Origin: Streptomyces sp. RerS4
Lineage (GTDB): Bacteria; Actinomycetota; Actinomycetes; Streptomycetales; Streptomycetaceae
NCBI RefSeq assembly: GCF_023515955.1
Contig: NZ_CP097322.1
Location: 868,001-932,000, forward strand
Reading direction: 5' to 3'
DNA: 64,000 bases
The notes under the pieces are model-generated. The model had not been told where the DNA came from. It ran no database searches and worked only from the letters and a program-made list of their open reading frames with translations. The stretch's first letter is position 1. Every line of letters begins with the position of its first letter. Made by a program: the position numbers and the translations under genes. Below, one piece after another: positions 1-64,000 of the stretch.

Positions 1-917
1 ACGGTCAGGTCGTTCCAGGGGTCGGTGCCGATCTCCCGGATGAGGCCGCCGACCTCCTTGACGAACGCGGCGCGGAAGTCGGCGCCGCCCTCGGCGACGT
101 ACTTGTAGATGAGCGGGAGCTCTTCGCTCAGCACGTTGCGGTCGTAGTCGCGCAGGTAGCGGGCGTACTTCTCGCCCGGCTTGGCGAGCAGCGCCTCGCG
201 GACGAGGCGGACGGAGGTGACGCGGTCGATGACGGAGACCGGGTCGGTGGAGCGCTGGGTGATGGAGCGCTCGCCGGTCTCGCGCACCCGCCAGTGGTAG
301 ACGACGTCGCTGATCACGTCGACGCTCTTGGCGAAGTAGTGGGCCGGGATGCTGACGGGGGCGTCCTCGTAGAGGATGCCCTCCGGGTAGCTGAATCCGT
401 GCTCTTCCCAGAAGCCGCGCCGATAGACCTTGTTCCACGCGGTGCGGTCGGTGACCAGCGCCGGGAACTTGGAGATGTGGGTCGCGAGCTGCGTCTTCGC
501 GAATGCGGCACGGTGGCCCCAGGACTGCTGCATGCCGACGGAGCGGAAGCGCTTGACGTTGCCCGCCGCGAAGTCGGAGCCGGTCTCGTCGAGGGCGCCG
601 ATCAGGCGCTCGTAGGCGTGGGGCGGCATGGTGTCGTCGCTGTCGACGAAGGCGATGTACTCGCTGCCTTCGGAGGCGTGCCGGAAGCCGACGTTCCGGG
701 CGGCGCCGAGGCCGGCGTTCTTCTGGAGGACCAGCCGGAAGCGGGGGTCACGCTCCGTGAAGGTCTTCGCGATCATCGCGCTGGTGTCCGTGGACCCGTC
801 GTCGACGATCACGACCTCGAAGTCGTCGAACGTCTGCGCCGCTATGGACTCCAGGCACTCGTCGAGATAGAGCTCGACGTTGTAGACGGGTACGACGATG
901 CTCAGGCGCGGGGGCAT
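1..917 (-). CDS. Family 2 glycosyltransferase, C-terminus cut by window edge
   Basis: The ATG at 917 opens a frame with no stop before base 1, so about 305 residues are visible and the C-terminus is missing. The N-terminus (MPPRLSIVVPVYNVE) is the classic start of a GT-A fold inverting glycosyltransferase. The nucleotide-sugar site DDGSTD is near residue 40 and the metal-binding DSDD follows near residue 90. Such enzymes transfer a sugar from a nucleotide sugar to a cell-wall or surface polymer at the inner membrane face. In Streptomyces, long proteins of this type often carry a C-terminal CDP-glycerol glycerophosphotransferase domain for teichoic acid synthesis, but that part lies outside the window, so the acceptor is unknown. 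Family is certain, substrate is not. Confidence 0.9.
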   Translation of the reverse strand, partial: MPPRLSIVVPVYNVELYLDECLESIAAQTFDDFEVVIVDDGSTDTSAMIAKTFTERDPRFRLVLQKNAGLGAARNVGFRHASEGSEYIAFVDSDDTMPPHAYERLIGALDETGSDFAAGNVKRFRSVGMQQSWGHRAAFAKTQLATHISKFPALVTDRTAWNKVYRRGFWEEHGFSYPEGILYEDAPVSIPAHYFAKSVDVISDVVYHWRVRETGERSITQRSTDPVSVIDRVTSVRLVREALLAKPGEKYARYLRDYDRNVLSEELPLIYKYVAEGGADFRAAFVKEVGGLIREIGTDPWNDLT

Positions 918-1103
918 GGGTAGCGGATTCTCCAGCGTTTTTGCTTTGTCGATGGCGTGATGATCAGCTGATTACAGCATCCTACTCTGTAACGGGATGA
1001 TAAAGTCCGCCCATCCTCGGACATATCACGGAGGCCGGCGGCGCGGACGGCAAAGATTTCAGCCGCCCGCCACCGTGGCGTCACGGCCCTCGCCGGGCCG
1101 CTC

Positions 1104-1481
1104 TCAGATCTCCAGCTCGGCCTCGATGCGCTTGAGCTGGTGGCGGGCCATGGCCAGGTTGGCGCGGCCCCGGTCGAGGGCGAGGTAGAGGAAGAAGTGG
1201 CCGCTCGACCCCCGGGCCTTCATCAGGCGGATCAGGTGGTACTGGTTGCCGAGCGTGATCAGGATGTCCTCGATCTCGTCGTTCAGACCGAGCATCTCCA
1301 TCGCGCGGACCTTCGCCCGCACCACGTCGGTGTTGCCCGCGGCGGCCACCGCGAGGTCGAGGTCCTTGCCGCCGCCGACGGTACCGAGGGCCATGCCGCT
1401 GGCGTAGTCGACGAGGGCGGCGCCGAGGGCGCCCTCGATGGTGGTGGTGGCTTCCTTGAGCGCGGTCTCCACGTTGGCCAT
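1104..1481 (-). CDS. Roadblock/LC7-like small protein (third of cluster)
   Basis: A 125-residue cytoplasmic protein with the pattern GAALVDYASGMALGT at residues 19-33, then a Tyr-His-Leu-Ile-Arg strand and a C-terminal helix with LDRGRANLAMAR. This fits the alpha/beta roadblock (LC7) fold of MglB and CvnB-like GTPase regulators. It is visibly paralogous to the gene at 2866-3276: both share GAALVD, SGxALGT, YHxxR and LDRxxxNLAxAR. It is the last gene of a four-gene minus-strand group and starts 63 bp after the preceding stop. AGGAAGACCC lies just upstream of the ATG. Roadblock proteins usually dimerise and modulate small GTPases, but no GTPase is encoded here, so its partner is unknown. Confidence 0.85.
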   Translation of the reverse strand: MANVETALKEATTTIEGALGAALVDYASGMALGTVGGGKDLDLAVAAAGNTDVVRAKVRAMEMLGLNDEIEDILITLGNQYHLIRLMKARGSSGHFFLYLALDRGRANLAMARHQLKRIEAELEI

Positions 1482-1544
1482 GGGTCTTCCTCTTTCTCTG
1501 TCTTCTGTCGGTCGCGGGTGTGCGATGAGGGCAAGAGCGGGACG

Positions 1545-2021
1545 TCAGGGCGCCGGCAGGGCCGGGGGGTGGGGAGGCGCCGCCGGCAGGGCCGGGGGCT
1601 GCGGCGGTACCCGCGGACCGCGCCGCCCGAGGCTGTGCTCGATCAGCTCGGATATGTGCGAGCTGGAGCGCCGTGCCTCCAGGTGGAGGCGGCCCACGTT
1701 GACGCGCGGCTGCGCGATCAGGGTGAGGACGGCCGTCTCGCCCGCCGCGTACGTGGCGACGTAGCCGCCCTCGCCGCGCACCAGCAGTTCGCGGAAGCCG
1801 CCCTGTCCGGTGCTGTCGCTGAGCCGCTGGGCGACGCCGAGGGCGGCCGCGGTCAGCGCGGCCACGGTCTCGGCCTCGGTGGCGGCGCTGTCCTGCGCGA
1901 GGACGAGACCGTCGGCGCTCGCGGCCAGGGCGCCGGTGAGCTGGGGGACGCGGGCGCGCAACCGCCGGAGCTCGGCGAGTATCTCGGCTTCCGCCTCGGC
2001 GGGCACCATCGCCGTGGTCAT
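1545..2021 (-). CDS. Roadblock/LC7 domain protein (CvnB/MglB-like)
   Basis: A protein of about 158 residues starting MTTAMVPAEAEAEILAEL, with the ATG at 2021 preceded by a GGGAGAAAGG Shine-Dalgarno region. Residues 15-130 match the roadblock/LC7 fold: helix one, then QLTGALAASADGLVLAQD, a central helix (ETVAALTAAALGVAQRL) and a strand pair around GYVATYAAGETAVLTLIA. The last 25 residues are a Pro/Ala-rich tail, probably disordered. Of the three roadblock proteins in the cluster this one is closest to the CvnB proteins of Streptomyces conservons, but the conservon partners (sensor kinase CvnA, DUF742 CvnC, GTPase CvnD) are absent. Role inferred: signalling scaffold or GTPase regulator. Confidence 0.88.
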   Translation of the reverse strand: MTTAMVPAEAEAEILAELRRLRARVPQLTGALAASADGLVLAQDSAATEAETVAALTAAALGVAQRLSDSTGQGGFRELLVRGEGGYVATYAAGETAVLTLIAQPRVNVGRLHLEARRSSSHISELIEHSLGRRGPRVPPQPPALPAAPPHPPALPAP

Positions 2022-2092
2022 GTCGGCCTTTCTCCCTTCGGGCTGCCTGCGCTCGGAACGGTCGGCGAACAGGGCCGGTCGCAGCGGGAGCC

Positions 2093-2869
2093 TCACAGAC
2101 TTGCCTCCAGTGCGTCGCGGAGCCGGCGCAGCAGTGCCACGTCCGGGGGTTGGACCTGGGCCAACCAGTCGGGCACGAGCGGGGCCGGCGCGGGGGCCGG
2201 CGGGGTGTGCGGGGTCTCGACCAGGCCCGCGGCGGCGAGCCTGCGGACGTCGAGCAGGGTGTGGAAGGCGGGCCGGCCCAGCACCCACGCCAGGTCGGCG
2301 GGGGTGCGTACGCCGTCGGCCTGCGCGAGCAGGACGCGCTGTCGGGCGGTGATCGTCTGGCCGGGCGCGGCCCGGCGGGGGACGACGGGCGCGGTGTCGA
2401 GCAGCGGGTACGGCCAGACCGCGTCCAGCAGCTCCCGGCGGCGACGGGTCTCGCGTTCGACGGCGTCCGCCGGGACGGAGCGGACGGAGCCGATCCAGTG
2501 GGTGGCGCCCCGCCGGAAGCGGGAGGGGCCACTGCCGGGCGACAGGGCGAAGAAGGCGGCGTCGAAGATGGCGGCGAGGTGGCAGATCTCCAGTTCGCCT
2601 CCGGCCAGGCCGCCGCTGTCCACGAGGAAGCGGGCGACCTGCCGGCGGGCTCCGGCCGCGTTCACGGCCTCGTTCCAGCGTTCGGGGGCGAGCGCCCCGC
2701 CGGTGGTGAGCAGGACGTCCAGCCCCGGGGTGGCGGGGCTCTCGGCGTGGACGATGCGGCCGTCCTCCAGGAAGAGGGTGCCGCGGTCGCGCAGGAGGGC
2801 GCCGGTGGCGCGTTCGGCGGCGAGGCGGGTCAGCAGGGGCGAGACGGCGATGGCGGCGGGCGCGGTCAC
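2093..2869 (-). CDS. Putative roadblock-associated regulator, DUF4388/winged-helix-like
   Basis: A 258-residue protein using a GTG start at 2869 that overlaps the stop of the upstream roadblock gene in a GTGA junction, so the two are translationally coupled. Residues 1-70 (LLTRLAAERATGALLRDRGTLFLEDGRIVHAESP) resemble the DUF4388/PatA-type N-terminal segment, in which a short beta-rich unit tests for an on/off readout. The C-terminal half (TITARQRVLLAQADGVRTPADLAWVLGRPAFHTLLDVRRLAAAGLV, described here by its ends) looks like a winged helix. Family assignment is from pattern only. Co-translation with roadblock proteins suggests it acts in the same complex or as its output. Confidence 0.72.
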   Translation of the reverse strand: MTAPAAIAVSPLLTRLAAERATGALLRDRGTLFLEDGRIVHAESPATPGLDVLLTTGGALAPERWNEAVNAAGARRQVARFLVDSGGLAGGELEICHLAAIFDAAFFALSPGSGPSRFRRGATHWIGSVRSVPADAVERETRRRRELLDAVWPYPLLDTAPVVPRRAAPGQTITARQRVLLAQADGVRTPADLAWVLGRPAFHTLLDVRRLAAAGLVETPHTPPAPAPAPLVPDWLAQVQPPDVALLRRLRDALEASL

Positions 2870-3276
2870 CTGAGCACCAACCCTTCGGCCAGGGCGCGGA
2901 GTCTGATCCGGGCGAGGGCCAGGTTGCCGTCGGCCCGGTCCAGCCACAGGTGCAGGAAGACGCTGCTGTCGAAGCTGGTCTCCACGAAGCGGAGCACGTG
3001 GTAGCCGGTGCGGGTGGTGACGATGAGGTCCTCGACGGGCGGACCGGCGGTCGCCGGGACGCCTGCGCCGGGCCCGTCCGCCGCCGGGGCGAAGGACTCG
3101 TACTCGGCCGCCGCGCGGGCCAGTTCGGCGGTCTCGGCGGCGGTGGTCTCGTGGTCGCCCACGGGAGAGTCCCCGGCGGTGCCGAGGGCCAGTCCGCTGC
3201 TCCAGTCGACCAGCGCGGCCCCGCGCGCACCAGGCAGGGCCATGGCTTCGAGCAGGCATTCGTCGATCCCGGGCAC
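2866..3276 (-). CDS. Roadblock/LC7-like protein (first of cluster)
   Basis: A 136-residue protein opening the four-gene minus-strand group, starting MPGIDECLLEAMALPGARGA at 3276 with GGGAGGGGAGCC immediately upstream. It has the same skeleton as the 1104-1481 product: GAALVDWSSGLALGT near residues 20-34, an acidic helix, then TGYHVLRFVET and a terminal helix LDRADGNLALAR. An insertion rich in Ala/Gly/Pro at residues 65-80 separates the helix from the second sheet half. The following 223 bp up to the TetR stop hold its promoter region. Paralogy with the last gene of the cluster suggests duplication within the operon or a heterodimeric assembly. Confidence 0.82.
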   Translation of the reverse strand: MPGIDECLLEAMALPGARGAALVDWSSGLALGTAGDSPVGDHETTAAETAELARAAAEYESFAPAADGPGAGVPATAGPPVEDLIVTTRTGYHVLRFVETSFDSSVFLHLWLDRADGNLALARIRLRALAEGLVLR

Positions 3277-3499
3277 GCGGGCTCCCCTCCCGGCCGGTCG
3301 TGCTGAGTTGCACGGTCGTACGGCGCGACAGGAGGGAACTTACTCAACTTCCACACTGCGAAAAGGCGTTCTGGCATTTTCCGCTGGAACATGCACGGTG
3401 GCGCGTGTCGGCATGGCCGGAACTCGATTGTTTTTGATCATCTCGGGCTCGGCGGCGCGGCCGGGATGTCCGCCGACACGATGCCCGCCGACACGGTAG

Positions 3500-4063
3500 T
3501 CAGTCGGCGGGCCGCTCCGGAAGCAGTCGCTCGACCAACACCTCCAGGAGGTGGTCGACCGGCTGGGCTTCGAGCAGGGCCGGCACGGTGAGGTCGTCCA
3601 CGACGATGCCGAGCATCGCGAAGTAGAGGAGGACGACGCCGTCCCGGTCGCCCGGCAGGCCGGCGTCCAGGTGCCAGGTGACGTTCGCCTCCAGCTCCAG
3701 CGCCTGGAAGCGGGCCATCTCCTCCCGGATCTCGGGCCGGCGGGTGGCCTCCAGCCGCAGCTCCAGCATGGCGATGTGCACGCTGCGCTCGCGCCGCATC
3801 CGCTCCAGGAGCCGGCCGAGCAGCAGCCTCGTGTCGAGCGGGCCCGCGAGGTCGGCCGGATCGGGGGCGAGGCGTTCGCGGGTGCGGTGCAGGATCTGGA
3901 CGAGGAGCTGGCTCCGGTTGGCGAAGTAGTTGGAGGCGGTCCCCGTCGGGACGCCGGCCTCCGCGTCCACGGCCCGCAGCGTCAGACCGCGCGAGCCCTC
4001 GCGGGCCAGGACTTCGATGGCGGCGTCGAGGAGCGCGGCGCGGCGCTCCGGGTTCTGGCGCAT
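3500..4063 (-). CDS. TetR family transcriptional regulator
   Basis: A 187-residue TetR repressor. The start at 4063 (MRQNPERRAALLDAAIEVLA) is chosen because it opens the canonical HTH immediately; an upstream in-frame start would add 43 residues of no family character. The HTH is at residues 10-55: GSRGLTLRAVDAEAGVPTGT followed by ASNYFANRSQLL. The C-terminal helical half (residues 75-187) is the ligand/dimer domain. It lies directly downstream of the KimA-like permease on the same strand, with an 88-bp gap that contains a perfect 9-bp inverted repeat, a likely autoregulatory operator. Effector and targets are not known. Confidence 0.92.
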   Translation of the reverse strand: MRQNPERRAALLDAAIEVLAREGSRGLTLRAVDAEAGVPTGTASNYFANRSQLLVQILHRTRERLAPDPADLAGPLDTRLLLGRLLERMRRERSVHIAMLELRLEATRRPEIREEMARFQALELEANVTWHLDAGLPGDRDGVVLLYFAMLGIVVDDLTVPALLEAQPVDHLLEVLVERLLPERPAD

Positions 4064-4111
4064 GGCGGATCCCTGGGGTGAGACGGGCCGGGGCGCGGGC
4101 CGCACCCCCGA

Positions 4112-4133
4112 GAGCACTGCATCCGCAGTGCTC
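4112..4133. promoter_or_regulatory. Perfect 9-4-9 inverted repeat, candidate TetR operator
   Basis: GAGCACTGC, four bases (ATCC), then GCAGTGCTC: a perfect 22-bp dyad centred 59 bp upstream of the TetR start at 4063 and 19 bp after the permease stop at 4152. Size and symmetry are typical of TetR operators. No T-run follows on either side, which argues against an intrinsic terminator for the permease gene, although a stem-loop in the permease mRNA could serve as one. Confidence 0.6.
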
Positions 4134-4151
4134 AGGCATACGCTAACGGAC

Positions 4152-6089
4152 CTAGGGGTGCCGCGCGGACTCCAGCAGGTACGGGACGTCAATCACCGCG
4201 ATGCCCGGCGTGAACAGCAGGCGCGCCTTGAGGCGCAGCGCGTTCTGGTTGTGCAGGGGCTGCTCCCACCAGTGCCCGACCACGTACTCGGGGATCACCA
4301 CCGACAGGATGTCGGTGCCCTCGGCGGCCGCCTGCTCCTCCAGGTACGCGAGCGCCGGTGCGACCACCTCCCGGTAGGGCGAGTGCAGCACCTTGAGCGG
4401 GATCCCCGGGTCGTGGGACGCCCAGGCCTCGCGCAGCCGCGCGGCGTCCTGCTCGTCGGCGGCGACGGAGAGCGCGGTGAGCGTGTCGGGTCGCAGCGCC
4501 CGGGCGTAGCCGAGGGCCTTGAGGGTGGGGGCGTGGACGGAGGAGACGAGGACGACGACGTGGTGGCGCGACGGTTTGCGCGGCCGTACCCCGGGGGCGA
4601 CGGCGACCTGTCGGGCCACCTGGTCGTAGTGGCGTCGTACGCCCTTCATGCCGAGGAACAGCGCGGGCATGGCGATGACGACCAGCCAGGCGCCGTGCGT
4701 GAATTTGGTGACGAGCACGATGACCAGGACCACCGCGGTCATGCAGGCGCCGACCGCGTTGATGGCGAGCCGGCGGTGGATGTGGACGCGTTCGTCGCGG
4801 GGGGTGGCGGGTGAGGCGAGGATGCGGCGCCAGTGCCGGACCATGCCGGCCTGGGAGAGGGTGAAGGAGACGAAGACGCCGATGATGTAGAGCTGGATGA
4901 GACGGGTCAGCTGGGCGTCGAAGGCGACGATCAGGGCGATGGCGGCCAGCGCGAGCAGGACGACGCCGTTGGAGTAGACGAGGCGGTCGCCGCGGTTGAA
5001 GAGCTGGCGCGGCGCGTAGCCGTCCTTGGCCAGGATCGAGGCCAGCATGGGGAAGCCGTTGAAGGCGGTGTTCGCCGCCAGGACGAGGACGCCGGCCGTG
5101 ACGGCCTGGAGCAGGTAGAAGAGGAAGTGCCAGCTCCCGAAGGTGGCCCGGCCGATCTGGGCGAGGGCGGTGGACATTGGGGTGCCGGGGGCGAGGCCCA
5201 GTTCGGTCGGGTCGGCCGCGACGTGCACGCGGTAGGCCATGGCGAGGGCGGTGATGCCGGTGAACATCGTCACCGACAGCACGCCCATCGCGGCCAGGGT
5301 GGTGGCGGCGTTCTTGGCCTTGGGCTTCTCGAAGGCGGGGACGCCGTTGCTGATGGCCTCGACGCCGGTCAGGGCGGTACAGCCGGAGGCGAAGGCGCGC
5401 AGGGCGAGGAAGACGACGGCGATGCCGGTGTAGGTCCCGGCGGCGGTGATGGGCAGGTCGGCGGATTCGGCCCGGATCGTGTCGCCGGTCGCGAGGCGGA
5501 CGGCGGCGACGGCGAACATGACGTAGACGACGAGGACGAAGCCGTAGGTGGGGATGGCGAAGACGCGCCCCGATTCGCGTACGCCGCGCAGGTTCATCAG
5601 GGTCAGCAGGACCACGAAGGCCACGGACATGCCGACTTGGTGGTCGCTGAGGGCGGGGATCGCGGAGGTGATGGCGGCGACCCCGGAGACCACGGACACG
5701 GCGACGGTCATGACGTAGTCGACGAGGAGGGCACTGGCCGCGGTGAGGGCGGCGGTGGGTCCCAGGTTCTCGGAGCTGACGATGTACGCGCCCCCGCCGC
5801 CGGGGTAGGCGTGGCAGGTCTGGCGGTAGGAGGCGATGACGACGACGAGGAGGAAGACGATGGCGGCGGCCGCGTACCAGGCGAGGTGGAGCAGCGCGAC
5901 CCCGCCGAGGGCCAGGATCAGCAGGATCTCCTCGGTGGCGTAGGCCACGGAGGAGAGCGGGTCGCTGCAGAAGATGGGGAGCGCGAGTCGCTTGGGCAGC
6001 AGGGTCTCGCCCAGACGCGCGGTGTCCAGCGGTTCGCCGACCAACAAGCGTTTCGCGTTGATACGCCTCATTCCGGCATGATCGTCCAT
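4152..6089 (-). CDS. KimA/YdaO-like APC superfamily permease (potassium or amino acid)
   Basis: A 645-residue integral membrane protein with about 12 predicted helices in the first 450 residues and a soluble C-terminal domain of about 190 residues. The N-terminal segment (RRINAKRLLVGEPL, then LPIFCSDPLSSVAYATEEIL) is the hallmark of the KimA (YdaO) branch of APC transporters, which in Bacillus takes up potassium with protons and is inhibited by c-di-AMP. Strand end TAAGTYTGIAVVFLALRAFASG and the GVEAISNGVPAF motif are also typical. Two starts are possible (6089 or 6071, MRRINAKR); neither has a strong Shine-Dalgarno. Only 44 bp separate it from the upstream hydroxylase subunit, so there is no room for a ydaO-type riboswitch leader. 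Substrate not proven. Confidence 0.85.
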   Translation of the reverse strand: MDDHAGMRRINAKRLLVGEPLDTARLGETLLPKRLALPIFCSDPLSSVAYATEEILLILALGGVALLHLAWYAAAAIVFLLVVVIASYRQTCHAYPGGGGAYIVSSENLGPTAALTAASALLVDYVMTVAVSVVSGVAAITSAIPALSDHQVGMSVAFVVLLTLMNLRGVRESGRVFAIPTYGFVLVVYVMFAVAAVRLATGDTIRAESADLPITAAGTYTGIAVVFLALRAFASGCTALTGVEAISNGVPAFEKPKAKNAATTLAAMGVLSVTMFTGITALAMAYRVHVAADPTELGLAPGTPMSTALAQIGRATFGSWHFLFYLLQAVTAGVLVLAANTAFNGFPMLASILAKDGYAPRQLFNRGDRLVYSNGVVLLALAAIALIVAFDAQLTRLIQLYIIGVFVSFTLSQAGMVRHWRRILASPATPRDERVHIHRRLAINAVGACMTAVVLVIVLVTKFTHGAWLVVIAMPALFLGMKGVRRHYDQVARQVAVAPGVRPRKPSRHHVVVLVSSVHAPTLKALGYARALRPDTLTALSVAADEQDAARLREAWASHDPGIPLKVLHSPYREVVAPALAYLEEQAAAEGTDILSVVIPEYVVGHWWEQPLHNQNALRLKARLLFTPGIAVIDVPYLLESARHP

Positions 6090-6133
6090 TTTTGACGGTT
6101 ACAGCGGTATTGAAGGCGCCCGTGCGGCCCGGG

Positions 6134-6589
6134 TCACATGCGGGCGGCCGCGCTGCGGATGGCCTCGCGGATGCGGAAGTAGGTGCCGCAGCGGCAGATG
6201 TTGGCGATGGCGTCGATGTCCTCGTCCGTCGGCTCGCTCGTCCGCTGGAGCAGGGCGACCGCGGCCATGATCTGCCCCGGCTGGCAGAAGCCGCACTGGG
6301 CGACGTCCTGCTCCAGCCAGGCTTCCTGCACCGGGTGCAGCCGGTCCCCGTCCGCGAGCCCCTCGATGGTGGTCACCCGCTTGCCCGCGCAGGCGGAGAC
6401 CGGCACCACGCACGGGCGGACGTCGACCCCGTCGAGGTGGCTCGTACAGGCCTTGCAGACGTCGACCCCGCAGCCGTACTTGGGGCCGGTGACGCCCAGC
6501 ATGTCCCGCAGGACCCACAGGAGCGGCAGGTTGTCGGGGGCGTCGACGGTGACGCTCTCCCCGTTGACGATGAAGGTGTGCGAGGGCAC
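6134..6589 (-). CDS. (2Fe-2S) subunit of a molybdenum hydroxylase (IorA/XdhC-like small subunit)
   Basis: A 151-residue electron-transfer subunit of the xanthine dehydrogenase family, closest in layout to isoquinoline 1-oxidoreductase alpha. The plant-type ferredoxin cluster ligands are visible as [16 protein letters not shown] around residues 39-54 with a further Cys at residue 60 ([10 protein letters not shown]). The second [2Fe-2S] site is in the helical half as QCGFCQPGQ (near residue 100) and ICRCGTY (near residue 134). It lies 66 bp downstream of the catalytic subunit gene on the alternative side: the order on the minus strand is large subunit, then this gene. There is no FAD subunit, as expected for the Ior type, which passes electrons to cytochrome or another acceptor. 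Confidence 0.93.
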
Positions 6590-6607
6590 GGCGTGCTCCA
6601 GGTTCGG

Positions 6608-6635
6608 GGATACGGGATACCGGATACGGGATACG
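6608..6635. repeat. Four tandem copies of a 7-bp unit GGATACG
   Basis: Four head-to-tail copies of GGATACG (the second ends in C) fill most of the short gap between the two molybdenum hydroxylase subunit genes. A further GGGACG follows. It lies upstream of the small-subunit ribosome-binding region. The unit length is not a multiple of three, and copy-number change would alter only the spacer. Confidence 0.85.
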
Positions 6636-6655
6636 GGACGCGCGGTACGGGCGGT

Positions 6656-8902
6656 TCAGCGCGGATAGGGCGTGAAGTCGACGTCGAAGTCCAGGGGGAA
6701 GCTGCGCGGCTTGGAACCGGTCGCGCGGGCCCAGGCGTTGGCGATGGCCCCGACGGCGGCCGGTACACCGAGTTCGCCCGCGCCGCCCGGCTCCGTGCCG
6801 GTCGCCGGGAGGACGAAGACCCGTACGTCGCGCGGCGTGTCGCGCTGCTTCGCCCAGTGGAACTGGCTGTAACTGCCCTCCAGCGGCAGCCCCTTGTCCA
6901 GGTGCAGCCCGGCCCGCAGGGTCGTGGAGATCGCGTCGGTGAGACCGCCGATCATCTGCGCCTCCAGCCCGCGCGGGTTGACGGGCAGGCCCACGTCCAC
7001 GGCGATGACCGCCTTGGTGACCCGGACGTGCTCCGGATCGCGGGTGTCGATCTCCACCAGGCAGGCGGTACGGGACTTGTACTCCTCGTGGAAGGCGATG
7101 CCCTGCGCGCAGCCGGCCGGCATGGCCCTGCCCCACTGCCCCTCGGTGGCCACCTTCTCCAGCACGGCGCGCTGCGCGTCCGTCTTGAGGAAGGCCCGCC
7201 GGAAGGCGTACGGGTCCTTGCCGGTGGCGGCGGCCAGTTCGTCGACCACGATCTCCTCGGCGCCCCGGGTGTTGGCCGAGTACACCGACCGCCAGGACCC
7301 GGTGGGGATGCCGGTCGCCACCTCGGTCAGCGACTGCGTGGTGAGCCCGAAGTGGTACGGGGACTTGATCGTCGTGAGGAACAGGGTCTGGGCGAGGGTG
7401 GCGTTGCCGATGCCCGAGGGCAGGCTCGCGGCGGTGGCGGTGATGATCTCGCCGAGGCCGTGCCGGAAGTCGGTCTCGGCGGCGGCGACCCGGTGTTCGA
7501 AGCTGAGGACCTCGCCCAGCAGGTGGGTGGCCCGGATCCGGTGGTGGGTCGCGGGGCGCATGCGCCCGTGCCGGGTGTCGTCGACCCGGGTCCACATCAG
7601 GCGCACGGGACGGCGGCAGGCCTTCGAGACCCGGGCCGCCTCCAGGGCGGCGTCGAAGAACAGCCGCCGGCCGAACGAGCCGCCCGCCTGGATGACGTGC
7701 ACCTTCACCGCGCCGACGGGGAGCCCGAGGTCGGCGGCGATGGTCTGCCGGGCCACGATCGGGGACTTGAGGCCGGACCAGATCTCGGCGCGGTCCTCCC
7801 GCACGTCGGCGACGGCGGAGTTGGTCTCCATCGGGGCGTGGCTGACGAAGGCGAAGTCGAACTCGGCGTCCACGTACGGGGTGAGCAGCGGCGGCAGCAG
7901 CGGAGCCGGGTTGGCGGCGCGGAGCTTCGTACGGATCTGCTCGTCGGAGAGCCGGTCGGCGGGGCCGGGGCCCCATTCGACCCGGAGGGCGGCCTTGGCC
8001 TCCATGGCCTGCCCGAAGGTCTCGGCGACGACGGCGACGCCGGTCGGGATGGTGACCACGTGCAGGACGCCGGGCATCGCCTGGACGGCGCCGAGGTTGG
8101 TGACGCCCCGGACGGTGCCGCCGAGGGTGGGCGGGCGGCGCACGACGCAGGGCTTGGCGCCCGGCACGTCGAGGTCGAGGGTGTAGCGCTGGGCTCCGGT
8201 GACCATGGCGCGGGCGTCGATGCGGCCGGTGGCCTTGCCGACGAGGGCGTGGCGCGCGGCGGGCTTCGGGGAGGCGCCGAGGACGACGAGTCCCGGCGCG
8301 GCGGCGGCCGCGGCGAGGCCGCCGTAGTCGGCGGTGCGGCCGTCGGGGGCCCGTACGGCGCCGTTCGCGGTGGTCAGGGTGGAGGCGGAGACCTCCCAGC
8401 GGGCGGCGGCGGCCGCGACGAGGCGGGCGCGGGCGGTGGCGGCGCACTGGCGGACCGGCCCGTAGAGGGAGCGGATGGAGTTCGAGGAGCCGGTGAGCTG
8501 GTTGAACAGCAGCTCGGGGCGCGCGTCGTCCAGTTCGACCCGGACGGTGCGCAGGGGTGCGTCGAGCTCCTCCGCGACCAGCATGGCGACGGCGGTGGTG
8601 AGCCCCTGGCCGACCTCCTCGCGGGGCAGCCTGAAGCGGATCGCGCCGTCCGCCTCGACGGTGAGGGCGAGCAGCGAGGCGGTGGGGGCGCCGGCCAGGA
8701 TGAAGATGTCGCCGAGGTCCACCAGGTCCGCGATGGCGGGCAGGCTCGGGATGGCGGCCGCCGCGGACTGCGGGGCGAGCGCGTCGGCCCCGACCCGGGT
8801 GACCAACGCCAGCGTCGGCGCCGCGACGAGGTAGGTCAGGAAGGAGCGTCGGCCCGGTCCGGCCCCGGCGCGATCCGCGGGCGCGCTGTCCTGTGCTGTC
8901 AT
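6656..8902 (-). CDS. Molybdopterin-binding catalytic subunit of a molybdenum hydroxylase (IorB-like), Tat substrate
   Basis: A 748-residue catalytic subunit. The start at 8902 (MTAQDSAPADRAG) places a twin-arginine signal (GRRSFLTYLVAAPTLALV) at residues 17-35, so the enzyme is probably exported folded with its cofactor; a start at 8959 is possible but gives an unusual long n-region. Molybdopterin contacts are seen as QAGGSFGRRLFF and GSWRSV, and the catalytic Glu of the family is in GGAGELGVPA near the C-terminus. It oxidises aldehydes or N-heterocycles in characterised relatives; the substrate here is unknown. The downstream gene encodes the [2Fe-2S] partner. No MoCo-loading XdhC-type gene is in the window. 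Confidence 0.92.
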   Translation of the reverse strand: MTAQDSAPADRAGAGPGRRSFLTYLVAAPTLALVTRVGADALAPQSAAAAIPSLPAIADLVDLGDIFILAGAPTASLLALTVEADGAIRFRLPREEVGQGLTTAVAMLVAEELDAPLRTVRVELDDARPELLFNQLTGSSNSIRSLYGPVRQCAATARARLVAAAAARWEVSASTLTTANGAVRAPDGRTADYGGLAAAAAAPGLVVLGASPKPAARHALVGKATGRIDARAMVTGAQRYTLDLDVPGAKPCVVRRPPTLGGTVRGVTNLGAVQAMPGVLHVVTIPTGVAVVAETFGQAMEAKAALRVEWGPGPADRLSDEQIRTKLRAANPAPLLPPLLTPYVDAEFDFAFVSHAPMETNSAVADVREDRAEIWSGLKSPIVARQTIAADLGLPVGAVKVHVIQAGGSFGRRLFFDAALEAARVSKACRRPVRLMWTRVDDTRHGRMRPATHHRIRATHLLGEVLSFEHRVAAAETDFRHGLGEIITATAASLPSGIGNATLAQTLFLTTIKSPYHFGLTTQSLTEVATGIPTGSWRSVYSANTRGAEEIVVDELAAATGKDPYAFRRAFLKTDAQRAVLEKVATEGQWGRAMPAGCAQGIAFHEEYKSRTACLVEIDTRDPEHVRVTKAVIAVDVGLPVNPRGLEAQMIGGLTDAISTTLRAGLHLDKGLPLEGSYSQFHWAKQRDTPRDVRVFVLPATGTEPGGAGELGVPAAVGAIANAWARATGSKPRSFPLDFDVDFTPYPR

Positions 8903-9026
8903 CCGTACGAGTCCCCGCCCCTGCCCCGGGCCCGCCTGCACGGACCGCCCCCGGCTCATTACCGACGCGTAGCGTAGCGATCAAGGGCTGGGGTGGGAAG
9001 AGAGGTTCCGCGCGGGGGGTCCTTCG

Positions 9027-9044
9027 TTCGGGGGGTCCCCCGAA
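9027..9044. promoter_or_regulatory. Perfect 8-2-8 inverted repeat in divergent promoter region
   Basis: TTCGGGGG, GT, CCCCCGAA forms a perfect dyad in the 323-bp region between the minus-strand hydroxylase operon (start 8902) and the plus-strand SCO4226-like gene (start 9226). It could be an operator for either, or a stem-loop in one 5' leader. The rest of this region shows no gene; only the strong ribosome-binding site at 9209-9218 is otherwise clear. Confidence 0.4.
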
Positions 9045-9225
9045 GGAGCAATCATCGGGCCGCCGGGCCGCGACGGACCCGCGCACGCCGCGTACACCCC
9101 GTCCGCGCGATCGAACAGACCTCCCACGACCGTCGGGTTCCGGCCGGCCCCGCCGGGCCCCGCCACCGCTCGACCGAACCCCTTTCGAGGCGGACGATGG
9201 AGGAGACGAAAGGAGGTGTGGCGAG

Positions 9226-9477
9226 ATGGCCACCTTCATGGATGTACACACCGGTATGAAGGGCATCACCAACGAGCAGCTGATGGAGGCACACCGCGCG
9301 GACCTGGCGATCGAGGGCGAGGAAGGCGTGCACTTCAAGCAGGCCTGGGCCGACCCGGAGTCGGGCACCGTCTACTGTCTGTCCGAGGGTCCCTCTGCCG
9401 AGGCGGTGCAGCGGATCCACGAGCGCAGCGGCCACCCGGCGGACGAGATCCACCCCGTGCCGCTGATGATCTCCTGA
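9226..9477 (+). CDS. SCO4226-like nickel-binding protein (DUF4242)
   Basis: An 83-residue cytoplasmic protein starting MATFMDVHTGMKGITNEQL. It matches the SCO4226/DUF4242 family, whose S. coelicolor member is a ferredoxin-like fold dimer that binds nickel. Conserved features include the early His (DVH), the HRADLAIEGEEGVHF stretch and the Cys in TVYCLSEGPS, followed by AVQRIHERSGHPADEIHPV. The start is fixed by an excellent Shine-Dalgarno, AAAGGAGGTG at 9209-9218, ending 7 bases before the ATG. A 12-bp stem-loop terminator follows at 9535-9562, so it is probably monocistronic. Physiological role in metal handling is inferred from the family. Confidence 0.92.
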   Translation: MATFMDVHTGMKGITNEQLMEAHRADLAIEGEEGVHFKQAWADPESGTVYCLSEGPSAEAVQRIHERSGHPADEIHPVPLMIS

Positions 9478-9534
9478 CGACCGGGCGTCGCCGCACGTCG
9501 CCGGCCGCCACCACGCGTCGCCTCCGTTTCCACC

Positions 9535-9562
9535 CGTCGGGCCCGCCGATGCGGGCCCGACG
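9535..9562 (+). terminator. Strong stem-loop after SCO4226-like gene
   Basis: CGTCGGGCCCGC, loop CGAT, then GCGGGCCCGACG: a perfect 12-bp GC stem 58 bases after the stop codon. No U-run follows, which is common for Streptomyces terminators. Confidence 0.75.
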
Positions 9563-9611
9563 CGGCTGACCGAATTCATTCGTACAGGATCAAAAGGGCA
9601 CGAGAAGCCCC

Positions 9612-9623
9612 GGGCATATGCCC
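9612..9623. promoter_or_regulatory. 12-bp perfect palindrome upstream of phosphatase gene
   Basis: GGGCATATGCCC lies 117 bp before the SpoIIE phosphatase start in a relatively AT-rich stretch (9570-9690) that also contains repeated TTGC and AACG words. It is a candidate binding site for a dimeric regulator. No known motif is recognised. Confidence 0.35.
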
Positions 9624-9739
9624 ACAGCAAGGACGTTGCGGATGTTGCCAAACGCCTTACAGCTCATCGCCCGCTGTGCAACAGTCGTAACCGGTCCTTC
9701 TTTCAGACCTGGCCGTGCCGCGCCTGTATCGGAGTTCTC

Positions 9740-11161
9740 ATGCCGTCCCACCTGTACGCGGACCGTCCCGCGCAGCCGCCCGAGCCCGGGTCGGTGGACG
9801 CGCTGATCTCGCAGACCCGCCGGCTGCGCGGAGAAGTGGACGCGGTGCGCCGCGACACCGTCGTGGACGACGACGACGCCCAGGGCCGCTGGCAGCGCGC
9901 GCTGTGCGACCTCGCCGTACACCACCTCGACGATCTCGGCCAGCACCTGGGCCAGCTCAAGGAAGGGCTGCCGCCCGTCCCCGAGCAGGCCGAACCGTCG
10001 CAGGCGCCCCCGGAATCGGCGTCCGAGGACCGCCAGACCCGCGTCGGCAGCGCCGAGTGGAACCTGCTGACCGACGAGGTCACCTGGTCCGAGGAGCTCT
10101 TCCAGATCTTCGGCCGCTCCCCCGAGTCCGGCCCCCTCCCCCTCGACGAACTGGGCTCCACCCTGTTCTCCGAGGACCAGCCGCTGCTCACCGCGATGGT
10201 GACCGACTGCCTGGTGGACGGAAAGCCGATAGACGGGGAGTTCCGGATCGTCCGCGGCGACGGCCGCGTCCGCACGCTCCACATGAGGGGCGAGCCGGTC
10301 CTCGACTCCGACGGCTGCACGGCCTCGATGTGGGCCGTCCTGCGGGACGTGAGCGAACTGCGCCGCAGCGAGCGGGCGGTGCGCGAGTCCCGCGACTCGC
10401 TCCAGCGCCGGCGGGAGATCGCGCAGACCGAGCACCGGCTCGCGGTCGAGCTCCAGGAAGCCGTACTCCCCCCGTGGCGCGGCTCCCTGCGGTTCCCGCA
10501 CGACCACGCCGGCGCGATGGACGTCGCCGCGCACTACCTGCCCTCCGCGACCAGCGCGCTGATCGGCGGCGACTGGTACGACGCCCTCGAACTCCCCGAC
10601 GGTCGCACCCTCCTGACCGTCGGCGACCTCACCGGACACGGCGTCAGCGCCACCTCCGGGATGGCGATGATGCTCGGCGCCCTGCGCGGGATGGCCATGG
10701 CCGGCATCGAACCGGGCCCGCTGATGGGCTGGCTCAACCAACTGCTGGAAACCTCCGTCCAACCCGCCCTCGGTTCCGCCGTCTGCTGCCGCTACGATCC
10801 CGCCCGCCGGGTGCTCTCCTGGGCGCAGGCCGGACACCCCGCGCCCCTGCTGTTCCGCCGGGGCCAGGGCCGCGCGCTGCAACCCCCCGAGGGAGTCCTG
10901 CTGGGCGCGACCTCCGGGGCGGCGTACGGGCAGGCCGAGGAGCGGCTGGAGGAGGGCGACGTACTCGTCCTCTACACCGACGGTCTGACCCCGCGCAGCA
11001 TCGAGTTCAGCCGGGCCGACGGGACGGAGCGGCTGTTGGCGATGGCGCCCCGGTTCTCGGCGGCGCGGTCGGCGCGGGACTGCGTACGGATGGTGACGGA
11101 GGAGTTCGGCGAGAGCGAGCGCGAGGACGACGCGTGCGTGCTCGTCGCCCGGATCGGCTGA
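9740..11161 (+). CDS. PAS-SpoIIE serine phosphatase (PP2C type)
   Basis: A 473-residue cytoplasmic protein. Residues 15-80 form a helical segment, residues 100-215 a PAS fold (GSAEWNLLTDEVTWSEELF to MWAVLRDVSEL), and residues 240-470 the SpoIIE/PP2C domain. Metal-binding acidic residues are visible in GGDWYDALEL, VGDLTGHG, YTDGLTPRS and EDDACVLV, with the GHPAPLL loop conserved. Such enzymes dephosphorylate anti-anti-sigma factors in partner-switching networks, so this one probably links an unknown PAS ligand to a sigma factor. No anti-sigma factor or antagonist gene is adjacent, so its partner is encoded elsewhere. It is followed by a bidirectional terminator and converges on the NsdA-like gene. 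Confidence 0.93.
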   Translation: MPSHLYADRPAQPPEPGSVDALISQTRRLRGEVDAVRRDTVVDDDDAQGRWQRALCDLAVHHLDDLGQHLGQLKEGLPPVPEQAEPSQAPPESASEDRQTRVGSAEWNLLTDEVTWSEELFQIFGRSPESGPLPLDELGSTLFSEDQPLLTAMVTDCLVDGKPIDGEFRIVRGDGRVRTLHMRGEPVLDSDGCTASMWAVLRDVSELRRSERAVRESRDSLQRRREIAQTEHRLAVELQEAVLPPWRGSLRFPHDHAGAMDVAAHYLPSATSALIGGDWYDALELPDGRTLLTVGDLTGHGVSATSGMAMMLGALRGMAMAGIEPGPLMGWLNQLLETSVQPALGSAVCCRYDPARRVLSWAQAGHPAPLLFRRGQGRALQPPEGVLLGATSGAAYGQAEERLEEGDVLVLYTDGLTPRSIEFSRADGTERLLAMAPRFSAARSARDCVRMVTEEFGESEREDDACVLVARIG

Positions 11162-11188
11162 GAGCCGGATCCCGATCGCGGTGGTCGA

Positions 11189-11214
11189 GGGCCGCGCCCG
11201 CGGGGGCGCGGCCC
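11189..11214. terminator. Bidirectional stem-loop between convergent genes
   Basis: GGGCCGCGCCC, loop GCGG, GGGCGCGGCCC: a perfect 11-bp stem between the ends of the phosphatase gene (11161) and the NsdA-like gene (11253). It is followed by TTCTCGT on the plus strand. Confidence 0.8.
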
Positions 11215-11252
11215 TTCTCGTGGTCCGGCTGCGATGTGCCGTCCGGACGCGC

Positions 11253-12746
11253 TCAGATCAGCGCACCCCGCTCCAGCGGCGAGGGGGCGTTCGGGAGGGC
11301 CTGCTTGATCTCCTCGCGCAGGTCCTCGATCCGCGCGTAGCCCGCGTACTGGCCGGTGAGCCGGTACATCTCGCGGAGCCGGTCCCACGTGCGGTGGGAA
11401 GACGTCTCGTTCATGGAGACCAGGGCGAGGCGGGCGTAGCGGTCGGCCTGTTCCGGGTCGTCCGCGATGAAGCAGGCCGACGCCATCGAGATGTAGTCGA
11501 AGATCTGCGACCGCTGGTAGCCGTCCCCGCGCAGCCGCAGCGCCTCGCGGGCGTGGCGCGCGGCCACCGGCGCCGCCGAGGCGTCGTGGTCGGCGAGGGT
11601 CCGGTAGGCCAGGGCCTGCATCCCGTGCAGGTCGGCCTCGTCGAAGTGCTGCATCCACGACGGCGGCGGTACGTCGCCCTTGTCGGAGACGAACAGCTCC
11701 TCGGCCTCGCCGAGCGTACGGCGCATGGCCTGGCCCTTGCCCATGGCGGCCTGCGCCCAGGCCTCGATGGTGTGCAGCATGGCGCGGGTGCGCGGCAGGG
11801 TCTGGTCGCCCGAGCCGGACTTCGCGAGCTTCATCAGGTCCAGGGCCTCGTGGGGCTTGCCCAGGTGCACCATCTGGCGCGCGGCCCGGGACAGAGCCTC
11901 GCCGGCGCGCGGCCGGTCGCCGCCCTCGCGGGCCGCGTGCGCGGCGATGACGAAGTACTTCTGCGCGGTCGGTTCGAGGCCGACGTCGTGCGACATCCAA
12001 CCCGCCAGCACGGCCAGGTTGGCCGCCACCCCCCAGAGCCTGCGCTGGAGGTGGTCGGGGTGGTGGTAGGCGAGCATGCCGCCCACCTCGTTGAGCTGGC
12101 CGACGACGGCCTTGCGCTGGAGCCCGCCCCCTCTGGAGGCGTCCCAGGCCCGGAAGACCTCGACGGAACGCTCCAGGGCCTCGATCTCCTGGGAGCCGAT
12201 GGGGGCCGCCTCGTACCGGTCGTAGCCCGCCGGATCGGCCTGGTAGGGGTCGCCGAAACGTGGTGCGTGCACGGTCGTGGCGGGGTCGGCGTGCAGCCAG
12301 TCGTACATGGCGTTGCTGAGGACGGAGCCGGCGGTGAGCGCGGCTCCCGCGCCCATCAGGCCGCGACGGTTGAGCATGAGGTCCATTCCCGTGAATTCGG
12401 TGAGGACCGCGGCTGTGCGTTCGGGCGCCCAGGGCACTCCGTCGGGGTTCTCCTTCGCCCCGTCCGGCTGCCGTTTGTTGGTGCGCCGCTGCCGTACGAA
12501 CCCGAGGTCCTCGATGGTCACGACACGACCGAGCCGCTCGGTGAACAGGGCTGCCAATACCGTGGGCACCGGTTCGCGCGGGGTCTCCCCCATGTCGATC
12601 CAGCGCCGTACCCGCGAGGTGTCGGTGGCCAGCTGGTGGTGACCCATGGCGGCCGCCTGCCGGTTGACCATCCTCGCCAGTTCGCCCTTGGACCAGCCGG
12701 CGAGGCCGAACAGGTCGTTCAGACGGGTGTTTGGACCTTTGTTCAC
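11253..12746 (-). CDS. NsdA/NsdB-type regulatory protein with TPR-like repeats
   Basis: A 497-residue protein. I chose the GTG at 12746 (VNKGPNTRLNDLFGLAGWSK) because it gives the length and opening of NsdA-type proteins and has GGGGGC just upstream; a longer start would run into the promoter repeats. Residues 5-90 hold a conserved DNA-binding-like N-terminus (GELARMVNRQAAAMGHHQL, then SRVRRWIDMGETPR). Residues 150-500 are helical repeats of TPR character. S. coelicolor NsdA is a negative regulator of sporulation and antibiotic production; several paralogues exist, so function here is inferred. It is divergent from a phosphotransferase-like gene, and three TTCGCCAGGG repeats sit in its promoter. 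Confidence 0.88.
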   Translation of the reverse strand: MNKGPNTRLNDLFGLAGWSKGELARMVNRQAAAMGHHQLATDTSRVRRWIDMGETPREPVPTVLAALFTERLGRVVTIEDLGFVRQRRTNKRQPDGAKENPDGVPWAPERTAAVLTEFTGMDLMLNRRGLMGAGAALTAGSVLSNAMYDWLHADPATTVHAPRFGDPYQADPAGYDRYEAAPIGSQEIEALERSVEVFRAWDASRGGGLQRKAVVGQLNEVGGMLAYHHPDHLQRRLWGVAANLAVLAGWMSHDVGLEPTAQKYFVIAAHAAREGGDRPRAGEALSRAARQMVHLGKPHEALDLMKLAKSGSGDQTLPRTRAMLHTIEAWAQAAMGKGQAMRRTLGEAEELFVSDKGDVPPPSWMQHFDEADLHGMQALAYRTLADHDASAAPVAARHAREALRLRGDGYQRSQIFDYISMASACFIADDPEQADRYARLALVSMNETSSHRTWDRLREMYRLTGQYAGYARIEDLREEIKQALPNAPSPLERGALI

Positions 12747-12807
12747 GTCAAGCCCCCAGGTTCTCGGCTGAGTTGACAGTAGCCCCCCGTCAGATGACCG
12801 CGGACTA

Positions 12808-12850
12808 TTCGCCAGGGTTCGCCAGGGCACGCCCGGTGGTTCGCCAGGGA
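12808..12850. repeat. Three direct repeats of TTCGCCAGGG in the NsdA-like promoter region
   Basis: Copies begin at 12808, 12818 and 12841. The first two are back to back and the third is 23 bp after the second. They lie 62-104 bp upstream of the GTG at 12746 within the 229-bp divergent region shared with the phosphotransferase gene. The spacing (10, 23) is near helical periodicity, as in arrays bound cooperatively by one regulator. Confidence 0.85.
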
Positions 12851-12975
12851 CCGCCGGGTGTCAGGTAGGAATGCGCCTCCCCGACCCGGTCACCGGCGGA
12901 ACTCCCCAGGGTGAAGTACGGGATCGGCGGGGCGGCGTACGCACTCGTCGGCGCACGAAGGGAACCGTAAACGCC

Positions 12976-14100
12976 ATGTACGCAGCAACGTCCTCCGTGT
13001 CCGCCCCGGTCCGGTCGCACCGCACGCTCCAGGCGGGCGGCGGCCCCTACCTCGAACCCGGCCGGCCGGCCGCCCCGGCGCAGGGTGCCGTGCGGGCACG
13101 GCGGCTGCCGGGCTCCGGACCGCAGCCGCTGAGCGGAAGACTCGACCTGTCCGGCCCGCAGGGGGCGCAGTTGCGCACCGCGCTCGCGTCGGTGCAGCGG
13201 ATCTGCCCGGAGTTCGCGCCGGTGCAGGTGTTGCGCCGCAGCGGCCGGTCGGTCCTGCTGGTGGGCACCACGGGTCGGACGACCGCCGTCGCCAAGGTTT
13301 TACTGGATCATTCGCCCGCGTGGCGCGAGCGGTACCGGCACGAAATAGCGGCGTACCGGGCGTTCGTCCGGCACCGCCCGCCGGTGCGGGTGCCCCGGCT
13401 GATCGCCGCGGACCCGGAGAACTGCGTCCTGGTCGTGGAGCGGATGGCGGGGCGGGTCGCGGCCCTGCAGCGGCATCCGGTGGAGGCCCCGCCGCGGCCC
13501 GACGTACGGGCCGCGCTGGGCGCGGTGTGCCGGGTCAACCAGTGGCGGCCGCCGACCGAGCTGTTCACTCACCCGGTGGACTACGCCCGTCGCATCACGC
13601 GGGACCACCAGCTGGGACTGCTGACCGACCGGGACTTCGGGGACCTGCAGAAGCTGCTGCACGGGGTGCGCGTGGCGGGGACGCCGTGGCAGTTCAACCA
13701 CGGTGACGCGCTGCTGTCGAACCTGCTGCTGTCCCCGGCCGGGCCGGTGCTCCTCGACTGGGAGCACGCGGGCTGGTACCTGCCGGGCTACGACCTGGCC
13801 ACGCTGTGGGCGGTCCTGGGGGACGCGCCGGCGGCGCGCGCCCAGATCAGCCGGCTCGCCCAGGCGGCGGGTCCGGTGGCCCGGGACGCGTTCCTGGTGA
13901 ACCTGATGCTGGTCCTGACGAGGGAGATCCGGATGTCCGAGACGGCGGTGCAGCGCTCGATGCTGGCGACCGCCCCCGACCGGCCGCTGCCCGTGGGGAT
14001 CCTGTCCAGCGGGGAGGAGCAGCGTCTGCTGCTGCGCCGCCTGCACGACGACGCCGGCATGGCCCGTAGAGCGGTCAGGGCGGCGGTCGGCACCCGCTGA
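12976..14100 (+). CDS. Aminoglycoside phosphotransferase-like protein, with TTA codon
   Basis: A 374-residue kinase-like fold protein. Catalytic features are [13 protein letters not shown] (Brenner motif) near residue 238 and [18 protein letters not shown] near residue 255, with [12 protein letters not shown] as the nucleotide-lysine strand near residue 105. Leu109 is encoded by TTA at 13300-13302, so translation should depend on the bldA tRNA and be favoured late in growth. The ATG at 12976 is preceded by GAAGGGAA. The gene is divergent from the NsdA-like regulator and followed by a 15-bp terminator. Despite the family name, most actinomycete members are not resistance enzymes; the substrate is unknown. 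Confidence 0.88.
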
Positions 14101-14117
14101 CGCGTTCGCCCCGCGAT

Positions 14118-14160
14118 CCCGTGGCCCGCACATCCGATCATCCGGTGTGCGGGCCACGGG
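14118..14160 (+). terminator. Long stem-loop terminator after phosphotransferase gene
   Basis: CCCGTGGCCCGCACA pairs perfectly over 15 bp with TGTGCGGGCCACGGG across a 13-base loop, followed by ACTTTT. This is one of the best intrinsic terminator signals in the window. Confidence 0.9.
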
Positions 14161-14311
14161 ACTTTTCGCGTCTACGGGGCCTCGTACGGGAACGGGCCGG
14201 GAGGCCGGCGCGCGTGCCTTGACATCACATGATCCCCCTAACACCTTTTCAGACTCGGCCTCAGAACCGCTGGCGTCGTCCCCTTCCTCCCCGAACGGCT
14301 GGAGTCCGCCC

Positions 14312-16090
14312 ATGACCGAGAGCCCGGATCGAGCCCGCCCCGCCCTGCCCTCCCGTCGGTCGGTCCTCGCCGGGACGGGGGCCGGGGTGCTCGCCGCCGC
14401 CGTCCTGCCGGCCGGAGCGGCGCGCGCGGCCGAGAGCCCGCTCGGCGAGTACGACGTCGTCGTGGTCGGGTCGGGGGCGGCCGGGATGACCGCCGCGCTG
14501 ACCGCCGCCAAGCGGGGTCTGAGCGTCCTGGTGGTCGAGAAGGCGCCGACCTTCGGTGGTTCGGCCGCCCGCTCGGGTGCCGGTATCTGGCTGCCGAACA
14601 ACTCGGTGATCCTCGGGGCGGGTGTCCCGGACACCCCGGAGAAGGCGGAGCAGTACCTGGCGGCGGTGGTGGGGCCGGAGGTGCCGGCCGACCGGCGGCG
14701 GGCGTTCCTCGCCAACGGGCCGCGGATGCTGGACTTCGTCATGGCGAACAGTCCGCTGCGGTTCCGGTTCATGGACGGGTACAGCGACTACTACCCGAAT
14801 CTGCCGGGCGGGCTGTCGAACGGCCGTTCCATCGAGCCGGACCAGATCGACGGCAACATCCTCGGCGCGGAGCTCGCGCGCCTGAACCCCGCCTACATGC
14901 CGGTGCCGGCCGGGATGGTGGTCTTCAGCCAGGACTACAAGTGGCTGGGCCTCGCGGCGGTGACCGCGAAGGGGCTCGCGGTGTCGACGGAGTGCCTGGC
15001 GCGCGGCGCGGAGGCCGCGCTGCACGGGGAGGAGCCCCTGACGATGGGCCAGGCGCTGGCGGCGGGTTTGCGGGCGGGGCTGCTGCGGGCCGGGGTGCCG
15101 GTGTGGTTGAACAGCCCGTTGGTGGACCTGGTCCAGGAGGCGGGCGCGGTCACCGGGGTCGTGGTGGAGAAGGACGGCGTACGGGGCGTCGTACGGGCCC
15201 GCAAGGGCGTGGTGATCGGTTCGGGTGGCTTCGAGCACAACGCGCGGATGCGGGAGCACTACCAGCAGCAGCCGATCGGCACGCAGTGGTCGGTCGGGGC
15301 GAAGGAGAACACCGGGGACGGGATCCGGGCGGGGCAACGGGCGGGGGCCGCACTGGCGTTGATGGAGGACGCCTGGTGGGGGCCGTCGATCCCGCTGCCC
15401 GGGGAACCGTACTTCTGTCTGGCGGAGCGGACGCTGCCGGGCGGGCTGATCGTGAACGGGGCGGGGACGCGGTTCGTGAACGAGGCGGCGCCGTACGGCG
15501 ACGTGGTGCACGTGATGTATGAGAAGGACCGCCCGGCGCCGGGTTCGCACATCCCGGCCTGGCTGATCGTGGATCAGAACTACCGCAACAAGTACCTGTT
15601 CAAGGACATCCTGCCGACGTTGTCCTTCCCGGACGCGTGGTTCGAGTCGGGGGCGGCGAAGAAGGCCTGGACGTGGGACGCGCTGGCGGGACGGATCGGG
15701 GTCCCGGCGGGCGCCCTGCGGGCCACCCTCAACCGGTTCAACGCACAGGCGTGGAGCGGGGACGACGCCGATTTCCACCGGGGGGACACGGCGTACGACC
15801 ACTACTACACGGACCCGAACGTGCGGCCGAACTCGTGTCTGGCACCGATCTGGGCGCCCCCGTTCTACGCCTTCCGGATCGTCCCCGGCGACCTCGGCAC
15901 CAAGGGCGGCATCGTCACGGACGCACGGGCGCGGGCGCTGCGGGAGGACGGTTCGGTGATCCGGGGGCTGTGGGCGGCGGGCAACGCGAGCGCCGCCGTG
16001 ATGGGCCACAGCTACGCCGGGGCGGGCTCGACGATCGGGCCCGCGATGACGTTCGGCTATGTGGCGGCGAACGACATCGCGGACGCCTAG
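14312..16090 (+). CDS. FAD-dependent oxidoreductase, 3-ketosteroid dehydrogenase (KstD)-like, Tat signal
   Basis: A 592-residue flavoprotein of the succinate dehydrogenase/KstD family. The ATG at 14312 gives a twin-arginine signal (PSRRSVLAGTGAGVLAAAV) at residues 14-32 ending in an Ala-rich cleavage region, so export is likely. The FAD dinucleotide motif VVVGSGAAGMTAALTAAKRG is at residues 50-70. The C-terminal GHSYAGAGSTIGPAMTFG carries the Tyr and Gly positions that in KstD enzymes form the active site for 1,2-dehydrogenation of 3-ketosteroids. An aromatic-rich loop (DGYSDYYPNLPGG) near residue 150 fits the substrate pocket. An exported KstD would be unusual; related FAD enzymes such as 3-ketosteroid 4-ene dehydrogenases or fumarate reductase-like proteins remain possible. 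Confidence 0.85.
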   Translation: MTESPDRARPALPSRRSVLAGTGAGVLAAAVLPAGAARAAESPLGEYDVVVVGSGAAGMTAALTAAKRGLSVLVVEKAPTFGGSAARSGAGIWLPNNSVILGAGVPDTPEKAEQYLAAVVGPEVPADRRRAFLANGPRMLDFVMANSPLRFRFMDGYSDYYPNLPGGLSNGRSIEPDQIDGNILGAELARLNPAYMPVPAGMVVFSQDYKWLGLAAVTAKGLAVSTECLARGAEAALHGEEPLTMGQALAAGLRAGLLRAGVPVWLNSPLVDLVQEAGAVTGVVVEKDGVRGVVRARKGVVIGSGGFEHNARMREHYQQQPIGTQWSVGAKENTGDGIRAGQRAGAALALMEDAWWGPSIPLPGEPYFCLAERTLPGGLIVNGAGTRFVNEAAPYGDVVHVMYEKDRPAPGSHIPAWLIVDQNYRNKYLFKDILPTLSFPDAWFESGAAKKAWTWDALAGRIGVPAGALRATLNRFNAQAWSGDDADFHRGDTAYDHYYTDPNVRPNSCLAPIWAPPFYAFRIVPGDLGTKGGIVTDARARALREDGSVIRGLWAAGNASAAVMGHSYAGAGSTIGPAMTFGYVAANDIADA

Positions 16091-16098
16091 GAGGTCGC

Positions 16099-16599
16099 TC
16101 AGCCCTGCTGGAACAGCTCGGCGGGGAGCGGCTTCAGGAGCGCGTACAGGTCGTCGGTGATCGGCCGGTCCCAGCTGGCGATCGTGACGAGGACGTTGTC
16201 GCTGCGGTCGAACTGCACGCAGGAGATCCGGCTCTCGGAGAGCTTGATCTTGCGGACGATGAGGAGGTTGTCGCCCTGCATGACGGGGCAGTCCTCGGAT
16301 CCGGTGACCTCGACGTCCTCGTCGTTCTCCAGGGCGGCGAGGAGCTGGGCCACCTCGAAGGGGACCTCGCCGTCGGCGAGCTCGCGGGCCGGGGAGCCCT
16401 CGGGGAGGTTTCCGATGATCATCGCGGGACCGCGACCGCCGAAGAGGTCGTAGCGCAGGAAGACGCCCTGGCAGCTGCCGTCGGCGGCGGGCAGCAGGCC
16501 GGCCCCGAGGTTGCCCGGCCAGTCCCCCGGGTCCATGGCCAGGACGTCGAAGTCCGGGCCGGCGGGTGTGGCGGCGCGGTGGCGGCGGAGGAAGGACAT
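16099..16599 (-). CDS. Conserved hypothetical protein
   Basis: A 166-residue protein starting MSFLRRHRAATPAGPDFDVL at 16599 (GGCGGC upstream, weak ribosome site). It converges on the KstD-like gene, with only 8 bp between stops. I do not recognise the family. It has no signal peptide or membrane segment. It is moderately acidic, with mixed alpha/beta patterns (PAMIIGNLPEGSPAREL, EDVEVTGSEDCPVMQGDN and ISCVQFDRSDNVLVTIASWD). Codon use is normal for the window, which supports it being a real gene. Confidence 0.75.
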   Translation of the reverse strand: MSFLRRHRAATPAGPDFDVLAMDPGDWPGNLGAGLLPAADGSCQGVFLRYDLFGGRGPAMIIGNLPEGSPARELADGEVPFEVAQLLAALENDEDVEVTGSEDCPVMQGDNLLIVRKIKLSESRISCVQFDRSDNVLVTIASWDRPITDDLYALLKPLPAELFQQG

Positions 16600-16749
16600 G
16601 CCGCCATGGTACGTGGCCCCGCGCCCTTTCCCGCGCGGGGGCGTGCCGGCACCGGATCCGCGATCCACGGTACGGGGCGTCCGCAGGGGATGCTCCTTAC
16701 GGACGAGGGGCGGGGCGGCGGCGGGGCGGGCGGCCTGGTCGGGCGGTGG

Positions 16750-19461
16750 CTACGGGGTGACGGAGCGGGGTTCCCGGGGCCGGCCGGCCGCTTCGGGGGA
16801 GGTGTCCGGGGCGGTGGCGCCGAGGCCGATCAGCTGCTCGGTGAGACCGGCGGTGAGGGCGTCGGCCCCGCATTCCCGGGCGGTGAGCAGGGCGCGGTTC
16901 AGGGTGGTGGCGTCGCGGAGTGCCGCGCCGAGGGCGGCCAGGGCGCGGGCGAGCTCGTAGGCCGCCGGGGAGACCTCCAGCTGGTTCACGGCCTCCCACA
17001 GCAGCGGGACGCGGTCCTGCGGTTCGGCGACGTCGGCCGCCACGCGCAGGGCCTGGCCGATCGCGGAGGGCGCTCCGAAGGCGCGGGCCCGGCGGAGGGC
17101 TTCGGCGGCCAGGGCGCGGGCCCTGGCGGGGTCCTCGGGGGCCACCGCGCGGGCGAGGAGCAGCCGCCAGGGGCACCAGGCCGGGTTCTGGATGCCGCGC
17201 GGGGTCAAGCGGCGGTCGACCGCCTCCAGTTCGACGGTGGCGGCCTTGCGGTCGCCGAGGGCGAGGAGCAGTTCGGCGTAGACGGTCTGGGAGTCGGGGA
17301 AGACCACGGCGGCGGGGAAGGGTTCCCCGTACTCGTGTTCCCGGGCCAGTCCCCACGCCTCGTCGACCCGGCCGCGGGCGATGAGGGTGGTGACGAGGAT
17401 GGCGATGGCGTACCAGTGGACGGGCGTACGCCGACCCACGCGCTCGGCGAGGCGCAGGCCGGCGCGGGCGAGTTCCTCGGCCTCGACGAGCCGGCCGCGC
17501 CGGTAGCGGATGTAGGCGCGCAGGCTGTAGGCGAAGGAGAGGTGCGCGCCGTGCCAGCCCTGGCGTTCAAACTCGGCGGTGCCGGTCTCGAAGAGTTCTT
17601 CGGCGCGGCCGGGCCGGTCGGCGTACATGTGGACCATGGCGGCGAGGACGGGCACTTCGAAGCCGCGGTCCTCGTGGGCCCAGCTGAAGGGGGTTTCCAG
17701 GACCCGGCCGGCGTGGTGGAGGGCGACGTCGGCGGGTTCGCCGCGCAGGCAGGCGTCCCAGGCGCGCAGGCCGATGACGTAGCGCTCGGTGAGGTCGCGG
17801 CCGGTGAGGCGGTCGGCGAGTTTGGCGAGGCGGCGGGAGCGGGCCGGGGAGTCGGGTTCGGCGGCGTCGAACGCGTCCCACATGAACTGTTCGGACTGCA
17901 GGCGCAGTCGGGCGCGGGCGTCCTGGGTGTGCGGTATTTCCCGGGCGAGGAGGTCGGAGGCCTCGCGGAGGTGGTCGCTGTGGGCGAGGACCTGGGCGAG
18001 GCGGATGACGATGCCCTGGCGCAGGGCGGGGTCGTCGATGGGTTCGGCGAGTGCGGCCCGGAGGTGGTTGACGGTGTTGGCGGGTTCGGTGAGCAGGGAG
18101 GCGCAGCCGAGTTCGTAGAGGACGGCGGCGCGTTCGTCGAAGGCCGGGGGTTCCTGGAGGGCGCGGGCGAGTTGGCGCCGGGCGGCCTCGGGCGCGCCGG
18201 CGCGGAGGTTCTCGGCGGCGGCCTCGCGCAGCGTGCGGACCACCCAGGGGTCGTTCTCGGGCTGGGTCTCCAGGAGGTGACGGGCGGCGGCCGAGGAGCC
18301 GAGTCCGGCGTCGACGACGGCGGTGGCGGTCCTGCCGTGGAGGGCGACGCGCAGGGCGTCGGGGATGGCCCGGTAGATGGCGGTGGCAATCAGCGGGTGG
18401 ACGAACTCCAGCCCGGTGTCGTCCTCGTCGGTGGGGCCGGCGAGGATCCGGGCGTCCCACAGGCGTCGGGTGGCGTCGGCGGCCTCCTCGGCGCCGAGTC
18501 CGGCGACGCGGGCGGCGATCTGTCGTGGGATGGCGGTGCCGAGGACGGCGCAGGCCCAGGCGAAGCGGACGGTGGAGGGGCCGAGGTTGTGCAGGCGGGC
18601 GACGAGGCCGCTGCCGCGTTGGGCGGCGGCGAGGTCGCGCAGGAGCGGGGCGCCGGCCTCGGTGGGTTCGAGGCCCTTGGCGCGGACCTTGGCGGTGAGT
18701 TCGACGGCTTCGAAGGGGTTGCCGGTGGTGACGGCCCAGGCTTCGCGGCAGAAGGCGTCCTCGGCGTGTGCGCCCACGCTTTCGCGGACGAGGGCGGAGA
18801 CGGCGTCCGCGCTGAGCGGGGCGAGGGTGAGCGGGCGCCTGCCGGCGCGGCGGGGCAGGGTGCGGAAGGCCTCGGCGTGCGCGGGGAGTTCGTCGGGGCG
18901 GTAGGCGACGACGAGGAGCAACGGGAGGTGTTCGGCGCGCGGGGCGAAGGCGGCGAGCCATTCGAGGGATTCGGGGTCGGCCCAGTGGGCGTCGTCGAGG
19001 ACCAGGACGACGGGCGGGCGTTGGACGATGAGGTGCGTGAGGACCCAGTCGAGGCCGTCGCGCAGGCCCTGGGGGTCGGGTGCGGCGCCCTGTTCGGGGG
19101 CGCACAGGCCGAGGGCGGGGCCGACGATGGCGTACCAGCCGCCGAGGGCGGCGCGCAGGTCGGCTTCGGGGCGGCCGGCGAGATGGGGTTGGATGAGTTG
19201 GCGGGCGACGTGGAAGGGCTGGCTCTGTTCCTGTTCGCCGCCGCGTGCGGCGAGGAGGGTGCAGGAGCGGGCGAGGGCGCGCCGGCGCACTTCGGTCAGG
19301 AGGGTGGTCTTGCCGAGCCCGGCCGGGCCGGAGAGCGAGAGCAGCCCGCCGCCGGCGTCGGGGCCGGGCTCGGTGAGCCGGTCCAGGGCTTCGTCGACGG
19401 CGACGAGTTCGGCTTCGCGTTCGAAGATCGTGCGCCGTGTGCGGACCCTTCGTTCCGTCAT
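16750..19461 (-). CDS. LAL-type AAA ATPase with TPR-like repeats, lacking the LuxR HTH
   Basis: A 903-residue STAND/LAL-type protein. Walker A is GPAGLGKTTLL near residue 47, Walker B is VVLVLDDAHWAD near residue 148, and the sensor region follows. Residues 390-880 are helical repeats of the MalT/TPR kind. MalT-type LAL regulators end in a LuxR HTH of about 60 residues; here the protein stops shortly after LTEQLIGLGATAPDTSPE with no HTH, and none of the frames just downstream encodes one. It could act as a signalling ATPase through protein contacts, or be a truncated regulator. The ATG at 19461 is preceded by a GAGGTACC region. A long 8-bp dyad lies about 80 bp upstream. Confidence 0.9.
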   Translation of the reverse strand: MTERRVRTRRTIFEREAELVAVDEALDRLTEPGPDAGGGLLSLSGPAGLGKTTLLTEVRRRALARSCTLLAARGGEQEQSQPFHVARQLIQPHLAGRPEADLRAALGGWYAIVGPALGLCAPEQGAAPDPQGLRDGLDWVLTHLIVQRPPVVLVLDDAHWADPESLEWLAAFAPRAEHLPLLLVVAYRPDELPAHAEAFRTLPRRAGRRPLTLAPLSADAVSALVRESVGAHAEDAFCREAWAVTTGNPFEAVELTAKVRAKGLEPTEAGAPLLRDLAAAQRGSGLVARLHNLGPSTVRFAWACAVLGTAIPRQIAARVAGLGAEEAADATRRLWDARILAGPTDEDDTGLEFVHPLIATAIYRAIPDALRVALHGRTATAVVDAGLGSSAAARHLLETQPENDPWVVRTLREAAAENLRAGAPEAARRQLARALQEPPAFDERAAVLYELGCASLLTEPANTVNHLRAALAEPIDDPALRQGIVIRLAQVLAHSDHLREASDLLAREIPHTQDARARLRLQSEQFMWDAFDAAEPDSPARSRRLAKLADRLTGRDLTERYVIGLRAWDACLRGEPADVALHHAGRVLETPFSWAHEDRGFEVPVLAAMVHMYADRPGRAEELFETGTAEFERQGWHGAHLSFAYSLRAYIRYRRGRLVEAEELARAGLRLAERVGRRTPVHWYAIAILVTTLIARGRVDEAWGLAREHEYGEPFPAAVVFPDSQTVYAELLLALGDRKAATVELEAVDRRLTPRGIQNPAWCPWRLLLARAVAPEDPARARALAAEALRRARAFGAPSAIGQALRVAADVAEPQDRVPLLWEAVNQLEVSPAAYELARALAALGAALRDATTLNRALLTARECGADALTAGLTEQLIGLGATAPDTSPEAAGRPREPRSVTP

Positions 19462-19540
19462 GGCCGGTACCTCCCACGCCTGTTCGAGGCATCAGCGTAC
19501 GCCCGCGTACGCGCCGGGGAGGGGGAGAGGTCGGGAAAGA

Positions 19541-19571
19541 TCGGAATGTTTTCCGGTTTTCGCCATTCCGA
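19541..19571. promoter_or_regulatory. Dyad with 8-bp arms upstream of LAL-type gene
   Basis: TCGGAATG and CATTCCGA form a perfect inverted repeat separated by 15 bases in the AT-richest part of the 228-bp gap between the LAL-type gene and the DUF397 gene. It is placed 80 bp upstream of the LAL start. It may be an operator for a dimeric or LysR-like regulator. Confidence 0.45.
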
Positions 19572-19643
19572 CGAAGGAGTGGCCGGTTGCGGCGGCGGTG
19601 TCGCCATGGCGTCGGGGCCGGGTGAGCCGCCCGGCGGCGACCG

Positions 19644-19677
19644 CCGTGCCCGCCCGGCAGGGGCCGGGCGGGCACGG
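19644..19677 (-). terminator. 15-bp stem-loop downstream of DUF397 gene
   Basis: CCGTGCCCGCCCGGC, loop AGGG, GCCGGGCGGGCACGG: a perfect stem beginning 13 bases after the DUF397 stop at 19690. It can be extended by three more pairs with one wobble. Confidence 0.85.
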
Positions 19678-19689
19678 TGGCGGGCCGGG

Positions 19690-19926
19690 TCAGCGGTCGA
19701 ACGTGCCCCCGCCGGCGTTCAGGACGAACCTGCGCCACCCGGCCGGCGCGAACACCAGCGGCGCGCCGTCGGGGCGTTCGCCGTTGCGCATCGCGATGAA
19801 CCCTTCCACGAAGGCGATCTGGACGTCGCCCACCCCTCCACTGCCCGACCGCCAGTCCGCCCCGCTGAGATCGAGCTCGCGCCTGCTCCAGGCGGCGAAG
19901 GGTCGTGAAACCATGCTCTCGGCCAC
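19690..19926 (-). CDS. DUF397 domain protein
   Basis: A 78-residue protein with a GTG start at 19926 and a good ribosome site (GGGAGGAGC, 8 bases before). The C-terminal half matches DUF397: VQIAFVEGFIAMRNGERPDG, then PLVFAPAGWRRFVLNAGGG. DUF397 proteins in Streptomyces normally sit next to an XRE/DUF5753 helix-turn-helix gene and work with it in a WhiJ-like developmental switch or toxin-antitoxin-like pair. Here the neighbours are an ATPase and a thiolase-like gene, and no XRE gene is adjacent, so it is an orphan. A strong terminator follows. Confidence 0.88.
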   Translation of the reverse strand: MAESMVSRPFAAWSRRELDLSGADWRSGSGGVGDVQIAFVEGFIAMRNGERPDGAPLVFAPAGWRRFVLNAGGGTFDR

Positions 19927-20034
19927 GTGCGTGCTCCTCCCGGTACGTCGTCCGGGGGCCCAGGGTAGCCATCGCAGCGCGTGCCGGACAGGCCACGGTG
20001 CGTCACGCCTGTCGGGCGCGAGTGACGCTCGTGT

Positions 20035-21210
20035 TCAGGAGGTCGGCGGCTCGGCCCCGACCAGCCACATCGAGAAGAACTGCGCGCCGCCGCCGTACGC
20101 GTGCCCCATCGCCCGGCGGGCGTTCGGGACCTGGTGTTCCCCGGCCCGGCCGCGTACCTGGAGGGCCGCCTCCGCGAAGCGGATCATGCCGGAGGCGCCG
20201 ATCGGGTTGGTGGACAGGACGCCCCCTGACGGGTTCACGGGCAGGTCGCCGTCGAGTTCGGTGACCCCGGCCTCGGTGAGTTTCCAGCCCTCGCCCTCCT
20301 CGGCGAAGCCGAGGTTCTCCAGCCACATCGGCTCGTACCAGGAGAAGGGGACGTACATCTCGACGGCGTCGATCTCGCGGCGCGGGTCGGTGATACCGGC
20401 CTGCCGGTACACGTCCGCCGCACAGTCCTTGCCCGCCTGCGGGGAGACGAAGTCCTTGCCCGCGAAGAGCGTCGGTTCGCTGCGCATCGCCCCGCCGTGC
20501 AGCCACGCCGGGGCCTTGGGCGCGCGGGCGGCGCCCGCCCGGTCGGTGAGGACCATGGCGCAGGCCCCGTCGGAGGAGGGGCAGGTCTCGGAGTAGCGGA
20601 TCGGGTCCCACAGCATGGGCGAGGCCTGGACCTTCTCCAGGGTGATGTCGTGCTCGTGGAGGTGCGCGTAGGGGTTCTTCAGCGCGTTGCGGCGGTCCTT
20701 GTAGGCGACGAGCGAGCCGACGGTGTCGGGTGCTCCGGTGCGTCGCATGTACGCGCGCACGTGCGGGGCGAAGAACCCGCCGGCGCCCGCCAGCAGCGGC
20801 TGTTGGAAGGGGACGGGCAGGGACAGGCCCCACATGGCGTTGGACTCGGACTGCTTCTCGAAGGCGAGGGTGAGCACGGTGCGGTGGACGCGGGCGGCGA
20901 CGAGACCGGAGGCGACGAGCGCCGTGGACCCGCCGACCGAACCGGCCGTGTGCACGCGCAGCATGGGCTTGCCGACGGCTCCCAGGGCGTCGGCCAGGTA
21001 CAGCTCCGGCATCATCACGCCCTCGAAGAAGTCGGGGGCCTTGCCGATCACGACGGCGTCGATGTCCGCCCAGGTCAGTTCGGCGTCGGCGAGGGCGCGG
21101 ACGGCCGCCTCGCGAACCAGGCCCGCGATCGAGACGTCGTGGCGGGCGGCGACGTGTTTGGTCTGGCCGACGCCGACGACGGCGACGGGCTCCTTGCCCG
21201 AGGTGCTCAT
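20035..21210 (-). CDS. Thiolase-like lipid-transfer protein (Ltp family), second in operon
   Basis: A 391-residue thiolase-fold protein of the SCP2-thiolase/Ltp group, starting MSTSGKEPVAVVGVGQTKHV at 21210 and overlapping the stop of the upstream Ltp gene by ATGA. GGSTALVASGLVAARVHRTVL replaces the thiolase nucleophile Cys segment, and the C-terminal VNPSGGVLSTNPIGASGMIRF and GHAYGGGAQF loops are conserved. Mycobacterial and rhodococcal Ltp proteins with a DUF35 partner cleave sterol side-chain CoA thioesters by retro-aldol reaction rather than Claisen chemistry. Together with the next two genes it forms a coupled OB-fold-Ltp-Ltp set like Rv3521-Ltp4-Ltp3. Substrate inferred only. Confidence 0.87.
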   Translation of the reverse strand: MSTSGKEPVAVVGVGQTKHVAARHDVSIAGLVREAAVRALADAELTWADIDAVVIGKAPDFFEGVMMPELYLADALGAVGKPMLRVHTAGSVGGSTALVASGLVAARVHRTVLTLAFEKQSESNAMWGLSLPVPFQQPLLAGAGGFFAPHVRAYMRRTGAPDTVGSLVAYKDRRNALKNPYAHLHEHDITLEKVQASPMLWDPIRYSETCPSSDGACAMVLTDRAGAARAPKAPAWLHGGAMRSEPTLFAGKDFVSPQAGKDCAADVYRQAGITDPRREIDAVEMYVPFSWYEPMWLENLGFAEEGEGWKLTEAGVTELDGDLPVNPSGGVLSTNPIGASGMIRFAEAALQVRGRAGEHQVPNARRAMGHAYGGGAQFFSMWLVGAEPPTS

Positions 21211-22274
21211 GCTCGGTCCCCTTCCAGGACGGCGACCAGGTTCTGCTGGAGGCAGGGGCCGGAGGTCGCGTGGGCGACGGCCCGGTCGGAGGCGCCCCGG
21301 TGGATGCGGGCGGCGGCCTCGCCGATGCGGATCAGACCGGCGGCCATCATCGGGTTGGCGGCGAGGGCCCCGCCGGACGGGTTGACGGTGACCTCGTCGC
21401 CGAGGCCGAGGGCCTTGCGGAGCACGACCTCCTGGGAGGAGAACGGCGCGTGCAGCTCGGCCGTGTCCACCGGGGCGTCGAAGAACCCGGCCCGCTCGGC
21501 GGCGAGCCGGGTGGAGGGGGAGTCGGTGAGGTCGCGCAGGCCCAGGCCGTGCGCCTCGATGCGGTGGTCGATGCCGGTGATCCAGGCGGGCCGCTCGCAC
21601 AGCCGCCGCGCGCTGTCGCCGGCGGCCAGGATCACCGCCGCCGCGCCGTCGCCGACGGGCGGGCAGTCGCCCGTACGCAGCGGGGCCACCTGGTAGTCGC
21701 CTTGCGCTACGGAGCCCCGCAGTTGGGCGTGCGGGTTGTGCCGGGCGGCGGCCCGGCTGCGGGCTCCCACGGCGGCCAGCGCGGCCTCGTCGGTCTGTCC
21801 GGCGTCGATGAGCGCCCGCGCCTGGAGGGCGGCGAGGGCCACCGAGTCGGGCCACAGGGGGGCGAGGTAGTACGGGTCGAGCTGGCGGGTGAGGACGTCG
21901 CGGACGGAGCCCGGGGAGGACTTCCCGTAGGCGTAGACGAGCGCGGTGTCGGCCTCGCCGGTCTGGATCTTGACCCAGGCCTCGTAGAGCGCCCAGGCGC
22001 CGTCCATCTCGACGTGGGACTCGGAGATCGGCGGCCAGGCGCCGACGCCGTCGAGGGTCATGGTGAAGGAGAAGGCCCGGCCGGCGAGGTAGTCGCTGGA
22101 GCCGGAGCAGGTGAAGCCGATCTCGCCGGCCTTCAGACCGGTGGCGGCCAGGACCTCGTGCAGGACCGGCATGACCATCTCGACTTCGCTGAGTTCGTCG
22201 GTGCGGCGCAGGTGGTCGCTCTGCGCGAACGCGACGACGGCCACGTCGCGGGCGTACCTGCTCGTCGTGGGCAT
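21207..22274 (-). CDS. Thiolase-like lipid-transfer protein (Ltp family), first in operon
   Basis: A 355-residue thiolase-fold protein, start MPTTSRYARDVAVVAFAQSD at 22274. Its ATG shares its first base with the TGA of the OB-fold gene (TGATG), and its own stop overlaps the next Ltp by ATGA, so all three are translationally coupled. Thiolase landmarks: FTCSGSSDYLAGRAFSF near residue 50, GDCPPVGDGAAAVILAAG near residue 200 and VNPSGGALAANPMMAAGLIR near residue 300. It is paralogous to the downstream Ltp. Paired, non-identical Ltps suggest a heteromeric aldolase complex with the OB-fold protein, as known for Ltp2-ChsH2 in cholesterol catabolism. Confidence 0.87.
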   Translation of the reverse strand: MPTTSRYARDVAVVAFAQSDHLRRTDELSEVEMVMPVLHEVLAATGLKAGEIGFTCSGSSDYLAGRAFSFTMTLDGVGAWPPISESHVEMDGAWALYEAWVKIQTGEADTALVYAYGKSSPGSVRDVLTRQLDPYYLAPLWPDSVALAALQARALIDAGQTDEAALAAVGARSRAAARHNPHAQLRGSVAQGDYQVAPLRTGDCPPVGDGAAAVILAAGDSARRLCERPAWITGIDHRIEAHGLGLRDLTDSPSTRLAAERAGFFDAPVDTAELHAPFSSQEVVLRKALGLGDEVTVNPSGGALAANPMMAAGLIRIGEAAARIHRGASDRAVAHATSGPCLQQNLVAVLEGDRA

Positions 22275-23278
22275 CAGATGAGCTCCTTGTACGCGTCGTA
22301 GTCGGCGTCCGGCTCGCCGGTGGGCCGGTAGTGGTCGGGGTGGCGGCCGCCGTCGGTCCAGACCGGTTCGACGCGCAGGCCCATGCGGACCTGGTCGTAC
22401 GGGATGCCGCCGATCCGGCCGTGGAGGGCGAGGTCGGCGCCGTCGAGGGCGATGTGGGCGTAGACGTAGGGGACCTCGATGTCGAGGTTCTTCGCTTTGA
22501 TGTTGACGATGCAGAACGTGGTGACCGTCCCGGCGGGGCCGACCTCGACCTGGTCGGTGGTGGCGACGCCGCAGGTGGGGCAGGCGCCGCGCGGGGGGAC
22601 GTACACCTTGTGGCAGGAGGGACAGCGCTCGCCGACGGTGCGGCGCTCGGCGAGGGCGTTGATGTAGGCGGTCTGGGCCCGGCCGGGGCTGTAGGTGTAG
22701 TCGAGGCGGGCCTCGGCGACGATGCCGGTGACGGGGTCGGCGAAGGTGCCGGAGTGGGGGACGGGGGCCGCTGCGGGGTCGGCGGAGCCGGTCGGGTCGG
22801 TCGGGTCGGTCGGGTCGGTTCGGTCGTCGGCGGGTTCGAAGCAGGCGATGTCGGTGATGGCGCCGACGCGCTCGGCGGCCCAACGGATCCGGACCCGCAT
22901 GCCGGTGGTGACGGCCTCGGGGCCGGGGGCGTCGAGGGCGTGCAGGATCGCGGTGTCGGCGCCGTCGAGCCTGACCAGGACCCAGGCGAAGGGGGTGCCG
23001 AGGGGCTGGTGGGGGCGCGGGGAGCCGTTCCAGGCCCAGGTGGTGACGGTGCCGGTGGGCGCGACCTCGACGAGTTCGCGCAACTCCTCGGCGGTGACGG
23101 GGTCGTACTCGACGGGCGGCACCATCACCGTTCCGGCGGAGGTCGTGACGCCGAGGACGACGCGGTCGCGCAGGCCGCTGAGGAAGGCGCTCTGGACGGG
23201 CCCGAGCGAGCGGGTGAAGGGGAACTCGACGACGAGAGGCGCGCGGAGCACCTCGGGTGGCGACGCGGCTGCGGTCAT
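22274..23278 (-). CDS. Tandem OB-fold (DUF35) protein, Ltp partner
   Basis: A 334-residue protein starting MTAAASPPEVLRAPLVVEF at 23278, with GGAGAG 6-12 bases upstream. It contains two DUF35 units: an N-terminal OB fold (residues 15-155) without Cys ligands, and a C-terminal unit (residues 180-325) with a zinc-ribbon CPSCHKVYVPPRGACPTCG followed by the OB fold. A linker of Asp-Pro-Thr repeats encoded by a 9-bp tandem repeat joins them. DUF35 proteins bind and structure Ltp aldolases; ChsH2 does so through its C-terminal DUF35. A two-unit protein beside two Ltp genes suggests one OB unit for each Ltp. Stop and start with the next gene overlap by one base. Confidence 0.88.
   Translation of the reverse strand: MTAAASPPEVLRAPLVVEFPFTRSLGPVQSAFLSGLRDRVVLGVTTSAGTVMVPPVEYDPVTAEELRELVEVAPTGTVTTWAWNGSPRPHQPLGTPFAWVLVRLDGADTAILHALDAPGPEAVTTGMRVRIRWAAERVGAITDIACFEPADDRTDPTDPTDPTGSADPAAAPVPHSGTFADPVTGIVAEARLDYTYSPGRAQTAYINALAERRTVGERCPSCHKVYVPPRGACPTCGVATTDQVEVGPAGTVTTFCIVNIKAKNLDIEVPYVYAHIALDGADLALHGRIGGIPYDQVRMGLRVEPVWTDGGRHPDHYRPTGEPDADYDAYKELI
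22791..22826. repeat. 9-bp tandem repeat encoding Asp-Pro-Thr linker
   Basis: Three exact copies of GTCGGGTCG (22791-22817) and a fourth degenerate copy, in frame in the OB-fold gene, encode the DPT repeats on the minus strand. Copy-number changes preserve frame, so linker length could vary between strains. Confidence 0.9.
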
Positions 23279-23450
23279 GGACGGCTCTCCGGTGTTCGGT
23301 GGCGGGCGCACTCGTGCCCCGCCGTCGTCGGGGGCGTTCGGGTGGACGGGCCCACGCCGGCCACGCCGGCGTGTCGGCCGGGGGCCTGGTCCGGCCCCGG
23401 GGGTGCGGGGGCCGGGGGCCCGGGTGCGGGAGTCGGGGGCGGGTCGGTGG

Positions 23451-24251
23451 TTACTCGCGTCGGTATACCGCGGGCCGCTTTTCCGCGAAGGCGCGTGCCC
23501 CCTCCTTCGCGTCGGCCGTGTCGAAGATCGGCCAGCCCCGCAGGAGTTCCGAGGCCAGCCCTTCCTTCTCGGTCAGCTCGGCGGTCTCGTAGACGGAGGC
23601 CTTGACGGCCTCGACGGCCAGCGGCCCGCACGCGTTGATCTGCTCGGCGATCTCCAGGGCCGTCTCCAGCGCGGTGCCCTGCGGCACCACCCGGCCGACC
23701 AGCCCGATCCGGGCGGCCTCCTCGGCGGAGTACGGGCGCCCCGTCAGCAGCATCTCCAGTGCGTGCGTCCGGGGGATCTGGCGGGGCAGCCGGACCGTGG
23801 AGCCCCCGATCGGGAACAGGCCCCGCTTGACCTCGAACAGCCCGAACGTGGCCCCGGCCCCCGCGACGCGGATGTCGGTGCCCTGGAGGATCTCCGTCCC
23901 GCCGGCCACGCAGTAGCCCTCCACCGCCGCGATCACCGGCTTGCGCGGGCGGTGGTGGCGGAGCATCGCCTTCCAGTGCAGGTCGGGGTCGTCCTTGAGC
24001 CGGTCCCGGTAGCGCTCGCCCGCCATGCCCTTGCCGGCCAGCGCCTTGAGGTCCATCCCCGCGCAGAAGTCGCCGCCCGCGCCCGTGAGGACCACGGAGC
24101 GGATCGATTCGTCGGCGTCCGCCTCCAGCCAGCCGTCGTAGAGCCCCACCAGCAGGGGAAGCGAGAGCGCGTTCTTCGCCTCCGGCCTGTTCATGGTGAG
24201 CACCAGCGTGGCGCCCCGGCGTTCCACGGTCAGGTGTTCCGTCCCGCCCAT
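23451..24251 (-). CDS. Enoyl-CoA hydratase/crotonase, EchA19-like
   Basis: A 266-residue crotonase. The oxyanion-hole motifs are seen as GAGGDFCAGMDLKALAG (residues 57-73) and VEGYCVAGGTEILQGTDIRV (near residue 110), and the second catalytic acidic position falls in LFEVKRGLFPIGGSTVRLPR. The C-terminal helix ends in AFAEKRPAVYRRE, typical of hydratases acting on bulky acyl-CoAs. It is divergent from a FadD19-like ligase across a 174-bp region with a 17-bp dyad. In M. tuberculosis echA19 and fadD19 are likewise adjacent and divergent and act on the cholesterol side chain; this gene is proposed to hydrate the enoyl-CoA formed from the FadD19 product. Confidence 0.88.
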   Translation of the reverse strand: MGGTEHLTVERRGATLVLTMNRPEAKNALSLPLLVGLYDGWLEADADESIRSVVLTGAGGDFCAGMDLKALAGKGMAGERYRDRLKDDPDLHWKAMLRHHRPRKPVIAAVEGYCVAGGTEILQGTDIRVAGAGATFGLFEVKRGLFPIGGSTVRLPRQIPRTHALEMLLTGRPYSAEEAARIGLVGRVVPQGTALETALEIAEQINACGPLAVEAVKASVYETAELTEKEGLASELLRGWPIFDTADAKEGARAFAEKRPAVYRRE

Positions 24252-24315
24252 TGCCGTCCTCCCGTCTCAAGACCTAGAACAGGTTGCAGGAGGGGAGGGT
24301 GCAGTTCAATAGTTT

Positions 24316-24332
24316 TCTGACACTCAGTCAGA
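24316..24332. promoter_or_regulatory. 17-bp dyad TCTGAC-N5-GTCAGA, operator of echA/fadD19 region
   Basis: TCTGAC, ACTCA, GTCAGA with a flanking GTTT on the left and TTTCTTG on the right. It lies 64 bp before the EchA19-like start and 93 bp before the FadD19-like start, so it can control both. A near copy with the same flanks is at 35981-35997. Size and symmetry fit a TetR-type regulator of lipid catabolism. Confidence 0.65.
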
Positions 24333-24425
24333 TTTCTTGGCGTGCACCCTTCCCACTTGGACCGGGCGGCGCTCTAATGACCGCCGAGCAGCCCAGCCAT
24401 GGGATTTTTCGGGTCAGGAGGAACG

Positions 24426-26060
24426 GTGGAGTACAACCTTGCCGACCTGTTCGAGTCGGTCGTGGACGTGGTCCCGGACCGCGAGGCCCTGGTGTACGTG
24501 GACCACCCCGGGACCGGCGCCGAGCGCCGCCTGACGTACGCGGAGCTGGACACCGCCGCGAACCGCGTCGCGCACCACCTGATGGACAGCGGGCTGCGGC
24601 CGGGCGAGCACGTGGGGCTGCATCTCTACAACGGCATCGAATACCTCCAGACCGTCCTGGCCTGCCTGAAGGCGCGCCTGGTGCCGGTGAACGTCAACTA
24701 CCGGTACGTGGAAGAGGAGCTGGTCTACCTCTACAACGACGCCGACCTCGCCGCGCTCGTCTTCGAGGGCGAGTTCACCGAGCGGGTGGCGGCCGCGCTG
24801 CCGCAGACGACGAAGCTGCGGCACCTGATCCGCGTCGGAACGACTCCGGACGGCGCCCCGGAGCCCGCCGTGGCGCCGGTGGCGTACGCGGACGCGGAGG
24901 CGGCCGGGTCTCCCGAGCGCGGGTTCCCCGAGCGCAGCCCCGACGACCTGTTCATCATCTACACGGGCGGCACGACGGGCATGCCCAAGGGCGTCATGTG
25001 GCGGGCCGAGGACCTGTTCTTCGCGGGGCTCTTCGGCGGCGAGCCGTCGGGCGAGCCGGTGAAGCGGCCGGAGGAACTGGCCGAGCGGGTGGCGGCGCGG
25101 GGCGCGGGCCTGACCTTCTTCCCCGCTCCGCCGCTGATGCACGGCACCTCGACCCTGACCTCGTTCATCGCCTTCAACTACGGCCAGCGCGTGGTCGTCC
25201 ACCGCAAGTACGTGCCGGAGGAGGTGCTGCGCACCATAGAGAAGGAGAAGGTGTCGAGCGTCTCGCTGGTCGGCGACGCGATGCTGCGGCCCCTCATCGA
25301 CGCCCTGAACGGGCCGCTCAAGGGGACGGACCTGTCCTCGCTGTTCAGCGTCTCCTCATCCGGCGCGATCATGTCGGAGACGGTGCGCGCGGAGTTCCAG
25401 CGGCTGGTGCCGAACGTGGTGCTGCTGAACAACTTCGGCTCCTCGGAGTCCGGTTCGAACGGCCGGGCCACGGACGACTCGGGGCCGGAGAAGGGCTTCC
25501 GGCTCCAGGTCAACGACCGTACGCAGGTGGTGGACCCGGTGACGCACGAGCCGGTGGCGGTCGGGCAGCCGGGGCGGCTGGCGCAGCGCGGACACGTACC
25601 GCTCGGCTACTACAACGACCCGGTCAAGACCGCGGAGACGTTCTTCCAGAAGGGGTCCGAGCGGTGGGTGCTGCTGGGCGACATGGCGACGGTCGACGAG
25701 GAGGGCATCGTCACGGTCCTGGGGCGGGGCTCTCAGTGCATCAACACGGGGGGCGAGAAGGTCTACCCGGAGGAGGTCGAGCAGGCGCTGAAGTCGCATC
25801 CGAACGTGTACGACGCCCTGGTCGCGGGGGTGGCGGATCCGACGTGGGGCAGCCATGTCGCGGCGGTGGTCCAGGTCCGGGCAGGGGCGCCGGAGCCCAC
25901 GCTTGAGGAGATCCAGCTGCACTGCCGGACCCGGCTCGCCGGGTACAAGATCCCGCGCCAGCTGGTGATCGCGCCGACGATCCAGCGCTCGCCGAGCGGC
26001 AAGGCGGACTACCGGTGGGCGAAGTCGGTGGCGACGGAGGCCGACGCGGCGGCACGCTGA
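24426..26060 (+). CDS. Acyl-CoA synthetase, FadD19-like
   Basis: A 544-residue AMP-forming ligase. The GTG at 24426 (VEYNLADLFESVVDVVPDRE) is chosen for its AGGAGG at 24416-24421 and because this opening is the usual one; an ATG at 24399 has no ribosome site. The P-loop is YTGGTTGMPKGVMWR (near residue 185), the A5 region LLNNFGSSESGSNG and the A8 hinge LGRGSQCINTGGEKVYPEEVE are intact, and the catalytic Lys lies in SPSGKADYRW at the C-terminus. FadD19 activates the C26 (C24-branched) sterol side chain in rhodococci and mycobacteria. It is divergent from the EchA19-like gene under a shared dyad. Substrate class inferred. Confidence 0.9.
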   Translation: MEYNLADLFESVVDVVPDREALVYVDHPGTGAERRLTYAELDTAANRVAHHLMDSGLRPGEHVGLHLYNGIEYLQTVLACLKARLVPVNVNYRYVEEELVYLYNDADLAALVFEGEFTERVAAALPQTTKLRHLIRVGTTPDGAPEPAVAPVAYADAEAAGSPERGFPERSPDDLFIIYTGGTTGMPKGVMWRAEDLFFAGLFGGEPSGEPVKRPEELAERVAARGAGLTFFPAPPLMHGTSTLTSFIAFNYGQRVVVHRKYVPEEVLRTIEKEKVSSVSLVGDAMLRPLIDALNGPLKGTDLSSLFSVSSSGAIMSETVRAEFQRLVPNVVLLNNFGSSESGSNGRATDDSGPEKGFRLQVNDRTQVVDPVTHEPVAVGQPGRLAQRGHVPLGYYNDPVKTAETFFQKGSERWVLLGDMATVDEEGIVTVLGRGSQCINTGGEKVYPEEVEQALKSHPNVYDALVAGVADPTWGSHVAAVVQVRAGAPEPTLEEIQLHCRTRLAGYKIPRQLVIAPTIQRSPSGKADYRWAKSVATEADAAAR

Positions 26061-26074
26061 ACATACGGGTGGTG

Positions 26075-26098
26075 GTGCGGGCCGGGGCCCGAGCGCAC
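26075..26098. terminator. Stem-loop between convergent genes
   Basis: CGGGCC, GG, GGCCCG with partial outer pairing (GTG/CAC) between the FadD19-like stop (26060) and the small gene stop (26114). Likely bidirectional. Confidence 0.5.
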
Positions 26099-26113
26099 CG
26101 CCGGGCTGCCCGC

Positions 26114-26329
26114 TTACCGCTGGGCGCGCAGTTCGGCCGCGAGGGCGCGGGTCCAGCCCGCGAGTTCCGCGCGGTCGGCGCCCTGACCCAGGACCGCCAC
26201 CTGTCCGTCGGTCAGGCGCTCGGGGCCCGCGTCCTCCAGGAGGTGGGCGGTTTCGGCCAGCATCCCGGCCAGCCGGCGCGCTTCGGAGGCGCTGAGCCGC
26301 ACGGACACCGCGGGGTCGATGACGGACAT
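26114..26329 (-). CDS. Small hypothetical protein
   Basis: A 71-residue protein, MSVIDPAVSVRLSASEARRL to LAAELRAQR, start at 26329. It is predicted to be almost all helical, with two heptad-like helices and no cysteine or membrane segment. Third codon positions are as GC-biased as the surrounding genes, which supports real coding. It is convergent with the FadD19-like gene and lies downstream of the alpha/beta hydrolase gene on the same strand, 149 bp away. I do not recognise a family. Confidence 0.6.
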   Translation of the reverse strand: MSVIDPAVSVRLSASEARRLAGMLAETAHLLEDAGPERLTDGQVAVLGQGADRAELAGWTRALAAELRAQR

Positions 26330-26478
26330 GACGGCCGCCTCCCATCGCGCTTCGGACAGCGGACGGCACGCGTCGCGCCTCGCGCTCGCCCGCTCCTCCT
26401 TCGACCGTACGCCGCCGGGCGCGCGGACGCCGCTCGGCCGCCGGCGGCGCGGGCGCCCGCGGCTCAGACGCCGGCAGT

Positions 26479-27336
26479 TCAGACGCCGGCGGCCAGGAAG
26501 CGTTCGACGCGGGCGGCGAACCAGGCCGGGTCGTCCAGCCACGGGAAGTGGCTCGCGCCCGGCTGGACGTCGATCAGCCCGTGCGGGAACAGCTCGGCGA
26601 GGCGGGCGGCGTGCGCGGGCGGGGGATTGCCGTCCAGCTCCCCCGCCAGGACCAGGACCGGGGCTGCCACCCGCCGCAGAGCGGCGCGGGTGGCGGGCGG
26701 GTCGAAGGCGTCGGGGTGGGCGAAGACGGTTGCGGCCTTCTCGTTCTGTTCGTGGGGGTTCGCGGCGTGGTGCGCGCGGGCGGTCTCGTCCCAGCGGCCG
26801 TAGAAGAGCGGGGCGGCCAGGTCCCAGACCTCGTCCGTGTCGACGCCGGCGAGGATCCGCTCGTAGGCCTCGATCGCACGGTCGTAGAGGGCGACGCCCG
26901 CCCGCAGGCGCGCCGCCGTGAGCTTCTGCTCGGCGGAGACGGGCAGGTCCACGGCCCGGGCCGTGGGGGTGATCAGGGCCATCCGGCCGACCCGTTCGGG
27001 GTGCGCGGCGGCGTAGAGCAGGGCGAGGTTGCCGCCGGCCGAGTGGGCGAGGAGGTCCAGGCGTTCGAGGCCGAGGTGGAGGCGGAGGGCCTCGACGTCG
27101 GCGACCTGGTGGTCCACCCGGTACGTCGCCTCGTCCGCCGGGATCGCGGAGTCGCCGGTGCCGCGCAGGTCGAGGCGGACGAGCCGACGTCCGGCGGGCA
27201 GGCCACCGAGGTCACCGAGGTAGGTCGAGGCGCGCATGGCGCCGCCCGGCAGGCAGACCAGTGGGGTTCCCTCGCCGTCCGGGTGGTAGGCGAGTTCGGT
27301 TCCGTCGAAGGTGGTGAAGGCAGGCATGGGCGCCAT
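26479..27336 (-). CDS. Alpha/beta fold hydrolase
   Basis: A 285-residue hydrolase (ATG at 27336, alternative at 27327, MPAFTTFDGTELAYHP). The oxyanion loop is LVCLPGGAMRAST near residue 30, the nucleophile Ser sits in LLAHSAGGNLALLYAAAHPE (near residue 98), the acid is likely Asp in VLVLAGELDGNPPP, and the catalytic His is in QPGASHFPWLDDPAWF near the C-terminus. It has a cap domain between residues 130 and 215. It may be an esterase, epoxide hydrolase or proline iminopeptidase-like enzyme. It is divergent from paaK; a 12-bp dyad lies 15 bp upstream of its start. Confidence 0.88.
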   Translation of the reverse strand: MAPMPAFTTFDGTELAYHPDGEGTPLVCLPGGAMRASTYLGDLGGLPAGRRLVRLDLRGTGDSAIPADEATYRVDHQVADVEALRLHLGLERLDLLAHSAGGNLALLYAAAHPERVGRMALITPTARAVDLPVSAEQKLTAARLRAGVALYDRAIEAYERILAGVDTDEVWDLAAPLFYGRWDETARAHHAANPHEQNEKAATVFAHPDAFDPPATRAALRRVAAPVLVLAGELDGNPPPAHAARLAELFPHGLIDVQPGASHFPWLDDPAWFAARVERFLAAGV

Positions 27337-27350
27337 CCCATCAGATGATC

Positions 27351-27362
27351 ACTCGTTCGAGT
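27351..27362. promoter_or_regulatory. Dyad ACTCGTTCGAGT upstream of alpha/beta hydrolase
   Basis: ACTCG-TT-CGAGT with 5-bp arms, 15 bp from the hydrolase start and inside the 102-bp divergent region. The flanking bases (ATGATC, CATTGAT) add partial symmetry. Probably an operator that overlaps the hydrolase promoter. Confidence 0.45.
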
Positions 27363-27394
27363 CATTGATTTAGCCGGCCGGGTCCGGCAATCTG

Positions 27395-27410
27395 CCGAAT
27401 GAACGTTCGG
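27395..27410. promoter_or_regulatory. Dyad around GAACGTTC upstream of paaK
   Basis: CCGAATGAACGTTCGG: 5-bp arms CCGAA/TTCGG around the palindromic core GAACGTTC, 29 bp before the paaK start. The ACCGAACGTTC word resembles TetR-family (including PaaR-type) operators of actinomycetes. It differs clearly from the dyad at 24316. Confidence 0.5.
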
Positions 27411-27438
27411 TTGGTGGGGTTTCCGGTGAGGTGACGAG

Positions 27439-28761
27439 ATGACGGCATACACGGCGGACGCGGCGGACGCGGATTTCCGGGACGAGGGCGAGCGGCTGAG
27501 CGCCGACGAACTGGCGGCGCTCCAGCTGAAGCGGCTGCGGGACACCCTGTACCGGGTGTACGAGCACGTGCCCTTCTACCGTCGGGCCTTCGAGAAGGCC
27601 GGGGTGCACCCCGACGACTGCCGCTCCCTGGCCGACCTGTCCCTCTTCCCCTTCACCACCAAGGCCGACCTGCGCGAGGAGTACCCCTTCGGGATGTTCG
27701 CGGTCCCCCGCTCCGAGGTGCGCCGCGTGCACGCCTCCAGCGGCACCACCGGCCGGCCCACGGTGGTGGGGTACACCGAGCGGGACCTGTCCACCTGGGC
27801 GGATGTCGTCGCCCGGTCGATCCGCGCGGCGGGCGGCCGCCCCGGACAGATGGTGCACGTCGCCTACGGGTACGGCCTGTTCACCGGCGGGCTCGGCGCG
27901 CACTACGGGGCGGAGCGGCTGGGCTGTACGGTCGTGCCGGCTTCCGGGGGCATGACCGACCGGCAGGTCGCCCTCATCCAGGACTTCCGGCCGGAGGTCA
28001 TCATGGTGACCCCCTCCTACATGCTCACCCTGCTCGACGAGATGGAGCGCCAGGGCATCGACCCGCGCGCGACCTCCCTGCGGACGGGGATATTCGGCGC
28101 GGAGCCGTGGACCGAGGAGATGCGCCGGGAGATCGAGGAGCGGCTCGGGATGGACGCCGTGGACATCTACGGCCTGTCCGAGGTGATGGGACCGGGGGTG
28201 GCGCAGGAGTTCGCCTCCCACAAGGACGGCCTGCACATCTGGGAGGACCACTTCTACCCCGAGGTGATCGATCCGCTGACGGGCGCCGTCCTGCCGGACG
28301 GGGAGCCGGGCGAGCTGGTCTTCACCTCCCTCACCAAGGAGGCCATGCCCGTCGTCCGCTACCGAACCCGGGACCTGACCCGGCTGCTGCCGGGGACGGC
28401 CAGAGCCGCCTTCCGCCGTATGGAGAAGGTGACCGGCCGCACCGACGACATGATCATCCTGCGCGGGGTGAACCTCTACCCGACCCAGATCGAGGAGATC
28501 CTCCTGCGTACCCCGGGCCTCGCCCCGCACTTCCAGCTGCGCCTGACCCGGGAGGGCCGCATGGACGCACTGACCGTACGGGTGGAGGCTCGCCGCGAGG
28601 CCGACGCGGAACGCCGTCGCACGGCGGCCGCCGAGCTCGTCCGGGCGGTGAAGGAATCCGTCGGGGTGTCGGTGGCGGTGGAGGTGGTGGACCCGGAGAC
28701 CCTGGAGCGCTCGCTCGGCAAGATCAAGCGCATCCGCGACCTCCGCACCCCACGCGAGTGA
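27439..28761 (+). CDS. paaK: Phenylacetate-CoA ligase
   Basis: A 440-residue AMP-forming aryl-CoA ligase starting MTAYTADAADADFRDEGERL, with GGTGAGGTG upstream. PaaK hallmarks: HVPFYRRAFEKAGVHPDD near residue 40, P-loop VHASSGTTGRPTVVGYT at residue 95, the aryl site GYGLFTGGLGAHYGAERLG, the DIYGLSEVMGPGVAQE segment and GRTDDMIILRGVNLYPTQIE in the C-terminal hinge. It forms phenylacetyl-CoA from phenylacetate, ATP and CoA. No ring epoxidase (paaABCDE) or other paa gene is in the window, so the product must feed enzymes encoded elsewhere or be an arylacetyl-CoA precursor. It is divergent from the alpha/beta hydrolase. Confidence 0.93.
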   Translation: MTAYTADAADADFRDEGERLSADELAALQLKRLRDTLYRVYEHVPFYRRAFEKAGVHPDDCRSLADLSLFPFTTKADLREEYPFGMFAVPRSEVRRVHASSGTTGRPTVVGYTERDLSTWADVVARSIRAAGGRPGQMVHVAYGYGLFTGGLGAHYGAERLGCTVVPASGGMTDRQVALIQDFRPEVIMVTPSYMLTLLDEMERQGIDPRATSLRTGIFGAEPWTEEMRREIEERLGMDAVDIYGLSEVMGPGVAQEFASHKDGLHIWEDHFYPEVIDPLTGAVLPDGEPGELVFTSLTKEAMPVVRYRTRDLTRLLPGTARAAFRRMEKVTGRTDDMIILRGVNLYPTQIEEILLRTPGLAPHFQLRLTREGRMDALTVRVEARREADAERRRTAAAELVRAVKESVGVSVAVEVVDPETLERSLGKIKRIRDLRTPRE

Positions 28762-28881
28762 GCGTCACCCCCGCCCGCCCCGAGAGGTCCGGGCCGAGCG
28801 GGAACTCCCGAGCCATCCCTTCGGCCCCACTTCGGTGCGGCCTCCGGGACTCCACCGGCCCGTCCGGGTAGTCCATGGGGC

Positions 28882-29703
28882 GTGACCTCGCATCTCCGGC
28901 GGCTCCACGACCGGCTCCTGGGCTCTCCCCTCGGGCTGGCCTGGAGTCGCGGCCGGGAGATCGAGCTCATGCACCGGGCGATGGGCTTCGCCGCCCTCGG
29001 GTTCCTCACCCTGGTGCCGCTCCTGGTGGTGGTGGCGGCGGCCGCTCCCGGCAGTGGTTCCGGCTTCGGCCGCTGGCTGGGTCAGGCCCTCGGGGTGTCG
29101 GAAGCCTCCCGTGCCCGTGTGGAGCTGCTGTTCGGAGCGGCGGACCTGGCACTGGAACGGACCACCGCCTTCGGGTTGGCCGCCCTCGCCGTGTTCGGCC
29201 TGACCTTCGGCTCGGCCGTGCAGACCGGGTACGAGAAGGTGTGGGACCTGCCGACCGCCCGCTGGCACACCATGTGGCGGCACGTGGTGTGGCTGGCCCT
29301 GCTGGTCTGCTACCTGGCGCTGCTCGTCGGCATCCCCGCCCCGTCCGACGACTGGGTCGGCACGGCTCTGGGCACCTCCGGCGACGTGCTCGGCACCTGC
29401 CTGTTCTTCTGGAGCTCGGGCCGGATCCTGTTGGGCGGCCGGGTCCGGTGGCGGGCCATGCTGCCGGGGGCGGTGGCGACCAGCGTCGGCCTGCTCGGGC
29501 TGCGGACCTTCTCGCAGGTGGTGTTCTCCCCGCTGATCGCCTCGAACGCCGTCACGTACGGCCCGTTCGGCACGCTGCTGGTCGTGCAGTCCTGGCTGGT
29601 CGGCGTCGGGTTCGTGGTCTACGGCGGGGCCTTGGTGGGCCGCCTGGTCCACGAACACCTCGTCCAACGCCGGCTGCGACAGGACGGACTCCTGCCGGCT
29701 TGA
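28882..29703 (+). CDS. YihY/BrkB family inner-membrane protein
   Basis: A 273-residue polytopic membrane protein with a GTG start at 28882. It has about six hydrophobic segments: residues 34-58, 90-112, 133-155, 165-185, 195-215 and 230-256. The order and the motif FGLTFGSAVQTGYEKVWDLP correspond to the YihY/virulence factor BrkB family, once misnamed ribonuclease BN. Function in actinomycetes is not established. The preceding 120 bp after paaK show no clear terminator, so co-transcription with paaK is possible. It converges on the ligase gene at 29759. Confidence 0.82.
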   Translation: MTSHLRRLHDRLLGSPLGLAWSRGREIELMHRAMGFAALGFLTLVPLLVVVAAAAPGSGSGFGRWLGQALGVSEASRARVELLFGAADLALERTTAFGLAALAVFGLTFGSAVQTGYEKVWDLPTARWHTMWRHVVWLALLVCYLALLVGIPAPSDDWVGTALGTSGDVLGTCLFFWSSGRILLGGRVRWRAMLPGAVATSVGLLGLRTFSQVVFSPLIASNAVTYGPFGTLLVVQSWLVGVGFVVYGGALVGRLVHEHLVQRRLRQDGLLPA

Positions 29704-29758
29704 CCCCTTCCCCCCTGCCCGCCGCAGCCCCTGCCCCCTCGACCCCGGGTCGCCCCGT

Positions 29759-31261
29759 TCAGCCCGCCGTGAAGCGGGCGCGCAGCTCGCGCTTGAGGAT
29801 CTTGCCGCTGGCGTTGCGCGGCAGGGTGTCCACGAAGAGGACCCGCTTCGGGGCCTTGAAGTGGGCCAGCCGCTCGCGCGCGTACGCCAGCAGCTCCGCC
29901 TCGGTGACCTCCCCGCGCGGCACCACCACCGCCGTGACGGCCTCGATCCACCGCTCGTCCGGCAGTCCGACCACCGCCGCCTCCGCCACCCCCGGGTGCG
30001 CGTACAGCGCGTCCTCGACCTGCCGGGAGGCGACGAGGACCCCGCCCGAGTTGATGACGTCCTTGACCCGGTCGACCACGGTGAAGTACCCGTCGGTGTC
30101 GCGCACCGCGAGGTCCCCGGAGCGGAACCACCCGTCGCGGAAGGCCTTCTCGGTGGCCTCGGCGTCGTTCCAGTAGCCCAGGCACAGTTGCGGGGAGCGG
30201 TAGACGACCTCGCCGGGCGTGCCGTCCGCCACGTCGGCGCCGTCCTCGTCGACGATCCTCGCCTCCACGTGGCGTACGGGCCGGCCGCACGAGTCCATCC
30301 GGCCCTCGTGTTCGTCGGGCCCCAACACCGTGGCCAGGGGGCCGATCTCGCTCTGCCCGAAGCAGTTGTAGAAGCCCAGATCGGGCAGCCGGGCCCGGAG
30401 GCGTTCCAGGACGGGGACGGGCATGATCGAGGCGCCGTAGTACGCCTTGCGCAGGGACCGCAGGTCCCGGTCGGGGAACTGCGCGTGGTTGGCGAGCGCG
30501 ATCCAGACCGTCGGCGGGGCGAAGAGGCTGTCCGCGTCGCCCGACTCGACCAGGTCGAAGATCACCTCGGCGGCCGGCCCGTCGAGGATGGTGTTGCGGG
30601 CGCCGACGGCCAGGTAGGGCAGCAGGAAGACGTGCGTCTGCGCCGAGTGGTAGAGCGGCAGCGAGTGCAGGGGCCGGTCGTCCTCCGCCAGGTCGAGCGC
30701 GTCGATCGCGCTCTCGTACTCGTGCGCGAGCGCCCGGTGCGTCATCATCGCGCCCTTGGGCAGGGCCGTGGTCCCGGACGTGTAGAGCAGTTGCACCAGC
30801 GCGTCGGGGTCGTCCCCCGCCGCCTCGAAGGGCAGGGGCTCGGCCAGGCGCGCGAGGAACGAGTCGGGCGCGTCGCGCAGCGGGCGTGCGGGCCACCCGT
30901 CGGGCACCCGCCCCGCCAGGTCCGGATCGGCCAGCACGAGGGCGCTCGCGCAGTCGCCGAGGATGTGCGCGAGGTCCTCGCCGGTCAGGTTCTGATTGAC
31001 CGGCACGTGGGTGAGGCCGGCGCGGGCGCAGGCCAGGAAGGCGATGAGATAGGCGTCGGAGTTGTGGGCGAAGGTCGCGACCCGCTCGCCGGGCGCGAGC
31101 CCGTATCCGTCGCGCAGGACGGCGGCTCCGGTGGACACGGCCGCGTCGAGTTCCGCGTACGTCCAGCTCCGTTCGCGGTAGCGGACGGCGACGCGCTCGG
31201 GCACCCGCCGCGCGCTGTCCCGTACGAGTCCGTCGACCGTGTTGTCCCGCACTGGCGTCAT
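29759..31261 (-). CDS. Long/medium-chain acyl-CoA synthetase (AMP-binding)
   Basis: A 500-residue AMP-forming ligase starting MTPVRDNTVDGLVRDSARRV at 31261. The P-loop is LLYTSGTTALPKGAMMTHRA (near residue 165), followed by YNCFGQSEIGPLATVLG, the A7 SGDLAVRDTDGYFTVVDRVK and an intact catalytic Lys in LPRNASGKILKRELR. The LDGPAAE and FAPPTVW segments are typical of fatty acid or substituted cyclic acid ligases in lipid clusters. The upstream 74 bp to the ChaA gene stop (31336) contain no TCTGAC dyad, so it may be read through from there or have its own promoter. Substrate unknown. Confidence 0.9.
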   Translation of the reverse strand: MTPVRDNTVDGLVRDSARRVPERVAVRYRERSWTYAELDAAVSTGAAVLRDGYGLAPGERVATFAHNSDAYLIAFLACARAGLTHVPVNQNLTGEDLAHILGDCASALVLADPDLAGRVPDGWPARPLRDAPDSFLARLAEPLPFEAAGDDPDALVQLLYTSGTTALPKGAMMTHRALAHEYESAIDALDLAEDDRPLHSLPLYHSAQTHVFLLPYLAVGARNTILDGPAAEVIFDLVESGDADSLFAPPTVWIALANHAQFPDRDLRSLRKAYYGASIMPVPVLERLRARLPDLGFYNCFGQSEIGPLATVLGPDEHEGRMDSCGRPVRHVEARIVDEDGADVADGTPGEVVYRSPQLCLGYWNDAEATEKAFRDGWFRSGDLAVRDTDGYFTVVDRVKDVINSGGVLVASRQVEDALYAHPGVAEAAVVGLPDERWIEAVTAVVVPRGEVTEAELLAYARERLAHFKAPKRVLFVDTLPRNASGKILKRELRARFTAG

Positions 31262-31335
31262 GCCCGCGATCCTCGCCCGGCCCCTCCGGCGGGGTCAACA
31301 TCGCCGCGCCGTCCGGCGATGCGGCCGACGCCGGG

Positions 31336-32472
31336 TCAGGGGCTGACGGCGAGGAAGAGGTAGGCGGCCAGGAGGACGAGGTGGACGCCGCCCTGGAGGA
31401 GGGTGGCGCGGCCGGGGACGATGGTGAGGGCGCTGACCACGACGGTCAGGGCGAGCAGCACCATGTGGATGGCGCCGAGGCCGAGGAGCAGGGGGCCGGT
31501 GAGCCAGATCGAGGCGAGGGCGATGGCCGGGATGGTGAGGCCGATGCTGGCGATGGCCGATCCGTAGGCGAGGTTGAGGCTGGTCTGTACGCGGTCCCGG
31601 CGGGCGGCGCGGACGGCGGCCAGGGTTTCGGGGAGCAGGACGAGCAGGGCGATGATCACGCCGACGACGGCGTGGGGCAGGCCCGCGTTCGCGACGCCCG
31701 ACTCGATGGTCGGGGAAACGGCTTTGGCGTTGCCGACGACGGCGACGAGGGCGACGAGCAGCAGGCCGAGGCTGATCAGGGCGGCGCGGGAGGTGGGGGG
31801 TTCGGCGTGGCCCTCGTCCTCGCCGGCGGCCCGCGCGTCACGGGCGGGCGTGGTGCCCGTGGCCTGCGTGGTGTCGACGGGCAGGAAGTAGTCCCGGTGA
31901 CGGACCGTCTGGACGGTGATGAACAGCCCGTAGAGGGCGAGTGAGGCCACGGCGGCGAAGGTCAGCTGGGCGCTGGAGAACTCGGGGCCGGGCTTGCTGG
32001 TGGTGAAGGTGGGCAGGACGAGGCTCAGTACGGCGAGCGTGGCGACGGTGGCCAGCGCCGCGCCGGATCCTTCGGCGTGGAAGACGGCGACGCGGTTGCG
32101 CAGGGCGCCGACGAGCAGGGACAGGCCTACGATGCCGTTGCAGGTGATCATGACGGCGGCGAAGACGGTGTCCCGGGCGAGGGAGGAGGTCTTGTCGCCG
32201 CCGTCGGCCATCAGGGTGACGATCAGGGCCACTTCGATGACGGTGACGGCGACGGCCAGGACGAGCGAGCCGAAGGGTTCGCCGACCCGGTGGGCGACGA
32301 CCTCGGCGTGGTGGACGGCCGCGAGGACCGCGCCCGCCAGGCACAGCGAGACCAGGACCACCGCGAGTCCGGGCAGTTCGCGTCCCCAGCTGAAGACGAG
32401 CGCGAGGAGCGCCACCACGGGGACCAGGACGGTCCAGTCGGTCAGGGGGGATCTGCGCGTTGCCGTACTCAT
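31336..32472 (-). CDS. chaA: Calcium/proton (cation/H+) antiporter of ChaA family
   Basis: A 378-residue integral membrane protein starting MSTATRRSPLTDWTVLVPV at 32472. It shows two Na/Ca-exchanger repeats, residues 50-190 and 230-378, each with acidic transmembrane signatures (GEPFGSLVLAVAVTVIEVAL and LLPETLAAVRAARRDRVQTS). A charged cytoplasmic linker (residues 195-230) rich in Asp/Glu separates them. ChaA exports Ca2+, Na+ or K+ in exchange for protons and helps with alkali and salt stress. The chosen start gives a length close to E. coli ChaA; longer starts enter an intergenic sequence. It is divergent from the DinB-like gene. Confidence 0.9.
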   Translation of the reverse strand: MSTATRRSPLTDWTVLVPVVALLALVFSWGRELPGLAVVLVSLCLAGAVLAAVHHAEVVAHRVGEPFGSLVLAVAVTVIEVALIVTLMADGGDKTSSLARDTVFAAVMITCNGIVGLSLLVGALRNRVAVFHAEGSGAALATVATLAVLSLVLPTFTTSKPGPEFSSAQLTFAAVASLALYGLFITVQTVRHRDYFLPVDTTQATGTTPARDARAAGEDEGHAEPPTSRAALISLGLLLVALVAVVGNAKAVSPTIESGVANAGLPHAVVGVIIALLVLLPETLAAVRAARRDRVQTSLNLAYGSAIASIGLTIPAIALASIWLTGPLLLGLGAIHMVLLALTVVVSALTIVPGRATLLQGGVHLVLLAAYLFLAVSP

Positions 32473-32626
32473 ACCGGCCAACTTGCCAGAACCGCTCCCC
32501 CGGTGCGGCGCCTGGACGGCTTTCGGGGCCCTGACGTGGTACTTCTCACCAAATATCCGGGCGTGGCGGACATCGTCCGCCCGACCTGCCGCCGCCCGGC
32601 CTTCCGGGTGAGCCGCCCGATGGTTC

Positions 32627-33190
32627 ATGATCCGGAGCATGGAGAGCCTGACGCGAAGAGCGGAACTGTTCCCGGGCGCCGGCAGCGAGCAGCGGTTCAC
32701 CGGTCCCGCGACCGGGGACGAGCGGCCCCTGCTCGCCGCCGTCCTCGCGGCCCAGCGCAGGACCCTGGAGCTGAAGTGCGCCGGTCTGGGGTCGGAGTTG
32801 TCGCGGCGGTCCGTGGAGCCGTCGACGCTCTCCCTGCTGGGCCTGGTACGGCACCTGGCCGATGTGGAACGCCGTTGGTTCCGGTCGGTAATGGCCGGTC
32901 AGGACGCGCCGCCGCGCTTCTCCTCGGCGGCCGCGCCCGACGGCGACTTCGAGGGTGCCGGGGACGGCCCGGAGGCCGTGGCGGAGGCGTGGGAGGCGTG
33001 GCGCGACGAGGTGGCGTTCGCCGAGCGCTTCGCCGCCGAGGCCCCCGACCTGGACGTCGAGGGCGACGACGGGTGGCGGGGGACGGTGTCGCTGCGCTGG
33101 GTGCTCATCCACATGGTCGAGGAGTACGCGCGGCACAACGGCCACGCCGACCTGCTGCGGGAGCGGATCGACGGAGCCGTCGGCGTGTAG
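32627..33190 (+). CDS. DinB family protein (DUF664)
   Basis: A 187-residue helical protein of the DinB/YfiT metalloenzyme superfamily, start at 32627 (MIRSMESLTRRAEL) or 12 bases later. Three metal-binding histidines are in place: LGLVRHLADVERRWF (near residue 85), and LIHMVEEYARHNGHADLLRE (near residue 165). Actinomycete members of this group include mycothiol- or bacillithiol-dependent S-transferases, but this assignment is not direct. It is divergent from chaA across 154 bp with a modest AT-rich stretch (TTCTCACCAAATATCC) that could hold the promoters. Confidence 0.88.
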   Translation: MIRSMESLTRRAELFPGAGSEQRFTGPATGDERPLLAAVLAAQRRTLELKCAGLGSELSRRSVEPSTLSLLGLVRHLADVERRWFRSVMAGQDAPPRFSSAAAPDGDFEGAGDGPEAVAEAWEAWRDEVAFAERFAAEAPDLDVEGDDGWRGTVSLRWVLIHMVEEYARHNGHADLLRERIDGAVGV

Positions 33191-33203
33191 GCCGCACCGT
33201 GCC

Positions 33204-33225
33204 CCGGGCCCTCGCCAGGGGCCGG
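33204..33225. terminator. Imperfect stem-loop between convergent genes
   Basis: CCGGGCCCT, loop CGCC, AGGGGCCGG pairs at eight of nine positions, just after the DinB-like stop (33190) and just before the ligase stop (33236). Confidence 0.5.
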
Positions 33226-33235
33226 CGCCGCCACG

Positions 33236-34798
33236 TCACATGGCGCGTTCGCGGCCTTCCCAGTAGGGGTCGCGCAGGCGGCGCTTGTAGAGCTTGCCGT
33301 TCGGGTCGCGGGGCATGGTGGCGATGAAGTCGACCGACTTGGGGCGTTTGTAGCCGGCGAGTTGTCGTTCGCAGTGGTGGAGGATCTCGGCGGCCAGGGC
33401 GTCGCCCGCTTCGAAGCCCTCGGCGGGTTCGATGACGGCCTTGACCTCCTCGCCCCAGGAGTCGTGCGGGATCCCGAAGGCGGCGGCGTCCGCGACGGCC
33501 GGGTGGGTGAGCAGGGCCGATTCGATCTCGGCGGGGTAGATGTTGACGCCGCCCGAGATGATCATGTCGATCTTGCGGTCGCGCAGGAAGAGGTAGCCCT
33601 CCTCGTCGAGCAGGCCGAGGTCGCCGACGGTGAAGAAGTCACCGATGCGGTTCTTGCGCGTCTTGCCCTCGTCCTTGTGGTAGCTGAAGCCGCCGGTGTT
33701 CATCTTGATGTAGACGGTGCCCACTTCGCCGGGGGCCAGCCGCCTGCCGTCGTCGTCGAAGACGGCGAGTTCGCTGATCGGCCAGGCCTTGCCGACGGTG
33801 CCCGGCCGCTTGAGCCATTCCTCGGCGGTGGCGAAGGCGCCGCCGCCCTCGCTGGCCGCGTAGTACTCCTCGACACAGCGGCCCCACCAGTCGATCATGG
33901 CCCGTTTGACGTGGTCCGGGCAGGGGGCGGCGCCGTGGATGGCGTGCCGCATGGAGGAGACGTCGTAGGCGTCCTTCGTGTGCTGCGGGAGGGCGAGCAG
34001 GCGGTGGAACTGGGTGGGGACCATGTGGGTGTGCGTGCAGGAGTGGCGGTCGATCAGGCGCAGCATCTCCTCGGGGGTCCACTTGTCCATGAGGACCAGC
34101 GGGTGGCCGATGTGCAGCGACGCGCCCGCGAACTGGAGTACGGCCGTGTGGTAGAGCGGCGAGCAGACGAGGTGGACGTTGTCGTCGAAGGGCCGGATGC
34201 CGAAGATGGCGAGGAACCCGCCGAGGTACGTCTCCTCCGGGAGGCGGCCGGTCAGGGGGCGGCGGATGCCGCGCGGGCGGCCGGTGGTGCCGGAGGTGTA
34301 GTTCATCACCCAGCCGAGGGTGCGCCCGTCGGGGGGCGTGGTGGGCTGCCCGTCGAGGAGGGCCGCGTACGGGGCGAAGCCCGGGACGGCTCCGACGGCG
34401 TAGCGGCGCTCCCCCGGGAGGCCCGCCTCGTCGGCGGCGGCGGTGGCGGCCTCGGCGAAGCGTTCGTGGGCGATGAGGACCTTGGCGCCGGAGTCGGAGA
34501 CGATCCAGGCGATCTCGGGGCCGACGAGGTGGTGGTTGACGGGGACGAGGTAGAAGCCGGCCTGGGAGGCGGCGAGGTAGGCGGTGAAGAACTCGACGCC
34601 GTTGGGCAGGACGACGGCGAAGGCGTCGCCGCGTTCCAGTCCGGCGGCGCGCAGGCCGTGGACGAGGCGGTTGACGTCGGCGTGCAGGCGACCGGCGGAC
34701 CATGTCTCGCCGTCGGGGGCGACGAGGACGGTGCGGTCGGGGTCGGCGGCCGCCTGGGCCCAGAACCCGTTGGGGCGGGTGTTCTGCTGCTCGCTCAT
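33236..34798 (-). CDS. Acyl-CoA synthetase (FadD4-like)
   Basis: A 520-residue AMP-forming ligase. The start at 34798 (MSEQQNTRPNGFWAQAAAD) overlaps the nitronate monooxygenase stop by ATGA, so the two are translationally coupled. Motifs: P-loop NYTSGTTGRPRGIRRP (near residue 180), CSPLYHTAVLQF, the A5 EEYYAASEGGGAF, and the A8 hinge LRDRKIDMIISGGVNIYPAE; the Lys of the C-terminal lobe is in DPNGKLYKRRLRDPYW. It belongs to a group of acyl-CoA ligases common in actinobacterial lipid and steroid clusters. It sits downstream of the 35981 dyad, so it should be co-regulated with the EchA19/FadD19 pair. Substrate unknown. Confidence 0.9.
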   Translation of the reverse strand: MSEQQNTRPNGFWAQAAADPDRTVLVAPDGETWSAGRLHADVNRLVHGLRAAGLERGDAFAVVLPNGVEFFTAYLAASQAGFYLVPVNHHLVGPEIAWIVSDSGAKVLIAHERFAEAATAAADEAGLPGERRYAVGAVPGFAPYAALLDGQPTTPPDGRTLGWVMNYTSGTTGRPRGIRRPLTGRLPEETYLGGFLAIFGIRPFDDNVHLVCSPLYHTAVLQFAGASLHIGHPLVLMDKWTPEEMLRLIDRHSCTHTHMVPTQFHRLLALPQHTKDAYDVSSMRHAIHGAAPCPDHVKRAMIDWWGRCVEEYYAASEGGGAFATAEEWLKRPGTVGKAWPISELAVFDDDGRRLAPGEVGTVYIKMNTGGFSYHKDEGKTRKNRIGDFFTVGDLGLLDEEGYLFLRDRKIDMIISGGVNIYPAEIESALLTHPAVADAAAFGIPHDSWGEEVKAVIEPAEGFEAGDALAAEILHHCERQLAGYKRPKSVDFIATMPRDPNGKLYKRRLRDPYWEGRERAM

Positions 34799-35937
34799 GT
34801 CGGTCGCGGTCCTCCCTCGGGTCCGCCGGCCGGTGCTCGGCCGGCGATGCGGTTGATGCGGTCGACGGCGCGCTCGAAGCCGGCGGTGAGTTCGTCGAAG
34901 ACGGCCCGGACGGGGCGTTCGGCGTTCATCCGGCCGACGATCTGGCCGACGGGGGTGCCGAGCAGCGGCTGGACCTCGTACTTCTGGATCCGCGAGACGG
35001 CCTCGGCGACGAGCAGGCCCTGCAGTGGCATCGGGAGCGCGCCGGGGCCGGCGGGGTCGTCCCAGGCGTCGGTCCACTCGGTGCGCAGTTGGCGGGCGGG
35101 TTTGCCGGTGAGGGCGCGGGAGCGGACGGTGTCACCGGAGCCGGCGGCGAGGAGTTTGGCGGTGAGGGCGCGGGAGTGGAGGTCGGCCTCGGTGGTGGTG
35201 AGCCAGAGGGAGCCGAGCCAGACGCCCTGGGCGCCGAGGGCGAGGCCGGCGGCGATCTGTTCGCCGCTGCCGATGCCGCCGGCGGCGAGGACGGGCAGGG
35301 GGGCGACGGCTTCGGCGATCTCCGGGACGAGGACCATGGTGGCGATGTCGCCGGTGTGGCCGCCGGCCTCGTAGCCCTGGGCGACGACGATGTCGATGCC
35401 GGCTTCGGCGTGCCGGCGGGCGTGTTTGGCGCTGCCGGCGAGGGCGGCGACGAGGACGCCGTGGGCGTGGGCGCGGGCGATGACGTCGGCGGGCGGGGAA
35501 CCGAGGGCGTTCGCCAGGAGTTTGATGGGGTAGTCGAAGGCGACGTCGAGCTGGTTGCGGGCGACCTGTTCCATCCAGCCGGTGATGCGCCAGCCGGAGG
35601 CCTCGCCCTCGGGCAGTTCGGGTACGTGGTGCTTGGCGAGGGTGTCGCGGACGAAGGCGCGGTGCCCGGCCGGGATCATCGCCTCGATCTCGGCCTCGCC
35701 GATGCCGTCGACGGCCTTCTTGGCGGGCATGACGACGTCGAGCCCGTAGGGCTTGCCGTCGGTGTGCGCCTGCATCCAGTCGAGGTCGCGTTTGAGGTCG
35801 TCGGGAGCGGTGTAGCGGACCGCTCCGAGGACGCCGAACCCTCCCGCGCGGGTGATGGCCGCGGCGACCGCCGGGAAGGGCGTGAAGCCGAAGATGGCGT
35901 GCTCGACTCCCAGTTTCTTGCTCAGCTCCGTCTCCAT
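34795..35937 (-). CDS. Nitronate monooxygenase (FMN, 2-nitropropane dioxygenase type)
   Basis: A 380-residue FMN-dependent TIM-barrel enzyme starting METELSKKLGVEHAIFGFT. The conserved phosphate loops are visible as GYEAGGHTGDIATMVLV (near residue 185) and LAAGGIGSGEQIAAGLALGA (near residue 220), with QGVWLGSLWL after. Enzymes of this group oxidise alkyl nitronates; some relatives in lipid clusters have other, unproven roles (in M. tuberculosis Rv3553 is in the cholesterol regulon). The ATG at 35937 has no clear Shine-Dalgarno. A dyad lies 44 bp upstream, suggesting a short leader. It is coupled to the downstream acyl-CoA synthetase. Confidence 0.9.
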   Translation of the reverse strand: METELSKKLGVEHAIFGFTPFPAVAAAITRAGGFGVLGAVRYTAPDDLKRDLDWMQAHTDGKPYGLDVVMPAKKAVDGIGEAEIEAMIPAGHRAFVRDTLAKHHVPELPEGEASGWRITGWMEQVARNQLDVAFDYPIKLLANALGSPPADVIARAHAHGVLVAALAGSAKHARRHAEAGIDIVVAQGYEAGGHTGDIATMVLVPEIAEAVAPLPVLAAGGIGSGEQIAAGLALGAQGVWLGSLWLTTTEADLHSRALTAKLLAAGSGDTVRSRALTGKPARQLRTEWTDAWDDPAGPGALPMPLQGLLVAEAVSRIQKYEVQPLLGTPVGQIVGRMNAERPVRAVFDELTAGFERAVDRINRIAGRAPAGGPEGGPRPT

Positions 35938-35980
35938 GGGCGTGAGGATGCCGCAGCGCGGCGGGTGAGGGAAGGGGTTT

Positions 35981-35997
35981 TCTGATGCTGCGTCAGA
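35981..35997. promoter_or_regulatory. Second 17-bp TCTGA-N7-TCAGA dyad
   Basis: TCTGATGCTGCGTCAGA, flanked by GTTT on the left and TTCTTTG on the right, like the site at 24316. It sits 44 bp before the nitronate monooxygenase start and 89 bp before the divergent serine hydrolase start. Shared half-sites and flanks over 11 kb point to one regulator for both lipid operons. Confidence 0.65.
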
Positions 35998-36085
35998 TTC
36001 TTTGACGGCCGGGCGGTGCGGAGGGTCCGCGGTGGGCGGGCAGATACCCAGTAGCGTGCGCGGACGGGGACAGGAGGGCCGGGAC

Positions 36086-36401
36086 ATGGGTGGTTACGGG
36101 GCCGGGACGGACGGTACGGGAGCAAGGGGTGGGATCGGCCGCAGGCGGCTCGGGGCGCGGCTGTTGACGCTCGGCGGGGTCCTCGTCCTGCACGCCGCGC
36201 TGCCCGGCCGGTCGGCGGGGGCGGCGGGCGGCGCGGGCGGCGGCCGGCGGGGCGGGGCGGCGGCGGGGGCGGCGTACGGGCGGGACGGGTGGGACAGGCG
36301 GGGCGGGTGGCGCGGGGGGCGCGGGCGGGGGCCTCGGGCGCGGTGGGGGCGCCGACTTCGGCGGGAACCCGGTCGAGCGGCGGGCCCTACAGGGGCTGCA
36401 C
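36086..36401 (+). other. Signal-peptide-encoding segment out of frame with the serine hydrolase
   Basis: ATG at 36086 follows a near-ideal ribosome site AGGAGG (36072-36077, 8 bases away). It encodes a twin-arginine-like signal peptide, GIGRRRLGARLLTLGGVLV then LHAALPGRSAGA. This frame is one base out of register with the hydrolase body. The body frame is open back to a stop at 36165-36167; from about 36276 it reads as Thr-Gly-Gly and Ala-Gly-Gly repeats, then GADFGGNPVERRALQG leading into the enzyme. So a one-base insertion or two-base deletion lies in the GC-rich stretch of about 36190-36280. Confidence 0.75.
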
Positions 36402-38045
36402 TTGCGGTACGGCTCCGCGCGCCAGGCCGGACTGGTGGAACGGCACCTGGAGGCGGTGGCCGAGGAGGCCCGGCGCTTCCTCGGCCCCTCCCCCACCCAC
36501 CCCTACTACGCCGGCGCGGTGGTCCTCGCGGGGCGCGGCCGTACGGTCGCCCTGCACCGGGCCATGGGCGACGCGGTGCGCTACGCGGACTACGACGGCC
36601 GCACCGACCGGCCGAGGGAGCTCCCGGCCGCCGAGCGGATCGCGGTGGCGGAGGACACGGTGTTCGACCTGGCCTCCCTGAGCAAGCTGTTCACCTCGAT
36701 CCTGGCCGTGCAGCAGATGGAGCGGGGGCGGCTGGAGCTGGAGGCTCCGGTCGCCCGGTACCTGCCGAAGTTCACGGGCGGCGGCAAGGAACGGGTGACC
36801 GTCCGCCAGCTGCTCACGCACACCTCGGGGTTGCGCTCGTGGGCGCCCTTCTACAAGGAGTCCACCCGCGAGGGGCGACTGCGGCTGCTGTGGGCGGTGC
36901 GACCGCAGGACACGCCCGGGACGGTGTACCGGTACTCCGACCTGAACCTCATCGCGTTGCACCTGCTCCTGGAACGGATCACCGGCCGTACCTTGGACGC
37001 CCTGCTGCACGACGAGATCACCGCTCCGCTCGGGATGCACCGCACGCGCTACAACCCCCCGCTTTCCTGGCGCCGCGTCACCGCCGCCACCGAGGTGCAG
37101 CGTCCGCCGTGGTCGGGCCTGGACCGGGGGCTCGTCTGGGGCGAGGTCCACGACGAGAACGCGTACGCTCTCGGCGGGATCGCGGGACACGCCGGCGTCT
37201 TCGGCACCGCCTGGGACCTCGCCATCCTCTCCCGCGCGCTCCTCGACGGCGGGGTCTACGCGGGGCGGCGCATCCTCGGCCCCGCCTCCGTCGAACTGCT
37301 CTTCACCGACTACAACACCGCCTTCCCCGGCGATGACCACGGCCTGGGCTTCGAGCTCTACCAGCACTGGTACATGGGCGCGATGGCCACCCCGCACTCC
37401 GCCGGCCACACCGGTTTCACCGGCACCTCGCTGGTCCTGGACCCCTCCACCGACTCCTTCCTCATCCTGCTCGGCAACTCCGTCCACCCCGTACGCACCT
37501 GGCGGGCCGGCAGCGCGCCCCGCGTCGCGACCGGCAACCGCTTCGCCCGCGCCGTCCCCGTGCGCACGAGGCACGGCGGCCCGGCCTGGTACTCGGGCAT
37601 GGACACCGGCGGCGCGGGCGTCCTCACCCTCCCGCCGCTCACCCCCACCACCGCGCGGGCCCGGCTGCGCTGCGCCGTGTGGTGGGACACCGTGCCCGGT
37701 GCGGGCGCCTTCCACCTGGAGGCCTCGCCGGACGGGGTGGACTGGCATCCCGTGCCGTTCACCACCGTCCGCACCACGGGCGGCGCCCCGGAGCGGTGGC
37801 CGGACGGCAGCGCCGGCGGCTGGTCGGGCCGCGTCTGGCACCGCCTCGAAGCCCCCCTGCCCACCTGGGCGGGCCGCCAGGTCATCCTGCGCTTCCGCCA
37901 CGCCTCGACCGGCCGCTACGTCGGACGCGGGATCTACGTGGACGTCGTACGGGTGGCCGAACCGTCGGCCCTGCTCTTCGCCGAGGACCGCCCGACCGAC
38001 GCCGCCCGCATCCAGGCCACCGGCTGGACCCGCTCGTCCGACTGA
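36402..38045 (+). CDS. Secreted serine hydrolase (class C beta-lactamase family) with C-terminal beta-rich domain; 5' end frameshifted
   Basis: Only the frame-consistent part is given, from TTG at 36402; the natural start is probably 36086. The serine nucleophile motif is DLASLSKLFTS (SxxK) near residue 90, the second motif is YRYSDLNLIAL (YxD in place of YxN) near residue 180, and the KTG equivalent is GHTGFTGTS near residue 300. This fits DD-peptidase or esterase-like members rather than a true resistance enzyme. Residues 390-547 form an extra beta-rich domain (LRCAVWWDTVPGAG, IYVDVVRVAEPS) like those of secreted metallopeptidases. It is divergent from the nitronate monooxygenase operon, sharing the 35981 dyad. 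Confidence 0.85.
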   Translation: MRYGSARQAGLVERHLEAVAEEARRFLGPSPTHPYYAGAVVLAGRGRTVALHRAMGDAVRYADYDGRTDRPRELPAAERIAVAEDTVFDLASLSKLFTSILAVQQMERGRLELEAPVARYLPKFTGGGKERVTVRQLLTHTSGLRSWAPFYKESTREGRLRLLWAVRPQDTPGTVYRYSDLNLIALHLLLERITGRTLDALLHDEITAPLGMHRTRYNPPLSWRRVTAATEVQRPPWSGLDRGLVWGEVHDENAYALGGIAGHAGVFGTAWDLAILSRALLDGGVYAGRRILGPASVELLFTDYNTAFPGDDHGLGFELYQHWYMGAMATPHSAGHTGFTGTSLVLDPSTDSFLILLGNSVHPVRTWRAGSAPRVATGNRFARAVPVRTRHGGPAWYSGMDTGGAGVLTLPPLTPTTARARLRCAVWWDTVPGAGAFHLEASPDGVDWHPVPFTTVRTTGGAPERWPDGSAGGWSGRVWHRLEAPLPTWAGRQVILRFRHASTGRYVGRGIYVDVVRVAEPSALLFAEDRPTDAARIQATGWTRSSD

Positions 38046-38059
38046 GCCCGCGCGAGGAG

Positions 38060-38088
38060 GAGGCGGGCGAACCCCCGGAACCCGCCTC
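38060..38088. terminator. Stem-loop at convergent gene ends
   Basis: GAGGCGGG pairs with CCCGCCTC over a 13-base loop between the serine hydrolase stop and the stop of the 38087-38440 gene, which it overlaps by two bases. Confidence 0.5.
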
Positions 38089-38440
38089 AGCGGAAGGTGT
38101 GGACCAGCTCGATCTCGCCGACGATGTGCTCGTTGAACACGTCGAGCTCCTCGGCCGGCACCCACAGCTCCAGGATCGTCCGCCCGCCGGCCTGCTGGAC
38201 GGGATAGCGGCTCAGGAACTCCGAGTCGACCTCGAAGCGGGTGACGAAGCCGACGCCACTGTGCCGGACGTTCCAGTCCCGGGCGATACGGATGGCGTAG
38301 TCCTCGTTGAGGACGGGGTAGAAGATCGGCTGCTCGGGCAGCCGGGGCGGCCACGCACGCCAGTTCGACCCACGGACCAGCTCCAGTTCCTCGGGGCCCG
38401 TCGGGCGGCAGAGGGTCGTCGTGTCCTGTCGGCCGGTCAT
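38087..38440 (-). CDS. Conserved hypothetical, ADP-ribosylation/crystallin J1-annotated family
   Basis: A 117-residue protein starting MTGRQDTTTLCRPTGPEELE. The pattern WPPRLPEQPIFYPVLNEDYA, then IARDWNVRHSGVGFVTRFEV and a final VPAEELDVFNEHIVGEI, is that of a small Streptomyces family often labelled ADP-ribosylation/crystallin J1, although it is far too short to be an ADP-ribosylhydrolase. The true function is unknown; the conserved Arg, Tyr and Trp residues suggest a nucleotide-binding or immunity-like role. It has no signal peptide. The ATG at 38440 follows CGACAGGACACG-type sequence without a clear Shine-Dalgarno. Confidence 0.8.
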   Translation of the reverse strand: MTGRQDTTTLCRPTGPEELELVRGSNWRAWPPRLPEQPIFYPVLNEDYAIRIARDWNVRHSGVGFVTRFEVDSEFLSRYPVQQAGGRTILELWVPAEELDVFNEHIVGEIELVHTFR

Positions 38441-38541
38441 GGCATGCGCTCACTCGTCGTCGGGGCCGCCGTAACGGCTGGTCAGAGGCCCGACCCTAGC
38501 CGCGGCCGCGACCTCGCGGCCACGCATTTCCACGCCGGCCC

Positions 38542-38937
38542 TCAGGCGGCGCCGGGTGCCGCGTGGCGGACCAGGCAGAACGGGTGGCCCGCCGGGTCGG
38601 CGTAGACGTCCCAGCCGCGCTCCGGCGGGCCCTCCTCCAACGGGGTCGCGCCCAGGGCGAGCACCTGTTCCCGGGCCCGTCCGAGGTCGGGGACGCCGAG
38701 GTCCAGGTGGAACTGCTGGGGGTGGGCCGGGTCCGGCCACCGGGGCGGGCGGTGGTCCGCGACCCGCTGGAAGGCGAGGACCGTCCCGGCCGGGGTGTGC
38801 AGGGTGGTCCAGTCCGCGTCCAGTGACCAGCGCGGGTCGGGTCGGTTGACCTCGCCGCCCAGCAGGGCCGCGTAGAACTCGGCGAGCGCGAGCGGGTGGG
38901 GGCAGTCGAGGACGACGCACTGGAGTTCGGCGATCAC
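38542..38937 (-). CDS. VOC family (glyoxalase/bleomycin-resistance fold) protein
   Basis: A 131-residue protein with a GTG start at 38937 (VIAELQCVVLDCPHPLALAE). Two beta-alpha-beta-beta-beta modules are seen: residues 2-55 (FYAALLGGEVN) and residues 68-128 (QFHLDLGVPDLGRAREQVLA, then GWDVYADPAGHPFCLVRH). The metal-binding pattern His-Glu is not complete, since Asp replaces some positions, so it may be non-enzymatic or bind a different ligand. It lies on the same strand as 38087-38440 with a 101-bp gap. Confidence 0.85.
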   Translation of the reverse strand: MIAELQCVVLDCPHPLALAEFYAALLGGEVNRPDPRWSLDADWTTLHTPAGTVLAFQRVADHRPPRWPDPAHPQQFHLDLGVPDLGRAREQVLALGATPLEEGPPERGWDVYADPAGHPFCLVRHAAPGAA

Positions 38938-39081
38938 GGTGCGATCCTACGTCCGCGCCGCGCCACGCGGCATCGCGAAAGGCTGTTCACGCGACCACAC
39001 CGGAATGCCGAGCGTGCCCACCGGCGTTGACGCTCGTTGTCGGGAACGTTGACTCTTCAAAGACGAAGGCAGGCCACCACC

Positions 39082-39525
39082 ATGACCACCGACATCGACT
39101 GGGACCGCCCCAAGGACCCGAGCTCCGGCTGGCAGCTCGACCACACCCGGCAGTACGTCGCCTCGAACGGCGCCGAGGGCCACGCCTGGAACGGCACCCA
39201 CACCCTGCTCCTGACCACCGTCGGACGCGTCTCGGGACAGGCCGTGCGCACGCCGCTGATCTACGGTCAGGCCGACGGGAACTTCCTGGTCGTCGCCTCC
39301 AAGGGCGGCGCCGCCGAGCACCCGCTGTGGTACCGGAACCTGACGGCCCACCCGGACGTGCGCATCCAGGTCGGCCCCCGCGTCATGCGGGCCACCGCGC
39401 GCACCGCGACGCCCGACGAACGCTGCGCCTACTGGCCCCTGATGGTCAAGGAGTGGCCGGCGTACGACGAGTACCAGACGAAGACGGACCGGGAGATCCC
39501 GATCGTCGTCATCGAGCCCGTCTGA
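39082..39525 (+). CDS. Deazaflavin (F420)-dependent nitroreductase family protein (Ddn-like)
   Basis: A 147-residue split-beta-barrel protein starting MTTDIDWDRPKDPSSGWQLD at 39082. The family signature is seen as LLLTTVGRVSGQAVRTPLIY (near residue 50), FLVVASKGGAAEHPLWYRNL (near residue 75) and the Asp/Pro-rich DEYQTKTDREIPIVVIEPV end. Actinobacterial relatives use F420H2 to reduce quinones or nitro compounds. The C-terminal stop region is duplicated in the following bases. An in-frame upstream start at 39037 exists, but this ATG matches the family opening. Confidence 0.9.
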   Translation: MTTDIDWDRPKDPSSGWQLDHTRQYVASNGAEGHAWNGTHTLLLTTVGRVSGQAVRTPLIYGQADGNFLVVASKGGAAEHPLWYRNLTAHPDVRIQVGPRVMRATARTATPDERCAYWPLMVKEWPAYDEYQTKTDREIPIVVIEPV

Positions 39526-39548
39526 GGTTCAGCGAGCCCGTCTGAGGT
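39513..39548. repeat. 16-bp tandem direct repeat spanning the Ddn-like stop codon
   Basis: CGAGCCCGTCTGAGGT occurs at 39513-39528 and again at 39533-39548, 20 bp apart. The first copy contains the last codons and stop of the Ddn-like gene, so the second looks like a slippage duplicate of the 3' end. Confidence 0.85.
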
Positions 39549-39565
39549 CGGCGAACCGTCCGACG

Positions 39566-41164
39566 TCAGCGGCCCAGCGCCGCCATCGCCGCGTTGTGGC
39601 CCGGAATGCCGCTGACGCCGCCGCCGCGCACCGCCCCGGCTCCGCACAGCAGGACGGTGGGGTGGGCGGTTTCGACGCCCCAGCGGCCGGGGCCGCCGTC
39701 CTGGCCGGCGTAGGGCCAGGACAGGTCCCGGTGGAAGATGTGGCCACCGGGCAGGCGCAGTTCCCGTTCCAGGTCCAGCGGGGTCTTGGCCTCGATGCAG
39801 GGGCGGCCGTCCGCGTCGAAGGCCAGGCAGTCGGTGAGCGGTTCGGCGAGGTGTTCGTCCAGTTGGGCGAGGGTGGCCGTCAGCAGCACCTCGCGCGCCT
39901 GGTGGTTGTCGTGTGCGAACAGCCGCGCGGGGGTGTGCAGTCCGAACAGGGTGAGGGTCTGGTAGCCCTGTTCCGCGAGGTCGGGCCCGAGGATCGAGGG
40001 GTCCGCCAGGGAGTGGCAGTAGATCTCCGAGGGCGGTACGGACGGCAGTTCCCCGGCGGCCGCCTCCCCGTGCGCGCGGCGCAGTTGCTCGTACCCCTCG
40101 GCGATGTGGAAGGTGCCGCCGAAGGCCTCGCGGGGGTCCACCGAGGTGTCGCGCAGCCTGGGCAGCCGCCGGAGCAGCATGTTGACCTTGAGCTGGGCGC
40201 CCTCGGGAGCCGCGGCGTCCTGCGGATCTTCCCCGAGGAGGTCGGCCAACGCCTGCGGGGAGGCGCCCACCAGGACCGTCCGGCCCCTGACGGAGCCCTC
40301 GCCGTTCGCCGTACGGAAGGCCACCTCCACCGGCTTCGTGCCGTCCGGGTGGATCCGTAGCGCCTCGTGCCCGGTGACGATCTCGGCTCCGGCCGCCCGC
40401 GCCGCGTCGGCCAGGGCGTCGGTGAGGGCGCCCATGCCGCCGACGGGCACGTCCCAGTCCCCGGTCCCGCCGCCGATGACGTGGTAGAGGAAGCAGCGGT
40501 TCTGCGCCAGGGAGGGGTCGTGGGCGTCGGCGAACGTGCCGATCAGCCCGTCCGTCAGGACCACGCCCCGCACCAGGTCGTCGGCGAAGCGTTCCTCCAC
40601 CGCCCGCCCGAGCGGCTCCTCGAACAGCATCCGCCACGTGTCCTCGTCGTCGACCCTGGCCCGCAGCTCCGCGCGGGTGGGGAGCGGCTCGGTCAGGGTG
40701 GGGAAGACCGCGCGGGCCAACCGCCCGGTGGCCCCGTAGAACGCGCGCCAGCTCTCGTACTCCCGCTCCGAGCCGGTCAGTCGGGCGAAGGATTCACGGG
40801 TACGGGCCTCCCCGCCGCCGACGAGCAGCCCGCCGCGCCGACCTCCGGGCCCGCCGGCGGCGTAGGGCGTGTACGAGGACACGGTGCGCCGGCGGACCCG
40901 GAACCGCAGGCCCAGGTCCTGGACGAGCTTCGCGGGGAGCAGCGAGACCAGGTAGGAGTAGCGCGACAGTCGGGCGTCGACCCCGGCGAACGGCCGCGTG
41001 GAGACGGCGGCGCCGCCGGTGCGGCCGAGGCGTTCGAGGACCAGCACCGACCGGCCCGCACGGGCCAGGTAGGCGGCGGCGACCAGGCCGTTGTGACCGC
41101 CTCCGACGATCACCGCGTCGTACACCTCGTGCGCGAAACCCCGGGAGCCCGTGAGGGAAGTCAT
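39566..41164 (-). CDS. CrtI/PYROXD2-like FAD-dependent oxidoreductase
   Basis: A 532-residue NAD(P)/FAD oxidoreductase of the phytoene desaturase superfamily, starting MTSLTGSRGFAHEVYDAVIV at 41164. The stop of the TPR gene overlaps this start by ATGA. The FAD motif is VIVGGGHNGLVAAAYLARAG with LERLGRTGGAAVSTRPF after it; the C-terminal GAGAVRGGGVSGIPGHNAAM closes the FAD domain. The middle region is typical of PYROXD2-like proteins, not of dedicated carotenoid enzymes; no phytoene synthase is adjacent. It is the last gene of a coupled group: MpaB-like, kinase, TPR, oxidoreductase. The frame of the kinase runs on into this gene without a stop, which is a consequence of a frameshift upstream. 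Confidence 0.88.
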   Translation of the reverse strand: MTSLTGSRGFAHEVYDAVIVGGGHNGLVAAAYLARAGRSVLVLERLGRTGGAAVSTRPFAGVDARLSRYSYLVSLLPAKLVQDLGLRFRVRRRTVSSYTPYAAGGPGGRRGGLLVGGGEARTRESFARLTGSEREYESWRAFYGATGRLARAVFPTLTEPLPTRAELRARVDDEDTWRMLFEEPLGRAVEERFADDLVRGVVLTDGLIGTFADAHDPSLAQNRCFLYHVIGGGTGDWDVPVGGMGALTDALADAARAAGAEIVTGHEALRIHPDGTKPVEVAFRTANGEGSVRGRTVLVGASPQALADLLGEDPQDAAAPEGAQLKVNMLLRRLPRLRDTSVDPREAFGGTFHIAEGYEQLRRAHGEAAAGELPSVPPSEIYCHSLADPSILGPDLAEQGYQTLTLFGLHTPARLFAHDNHQAREVLLTATLAQLDEHLAEPLTDCLAFDADGRPCIEAKTPLDLERELRLPGGHIFHRDLSWPYAGQDGGPGRWGVETAHPTVLLCGAGAVRGGGVSGIPGHNAAMAALGR

Positions 41165-42303
41165 GGCTCTTGGTAACACACCTGGCCCAGCCGCTCCAGA
41201 CAGTGCGCCTCGTCGGCGTGGGCGAGGACGGTGTCGGGGTGCTCGTCGCCGAGGGAGCGCTCGCGGATGCCCGACAGGTCGCGGTAGATGGGCAGCGCCT
41301 CGTCCCAGCGGCCCAGCCGGCCCAGCCCGACGGCCAGTTCGCGGCGGCTGACCAGGGTGTCCGCGTGCTCGGCGCCCAGGACCCGGGCGCGGGCCTCGCC
41401 CACCGCGCGGGCCTCGGCCACGGCTTCCTCCCACCGTTCCAGGCGGCCCAGGTTGACGCCGAGGACGTGGCGGGCGCGCAGGGTCTCCGGGTCGCCGGCG
41501 CCGTAGGCCCGGGTGCGGTCGCGGACCAGGGCCCGGAAGAGGTCGAGGGCCTCGGCCGCGCGGCCGGTGCGGCCGAGGGCGATGCCGATCTCGTAGCGGG
41601 CGGCGAGGACGTCGGGGTGGTCCCGGCCGAGGAAGCGTTCGCGTACGGCGGCCACGTGCCGGAACCCGGCCAGTGCCTCCTCCCAACGGCCGAGCCGGCC
41701 GAGGGCGTACGCCGCCTCGTAGCGGGTGTGCAGCGTGTCCACGTGCTCCGCGCCGAGGACGGCGGCCCGGTCGGCGGCCACTTCGGCGGCGGTGGCGTGG
41801 GCCTCGGCGTGCCGGCCGAGGGCGCCGAGCGCGCAGGCCAGGTTGTGGCGGCAGCGCAGGGTGTCGGGGTGGCGCGGGCCCATGGTGCGGACGCGGGCGT
41901 CGAGCACGGCCTCGTAGCGCTCGTACGCCTCGCCGTGCCGGCCGAGCCGACCGAGTTCGTACGCCTCCTCCTGGCGGGCCGCGAGGGTGTCGGGGTGGTC
42001 TGGGCCCAGCACTTTCGCCCGGCCCCGCGCGACGGCCGCGTACACGGCCAGGGCCTCTTCGGGGCGGCCCGCGCGGCTGAGGGCGAAGGCGCGGGTGTGT
42101 CCGGCGGCGAGGGCGCCGGGGCGCGCGGAGCCGGCCGCGAGGGTGGTCGGCGCGAACCCGTGGGCGACGGTGAGGCGGGGGTCGTCGGTGGGCGCGGGGC
42201 GGGTGATCGACCGCGTGCCGGGGTCGGTGGGCGGGTCGTGCGCGGGTCGGGGCCGCCGTCGGGCGGGCCGCCGTCCAGGAGCCGGTGAGCACCGCCCACT
42301 CAC
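41161..42303 (-). CDS. TPR (kinesin light chain type) C-terminal part of kinase gene, displaced frame
   Basis: A 380-residue open frame beginning with GTG at 42303. It contains about six repeats of 42 residues with the pattern LGxDHPDTLxxRxExAxxLGRLGRxEEAL, each forming two helices as in kinesin-light-chain TPRs. Examples: VLGPDHPDTLAARQEEAYEL, MGPRHPDTLRCRHNLACALG and LGAEHADTLVSRRELAVGLG. The first 45 residues are Arg/Pro-rich and do not look like a real N-terminus. I interpret it as the C-terminal sensor of the kinase, in a frame displaced from the kinase domain near 42150-42300. It may still be expressed as a separate protein if the GTG is used. Confidence 0.75.
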   Translation of the reverse strand: MSGRCSPAPGRRPARRRPRPAHDPPTDPGTRSITRPAPTDDPRLTVAHGFAPTTLAAGSARPGALAAGHTRAFALSRAGRPEEALAVYAAVARGRAKVLGPDHPDTLAARQEEAYELGRLGRHGEAYERYEAVLDARVRTMGPRHPDTLRCRHNLACALGALGRHAEAHATAAEVAADRAAVLGAEHVDTLHTRYEAAYALGRLGRWEEALAGFRHVAAVRERFLGRDHPDVLAARYEIGIALGRTGRAAEALDLFRALVRDRTRAYGAGDPETLRARHVLGVNLGRLERWEEAVAEARAVGEARARVLGAEHADTLVSRRELAVGLGRLGRWDEALPIYRDLSGIRERSLGDEHPDTVLAHADEAHCLERLGQVCYQEP

Positions 42304-43261
42304 CGCTGGCCGGCCGGGCGTCGATCCCGGCCTTGCGTCCGGCCGTCATCCCGGCGGCCCACGCGGGCAGCGGAGGGTGCGCGCCCGCGGCGCGGCCCGC
42401 GCCGAGCCGTGCCTCGACCAGGCGCCGGTGCACGTGGCGGGCGTCGCCGGGGCGGTCCTCGGGGCGCTTGGCCAGCAGTTCCAGGACGATCCGCTCGAAG
42501 TGGTCGGGCAGCTCCGGCCGGTGCGCGCGCGGCGGTACGGGCGCGGTGTCGCGGTGGCCGACCAGCACGGACCAGGAGTCGCCGAGGTCGAAGGGCGGGG
42601 CGCCGGTGGCGATCTCGTAGAGGACGCAACCGAGGGAGTAGAGGTCGCTGCGGTGGTCGACCTCACCGCCCGCGATCTGTTCGGGGGACATGTAGTGCGG
42701 GGTTCCCATGGCCATGCCGCCGCCGGTGAGCTTGGCGGTGAAGCCGATGTCGTGGGCGAGGCGGGCGATGCCGAAGTCGCAGATCTTCACGGTGCCGTCG
42801 GTGAGCCGCATGATGTTGGCGGGCTTGAGGTCGCGGTGGACGACGCCCTGGTCATGCGTGTAACCGAGGGCGGCGGCCATCTGCTCGGCGATGTCCAGGA
42901 CCACGTCGACGGGGAGCGGGCGGGCCTCGTTGTCCTCCATCAGCTGGCTGAGGTTGCGGCCTTCGAGCAGCTCCATGACCAAGTAGAGGGGTCCGCCGCC
43001 GGCGCTGTCGTCGCCGAAGTCGTGGACGACGGTGACCCCGCGGTGCTGGAGCGAGGCGGCGACGCGCGCCTCACGGCGGAAGCGTTCGCGCAGGACCTGG
43101 GTGAAGTGCGCGTCCTGTTCGGCGCCGATCGGCTTGAGGCACTTGACCGCGACCTGCCGGCCGAGCGACTCGTCGCGGGCACGCCAGACCTCGCCCATAC
43201 CGCCTCGCCCGATCAGATCGAGTGACCGATACCGGCCCTGGATCAGTCTGGACTCCGCCAT
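42250..43261 (-). CDS. Hanks-type Ser/Thr protein kinase, frame broken before TPR part
   Basis: The start at 43261 (MAESRLIQGRYRSLDLIGRG) opens a full kinase domain: G-loop GRGGMGEVWRA, VAVKCLK, catalytic loop HRDLKPANIMRL, DFGIARLAHD, activation segment GTPHYMSPEQIAGGE and DLYSLGCVLYEIATG. After GIDARPASGEWAVLTGSW the reading frame has no stop for over 800 codons and shifts away from the TPR part, so the 3' limit given is only the estimated breakpoint. The start overlaps the MpaB-like stop by 19 bp. Kinases with C-terminal TPRs occur in Streptomyces; the partner may be the CrtI-like protein or MpaB-like protein in the same operon. No transmembrane or PASTA domain is seen. Confidence 0.85.
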
Positions 43262-44184
43262 GTCTTGAAGCCGCCCCCGTCGTCGTGCCGCGCCCTCCCC
43301 GGGCGGTCCAGTATGGCCGCTGATGTACGCAGTGTGTACGTCGAGGGGCGACTCCCGGGGCCCAGGCGACGTATCGCCTTCAAGATGTGACCTGGAGGCA
43401 GTTGCCAGCGTAGACCTGCGGGAATGCTGCGCAGCACGCGACCGGTGAGGCGTAGCCGCCGGGTGACGGCCGGCGGGGGCGGGGCGGGGCGCCCGTAGAG
43501 GCGGTGCGCCCAGTCGGGGAGGGTGTCGTAGGCGAGTGCGGCCAGGGGACGCCACAGCAGGTTTCGGCCAGGGACGAGGAGGGGGTGGACGGGCGGGGCG
43601 CGCAGGAAGTCGTCCACGGCGCGGGCGTCGGCCCCGGCGGCGAGGTGGGGTCGGACCTGCTCGAAGTAGCGGGCCAGCTGCCGGGTGTCGGCGGGCACGC
43701 CGGCCGGGTCGAGGCCGACGACGCGGGCGTTGACGCGGTTCTCGTCCACGTAGCGGTCGGCCTGATCCGGGGTGAGCGGGACGCCGGAGCGGCGCAGGAC
43801 GTGCAGGAAGCTGTCGATCTGCGCGCAGTGCACCCACAGGAGGAGCTCCGGGTCGTCCACGGAGAAGCGCTCGCCAGTGTCCGGGTCCTCGGCGGAAAGT
43901 CGCCGGTGGATCGCGCGGACCCGCTCGCCGGCGCGTTCGGCGGCCTCGGTGGTGCCGTAGGTGAGGGTGCCGACGAAGTCGGCGGTGCGCAGGAGCCGGC
44001 CCCAGGGGTCCTGTGTGAAGTCGGAGTTCCGGACGACGCCGCGCACGGCGCGCGGGTGCAGGGCCTGGAGGTGGAGCGCGCGGACGCCGGCGATCCACAT
44101 GACCGGGTCGCCGTGGCACTGCCAGGTGACCGACCTCGGGCCGTAGAGCCCGGGGTCCGCGCCCTCGTTCGGGGATCCGTTCAT
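43243..44184 (-). CDS. Oxygenase MpaB/Lcp-like (DUF2236) protein
   Basis: A 313-residue protein starting MNGSPNEGADPGLYGPRSVT at 44184 with GGGAGGCGGCGGG upstream; a GTG at 44229 would add 15 residues. DUF2236 motifs: WQCHGDPVMWIAGVRALHLQ (near residue 20), HPRAVRGVV, DFVGTLTYGT and WVHCAQIDSFLHVLRRSG (near residue 105). Members include the haem-containing latex-clearing oxygenase Lcp and the fungal MpaB. The two His in ALHLQALHP and WVHCAQ are the haem candidates, but the ligand is unproven here. It opens the coupled group MpaB-like, kinase, TPR and oxidoreductase. Confidence 0.87.
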   Translation of the reverse strand: MNGSPNEGADPGLYGPRSVTWQCHGDPVMWIAGVRALHLQALHPRAVRGVVRNSDFTQDPWGRLLRTADFVGTLTYGTTEAAERAGERVRAIHRRLSAEDPDTGERFSVDDPELLLWVHCAQIDSFLHVLRRSGVPLTPDQADRYVDENRVNARVVGLDPAGVPADTRQLARYFEQVRPHLAAGADARAVDDFLRAPPVHPLLVPGRNLLWRPLAALAYDTLPDWAHRLYGRPAPPPPAVTRRLRLTGRVLRSIPAGLRWQLPPGHILKAIRRLGPGSRPSTYTLRTSAAILDRPGRARHDDGGGFKTWRSPD

Positions 44185-44269
44185 CCGCCCGCCGCCTCCC
44201 TGCCGGTGCCTGCCCAGTGGGACGTTCACATCATCTCTCCCTCATCCCGGTCCGGGGTACGATCCGGGA

Positions 44270-44911
44270 GTGAACAGTCCCGACTCATACCGGTCGATCA
44301 GGACGGCGCGGGCGTACGACGCCATGGCCTCCGCGTACATCGCCGTCGCGGAGGACTCCCTCGCCTCCCTCCCGCTCGACCGGTCCGTCCTCGCGGCGTT
44401 CGCGGAACTCGTACGGCGTACCGGGACCGGCCCCGTGGCCGACCTGGGCTGCGGACCCGGTTACATGACGGCCCACCTGCGCGACCTCGGGCTCGACGTG
44501 TTCGGTGTCGACCTGTCGCGGGCCCTGATCGAGCACGCCCGCCGGGTCCGGCCGGACCTGCGGTTCACCATCGGCTCGATGACCGCGTTGGAGGTCGCCG
44601 ACGGGGCACTCGGCGGAATCGTCGCGTGGTACTCGATCATTCACGCGCCACCGACCGAAGTCCCGTCGTATTTCACGGAGTTCCATCGCAGCCTGGCCCC
44701 GGCCGGCCACCTCCTCCTCGCCTTCTTCGCCTCGGACGGCGAGCCGGTCGCACCCTTCGACCACGCGGTCACCACCGCCTACCGGTGGCCGATCGACGAC
44801 CTGGCACGGATGGCGACGGACGCCGGCTTCGAGGAGGTGGCCCGCATGCGGCGCCGCCCCCTGGAGGGCGAACGCTTCGAACGGGGACACCTCCTGCTGC
44901 GCAAGTCCTGA
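44270..44911 (+). CDS. Class I SAM-dependent methyltransferase
   Basis: A 213-residue cytoplasmic enzyme with a GTG start at 44270 (VNSPDSYRSIRTARAYDAMA). SAM motif I is VADLGCGPGYMTAHLRDLGL at residues 55-74, and the acidic ribose contact is in VFGVDLSRALIEHARRV. Motif II/III region is GGIVAWYSIIHAPP and the C-terminal TDAGFEEVARMRRRP strand completes the fold. It resembles generic UbiE/Methyltransf_11 members. It is divergent from the MpaB-like gene and converges on the GH65 gene with only 9 bp between stops. The acceptor is unknown. Confidence 0.9.
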   Translation: MNSPDSYRSIRTARAYDAMASAYIAVAEDSLASLPLDRSVLAAFAELVRRTGTGPVADLGCGPGYMTAHLRDLGLDVFGVDLSRALIEHARRVRPDLRFTIGSMTALEVADGALGGIVAWYSIIHAPPTEVPSYFTEFHRSLAPAGHLLLAFFASDGEPVAPFDHAVTTAYRWPIDDLARMATDAGFEEVARMRRRPLEGERFERGHLLLRKS

Positions 44912-44920
44912 CGGGGAGGG

Positions 44921-47320
44921 TCAGCCGGGGGCCGAACGGAACCAGTGCTCCTCGCCCGGAGCCACGGTGACCTGGCGTTCTCCCGGCAGGATCAGCGGCA
45001 GAGGGCCTTGGGGCCCCTCGGGAACCATGATGCCCAGGCGACCCGGCAGGACCCGGATGCGGATGCCGTGCCGGCCGCGGTAGCAGAACGTGAACGAGAG
45101 GCGCGGGATCTCCCGAAGCGGCACCGGGTCGATACGCAGGCCCTCGCCTCCCGCCTCCAGACCTGTGAGGGCGCGTTCGACGAGGTCCAGGGTGCCGGCC
45201 ATCGCCCCGAGGTGGATCCCCTCGCCCGTGGTCCCGCCCTGGATGTCGGTCACGTCGCTGAGCAGGGCCTCCTCGCAGTACCGCCAGGCGTCCTCCCCGC
45301 CCTGGCGGGCGAGGACCCAGCCGTGGACCAGGCTGCTGAGCGTGGATCCGTGGCTGGTGCGCCGGAGGTAGTACGCGACGGTCGCCCGCCACACGGCGTC
45401 GTCCAGGCGGTAGCCGAGGCGACCGAACAGGTCGCGCAGGTCGGCGGGCCGAAAGAGGTAGCCGAGCATGAGGGCGTCGGCTTGCTTGGACGCCTGGTAG
45501 CGGTTGACCGTGTCGCCCTCGGCTTCCAGGATCCGGTCGAGGCGGCGGATGTCGGAGTAACGGGCGCGGTAGGCCTCCCAGTCCAGCTCGGCCAGCTCCC
45601 CGTAACCCTCGAACTGGCTGATCACGCCGGCGTGGAAGGGCACGTACAGGCGACGGGAGACGTCCTCCCACCGGTCGAGCGCCCCGCGGTCGAGGCCGAG
45701 GCTGCTGCGGAGCTCCTCGCGTCGGGTGGCCGGCAGGTCGTCGATCAGGTCGAGGCCGCGCGCCAGGACCCACGCGGCGGTCACGTTGGTGTACGCGTTG
45801 TCGTCGATGCCGGGCAGCGCCGCGTCGGGGTAGGCGTCGTGGTACTCGTCCGGGCCCAGGACGCCGCGGATCCGGTAGCGCCCGTACGACACGTCGTAGG
45901 CGGCGGCCGCCGCCCAGTAGCGGGCGGTCTCCAGGAGCAGTTCCGCCCCGGGGCCGTGCATGAAGCCGGTGTCCCCGGTGGTGCTCCCGTAGCGCCAGAC
46001 GTTCAGGGCGATGGCCGATCCGACGTGGCGCTGGAGGCGCGAGTGGTCGGGCAGCCAGCGGCCCGACCGGGGATTGAGGTGCAGGGACTGCGTCTCCTCT
46101 TCCCCTGAACTGCCGCTCTGCCAGGGGAACATCGCACCCCACATCCCGGCGCGGCGCGCGGCGGTCCGGGCGGCGGGCAGGCGCCGGTGGCGGTACATGA
46201 GCAGGGCTCGCGCCACCTCCGGGAAGTGCAGGGTCAGATAGGGCATGACGAAGAGTTCGTCCCAGAAGACGTGACCGCGGTACGCCTCCCCGTGCAGCCC
46301 CCGCGCGGGCACGCCGGCATCGAGTTCCGCGGTGTGCGGGGAAAGGGTTTGCAGGAGGTGGAAGTGGTGCAGCCGCAGGATCCGGCCCGCCTCGCCGGGG
46401 ACACGCGACTCGGCCTGGCTCCACAGGTGTTCCCACGCGGCCCGGTGGGCGGCGAGCAGGGCGGGGAAGGCGGGCGCCGCCTTGACCCGGTCGACGGCGA
46501 GGGACAGCGGGTCACCGGGCGGCCGGTCCAGCGAGGTGTACAGGGCGGCCGTCTTCACGACGGTGGCGGAGTGCTCGGGGGTGAGAGGCAGTGCGTACGC
46601 CTGCACCGTGGTGGTGGGGGTACAGCCGCTCCGGGCGGAGACGAGCGGCCGGGTCGTGGTCCTGACCGCGAGGCCGATGCCGATCAGCGACGAGGAGGTC
46701 CGGCAGGACAGCCACGCCACGCCTTCCGGCTCGACTCCGGAGCGGTGACCGGTGAGGTGACGTCCGTCGAGATGCCGGTACCGCTCGACGCCGGCGTTGA
46801 TCACGTCGCCGTCGAGGATCGACTCCACCTCGATGTGACCGCTCCACCCGTACGCGCGGAACGTGGTGCGCTGCGCGGCCAGGTGCGCGTCGCCCAGGTG
46901 GACGATCCGGGTGTGCGCGACGCCGAGGCGGCGGCCGTTCTCGTCGCGGAACTCCATGCGTCGGGTGAGTGTCCCGGCGCGCAGGTCGAGGACGACGCGG
47001 TAGTGCCGCAGCCCCGGTGCGTCCGGCGTCAGCCAGTCGCCCGGTGGACCGTCGTCCGGGAGGCAGCGGTAGCGCAGCCGCGTCCAGTTCGGCAGGTTGA
47101 CCATGTCCTCGTTGTCGAGTCGCTTCCCCGCCACCTCCGATGTGAGGCGGTTGTAGCAGCCCGCCACGTACGTCCCCGGGTAGTGGACCGGGTCGGCGGA
47201 CGCCTCCGGCGCGGCGCCGCGGGTGGCGAACCTGCCGTTGGCCAGGGTGCACAGGGCTTCCACCACCCGTTCCGTCTTCGGGTCGTAGGCGTCGTACTCC
47301 CACCTCCAGGGGGAGGTCAT
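44921..47320 (-). CDS. Glycoside hydrolase family 65 (trehalose/kojibiose phosphorylase type)
   Basis: A 799-residue enzyme starting MTSPWRWEYDAYDPKTERVV at 47320, overlapping the HAD stop by ATGA. The N-terminal beta-sandwich spans residues 1-265, the catalytic (alpha/alpha)6 barrel about 300-700, and the C-terminal beta sheet the rest. The general acid is Glu492 in GVLGPDEYHDAYPD, and GHVFWDELFVMPYLTLHFPE is at residues 349-370. The phosphate-binding segment corresponds to YQASKQADALMLGYL and RTSHGSTLSSLVHGW. In related operons GH65 phosphorylases pair with a beta-phosphoglucomutase HAD, as here, giving glucose 6-phosphate from a disaccharide. The HAD partner is damaged, which may affect the pathway. 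Confidence 0.92.
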   Translation of the reverse strand: MTSPWRWEYDAYDPKTERVVEALCTLANGRFATRGAAPEASADPVHYPGTYVAGCYNRLTSEVAGKRLDNEDMVNLPNWTRLRYRCLPDDGPPGDWLTPDAPGLRHYRVVLDLRAGTLTRRMEFRDENGRRLGVAHTRIVHLGDAHLAAQRTTFRAYGWSGHIEVESILDGDVINAGVERYRHLDGRHLTGHRSGVEPEGVAWLSCRTSSSLIGIGLAVRTTTRPLVSARSGCTPTTTVQAYALPLTPEHSATVVKTAALYTSLDRPPGDPLSLAVDRVKAAPAFPALLAAHRAAWEHLWSQAESRVPGEAGRILRLHHFHLLQTLSPHTAELDAGVPARGLHGEAYRGHVFWDELFVMPYLTLHFPEVARALLMYRHRRLPAARTAARRAGMWGAMFPWQSGSSGEEETQSLHLNPRSGRWLPDHSRLQRHVGSAIALNVWRYGSTTGDTGFMHGPGAELLLETARYWAAAAAYDVSYGRYRIRGVLGPDEYHDAYPDAALPGIDDNAYTNVTAAWVLARGLDLIDDLPATRREELRSSLGLDRGALDRWEDVSRRLYVPFHAGVISQFEGYGELAELDWEAYRARYSDIRRLDRILEAEGDTVNRYQASKQADALMLGYLFRPADLRDLFGRLGYRLDDAVWRATVAYYLRRTSHGSTLSSLVHGWVLARQGGEDAWRYCEEALLSDVTDIQGGTTGEGIHLGAMAGTLDLVERALTGLEAGGEGLRIDPVPLREIPRLSFTFCYRGRHGIRIRVLPGRLGIMVPEGPQGPLPLILPGERQVTVAPGEEHWFRSAPG

Positions 47321-48043
47321 GGTCGCCCCCGCGACATCGGGCCCGACATCAGGCCCGACACCAGGTCGGGCAGCGGGCTCAGATCGGCGGCCACCACGTC
47401 GGCGCCGTGCTCGCGCAGGGCCGCACCCCCGCCGGGCGTCCCGGCGCGGTCGATGCCGACGACCAGGCCGAAGTGGCCGCGCCGGCCCGCGTCCACGCCG
47501 GCGAGGGCGTCCTCCACCACGGCCGCGTGCGCGGGCTCCACTCCCAGGCGCCGGGCCGCTTCCCGGAATTCCGTCGACGACGAGCTCGAACGACCCGAGG
47601 AGCCCGGCCGCCTCCAGCAGGGGACGGGCATGGCGGGAGGCGGACACGGCAGCGCACCTCACCCCTGCCGCCGAGAGGGCTGCGAGGACCGGCTCCGCGT
47701 CGGCGAACGGCTCGACGGCCCGGTCCCGCAGGATCTCCGTGAAGGCCCTTTCCTTGCGGGCCGCGACCGCCCACACCGTGGCGCAGCCGGGTTCGTCGTC
47801 GGGTGTGCCCGGGAGCAGGCCGATCCCCCGCGCCGCCAGCAGGTCGGCGGCCCCGCCGTACCGGGGCTTGCCGTCGACCAGTTCCCGGTACTCCCGCTCG
47901 GCGTCGAAGGGCGGTTGGCGCGCTCCGCCGGTTCCCCACACCTCCAGGCAACCGTCGAATGCCGCCTTCCAGGCGGCCGCGTGCAGCACCGCGGAATCGA
48001 GCAGGACCCCGTCGGTGTCGAAGACGACGGCCCGGATCCGCAT
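47317..48043 (-). pseudogene. HAD hydrolase (beta-phosphoglucomutase-like), internally deleted and frameshifted
   Basis: The N-terminal half (ATG 48043) has HAD motif I AVVFDTDGVLLDS and motif II VSASRHARPLLEAAG, reading to SFELVVDGI near 47575. The C-terminal half, FREAARRLGVEPAHAAVVED then ALAGVDAGRRGHFGLVVGID, continues in another frame to the stop at 47317. Between VVDG and FREAA the residues expected in all relatives (the xxGKPAPDT segment with the conserved Lys) are missing. A deletion of roughly 40-50 bases, not a multiple of three, lies at the GGAATTCC near 47565. The gene overlaps the dehydrogenase remnant (TGATG) and the GH65 gene (ATGA). Either a real decayed gene or an assembly error. 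Confidence 0.82.
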
Positions 48044-48348
48044 CACCGACGCACCACGCGGCGGCCGGTGATCCGGACGAGGGCGACCGGCATCCAGTGC
48101 GTACGGCGGCCGCCCGCCCAGGGCAGGGAGCGCGCCACGGCGTCCAGCCGCCGGATGTCCTCGCCGTCGGTGACACCGACGACTTCAACGACTTCCTCCG
48201 GCACGTAGCCCTTGACGATGTGCGGGTCGGTGCCGCGGATGGTGCCGGCTTCGACACGGACCACCGCGTCGGCGGCGTCCTTGATGTCGGGGTCCGGAAC
48301 GTCCTGCCAGGAGATCTGTCCCGGACCGTGGAAGACGAGTGCCTTCAT
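48043..48348 (-). pseudogene. Zinc-dependent alcohol dehydrogenase N-terminal remnant
   Basis: A 101-residue frame whose first 50 residues (MKALVFHGPGQISWQDVPDP, then DIKDAADAVVRVEAGTIRGT) match the N-terminus of the alcohol dehydrogenases found in Streptomyces dormancy loci. The catalytic zinc Cys normally in CGTDLH is Arg (RGTDPH). After KGYVPE the sequence departs from the family; the remaining 50 residues are basic and unrecognised (WAGGRRTHWMPVALVRITGR). The nucleotide-binding domain is gone. The stop overlaps the HAD start by TGATG. It is probably inactive as a dehydrogenase, though the short protein may still be made. Confidence 0.75.
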
Positions 48349-48488
48349 GACGTCGCCCTCCCTTCCTGTCTCGCCGGGTATCGGTCACCTCCGGCCTGAC
48401 GTCGTGGAACGCGGGCGGGCATGGGCCGGACGGTCAGCCGGCGTTCTGCTGGCCGACCCGGCCGACGTCACCGCGTCGGGGCCCGGCG

Positions 48489-48938
48489 TCACTCGACAGG
48501 CACGTCCGGCCGGACGATCGTCACCGGGCAGGGAGCATGGAGCGCCACCTGCTGGCTCACCGAACCGAGCAGGGCCCTGCGGAAGCCGCCGCGGCCGCGA
48601 CTGCCCACGACCAGGATGTCGGCGCCCTCGGCCGCGTCCACCAGGACCTCGGTGGCATTGCCACGCACCAGGCGTTCGTGGACCAGGGAGCCGCCCTCCT
48701 CGCCGAGGACCGCACGGACCTCCTCGACCAGACGCCGCTCCGCTTCTTCCTCGTCGAATGCGGTATCCACCGCCGGGGCCGACCACGACGCCGTGCCGGG
48801 TACGTCCCACGCCGCGACCGCCTCCACTCTCCCGCCCACGAGGCCCGCGTACCGGACCGCCCAGCGCAGCGCGGCCTGGGAAGAGGGCGAGCCGTCGACG
48901 CCCACCACGACCCGTGGAGCCCCATCCTGCCTGTCCAT
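48489..48938 (-). CDS. Universal stress protein (single UspA domain)
   Basis: A 149-residue Usp protein starting MDRQDGAPRVVVGVDGSPSS at 48938, with AAGGTGAAGG upstream. It carries the ATP-binding signature GSRGRGGFRRALLGSVSQQV near the C-terminus and the first-strand Asp (VGVDGS) near residue 15. Usp proteins of this type bind ATP and are induced in hypoxia and stationary phase. It is the first gene of the dormancy island, downstream of the duplicated split-barrel gene on the same strand. The 221 bp between them contain the left edge of duplicated segment copy 1 and no obvious gene. Confidence 0.92.
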   Translation of the reverse strand: MDRQDGAPRVVVGVDGSPSSQAALRWAVRYAGLVGGRVEAVAAWDVPGTASWSAPAVDTAFDEEEAERRLVEEVRAVLGEEGGSLVHERLVRGNATEVLVDAAEGADILVVGSRGRGGFRRALLGSVSQQVALHAPCPVTIVRPDVPVE

Positions 48939-49159
48939 CGCCTTCACCTTCCGACGCCCATACCTCCACAGTGTCCGAGCCGCGAACACACCGCCATGCG
49001 AGGTTGGCAACCGTTTGATGCCGCTGCCGGAGGAGCCGAAACCTCACTACGACCCGGCGACCACGACGCTGACTCCTTCGGGACTCCACGCGGCCTCTGC
49101 CGCACCATCGTGCAGCGCGAACGGGCACATGCGCTTGAAGCGAGCGAGGGGGCCGACCG

Positions 49160-49630
49160 CTACGGGCTACGCTCACGCAGGCGGAAGCCGGTGACCACGT
49201 CGGGCCTGATCCGGACGGCACCTGAAGCCGTGCCCTCGACCCAAGGTCGCAGGAGATGCGCGTAGCGCTCGATCTCGTCCTGATCGGTGACGGCGGTGGC
49301 GTAGCCGGTGGCGACCACGCTCCACCCGAGGTGTTCGTCCGGATCGATGTCGTCGGCTTCGTAGGCGACGACGACTCCCGGGCCTTCCTGGGCCGCGAGC
49401 AGGGCCGTCAGCGTCGAGCCGTCATGGACGCGGATGATGATGTCGCCGGCGTCGAGGAGGTGGTGGACCGGGCGGACGACGGGCAGCGCGTGGCGGGTGA
49501 AGACGATGCGGCCCAGTTCCACGGTGCCGAGCAGTTCCAGCGCCTCAGCCGCGGCGAGTTCCTCCGTCTGCCGCTCCGGCCTGCGGGGCCAAGCCGGACT
49601 GCTGATCGTACCGGCCGCATGGATCTCCAT
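49160..49630 (-). CDS. FMN-binding split-barrel protein (pyridoxamine 5'-phosphate oxidase-like), copy 1
   Basis: A 156-residue protein starting MEIHAAGTISSPAWPRRPER at 49630; the start is placed by alignment to copy 2. The split-barrel core is seen in ELGRIVFTRHALPVVRPVHH, GDIIIRVHDGSTLTALL and WSVVATGYATAVTDQDEIER, with a C-terminal RIRPDVVTGFRL strand. Similar proteins in mycobacterial DosR and Streptomyces Osd regulons bind FMN, F420 or haem-related cofactors; which one is not known here. It follows the frameshifted SHOCT gene by 55 bp on the same strand. Confidence 0.9.
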   Translation of the reverse strand: MEIHAAGTISSPAWPRRPERQTEELAAAEALELLGTVELGRIVFTRHALPVVRPVHHLLDAGDIIIRVHDGSTLTALLAAQEGPGVVVAYEADDIDPDEHLGWSVVATGYATAVTDQDEIERYAHLLRPWVEGTASGAVRIRPDVVTGFRLRERSP

Positions 49631-49685
49631 CACGGGCACCTTGGTGTAGCGGAGGGACGGCGGGACCGTACCCGCCGATGGCATC

Positions 49686-49969
49686 TCACGGGGACGTGGT
49701 CCCGGGGGCGTGGCTGCGGAGTACCGCGAGCCGCCGGGTGTACTCCTCGTCGTCGATCTCGCCTCTGGCGTAGCGGTCCGCCAGAAGGGTCTCGGCCCCC
49801 TTGGCGGAGGCAGTAGGCGGGGCGAGTGCCGTTCGTCCGTCCGTAGCGTCTCGTCTGAGGGCGCGAATTACGAGGGCGGCCGCTGCGATGATCAGGGCCC
49901 AGACGATCAGTGTCGTGAGGGAATTGCGAACCAGCCCCAGGCGCCCATGCCGTGACCGTTCCAGTACAT
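49686..49969 (-). pseudogene. SHOCT-domain small membrane protein, copy 1, one-base deletion
   Basis: The start at 49969 encodes MYWNGHGMGAWGWFA and then leaves frame (ending IPSRH, stop). Compared with copy 2 one G is missing in the TTCGCCATG segment (TTCGCAAT in copy 1, near 49922-49928). Restoring it gives a membrane helix, a linker with RRDATDGRTALAP and a SHOCT motif, ADRYARGEIDDEEYTRRL, ending at a TGA at 49686. As read, only a 20-residue peptide would be made. Copy 2 encodes the intact protein. Could be a true mutation or a base-call error; the other copy's cNMP gene has the reverse type of problem. Confidence 0.8.
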
Positions 49970-50052
49970 CTCACACCTGCCGGATCGAGGGGGCGGGGGC
50001 CGCTGTTGGGCCGTCCGCTGCCAGGATCTCCGGCTGCGCCGAGCCGGGGCAT

Positions 50053-50088
50053 GGGCCGATCGGCCCCCGGAGGGGACCAGAGGGTCCC
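50053..50088. promoter_or_regulatory. Paired palindromes, DevR/OsdR-box-like, copy 1
   Basis: Two sites: GGGCCGATCGGCCC (50053-50066, perfect) and GGGACC-AGAG-GGTCCC (50073-50088, perfect). Their centres are 21 bp apart, two helical turns. They lie between the divergent SHOCT (start 49969) and cNMP (start 50147) genes. The core resembles the mycobacterial DosR box GGGACT...AGTCCC, and a DosR-type response regulator is encoded at 55694, so cooperative binding by that regulator is proposed. Copy 2 (54381-54415) keeps the same spacing. Confidence 0.75.
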
Positions 50089-50146
50089 TACATGGATGGG
50101 CACCGGCTGCAGAGACTGGAAACGGACTCGACCAAGGAGGCCCGTC

Positions 50147-50611
50147 ATGAGCACCCCCTCCCCCATCCGCTTCGCCGCGGCCATGCCTGCCGACTGCCGG
50201 TCCCGCCTGATGGAACTCGCCCGGGAGGTGAACTTCGCCGAAGGTACGCGTCTCTTCCGCGAGGGCGGTCACGCGGACCGCTTCTGGATCGTCCGGTCCG
50301 GCACCGTCGCCTTGGACGTCCACGTGCCCGGTCGGCGCGCGGCCGTCATCGAGAGCCTCGGCGCCGGCGAGCTGGTCGGCTGCTCCTGGTTGTTCAAGCC
50401 CCCCACCTGGCGGCTCGGCGCCGAGGCGATGACTCCCGTACGCGCGTACGAGTTCGACGCGGCGGGCGTTCGGACGCTGATGGACGCCGACCCCCGCTTC
50501 GGCTCGGCCCTCGGGCAGTGGGTCGCGCAGGTCCTCGCCCACCGGCTGCAGGCCGCCCGGGTCCGTCTGCTCGATCTCTACGCGCCCTACGGCAGCGGCA
50601 GCTTCCTCTGA
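50147..50611 (+). CDS. Short Crp-like cyclic-nucleotide-binding protein, copy 1
   Basis: A 154-residue protein with only a cNMP-binding domain and no HTH, starting MSTPSPIRFAAAMPADCRSR at 50147 with AAGGAGG at 50134-50140. The beta-roll is seen in REVNFAEGTRLFREGGHADR, FWIVRSGTVALDVHVPGRRA and ESLGAGELVGCSWLF. The phosphate-binding cassette lacks the usual Arg-Ser/Thr pair, so nucleotide binding is doubtful and it may use another small ligand or act as a protein partner. The next gene (CBS) follows after 26 bp and is probably in the same operon. Copy 2 is frameshifted. Confidence 0.88.
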   Translation: MSTPSPIRFAAAMPADCRSRLMELAREVNFAEGTRLFREGGHADRFWIVRSGTVALDVHVPGRRAAVIESLGAGELVGCSWLFKPPTWRLGAEAMTPVRAYEFDAAGVRTLMDADPRFGSALGQWVAQVLAHRLQAARVRLLDLYAPYGSGSFL

Positions 50612-50637
50612 ATCATTCGCACGGCGAGGAGCCGGTC

Positions 50638-51264
50638 ATGCCCGCATTCCGCTACACCGTCAGTGACGTCATGACACATACCGCCGTCGCGATCGGTCGC
50701 GAAGCGTCCTACAAGGAGATCGTCGAGCTGATGCACCAGTGGAAGGTCAGCGCGGTCCCCGTTCTGGAGGGCGAAGGCCGGGTCGTCGGCGTCGTGTCCG
50801 AGGCGGACCTGCTGCCGAAGGAGGAGTTCCGCCGTACGGATCCCGCGCTTCCCGACCAGCTGGACGAGGCGTCGAAGGCCGGCGCGGTGCCGGCCGAGGA
50901 GCTCATGTCGAGCCCGGCGATCACCGTGCACCCCGACGCTCCCGTCGCCGAAGCCGCCCGGATCATGGCCCGCAGGCGCGTCAAGCGCCTGCCCGTGGTG
51001 AACGACCTCGGCATGTTGGAGGGCATCGTCAGCCGCGCCGACCTCCTGAAGGTCTTCCTCCGCACCGACGACGAACTCACAGCCGAGATCAGCGAGAGCG
51101 TCGTCAAGCGCCTCTTCCCGCTCTCCCACGAGTCCGTCAAGGTCACCGTGTCCCACGGCGTCGCCAGCCTGACCGGCCAGGTCGGGGACAGCAGCCGGAT
51201 CCCCCTGGCCGAACCGTCCGGACCAGACACGGCGCGATCGAGCGCGCCACGGCACGCGGTCTGA
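50638..51264 (+). CDS. CBS-pair protein with altered, truncated BON end, copy 1
   Basis: A 208-residue protein starting MPASRYTVSDVMTHTAVAIG-like (MPAFRYTVSDVMTHTAVAIG) at 50638. Two CBS motifs, residues 8-60 (VGVVSEADLLPKEEFRR) and 88-140 (ELMSSPAITVHPDAPVAEAA, RLPVVNDLGMLEGIVSRADL), form a Bateman module for adenine nucleotides. The following BON-like part (SVKVTVSHGVASLTGQVGDS) stops resembling the family at IPLAEPSGPDTARSSAPRHA, whereas copy 2 continues with a full BON domain. A recombination or deletion near 51220 probably replaced the true C-terminus. It follows the cNMP gene by 26 bp. Confidence 0.85.
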   Translation: MPAFRYTVSDVMTHTAVAIGREASYKEIVELMHQWKVSAVPVLEGEGRVVGVVSEADLLPKEEFRRTDPALPDQLDEASKAGAVPAEELMSSPAITVHPDAPVAEAARIMARRRVKRLPVVNDLGMLEGIVSRADLLKVFLRTDDELTAEISESVVKRLFPLSHESVKVTVSHGVASLTGQVGDSSRIPLAEPSGPDTARSSAPRHAV

Positions 51265-51311
51265 TTCAGGCTAAGTTGCGTCCACAGTCGCTCCACGAGG
51301 TGAGGGAACTG

Positions 51312-51647
51312 ATGGGCCGACGACGTCTCCTCGGGAACCTGCTCCAGCGGTACGGCGAGAACGGGCGCCTGCGGCACGCCGTACACGATGCCATCAGCAT
51401 TGCCGAGCACACTCATCCCGAAAAACCCCTCCTTGTGGCAGCGGCGCGCGAGGCCCGCGAGGAGCTCGGCCGTCGGCATCCCGATGTTTACAAACTCATC
51501 CGCAACCTTCTCGAACCACATCTGACGCGGTATGGACGGCTGCGGCTACGGAGCGCTCAAGACAGACAGCAGGTTCGCCGCGAAGTCATGCCGGCCCTCC
51601 TGGAACTGGACAGGACCGCAGCTCCACCGAGGCAGCTCCTACACTGA
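51312..51647 (+). CDS. Possible small helical protein, or fragment of a larger gene
   Basis: An open frame of 111 residues with ATG at 51312 and GAGGG five bases upstream. The product is helical and charged (GRLRHAVHDAISIAEHTHPE, ELGRRHPDVYKLIRNLLEPH). The frame also reads open upstream to about 51225 with plausible sequence (TARGLIQAKLRPQSLHEVRE), which suggests the 5' part of a larger gene was cut off at the point where the CBS copy 1 C-terminus becomes abnormal. Third-position GC is lower than in neighbours, hinting at foreign origin. It is the only gene candidate in the 426-bp gap 51265-51690. No family recognised. Confidence 0.4.
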   Translation: MGRRRLLGNLLQRYGENGRLRHAVHDAISIAEHTHPEKPLLVAAAREAREELGRRHPDVYKLIRNLLEPHLTRYGRLRLRSAQDRQQVRREVMPALLELDRTAAPPRQLLH

Positions 51648-51690
51648 TCCTCCCGTCTTCGGCGCCCGGCTACTCGGTCATGAGACCTGC

Positions 51691-53394
51691 TCAGAGGGCT
51701 GGATCGTGGCCCATGACGCGTTGCCAGTCCCGATAGGCGGCAACGGCTGTGGGGAGCGTGGGGAAGATGCGCTCCGGGCCGATCTTCGCTGTCATGCCGT
51801 AGGCGTCGAGGGGCCGGCGCAGGTCCTGCTTGACGCGGGCGAGCGCGAACACGATATCCCGTTGGGTAAGTTCGGAGCGCAGGGCCTCGACGGCGTCGAG
51901 GGCGGTGATGTCGACCTCGACGTTGGCCTCGGTGTTCAGGACGAACCAGTGCACAGGTTCGTCCTGGACCGCCACCGAGGCCAGCGCCCGGCGGCGGAAG
52001 TCCTCGGCGTTCGCGAAGAACAACGGTGAGTCGTAGCGGTAGATGAGGAGGCCGGGAATGGTGCGCGCGCTCGGATAGTCGTCGACGTCGTGCATGCCGG
52101 CCAGGCCCGGGACGATTCCCTCGACGGCGTCGTGGGGTCGGGCGACCCGCGTGAGGAGTTCGGCGACGGACAGCGCCACGGCGAGGAGCACGCCGTACAG
52201 GATGCCGAGGGCGAGGACGCCGAGTCCGCAGCCGAGGGCGAGCAGGAACTCGCGGCGTCGGAAGGCTGCCAGCCTGCGGAATTCGCTCACCTCGACGAGG
52301 CGCAGGGCGGCATAGACGACGATGGCGCCGAGGGCGGCGGAGGGGGTGTGGGCGAGCACCGGGCCGAGGAAGAGGAGGACGCCGGCCACGCAGGCGGCGC
52401 CGACGAGGGAGTACACCTGGGTACGGGCTCCCGAGGAGTCCGCGAGGGCGGTGCGGCTGGCGCTGCTGCTGACCGGGAAGCCGTGCAGGACTCCGGCGCC
52501 GAGGTTCGCCGCGCCGAGGGCCAGCAGCTCGCGGTTCGCGTCCAGGGGGTGTGGGTCGTCGTGCCGGGCGAAGGCGCGTGCGGTCAGGACCACGTCGGTG
52601 TAGCCGACGAGCAGAACGCCGAGAGCCGGGAGCACCAGGGCGGTGAGGTCAGTCAGCCGGGGCAGAACAAAACCCGGCAAGCCGGTCGGGACCGCGCCGA
52701 TGATGTCGATTCCCTGGTCCTCGTCCAGTGCGAAGACCGTCACCACCGCTGTTGCGAGAACGAGGACAACGAGTGGTCCGGGCAGAGCACGCCACAGCAG
52801 AGGCAGGGTGAACAGAAGGAGCAGGCAGCCCGCGGCCATTACGGTCGTGGGCCAGTGCAGGTCGCCGATGTGCCGGAGGAACGAGAAGAGCTGGGGGAAG
52901 AACCCCGATCCGCTGCCGCTGGTCCCGGTGAGGCGGGGCAGCTGATCCACGATCATGATGAAGGCGACTCCAGCCAGGTAGCCGACTAGCACGGGCCTGG
53001 AGAGAAGGTCGGCCAGGAAGCCGAGCCGGATGGCCCACGCGACCAAACAGAGCAGGCCGACGACGAGGGCCAGGGCTGCGGCGAGCGCCGCGTAGCGCGT
53101 GGGGTCGCCGGCTGCGAGCGGCCCGACGGCCACGGCGGTCATGAGGGCGGTGGTCGACTCCGGTCCGACGGACAGCAGGCGCGAGGTGCCGCTCGCGGCA
53201 TACAGGACCATGGCCGGCAGGACGGCCCACAGGCCGACGACCGGGGGAAGACCTGCCACGCCCGCGTAGGCCATGACCTGGGGGACCAGGTAGGCGGCGA
53301 CCGTGATCCCGGCCAGGACGTCGCCGCGTAACCAGTTCCTCCGGTAGCCACGGAAGGCGGGCGGGATCGCAGCGATCCGTCCGTGCTTCGGCAT
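51691..53394 (-). CDS. SulP family anion transporter with STAS domain, TTA codon at Leu22
   Basis: A 567-residue transporter starting MPKHGRIAAIPPAFRGYRRN at 53394 with GGAGGTGCC directly upstream. The SulP motif is AYLVPQVMAYAGVAGLPPVV near residue 35, followed by 10-12 helices including TGLPGFVLPRLTDL and NLGAGVLHGFPVSSSASRTA. A STAS domain covers residues 430-560. Substrates in the family are sulfate, bicarbonate or other anions. Leu22 (NWLRGD) is encoded by TTA at 53329-53331, so expression should depend on bldA and be late. It lies between the two duplicated modules on the minus strand and is not part of either. Confidence 0.93.
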   Translation of the reverse strand: MPKHGRIAAIPPAFRGYRRNWLRGDVLAGITVAAYLVPQVMAYAGVAGLPPVVGLWAVLPAMVLYAASGTSRLLSVGPESTTALMTAVAVGPLAAGDPTRYAALAAALALVVGLLCLVAWAIRLGFLADLLSRPVLVGYLAGVAFIMIVDQLPRLTGTSGSGSGFFPQLFSFLRHIGDLHWPTTVMAAGCLLLLFTLPLLWRALPGPLVVLVLATAVVTVFALDEDQGIDIIGAVPTGLPGFVLPRLTDLTALVLPALGVLLVGYTDVVLTARAFARHDDPHPLDANRELLALGAANLGAGVLHGFPVSSSASRTALADSSGARTQVYSLVGAACVAGVLLFLGPVLAHTPSAALGAIVVYAALRLVEVSEFRRLAAFRRREFLLALGCGLGVLALGILYGVLLAVALSVAELLTRVARPHDAVEGIVPGLAGMHDVDDYPSARTIPGLLIYRYDSPLFFANAEDFRRRALASVAVQDEPVHWFVLNTEANVEVDITALDAVEALRSELTQRDIVFALARVKQDLRRPLDAYGMTAKIGPERIFPTLPTAVAAYRDWQRVMGHDPAL

Positions 53395-53484
53395 GGCACC
53401 TCCGGAACTCCATTCGGGCCTGTGCCTCACCATGGTGCCGGGCGGAGGGCTGCAAGGAGGTGAAGCGCGCGAGTGGGCCGACCT

Positions 53485-53964
53485 CTACGGGCTGCCCTCA
53501 CGCAGCCGGAAGCCGGTGATCAGGTCGGGCCTGATCCGGATGGCGCCCGATGCGGTGCCCTCGACCCAAGGCTGCAGGAGGTGCGCGTAGCGCTCGATCT
53601 CGCTGGGGGCGGTGACGGCGGTGGCGTAGCCGGTGGCTACCACGCTCCACCCCAGGCGTTCGCCTTGATCGATGAAGTCGGCTTCGTACGCGACGACCAC
53701 GCCCGCATCCCCCTGGGCCGCGAGCAGGGCTGCCAGCGTCAAGCCGTCCTGGACCTGGACGATGATGTCGCCGGCGTCGAGAAGGTGGTTGACGGGGCGC
53801 ACCGCGGGCAGCGCGTGACGGGTGAACACGATCCGGCCCAGTTCGACGGTGCCCAGCAGCCGCAGCGCCTCGTCAGCGCTGAGCTCTTCCATCTGCCGTC
53901 TCGGCATGCTGACGGAAGGCGAGCTGGTGATCGTACCGGCCGGGTCGCTCTTCATCGTGGGCAT
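53485..53964 (-). CDS. FMN-binding split-barrel protein, copy 2
   Basis: A 159-residue paralogue of 49160-49630, start 53964 or 53955 (MKSDPAGTITSSPSVSMPRR). The barrel strands ELGRIVFTRHALPAVRPVNH and WSVVATGYATAVTAPSEIER and the C-terminal RIRPDLITGFRLREG are conserved with copy 1 with scattered changes (for example the His of VRPVHH is Asn here, which could alter cofactor contacts). It follows the intact SHOCT gene by 49 bp, and its stop is 90 bp from the SulP start. Confidence 0.9.
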   Translation of the reverse strand: MPTMKSDPAGTITSSPSVSMPRRQMEELSADEALRLLGTVELGRIVFTRHALPAVRPVNHLLDAGDIIVQVQDGLTLAALLAAQGDAGVVVAYEADFIDQGERLGWSVVATGYATAVTAPSEIERYAHLLQPWVEGTASGAIRIRPDLITGFRLREGSP

Positions 53965-54013
53965 CCTCGGTCAAGCGGGCGGGACGCCGGTGCCCTTGCC
54001 CGCTGTTGGCTTC

Positions 54014-54298
54014 TCAAAGGGGCGTGGGCCCAGGGGCGTGGCTTCGCAGCACCGCAAGCCGCCGGCTGTACTCCTCGTCGTCGATCTCGCCTCTGGCGAA
54101 TCGTTCCGCGAGAAGCCTCTCGGCCCCCCTGTCGGAGGCTGCGTACGGCGCGGCTGTTGTGCGCCCGTCCGCACCATCTCGCCTGAGAGCGCGGACCACG
54201 AGGACGGTCGCTGCGACGATCAGGGTCCAGACGATCAGCGTGGTGAGGGACATGGCGAACCATCCCCAGGCCCCCATGCCATGGCCATTCCAGTACAT
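54014..54298 (-). CDS. Small SHOCT-domain membrane protein, copy 2 (intact)
   Basis: A 94-residue protein starting MYWNGHGMGAWGWFAMSLTT at 54298. One membrane helix (MSLTTLIVWTLIVAATVLVV) spans residues 16-35, then a basic linker and a C-terminal SHOCT motif, LLAERFARGEIDDEEYSRRL (residues 65-84). SHOCT motifs are short amphipathic modules often found at the end of membrane or filament-associated proteins. The opening MYWNGHGMGAWG is rich in Trp, Gly and His. It is divergent from the cNMP gene across the paired palindromes and is read together with the split-barrel gene. Confidence 0.87.
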   Translation of the reverse strand: MYWNGHGMGAWGWFAMSLTTLIVWTLIVAATVLVVRALRRDGADGRTTAAPYAASDRGAERLLAERFARGEIDDEEYSRRLAVLRSHAPGPTPL

Positions 54299-54380
54299 CG
54301 CGCACCTGCCAGGTGGACGGGTCGACGGCCGCGAGCCGGCCATCTGATGCCAGGATCTCTGGCTGCGCCGTCCTCGGCAT

Positions 54381-54415
54381 GGGCCAGTCGGCCCATAGAC
54401 GGGACCGGAGGGCCC
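54381..54415. promoter_or_regulatory. Paired palindromes, DevR/OsdR-box-like, copy 2
   Basis: GGGCC-AGTC-GGCCC (54381-54394) and GGGACC-GGAG-GGCCC (54401-54415), centres 21 bp apart as in copy 1, between the divergent SHOCT (54298) and cNMP (54473) starts. Both have drifted slightly in the spacer or one arm, while the core and the spacing are kept, which indicates selection for regulation of both modules. Confidence 0.7.
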
Positions 54416-54472
54416 ATGCCTGAGCCGGCGGGAACGCCAAGACTGAAGACGGACTCGAACAGGAGGCCGTTC

Positions 54473-54938
54473 ATGAGCACCCCTTCACCCACCCGTATCT
54501 CCGAGGCGCTGCCCGCCGACTGCCGCTCCCGTCTGAATGGAACTGGCCCACGAGGTCAATTTCGACGAGGGGGCCCATCTCTTTCGCGAGGGTGGCCACG
54601 CCGATCGGTTCTGGATCGTCCGGTCCGGAACCGTGACCTTGGACGTCCATGTACCTGGGCGGCGCGCCGCCGTCATCGAGAGCCTCGGCGCCGGCCAGTT
54701 GGTCGGCTGCTCGTGGCTCTTCAAGCCGTACTCCTGGCGCCTGGGCGCCGAGGCGATGACACCTGTCCGTGCGTACGAGTTCGATGCGGAGCGCGTACGG
54801 ACGCTGATGGACGCCGACGCCGCCTTCGGCTCTGCCCTGGGCCACTGGGTCGGGCAGGTCCTCGCCAACCGGCTGCAGGCCGCCCGCGTGCGCCTTCTCG
54901 ATCTGTACGCGCCCTACGGCAGCGGCAGCTTCCTTTGA
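54473..54938 (+). pseudogene. cNMP-binding protein, copy 2, one-base insertion
   Basis: ATG at 54473 with AGGAGG upstream encodes MSTPSPTRISEALPADCRSR, like copy 1, then shifts because of an extra A at 54536-54537 (CTGAATGG versus CTGATGG in copy 1). The rest of the domain (FREGGHADRFWIVRSGTVTL, GAGQLVGCSWLFKPYSWRLG) is in the frame of an internal ATG at 54537, which could give a 133-residue protein lacking the first strand but has no ribosome site. The +1 frame runs through the next gene. Likely non-functional or a base-call error; copy 1 is intact. Confidence 0.8.
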
Positions 54939-54964
54939 TCGTCCGTACCGCGAAGGAGCCGGTC

Positions 54965-55603
54965 ATGCCCGCATCCCGCTACACCGTCAGTGACGTCATG
55001 ACGCACACCGCCGTCGCCATCGGCCGCGAGGCGTCCTACAAGGAGATCGTCGAGCTGATGAACCAGTGGAAGGTCAGCGCGGTTCCCGTCCTGGAAGGCG
55101 AGGGACGGGTCGTCGGCGTGGTCTCCGAGGCGGACCTGTTGCCGAAGGAGGAGTTCCGGCGTGCGGACCCCGCGCTGCCCGAGCAGCTGGAGGAAGCGTC
55201 GAAGGCCGGAGCGGTTCTGGCCGAGGAGCTCATGTCGAGTCCGGCGATCACCGTGCACCCCGACGCGCCCGTCGCCGAAGCTGCAAGGATCATGGCGCGC
55301 AAGCACGTCAAACGCCTGCCCGTGGTGAACGCGCTCGGGATGTTGGAGGGTGTGGTCAGCCGCAGTGACCTCCTGAAGGTGTTCCTGAGGCCTGACGAGG
55401 AGCTCGAGGAGGAGATCCGCCAGACCGTGCTCACCGAACTGGCACCCGGTGTGACCTTGGAATTCGTCGTACAAGACGGCGTCGTCGCTCTTCGCGGCCC
55501 GCTGCGGGATCGGGCCTTGGTCCCCCTGCTCGCACGGGCGATCCGCGCGGTCGAGGGCGTCGTGGACGTCCGGATGGAGCTGGAAAGCACCATCACTGCC
55601 TAG
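54965..55603 (+). CDS. CBS-pair and BON domain protein, copy 2
   Basis: A 212-residue protein starting MPASRYTVSDVMTHTAVAIG at 54965, 26 bp after the cNMP gene with a GAAGGAGCC ribosome site. The Bateman pair covers residues 8-145 (VGVVSEADLLPKEEFRR, RLPVVNALGMLEGVVSRSDL), then a BON domain (residues 150-208: TLEFVVQDGVVALRGPLRDR, ARAIRAVEGVVDVRMELEST). CBS-BON proteins occur in dormancy regulons and are thought to sense adenine nucleotides and link to membranes or partner proteins. It is more complete than copy 1. Confidence 0.92.
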   Translation: MPASRYTVSDVMTHTAVAIGREASYKEIVELMNQWKVSAVPVLEGEGRVVGVVSEADLLPKEEFRRADPALPEQLEEASKAGAVLAEELMSSPAITVHPDAPVAEAARIMARKHVKRLPVVNALGMLEGVVSRSDLLKVFLRPDEELEEEIRQTVLTELAPGVTLEFVVQDGVVALRGPLRDRALVPLLARAIRAVEGVVDVRMELESTITA

Positions 55604-55693
55604 CGAGCCTGCTCGTCGGCCACGGGTGCATTGTGCGTCTTCCTGAGACAATTCGGAGGGAAACGCACAGCACGGACCGAGCCAGGGGCGATC

Positions 55694-56389
55694 ATGTCCG
55701 AGGATTCGAACACGTCCGCCGGGGCGCCTATCAAGGTGTTCCTCCTCGACGACCACGAGGTGGTCCGGCGCGGGCTGCGGGACCTCCTGGACGCAGAGCC
55801 GGACATCACGGTCGTAGGCGAAGCCGGAACGGCCGAGCAGGCGCTCGCCCGCGGGCCGGCGCTCCGTCCGGACGTCGCCGTACTCGACGTGCGGCTACCC
55901 GACAGTGACGGCATCACCGTCTGCCGCGAGCTGCGCTCACGCATGCCGGGCCTGGCCTGTTTGATGCTGACCTCGTTCGACGACGAGGACGCCCTCTTGG
56001 ACGCGATCATGGCAGGGGCTTCCGGCTACGTCCTGAAGCAGATCAAGGGCTCCGATCTGGTCTCGGCCGTACGCACGGTCGCCACCGGACAGTCCATGCT
56101 GGACCCTGCGACCACCGCCCGCCTGATGCACTCCCTGCGCGACCCGGAAACGGCGAAGGCACCGGAGGACGCCCGCCTGGCGGCTCTGTCCGAACGGGAG
56201 CGTGCCGTCCTGGAGCTCATCGGCGAGGGCCTCACGAATCGACAGATCGCCAAGCAGCTCTACCTGTCCGAGAAGACGGTCAAGAACCACATCTCACGGC
56301 TCCTGGGCAAGCTCGGAGTGGAGCGGCGGGTCCAGGCGGCCGTGATCGCCGCCCAAGTGCGCGAGCACGGTGCCAGGACGGCGAAGTAG
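55694..56389 (+). CDS. NarL/DevR-type response regulator, OsdR-like
   Basis: A 231-residue two-component response regulator. ATG at 55694 (MSEDSNTSAGAPIKVFLLDD) gives the usual DevR length. The receiver domain has the acidic pair D19-D20, the phosphoacceptor D65 in VAVLDVRLPDSDG, CLMLTSFDDED and Lys in YVLKQIKG. The LuxR HTH is at residues 167-220 (LSERERAVLELIGEGLTNRQ, KTVKNHISRLLGKLGVE). It converges on the histidine kinase gene with 18 bp between stops, instead of being in one operon. It is the expected binder of the GGGACC/GGTCCC palindromes in this island. Known relatives: OsdR of S. coelicolor and DosR of M. tuberculosis. Confidence 0.92.
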   Translation: MSEDSNTSAGAPIKVFLLDDHEVVRRGLRDLLDAEPDITVVGEAGTAEQALARGPALRPDVAVLDVRLPDSDGITVCRELRSRMPGLACLMLTSFDDEDALLDAIMAGASGYVLKQIKGSDLVSAVRTVATGQSMLDPATTARLMHSLRDPETAKAPEDARLAALSERERAVLELIGEGLTNRQIAKQLYLSEKTVKNHISRLLGKLGVERRVQAAVIAAQVREHGARTAK

Positions 56390-56407
56390 GCAGGAACCCG
56401 GCGACGG

Positions 56408-61075
<4,668 letters not shown>

Positions 61076-61082
61076 GGCGGGC

Positions 61083-61946
61083 TCATCCAGTGGGGACGGT
61101 GATCACGGGGCAGTGTGCACGGTGCAGGAGGCCGTGGACGACGGATCCGATCCGCATGCCGGTGTATCCGCCGCGGCCGCGGCGGCCCACGACGACGGCC
61201 AGGGCGTGCTCGGCGGCCCGGGCCAGTTCCTCGACGGGGTGGCCGGTGAGGACCTCGTGTGTCACGTGCACGTCCGGGTACTTCTCGGCCAAGCCGGCGG
61301 TGGCCTCGGAAAGCAGAGTGCGCTGGGCCCGCAGCGCCACCTCCTCGTCGTCCAGCATGATGAGCGGTGGCTGCCACACGCAGACGACCCGCAGCGCCGC
61401 CCCTCGAAGGTCGGCCTCGTCGAAGGCGAAGGCCAGCGCGGCCGTGGCGGACGCGCTTCCGTCGATACCCGCGACGAAATAGGGCGGCTGCTGGCTGATG
61501 TGCTCGGCGTCGCCCACGACGACGACCGGGCAACGGGCCTGGGCGGTGACGGGGACCACGAGCGAGCCGGCGCTGAAGAACTCGGCGGTGCGGCTCAGGT
61601 GCCGGGAACCGAGGACGACCATGCGGGCCTCTCGCGCCGCGCCGCCCAGCACGGGGGCGGGGAAGCCGCTCAGCAGGTCACCGGTGACAGCCACCTCGGG
61701 GTGGCGGTCACGTACCCAGTCGCACGCTTGTTCGAGTCTGTCGGATCCGGCCTGCCGCAGGGCGATCTGGCCGGGGGCGTCATCGACGTGATGGGTGTCG
61801 TGCTGGGGCGGTACGGCGAGCACCAGGCGCAGCGGGAGCCTGCGCCGTTGTGCCTCGTCGGCGGCCCAGGCCAGGGCGAGGTGCCAGTCCCTGTCCGGGT
61901 CGATGCCCACGACGATGTCACGGCTTGCTGACGGGTGGCTGGTCAT
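61083..61946 (-). CDS. Tandem universal stress protein, second in operon
   Basis: A 287-residue protein with two Usp domains, starting MTSHPSASRDIVVGIDPDRD at 61946. The start overlaps the stop of the preceding USP gene by ATGA. Domain 1 (residues 8-145) has a degenerate ATP loop (VVLGSRHLSRTAEFFSAGSL), and domain 2 (residues 152-284) has the full G-2x-G-9x-G(S/T) type loop, GRRGRGGYTGMRIGSVVHGL. It is followed by the ATPase gene after 7 bp. Double-Usp proteins bind ATP mainly through one domain and are common in hypoxia regulons. Confidence 0.92.
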   Translation of the reverse strand: MTSHPSASRDIVVGIDPDRDWHLALAWAADEAQRRRLPLRLVLAVPPQHDTHHVDDAPGQIALRQAGSDRLEQACDWVRDRHPEVAVTGDLLSGFPAPVLGGAAREARMVVLGSRHLSRTAEFFSAGSLVVPVTAQARCPVVVVGDAEHISQQPPYFVAGIDGSASATAALAFAFDEADLRGAALRVVCVWQPPLIMLDDEEVALRAQRTLLSEATAGLAEKYPDVHVTHEVLTGHPVEELARAAEHALAVVVGRRGRGGYTGMRIGSVVHGLLHRAHCPVITVPTG

Positions 61947-62851
61947 GACTGACTCCCGAAGTCGCTGCCGGTCCGGGGGATGAGGAGGACGGGGCAGTGG
62001 GCGTGGTGCAGCAGGCTGTGCGTGGCCTTGCCCAGGTTGGGGGCGAGTCCGAGGGGCCCCGGGATCCGGCGTCCGCCCATGACGAGCAGGTCTGCGTGTC
62101 GGGACGCCTCGACCAGGACACCGGCCACGGAAATGCTCTTCTCCGCATCGGCCTGTACCTCAAGGTCGGGGAACTCGCCGCGGATCACGTCCGTGACGGC
62201 CCGCAGGGTCTCTGCGTGCCCGCCGGCGATTTCATCGACGCCGTCGAGCATGGTGACCGCCTCACCGACGGACTGGAGCACGTTCCACACGTGCAGCAGC
62301 CGCAGGGAGGCCTTGTGCAGCTCGGCTTCCCGGGCGGCGTACCGGGCGATCAAGAGGTCGTGTTCGTCGCGTACCGCGGCGAGCACCGTTCCGGTCTCCT
62401 CGGTCCCCTCGATGCCTCGGACGACTATGACGGGCGTCATGGCGATGGCCGCGGTGCCCAGTCCGACCGATCCGAGCATGAGGGAGTTGAACCCGCCCAG
62501 GCCGCGGTTGCCCACCACGACCGTGCCGTGGAGCCCGCCGGCCCGGTGCAGGGTGTCGACGGCGCCGGCGCGGCTGAATTCGGTGGTCACGGTCAGCCCG
62601 GGGTACTCGGCCGACACAGCCTCCGCCGTGTCGTCCAGGAGCGCCCGGCCGTTGACGCGGACCCGTTCGATGGTCTCCGCCGACAGGTACAAGGCTCTGC
62701 CGTCGGTGTCGGCGCCGTAGACGATGTGCAGGGGACGGTCACGGCGTACGGCCTCTTTGGCCGCCCACAGAGCAGCGACGCGTGCCGACTCCGAGCCGTC
62801 CACGCCGACCGTGACCGAGCTGGTGTCCGGGGTGCGGAAGGTGCTTTCCAC
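61943..62851 (-). CDS. Tandem universal stress protein, first in operon
   Basis: A 302-residue protein with a GTG start at 62851 (VESTFRTPDTSSVTVGVDGS) and GGGAGGAATC upstream. Domain 1 (residues 12-160) has a complete ATP loop, VVVGNRGLGGFNSLMLGSVG, and domain 2 (residues 165-298) a degenerate one (VMGGRRIPGPLGLAPNLGKA), the reverse of the next protein. The pattern suggests the two proteins are complementary or form heteromers. It heads the operon USP, USP, ATPase, DUF1918. Its promoter region carries the palindromes at 62941-63016. Confidence 0.92.
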   Translation of the reverse strand: MESTFRTPDTSSVTVGVDGSESARVAALWAAKEAVRRDRPLHIVYGADTDGRALYLSAETIERVRVNGRALLDDTAEAVSAEYPGLTVTTEFSRAGAVDTLHRAGGLHGTVVVGNRGLGGFNSLMLGSVGLGTAAIAMTPVIVVRGIEGTEETGTVLAAVRDEHDLLIARYAAREAELHKASLRLLHVWNVLQSVGEAVTMLDGVDEIAGGHAETLRAVTDVIRGEFPDLEVQADAEKSISVAGVLVEASRHADLLVMGGRRIPGPLGLAPNLGKATHSLLHHAHCPVLLIPRTGSDFGSQS

Positions 62852-62940
62852 GATTCCTCCCAACCGAGAAGCCGATGAGGGACACCACTCACGCTGGCAC
62901 CGTGGACGCATAAGGAAGAGGGCCGCCCGGGACCGCCGAC

Positions 62941-63016
62941 GGGACCAAAGGTCCCCATCGTCCCGGGCTCGGCAACCCCGGGCCCTTACGGGCCCTCGGA
63001 CGGGACCGTTCGGCCC
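62941..63016. promoter_or_regulatory. Cluster of DevR/OsdR-box-like palindromes between USP operon and CBS gene
   Basis: Three sites: GGGACC-AAA-GGTCCC (62941-62955, perfect), GGGCCC-TTAC-GGGCCC (62980-62995, perfect repeat of a palindromic unit) and GGGACC-GTTC-GGCCC (63002-63016, imperfect). The last two have centres about 22 bp apart. They occupy the 253-bp divergent region between the USP operon (62851, minus) and the CBS-BON gene (63105, plus), so they should control both. Confidence 0.75.
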
Positions 63017-63104
63017 TCGATCACGGGCAGTCGCCGGCGGATGGTGGGGGCACACCCCACACCGGACATCAGCCTCGCGCGACTGGGCGGAGCAGGAGGG
63101 CCCC

Positions 63105-63770
63105 ATGAAGCACATCAAGGTGGCGGACCTGATGACCGACGAGGTCGTCTCCGTGGCCCCCGGCACCGCCTTCAAGGACGTCGCGAAGCTCCTCGCCCAG
63201 TACGACATCTCCGGAGTCCCCGTCCTGGACGACGAGGACCGCGTGGTGGGCGTCGTCTCGCAGACGGACCTGCTGGCCCACACGGTGCCGGGCCCCCATG
63301 ACCTCGAGCAGAGCAGGACGGCAACTGGGCCGCCCACCGCGGGCGAGGTCATGTCCGTACCTGCGGTCACCGTCCACGCCGAAGAGACAGCGACTGACGC
63401 CGCACGGCTGATGACCCGCCGGAGTATCGAACGCCTCCCCGTCGTGGACGTGGAGGACCGGCTCGTCGGCATCGTCACCCGCCGGGACCTGCTCCGCATG
63501 TTCCTGCGCCCGGACTCCGAGATACGCCGACGCGTCACCGACGAGGTCCTCACCGAGGTACTCGGTGTGCCACCCGGTGACATCGACGTCCACGTGGTGG
63601 ACGGCATCGTCACCCTGGACGGCCATGTCGAGCGCCGCAGTCAGCTCCCCGCACTTCTCAGCCTCGTCGAACAGCTCGACGGGGTCGTCGCCGTGGCATC
63701 ACGCGTCACCGCCCGCACCGACGACACGGCAACCCACGCGGACCACGCCCGGCACGCAATGCCGTGGTGA
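63105..63770 (+). CDS. CBS-pair and BON domain protein, third copy
   Basis: A 221-residue protein starting MKHIKVADLMTDEVVSVAPG at 63105, with AGCAGGAGGG at 63091-63100. The Bateman pair (residues 5-140) is ISGVPVLDDEDRVVGVVSQT and RLPVVDVEDRLVGIVTRRDL. A BON domain (residues 150-205, DIDVHVVDGIVTLDGHVERR, DGVVAVASRVTAR) and a His-rich tail follow. It is paralogous to the CBS genes of the duplicated modules but more distant and outside the duplication. It is followed by a USP gene on the same strand, 33 bp away. Its promoter has the GGGACC/GGTCCC sites. Confidence 0.92.
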   Translation: MKHIKVADLMTDEVVSVAPGTAFKDVAKLLAQYDISGVPVLDDEDRVVGVVSQTDLLAHTVPGPHDLEQSRTATGPPTAGEVMSVPAVTVHAEETATDAARLMTRRSIERLPVVDVEDRLVGIVTRRDLLRMFLRPDSEIRRRVTDEVLTEVLGVPPGDIDVHVVDGIVTLDGHVERRSQLPALLSLVEQLDGVVAVASRVTARTDDTATHADHARHAMPW

Positions 63771-63803
63771 TGAGCACCGGACCGCGCGAAGGGAATCGCA
63801 GCC

Positions 63804-64000
63804 ATGCAGAAGCACGTGACCGTCGGAGTCGACGGCTCCCCGGAAAGCCGGGCAGCAGCACGCTGGGCCGCACAGGAGGCCGTCCTGCGGCAGGTGCCGC
63901 TGCGCCTCGTGCACGCCGTCGACTGGCCCCTGGACCCGGTGTTTCCCGGACTGGGCCGCCAGGACGTGGACCGCTGGGCCGACCAGGCCCTGACCGAAGC
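63804..64000 (+). CDS. Universal stress protein, N-terminus only (cut by window edge)
   Basis: ATG at 63804 opens MQKHVTVGVDGSPESRAAAR, then WAAQEAVLRQVPLRLVHAVD, the typical first strand and helix of a UspA fold; the frame is open to base 64000. CGAAGGGA lies 11 bases upstream. It is probably co-transcribed with the CBS-BON gene. The C-terminal ATP loop and total length are not visible. Confidence 0.9.
   Translation, partial: MQKHVTVGVDGSPESRAAARWAAQEAVLRQVPLRLVHAVDWPLDPVFPGLGRQDVDRWADQALTE

Follow-up and report, generated by a model that had tools for sequence, protein, structure and literature searches.

The five genes at 20035-26060 of the 64-kb window analyzed here (the whole stretch of DNA under study, positions 868001-932000 of a complete 7.5-Mb genome) most probably constitute a module for cleaving the side chain of C24-branched sterols, in which the rings are left unopened and the pathway ends at androstadienedione. 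We place the probability of this reading at roughly 0.8. Mycobacteria and rhodococci are already known to have these enzymes, this module and the KstR box; what is new here is that the known module is decoupled from ring opening, and that it is so genus-wide in Streptomyces.

With respect to gene content, the reverse strand encodes an OB-fold (DUF35/ChsH2-C-like) partner protein (22274..23278; PF01796 and PF12172, with a match to the ChsH2(DUF35) chain 6ok1_B), an Ltp4-like thiolase-fold protein predicted to be a non-catalytic or supporting partner (21207..22274; PRK07937, 572 bits against a cut-off of 419), an Ltp3-like thiolase-fold protein predicted to be a retro-aldolase subunit (20035..21210; PRK08313, 715 bits, cut-off 514) and an EchA19-like enoyl-CoA hydratase (23451..24251; PRK07799, 408 bits, cut-off 316). 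The forward strand carries the gene for a FadD19-like steroid acyl-CoA ligase (24399..26060; PRK07798, 733 bits, cut-off 543). A first-pass annotation of this DNA had described the echA19-like and fadD19-like genes as divergent and the OB, Ltp and Ltp genes as translationally coupled, and both descriptions hold. The divergence is evident from the positions just given, and coupling follows from the overlapping stop and start codons at the OB/Ltp4 junction (TGATG, 1 base) and the Ltp4/Ltp3 junction (ATGA, 4 bases).

The true lengths of Ltp3 and Ltp4 are 391 and 355 residues, not the 606 and 558 residues of the listed open reading frames, which extend far 5′ of the true starts. The OB protein has a ChsH2-type zinc ribbon, whose four cysteines are arranged as CPSC...CPTC, together with an OB fold in its C-terminal half, and it contains two OB stretches. 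Against the strict EchA19 equivalog NF051848 the hydratase reaches 364 bits, below the cut-off of 400 (a mycobacterial EchA19 run as a control scores 431 bits), and we therefore refer to it as EchA19-like. The FadD19-like ligase is without a second close copy in the genome, the next best match showing 32% identity; its counterparts in the module carriers S. xanthophaeus and S. avidinii are 92-93% identical to it.

All five families are found at this one locus, with fadD19 and echA19 divergent. The five-gene order is identical in 68 of 80 named loci, the remainder being mostly truncated at contig ends or from other genera, and the five genes are under purifying selection (dN/dS of 0.07-0.34 against one relative), which argues that the grouping is not due to chance. 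The named loci closest to the module all belong to Streptomyces. The gene for NsdB adjoins the module neighborhood, and both observations place the DNA in Streptomyces.

In terms of the active site, Ltp2-type aldolases have two catalytic tyrosines, Tyr294 and Tyr344 of TcLtp2 (PMC12329534). The window Ltp3 keeps only the first, which serves as the base in the YDHF motif of Ltp2 and stands in YVPF in Ltp3. It differs from Ltp2 in having neither the second catalytic tyrosine, Tyr344, nor the motif His, and its acid residue must therefore be another. When aligned with Ltp2, the Ltp3 proteins show no thiolase Cys at the usual place, and the Ltp4 proteins do not conserve the Ltp2 base Tyr. As judged from sequence, the OB, Ltp4 and Ltp3 proteins would form an aldolase complex in which Ltp3 carries out catalysis and Ltp4 has a supporting role.

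The intergenic region that separates the echA19-like and fadD19-like genes contains a KstR-type operator, TAGAACAGGTTGCA (TnnAACnnGTTnnA), at 24275-24288; it is the single match in the window, where 0.09 would be expected. The operator TnnAACnnGTTnnA was defined in mycobacteria, and the KstR-bound sites in published assays include Rv3515c/Rv3516 (fadD19/echA19) of M. tuberculosis, with Rv3503c/Rv3504, Rv3545c/Rv3546 and kstR itself also listed (PMC1995591). Of 73 echA19/fadD19 intergenic regions, 72 have a box with no more than one mismatch, versus 2.4% of shuffles, and mycobacterial loci have a box at the equivalent position. Across the genome there are 22 boxes, compared with 6 for a reversed control. 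Specifically, boxes are present 5′ of a KstR-like TetR gene (2360313-2360951), a fadE26-like gene, an hsd4B-like MaoC gene and a FadE-FadE-Ltp operon, and the fadA5-cyp125 intergenic region holds two, each with one mismatch; as far as the compared stretches extend, this layout is retained in other Streptomyces. Two boxes in the sdh region (4436120 and 4436164) resemble another kind of site, the symmetrical TTGAACnnGTTCAA, and we left them out of the sterol set, together with a box in the methylmalonyl-CoA mutase region (5564609) that overlaps coding sequence.

The regulator itself matches KstR as its sole family, with 39% identity to mycobacterial KstR and 97% to the counterpart in a relative. 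Its score against the KstR equivalog NF033703 is 196 bits, under the cut-off of 280, and for this reason we call it KstR-like. A second palindrome, TCTGAC-N5-GTCAGA, lies at 24316..24332 and is exact in 59 of 73 loci. With up to two mismatches it recurs 5′ of the Ltp2 operon (3782103), CYP125, the MaoC gene, the F420 gene and the FadE-FadE-Ltp operon, as well as 5′ of an NMO/FadD pair within the window (35981-35997). Sterol loci contain 9 sites in 135 kb against 1.8 in shuffles; other loci contain 7 in 237 kb, several of them beside further Ltp-like, FadE or FadD genes. A broader acyl-CoA regulator may use this palindrome as its operator.

The sterol side-chain pathway is not confined to the module locus but is scattered over the genome, which we searched with six mycobacterial side-chain proteins. 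Genes for Ltp2 (67-68% identity), ChsH1, ChsH2 and FadE28-like proteins are grouped at 3782133-3786912, and CYP125 (59%) is encoded divergently from FadA5 (61%), a match to the steroid 3-ketoacyl-CoA thiolase equivalog, at 2371487-2374196. Elsewhere are genes for FadE26-like (51%) and hsd4B-like MaoC (52%) proteins, an hsd4A-like SDR, an Rv3520c-like F420 enzyme (50%, some 1.5 Mb from the module) and a FadD3-like ligase (50%). Given this scatter, chromosomal linkage was dropped as a functional argument in favor of operators and co-occurrence.

The best evidence that the module acts on sterols is the near-perfect co-occurrence of Ltp4 and CYP125, which lie about 1.48 Mb apart in this genome: CYP125 hydroxylates steroids at C26/C27, and CYP125A13 of S. 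peucetius hydroxylates cholesterol in vitro (PMC9728343). Among 296 Streptomyces genomes, 208 contain Ltp4 and 209 CYP125; both are found in 207 and neither in 86, leaving 3 discordant (phi 0.98), two of which are assemblies only 78% and 85% complete. The associated p value of 2e-71 is not to be read literally because the genomes are related. These counts point to sterol side-chain machinery in about 70% of the genus. Strong KshA matches (>260 bits) occur in just 28 of the 296, 26 of them with Ltp4, so that 182 of the 208 Ltp4 carriers are without one; we did not accept as KshA the weaker Rieske matches seen in some 50 other genomes. In a sample across the phylum, Ltp4 was present in 45 of 396 genomes, and in the mycobacteria-like family every Ltp4 carrier tested had a strong KshA, and in several of these genomes ltp4 and kshA are separated by about 5 kb.

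The absence of ring-cleavage genes, noted in the first-pass annotation for this stretch, stands for the A/B-ring-opening block and fails for the C/D rings, for which a KstR2-type cluster is present. The search for hsaC and kshA homologues that it had suggested gave no match to the KshA_C and HsaC models anywhere in the genome, and nothing near the cut-off for HsaD. As controls, the KshA_C model detected KshA in 25 of 43 test genomes, and a congener's HsaC reached 327 bits with the HsaC model. By the published rule that complete 9,10-seco steroid catabolism requires both KshA and HsaC (PMC4810484), this genome falls outside the complete degraders. In a close relative (G352), hsaB, hsaC, hsaD, hsaA, an IclR-type gene, kshB, kshA and hsaG/F/E occupy about 12 kb, and the collinear place in the present genome holds about 140 bp. 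A 90-bp terminator-containing remnant, 94% identical, lies between the flanks of the missing block, and two events are needed whether the block was lost or gained.

The adjoining C/D-ring cluster (EchA20, IpdA/B, IpdC, FadA6, KstR2 and FadE32/33-like) is retained and syntenic with that of G352 at about 90%, and the three of its genes that we tested are under purifying selection. A retained and selected C/D-ring cluster is odd if the rings are never opened. These genes may serve to use HIP from other degraders, and one paper (PMC5380842) cites HIP as supporting growth of a streptomycete. Alternatively, they may point to a route of ring opening that we did not detect, since PF19298 might miss a divergent 9-alpha-hydroxylase.

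The window does encode a true 3-ketosteroid delta1-dehydrogenase, KstD, at 14147..16090 on the forward strand (PRK07843, 897 bits, cut-off 788), 3.9 kb from the module, in agreement with the KstD-like enzyme previously placed 4 kb away. The protein, whose conserved part begins near 14447, passes the 3-oxosteroid 1-dehydrogenase equivalog. Alignment to 4c3x indicates that it retains the catalytic Tyr/Tyr/Tyr/Gly set, which we take to be Tyr119, Tyr318, Tyr487 and Gly491 in KstD1 numbering. A role for KstD as constant partner of the module was rejected, as it is present only in this clade and its slot is filled in other Streptomyces by an amidase or geosmin-synthase-like gene. KstD is a clade accessory rather than a conserved module partner.

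Taken together, the observed gene content and order, operators, co-occurrence, gene absences and purifying selection suggest the following scheme, for which we infer the substrate, each reaction as it would run in this organism, the repression and the release of product. CYP125 would generate the C26 acid of a phytosterol or fungal sterol, the FadD19-like ligase would convert this acid to its CoA thioester, and the FadE26-like acyl-CoA dehydrogenase would desaturate the thioester. Hydration by the EchA19-like enzyme would then give a tertiary beta-hydroxyacyl-CoA, in which the branch at C24 prevents oxidation to a ketone. Instead, the OB/Ltp4/Ltp3 complex, in which Ltp3 is the putative catalytic subunit, would break the C–C bond by a retro-aldol reaction and release propionyl-CoA. 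FadA5, followed by ChsH1-ChsH2-Ltp2, would take the remaining chain down to the 17-ketone. The set would be governed by the KstR-like repressor through its TnnAACnnGTTnnA boxes, and the predicted end product is androstadienedione where KstD is present and androstenedione in Streptomyces that lack it, the ring system staying closed for lack of KshA and the Hsa enzymes. Only in mycobacterial and rhodococcal relatives are such genes known to be needed to grow on C24-branched sterols or to convert them.

Retro-aldol cleavage of a tertiary beta-hydroxyacyl-CoA would suit any beta-branched acyl-CoA, and the module could conceivably act on a non-steroid, beta-branched isoprenoid acid (derived, for example, from phytol, rubber oligomers or hopanoid side chains, or a polyketide acid), with a purely ancestral likeness to sterol enzymes. 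The failure to find A/B-ring enzymes in the genome and the only 44-45% identity of the FadD19-like ligase to the mycobacterial enzyme would fit such a substrate. We nonetheless regard it as quite improbable in view of the near-perfect association with CYP125, a family with a tested Streptomyces member, the steroid-type FadA5 encoded beside CYP125 and the KstR box common to the side-chain loci. The first-pass annotation had left the choice between plant or fungal sterol trimming and "another polyketide-like acid," and the KstR box, CYP125 co-occurrence, FadA5 and ChsH1-ChsH2-Ltp2 favor the sterols.

If the substrate is a sterol, the C/D-ring cluster, the purifying selection on its three tested genes and the FadD3-like ligase (50%) could also mean that degradation is complete, the ring-opening enzymes being too divergent for the models used. 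This we consider unlikely, as KshA_C and HsaC found no match and HsaD stayed below cut-off although the controls were detected, and the collinear locus is without the entire hsa/ksh block of the relative. That the A/B block is missing at this one locus might in turn be taken to mean that the side-chain genes are a non-working, decaying remnant left by ring-gene loss. Decay is hard to reconcile, however, with intact genes for the module, CYP125, FadA5 and KstD (dN/dS 0.06-0.34), or with the presence of the module in 208 of 296 species, mostly without KshA and with conserved operators, and we give it very little weight. Side-chain cleavage that leaves the sterol rings intact is thus the reading we prefer.

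A broader proposal, to which we give slightly less than even odds, is that most Streptomyces species use only the side chain of sterols: controlled by a KstR-like repressor, they would draw carbon from the side chains of phytosterols and fungal sterols and release the intact C19 nucleus (AD or ADD) into soil; held jointly with it, and just as tentatively, is the idea that such a half-pathway has been missed by surveys demanding ring-cleavage genes. In one survey for which KshA and HsaC were prerequisites, 55 of 57 Streptomyces genomes were scored as lacking steroid catabolism (PMC4810484). In the literature we searched, which left most subscription journals outside, no description of a side-chain-only pathway in Streptomyces was found. 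If the proposal is correct, sterols of plants and fungi are trimmed by a genus dominant in soil, which may export steroid cores of hormone-like activity, and wild-type hosts outside the mycobacteria already have the genotype that is engineered industrially to produce AD/ADD.

With respect to known systems, the parallel drawn in the first-pass annotation with fadD19-echA19/Rv3521-ltp4-ltp3 of M. tuberculosis is well founded, the same five families being shared with mycobacterial loci at 42-70% identity and also found in the Rhodococcus and M. smegmatis ltp3/ltp4/fadD19 systems. Identity to the mycobacterial loci is 68-70% for Ltp3, 55-57% for Ltp4, 42-47% for the OB protein, 52-53% for EchA19 and 44-45% for FadD19. 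As in the Streptomyces module, echA19 and fadD19 of M. tuberculosis are divergent, with a KstR box in their promoter region. The mycobacterial order is ltp3-ltp4-OB, F420 enzyme, Rv3519-like, CYP142, echA19 and fadD19 (Rv3515c-Rv3523), whereas the five Streptomyces genes are contiguous and their locus has no CYP142, Rv3519-like, Rv3520c-like or kshA gene. The Streptomyces OB protein carries a Cys4 zinc ribbon, a feature absent from the one mycobacterial counterpart inspected, and the Streptomyces module, unlike the mycobacterial system, sits in a genome without A/B-ring-opening genes.

The ChsH1-ChsH2-Ltp2 and Shy-Sal aldolases likewise pair a thiolase-fold aldolase with a DUF35/OB partner, although the module has two Ltp chains rather than one, and its OB partner has no MaoC domain. 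Also comparable are the industrial kshA-deleted mycobacteria, which convert phytosterols to AD/ADD. These strains also combine the side-chain pathway and KstD with the absence of KshA, and the predicted product is the same. The Streptomyces genotype is, by comparison, a natural one, its side-chain-only form is common in the genus, and accumulation of the steroid core is predicted.

With respect to ring degradation, the 12-kb A/B-ring cleavage block of a close relative (G352, C12:221395-233461) is absent from the collinear position in the RerS4 chromosome (G000:C1:2001636-2001773), where a 90-bp remnant of this block, terminator included, lies between the flanks. The C/D-ring (KstR2-type) cluster is nonetheless kept at G000:C1:2004522-2018550 in this genome without ring A/B opening genes, and those cluster genes that were tested are under purifying selection. 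The slot of the KstD gene (window 14147-16090) is variable: other Streptomyces carry either an amidase gene there or else a two-domain geosmin-synthase-like gene.

In terms of regulation, the palindrome TCTGAC-N5-GTCAGA recurs with 0-1 mismatch at many promoters of acyl-CoA and sterol side-chain genes, and looks like the operator of some regulator. Copies lie at window 24316-24332 and at G000:C1:2351569, 2372911, 3782103, 2345059, 2354588, 4130870, 4142411 and 1355653. A further copy (window 35981-35997, 1 mismatch) is found in the promoter of a nitronate-monooxygenase-like gene paired with a FadD4/PRK12406-like acyl-CoA synthetase (window 33236-36087), and this pair may belong to the same regulon. 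Elsewhere on the chromosome, two acyl-CoA dehydrogenases are fused into a 713-aa protein (G000:C1:2349401-2351542); its gene has a KstR-type box beside it, as well as an SCP2-thiolase-like gene.

At window 26479-31261, beside the side-chain module, lie genes for two ligases, the phenylacetate-CoA ligase PaaK and a PRK08316 acyl-CoA ligase, and for an alpha/beta hydrolase; these neighbours are conserved in several Streptomyces, and no sterol link was seen for them. Within the module, the OB-fold protein (window 22274-23278) retains a Cys4 zinc ribbon, whereas the zinc-ribbon cysteines are lost in the one mycobacterial counterpart examined (L052:10597-11664).
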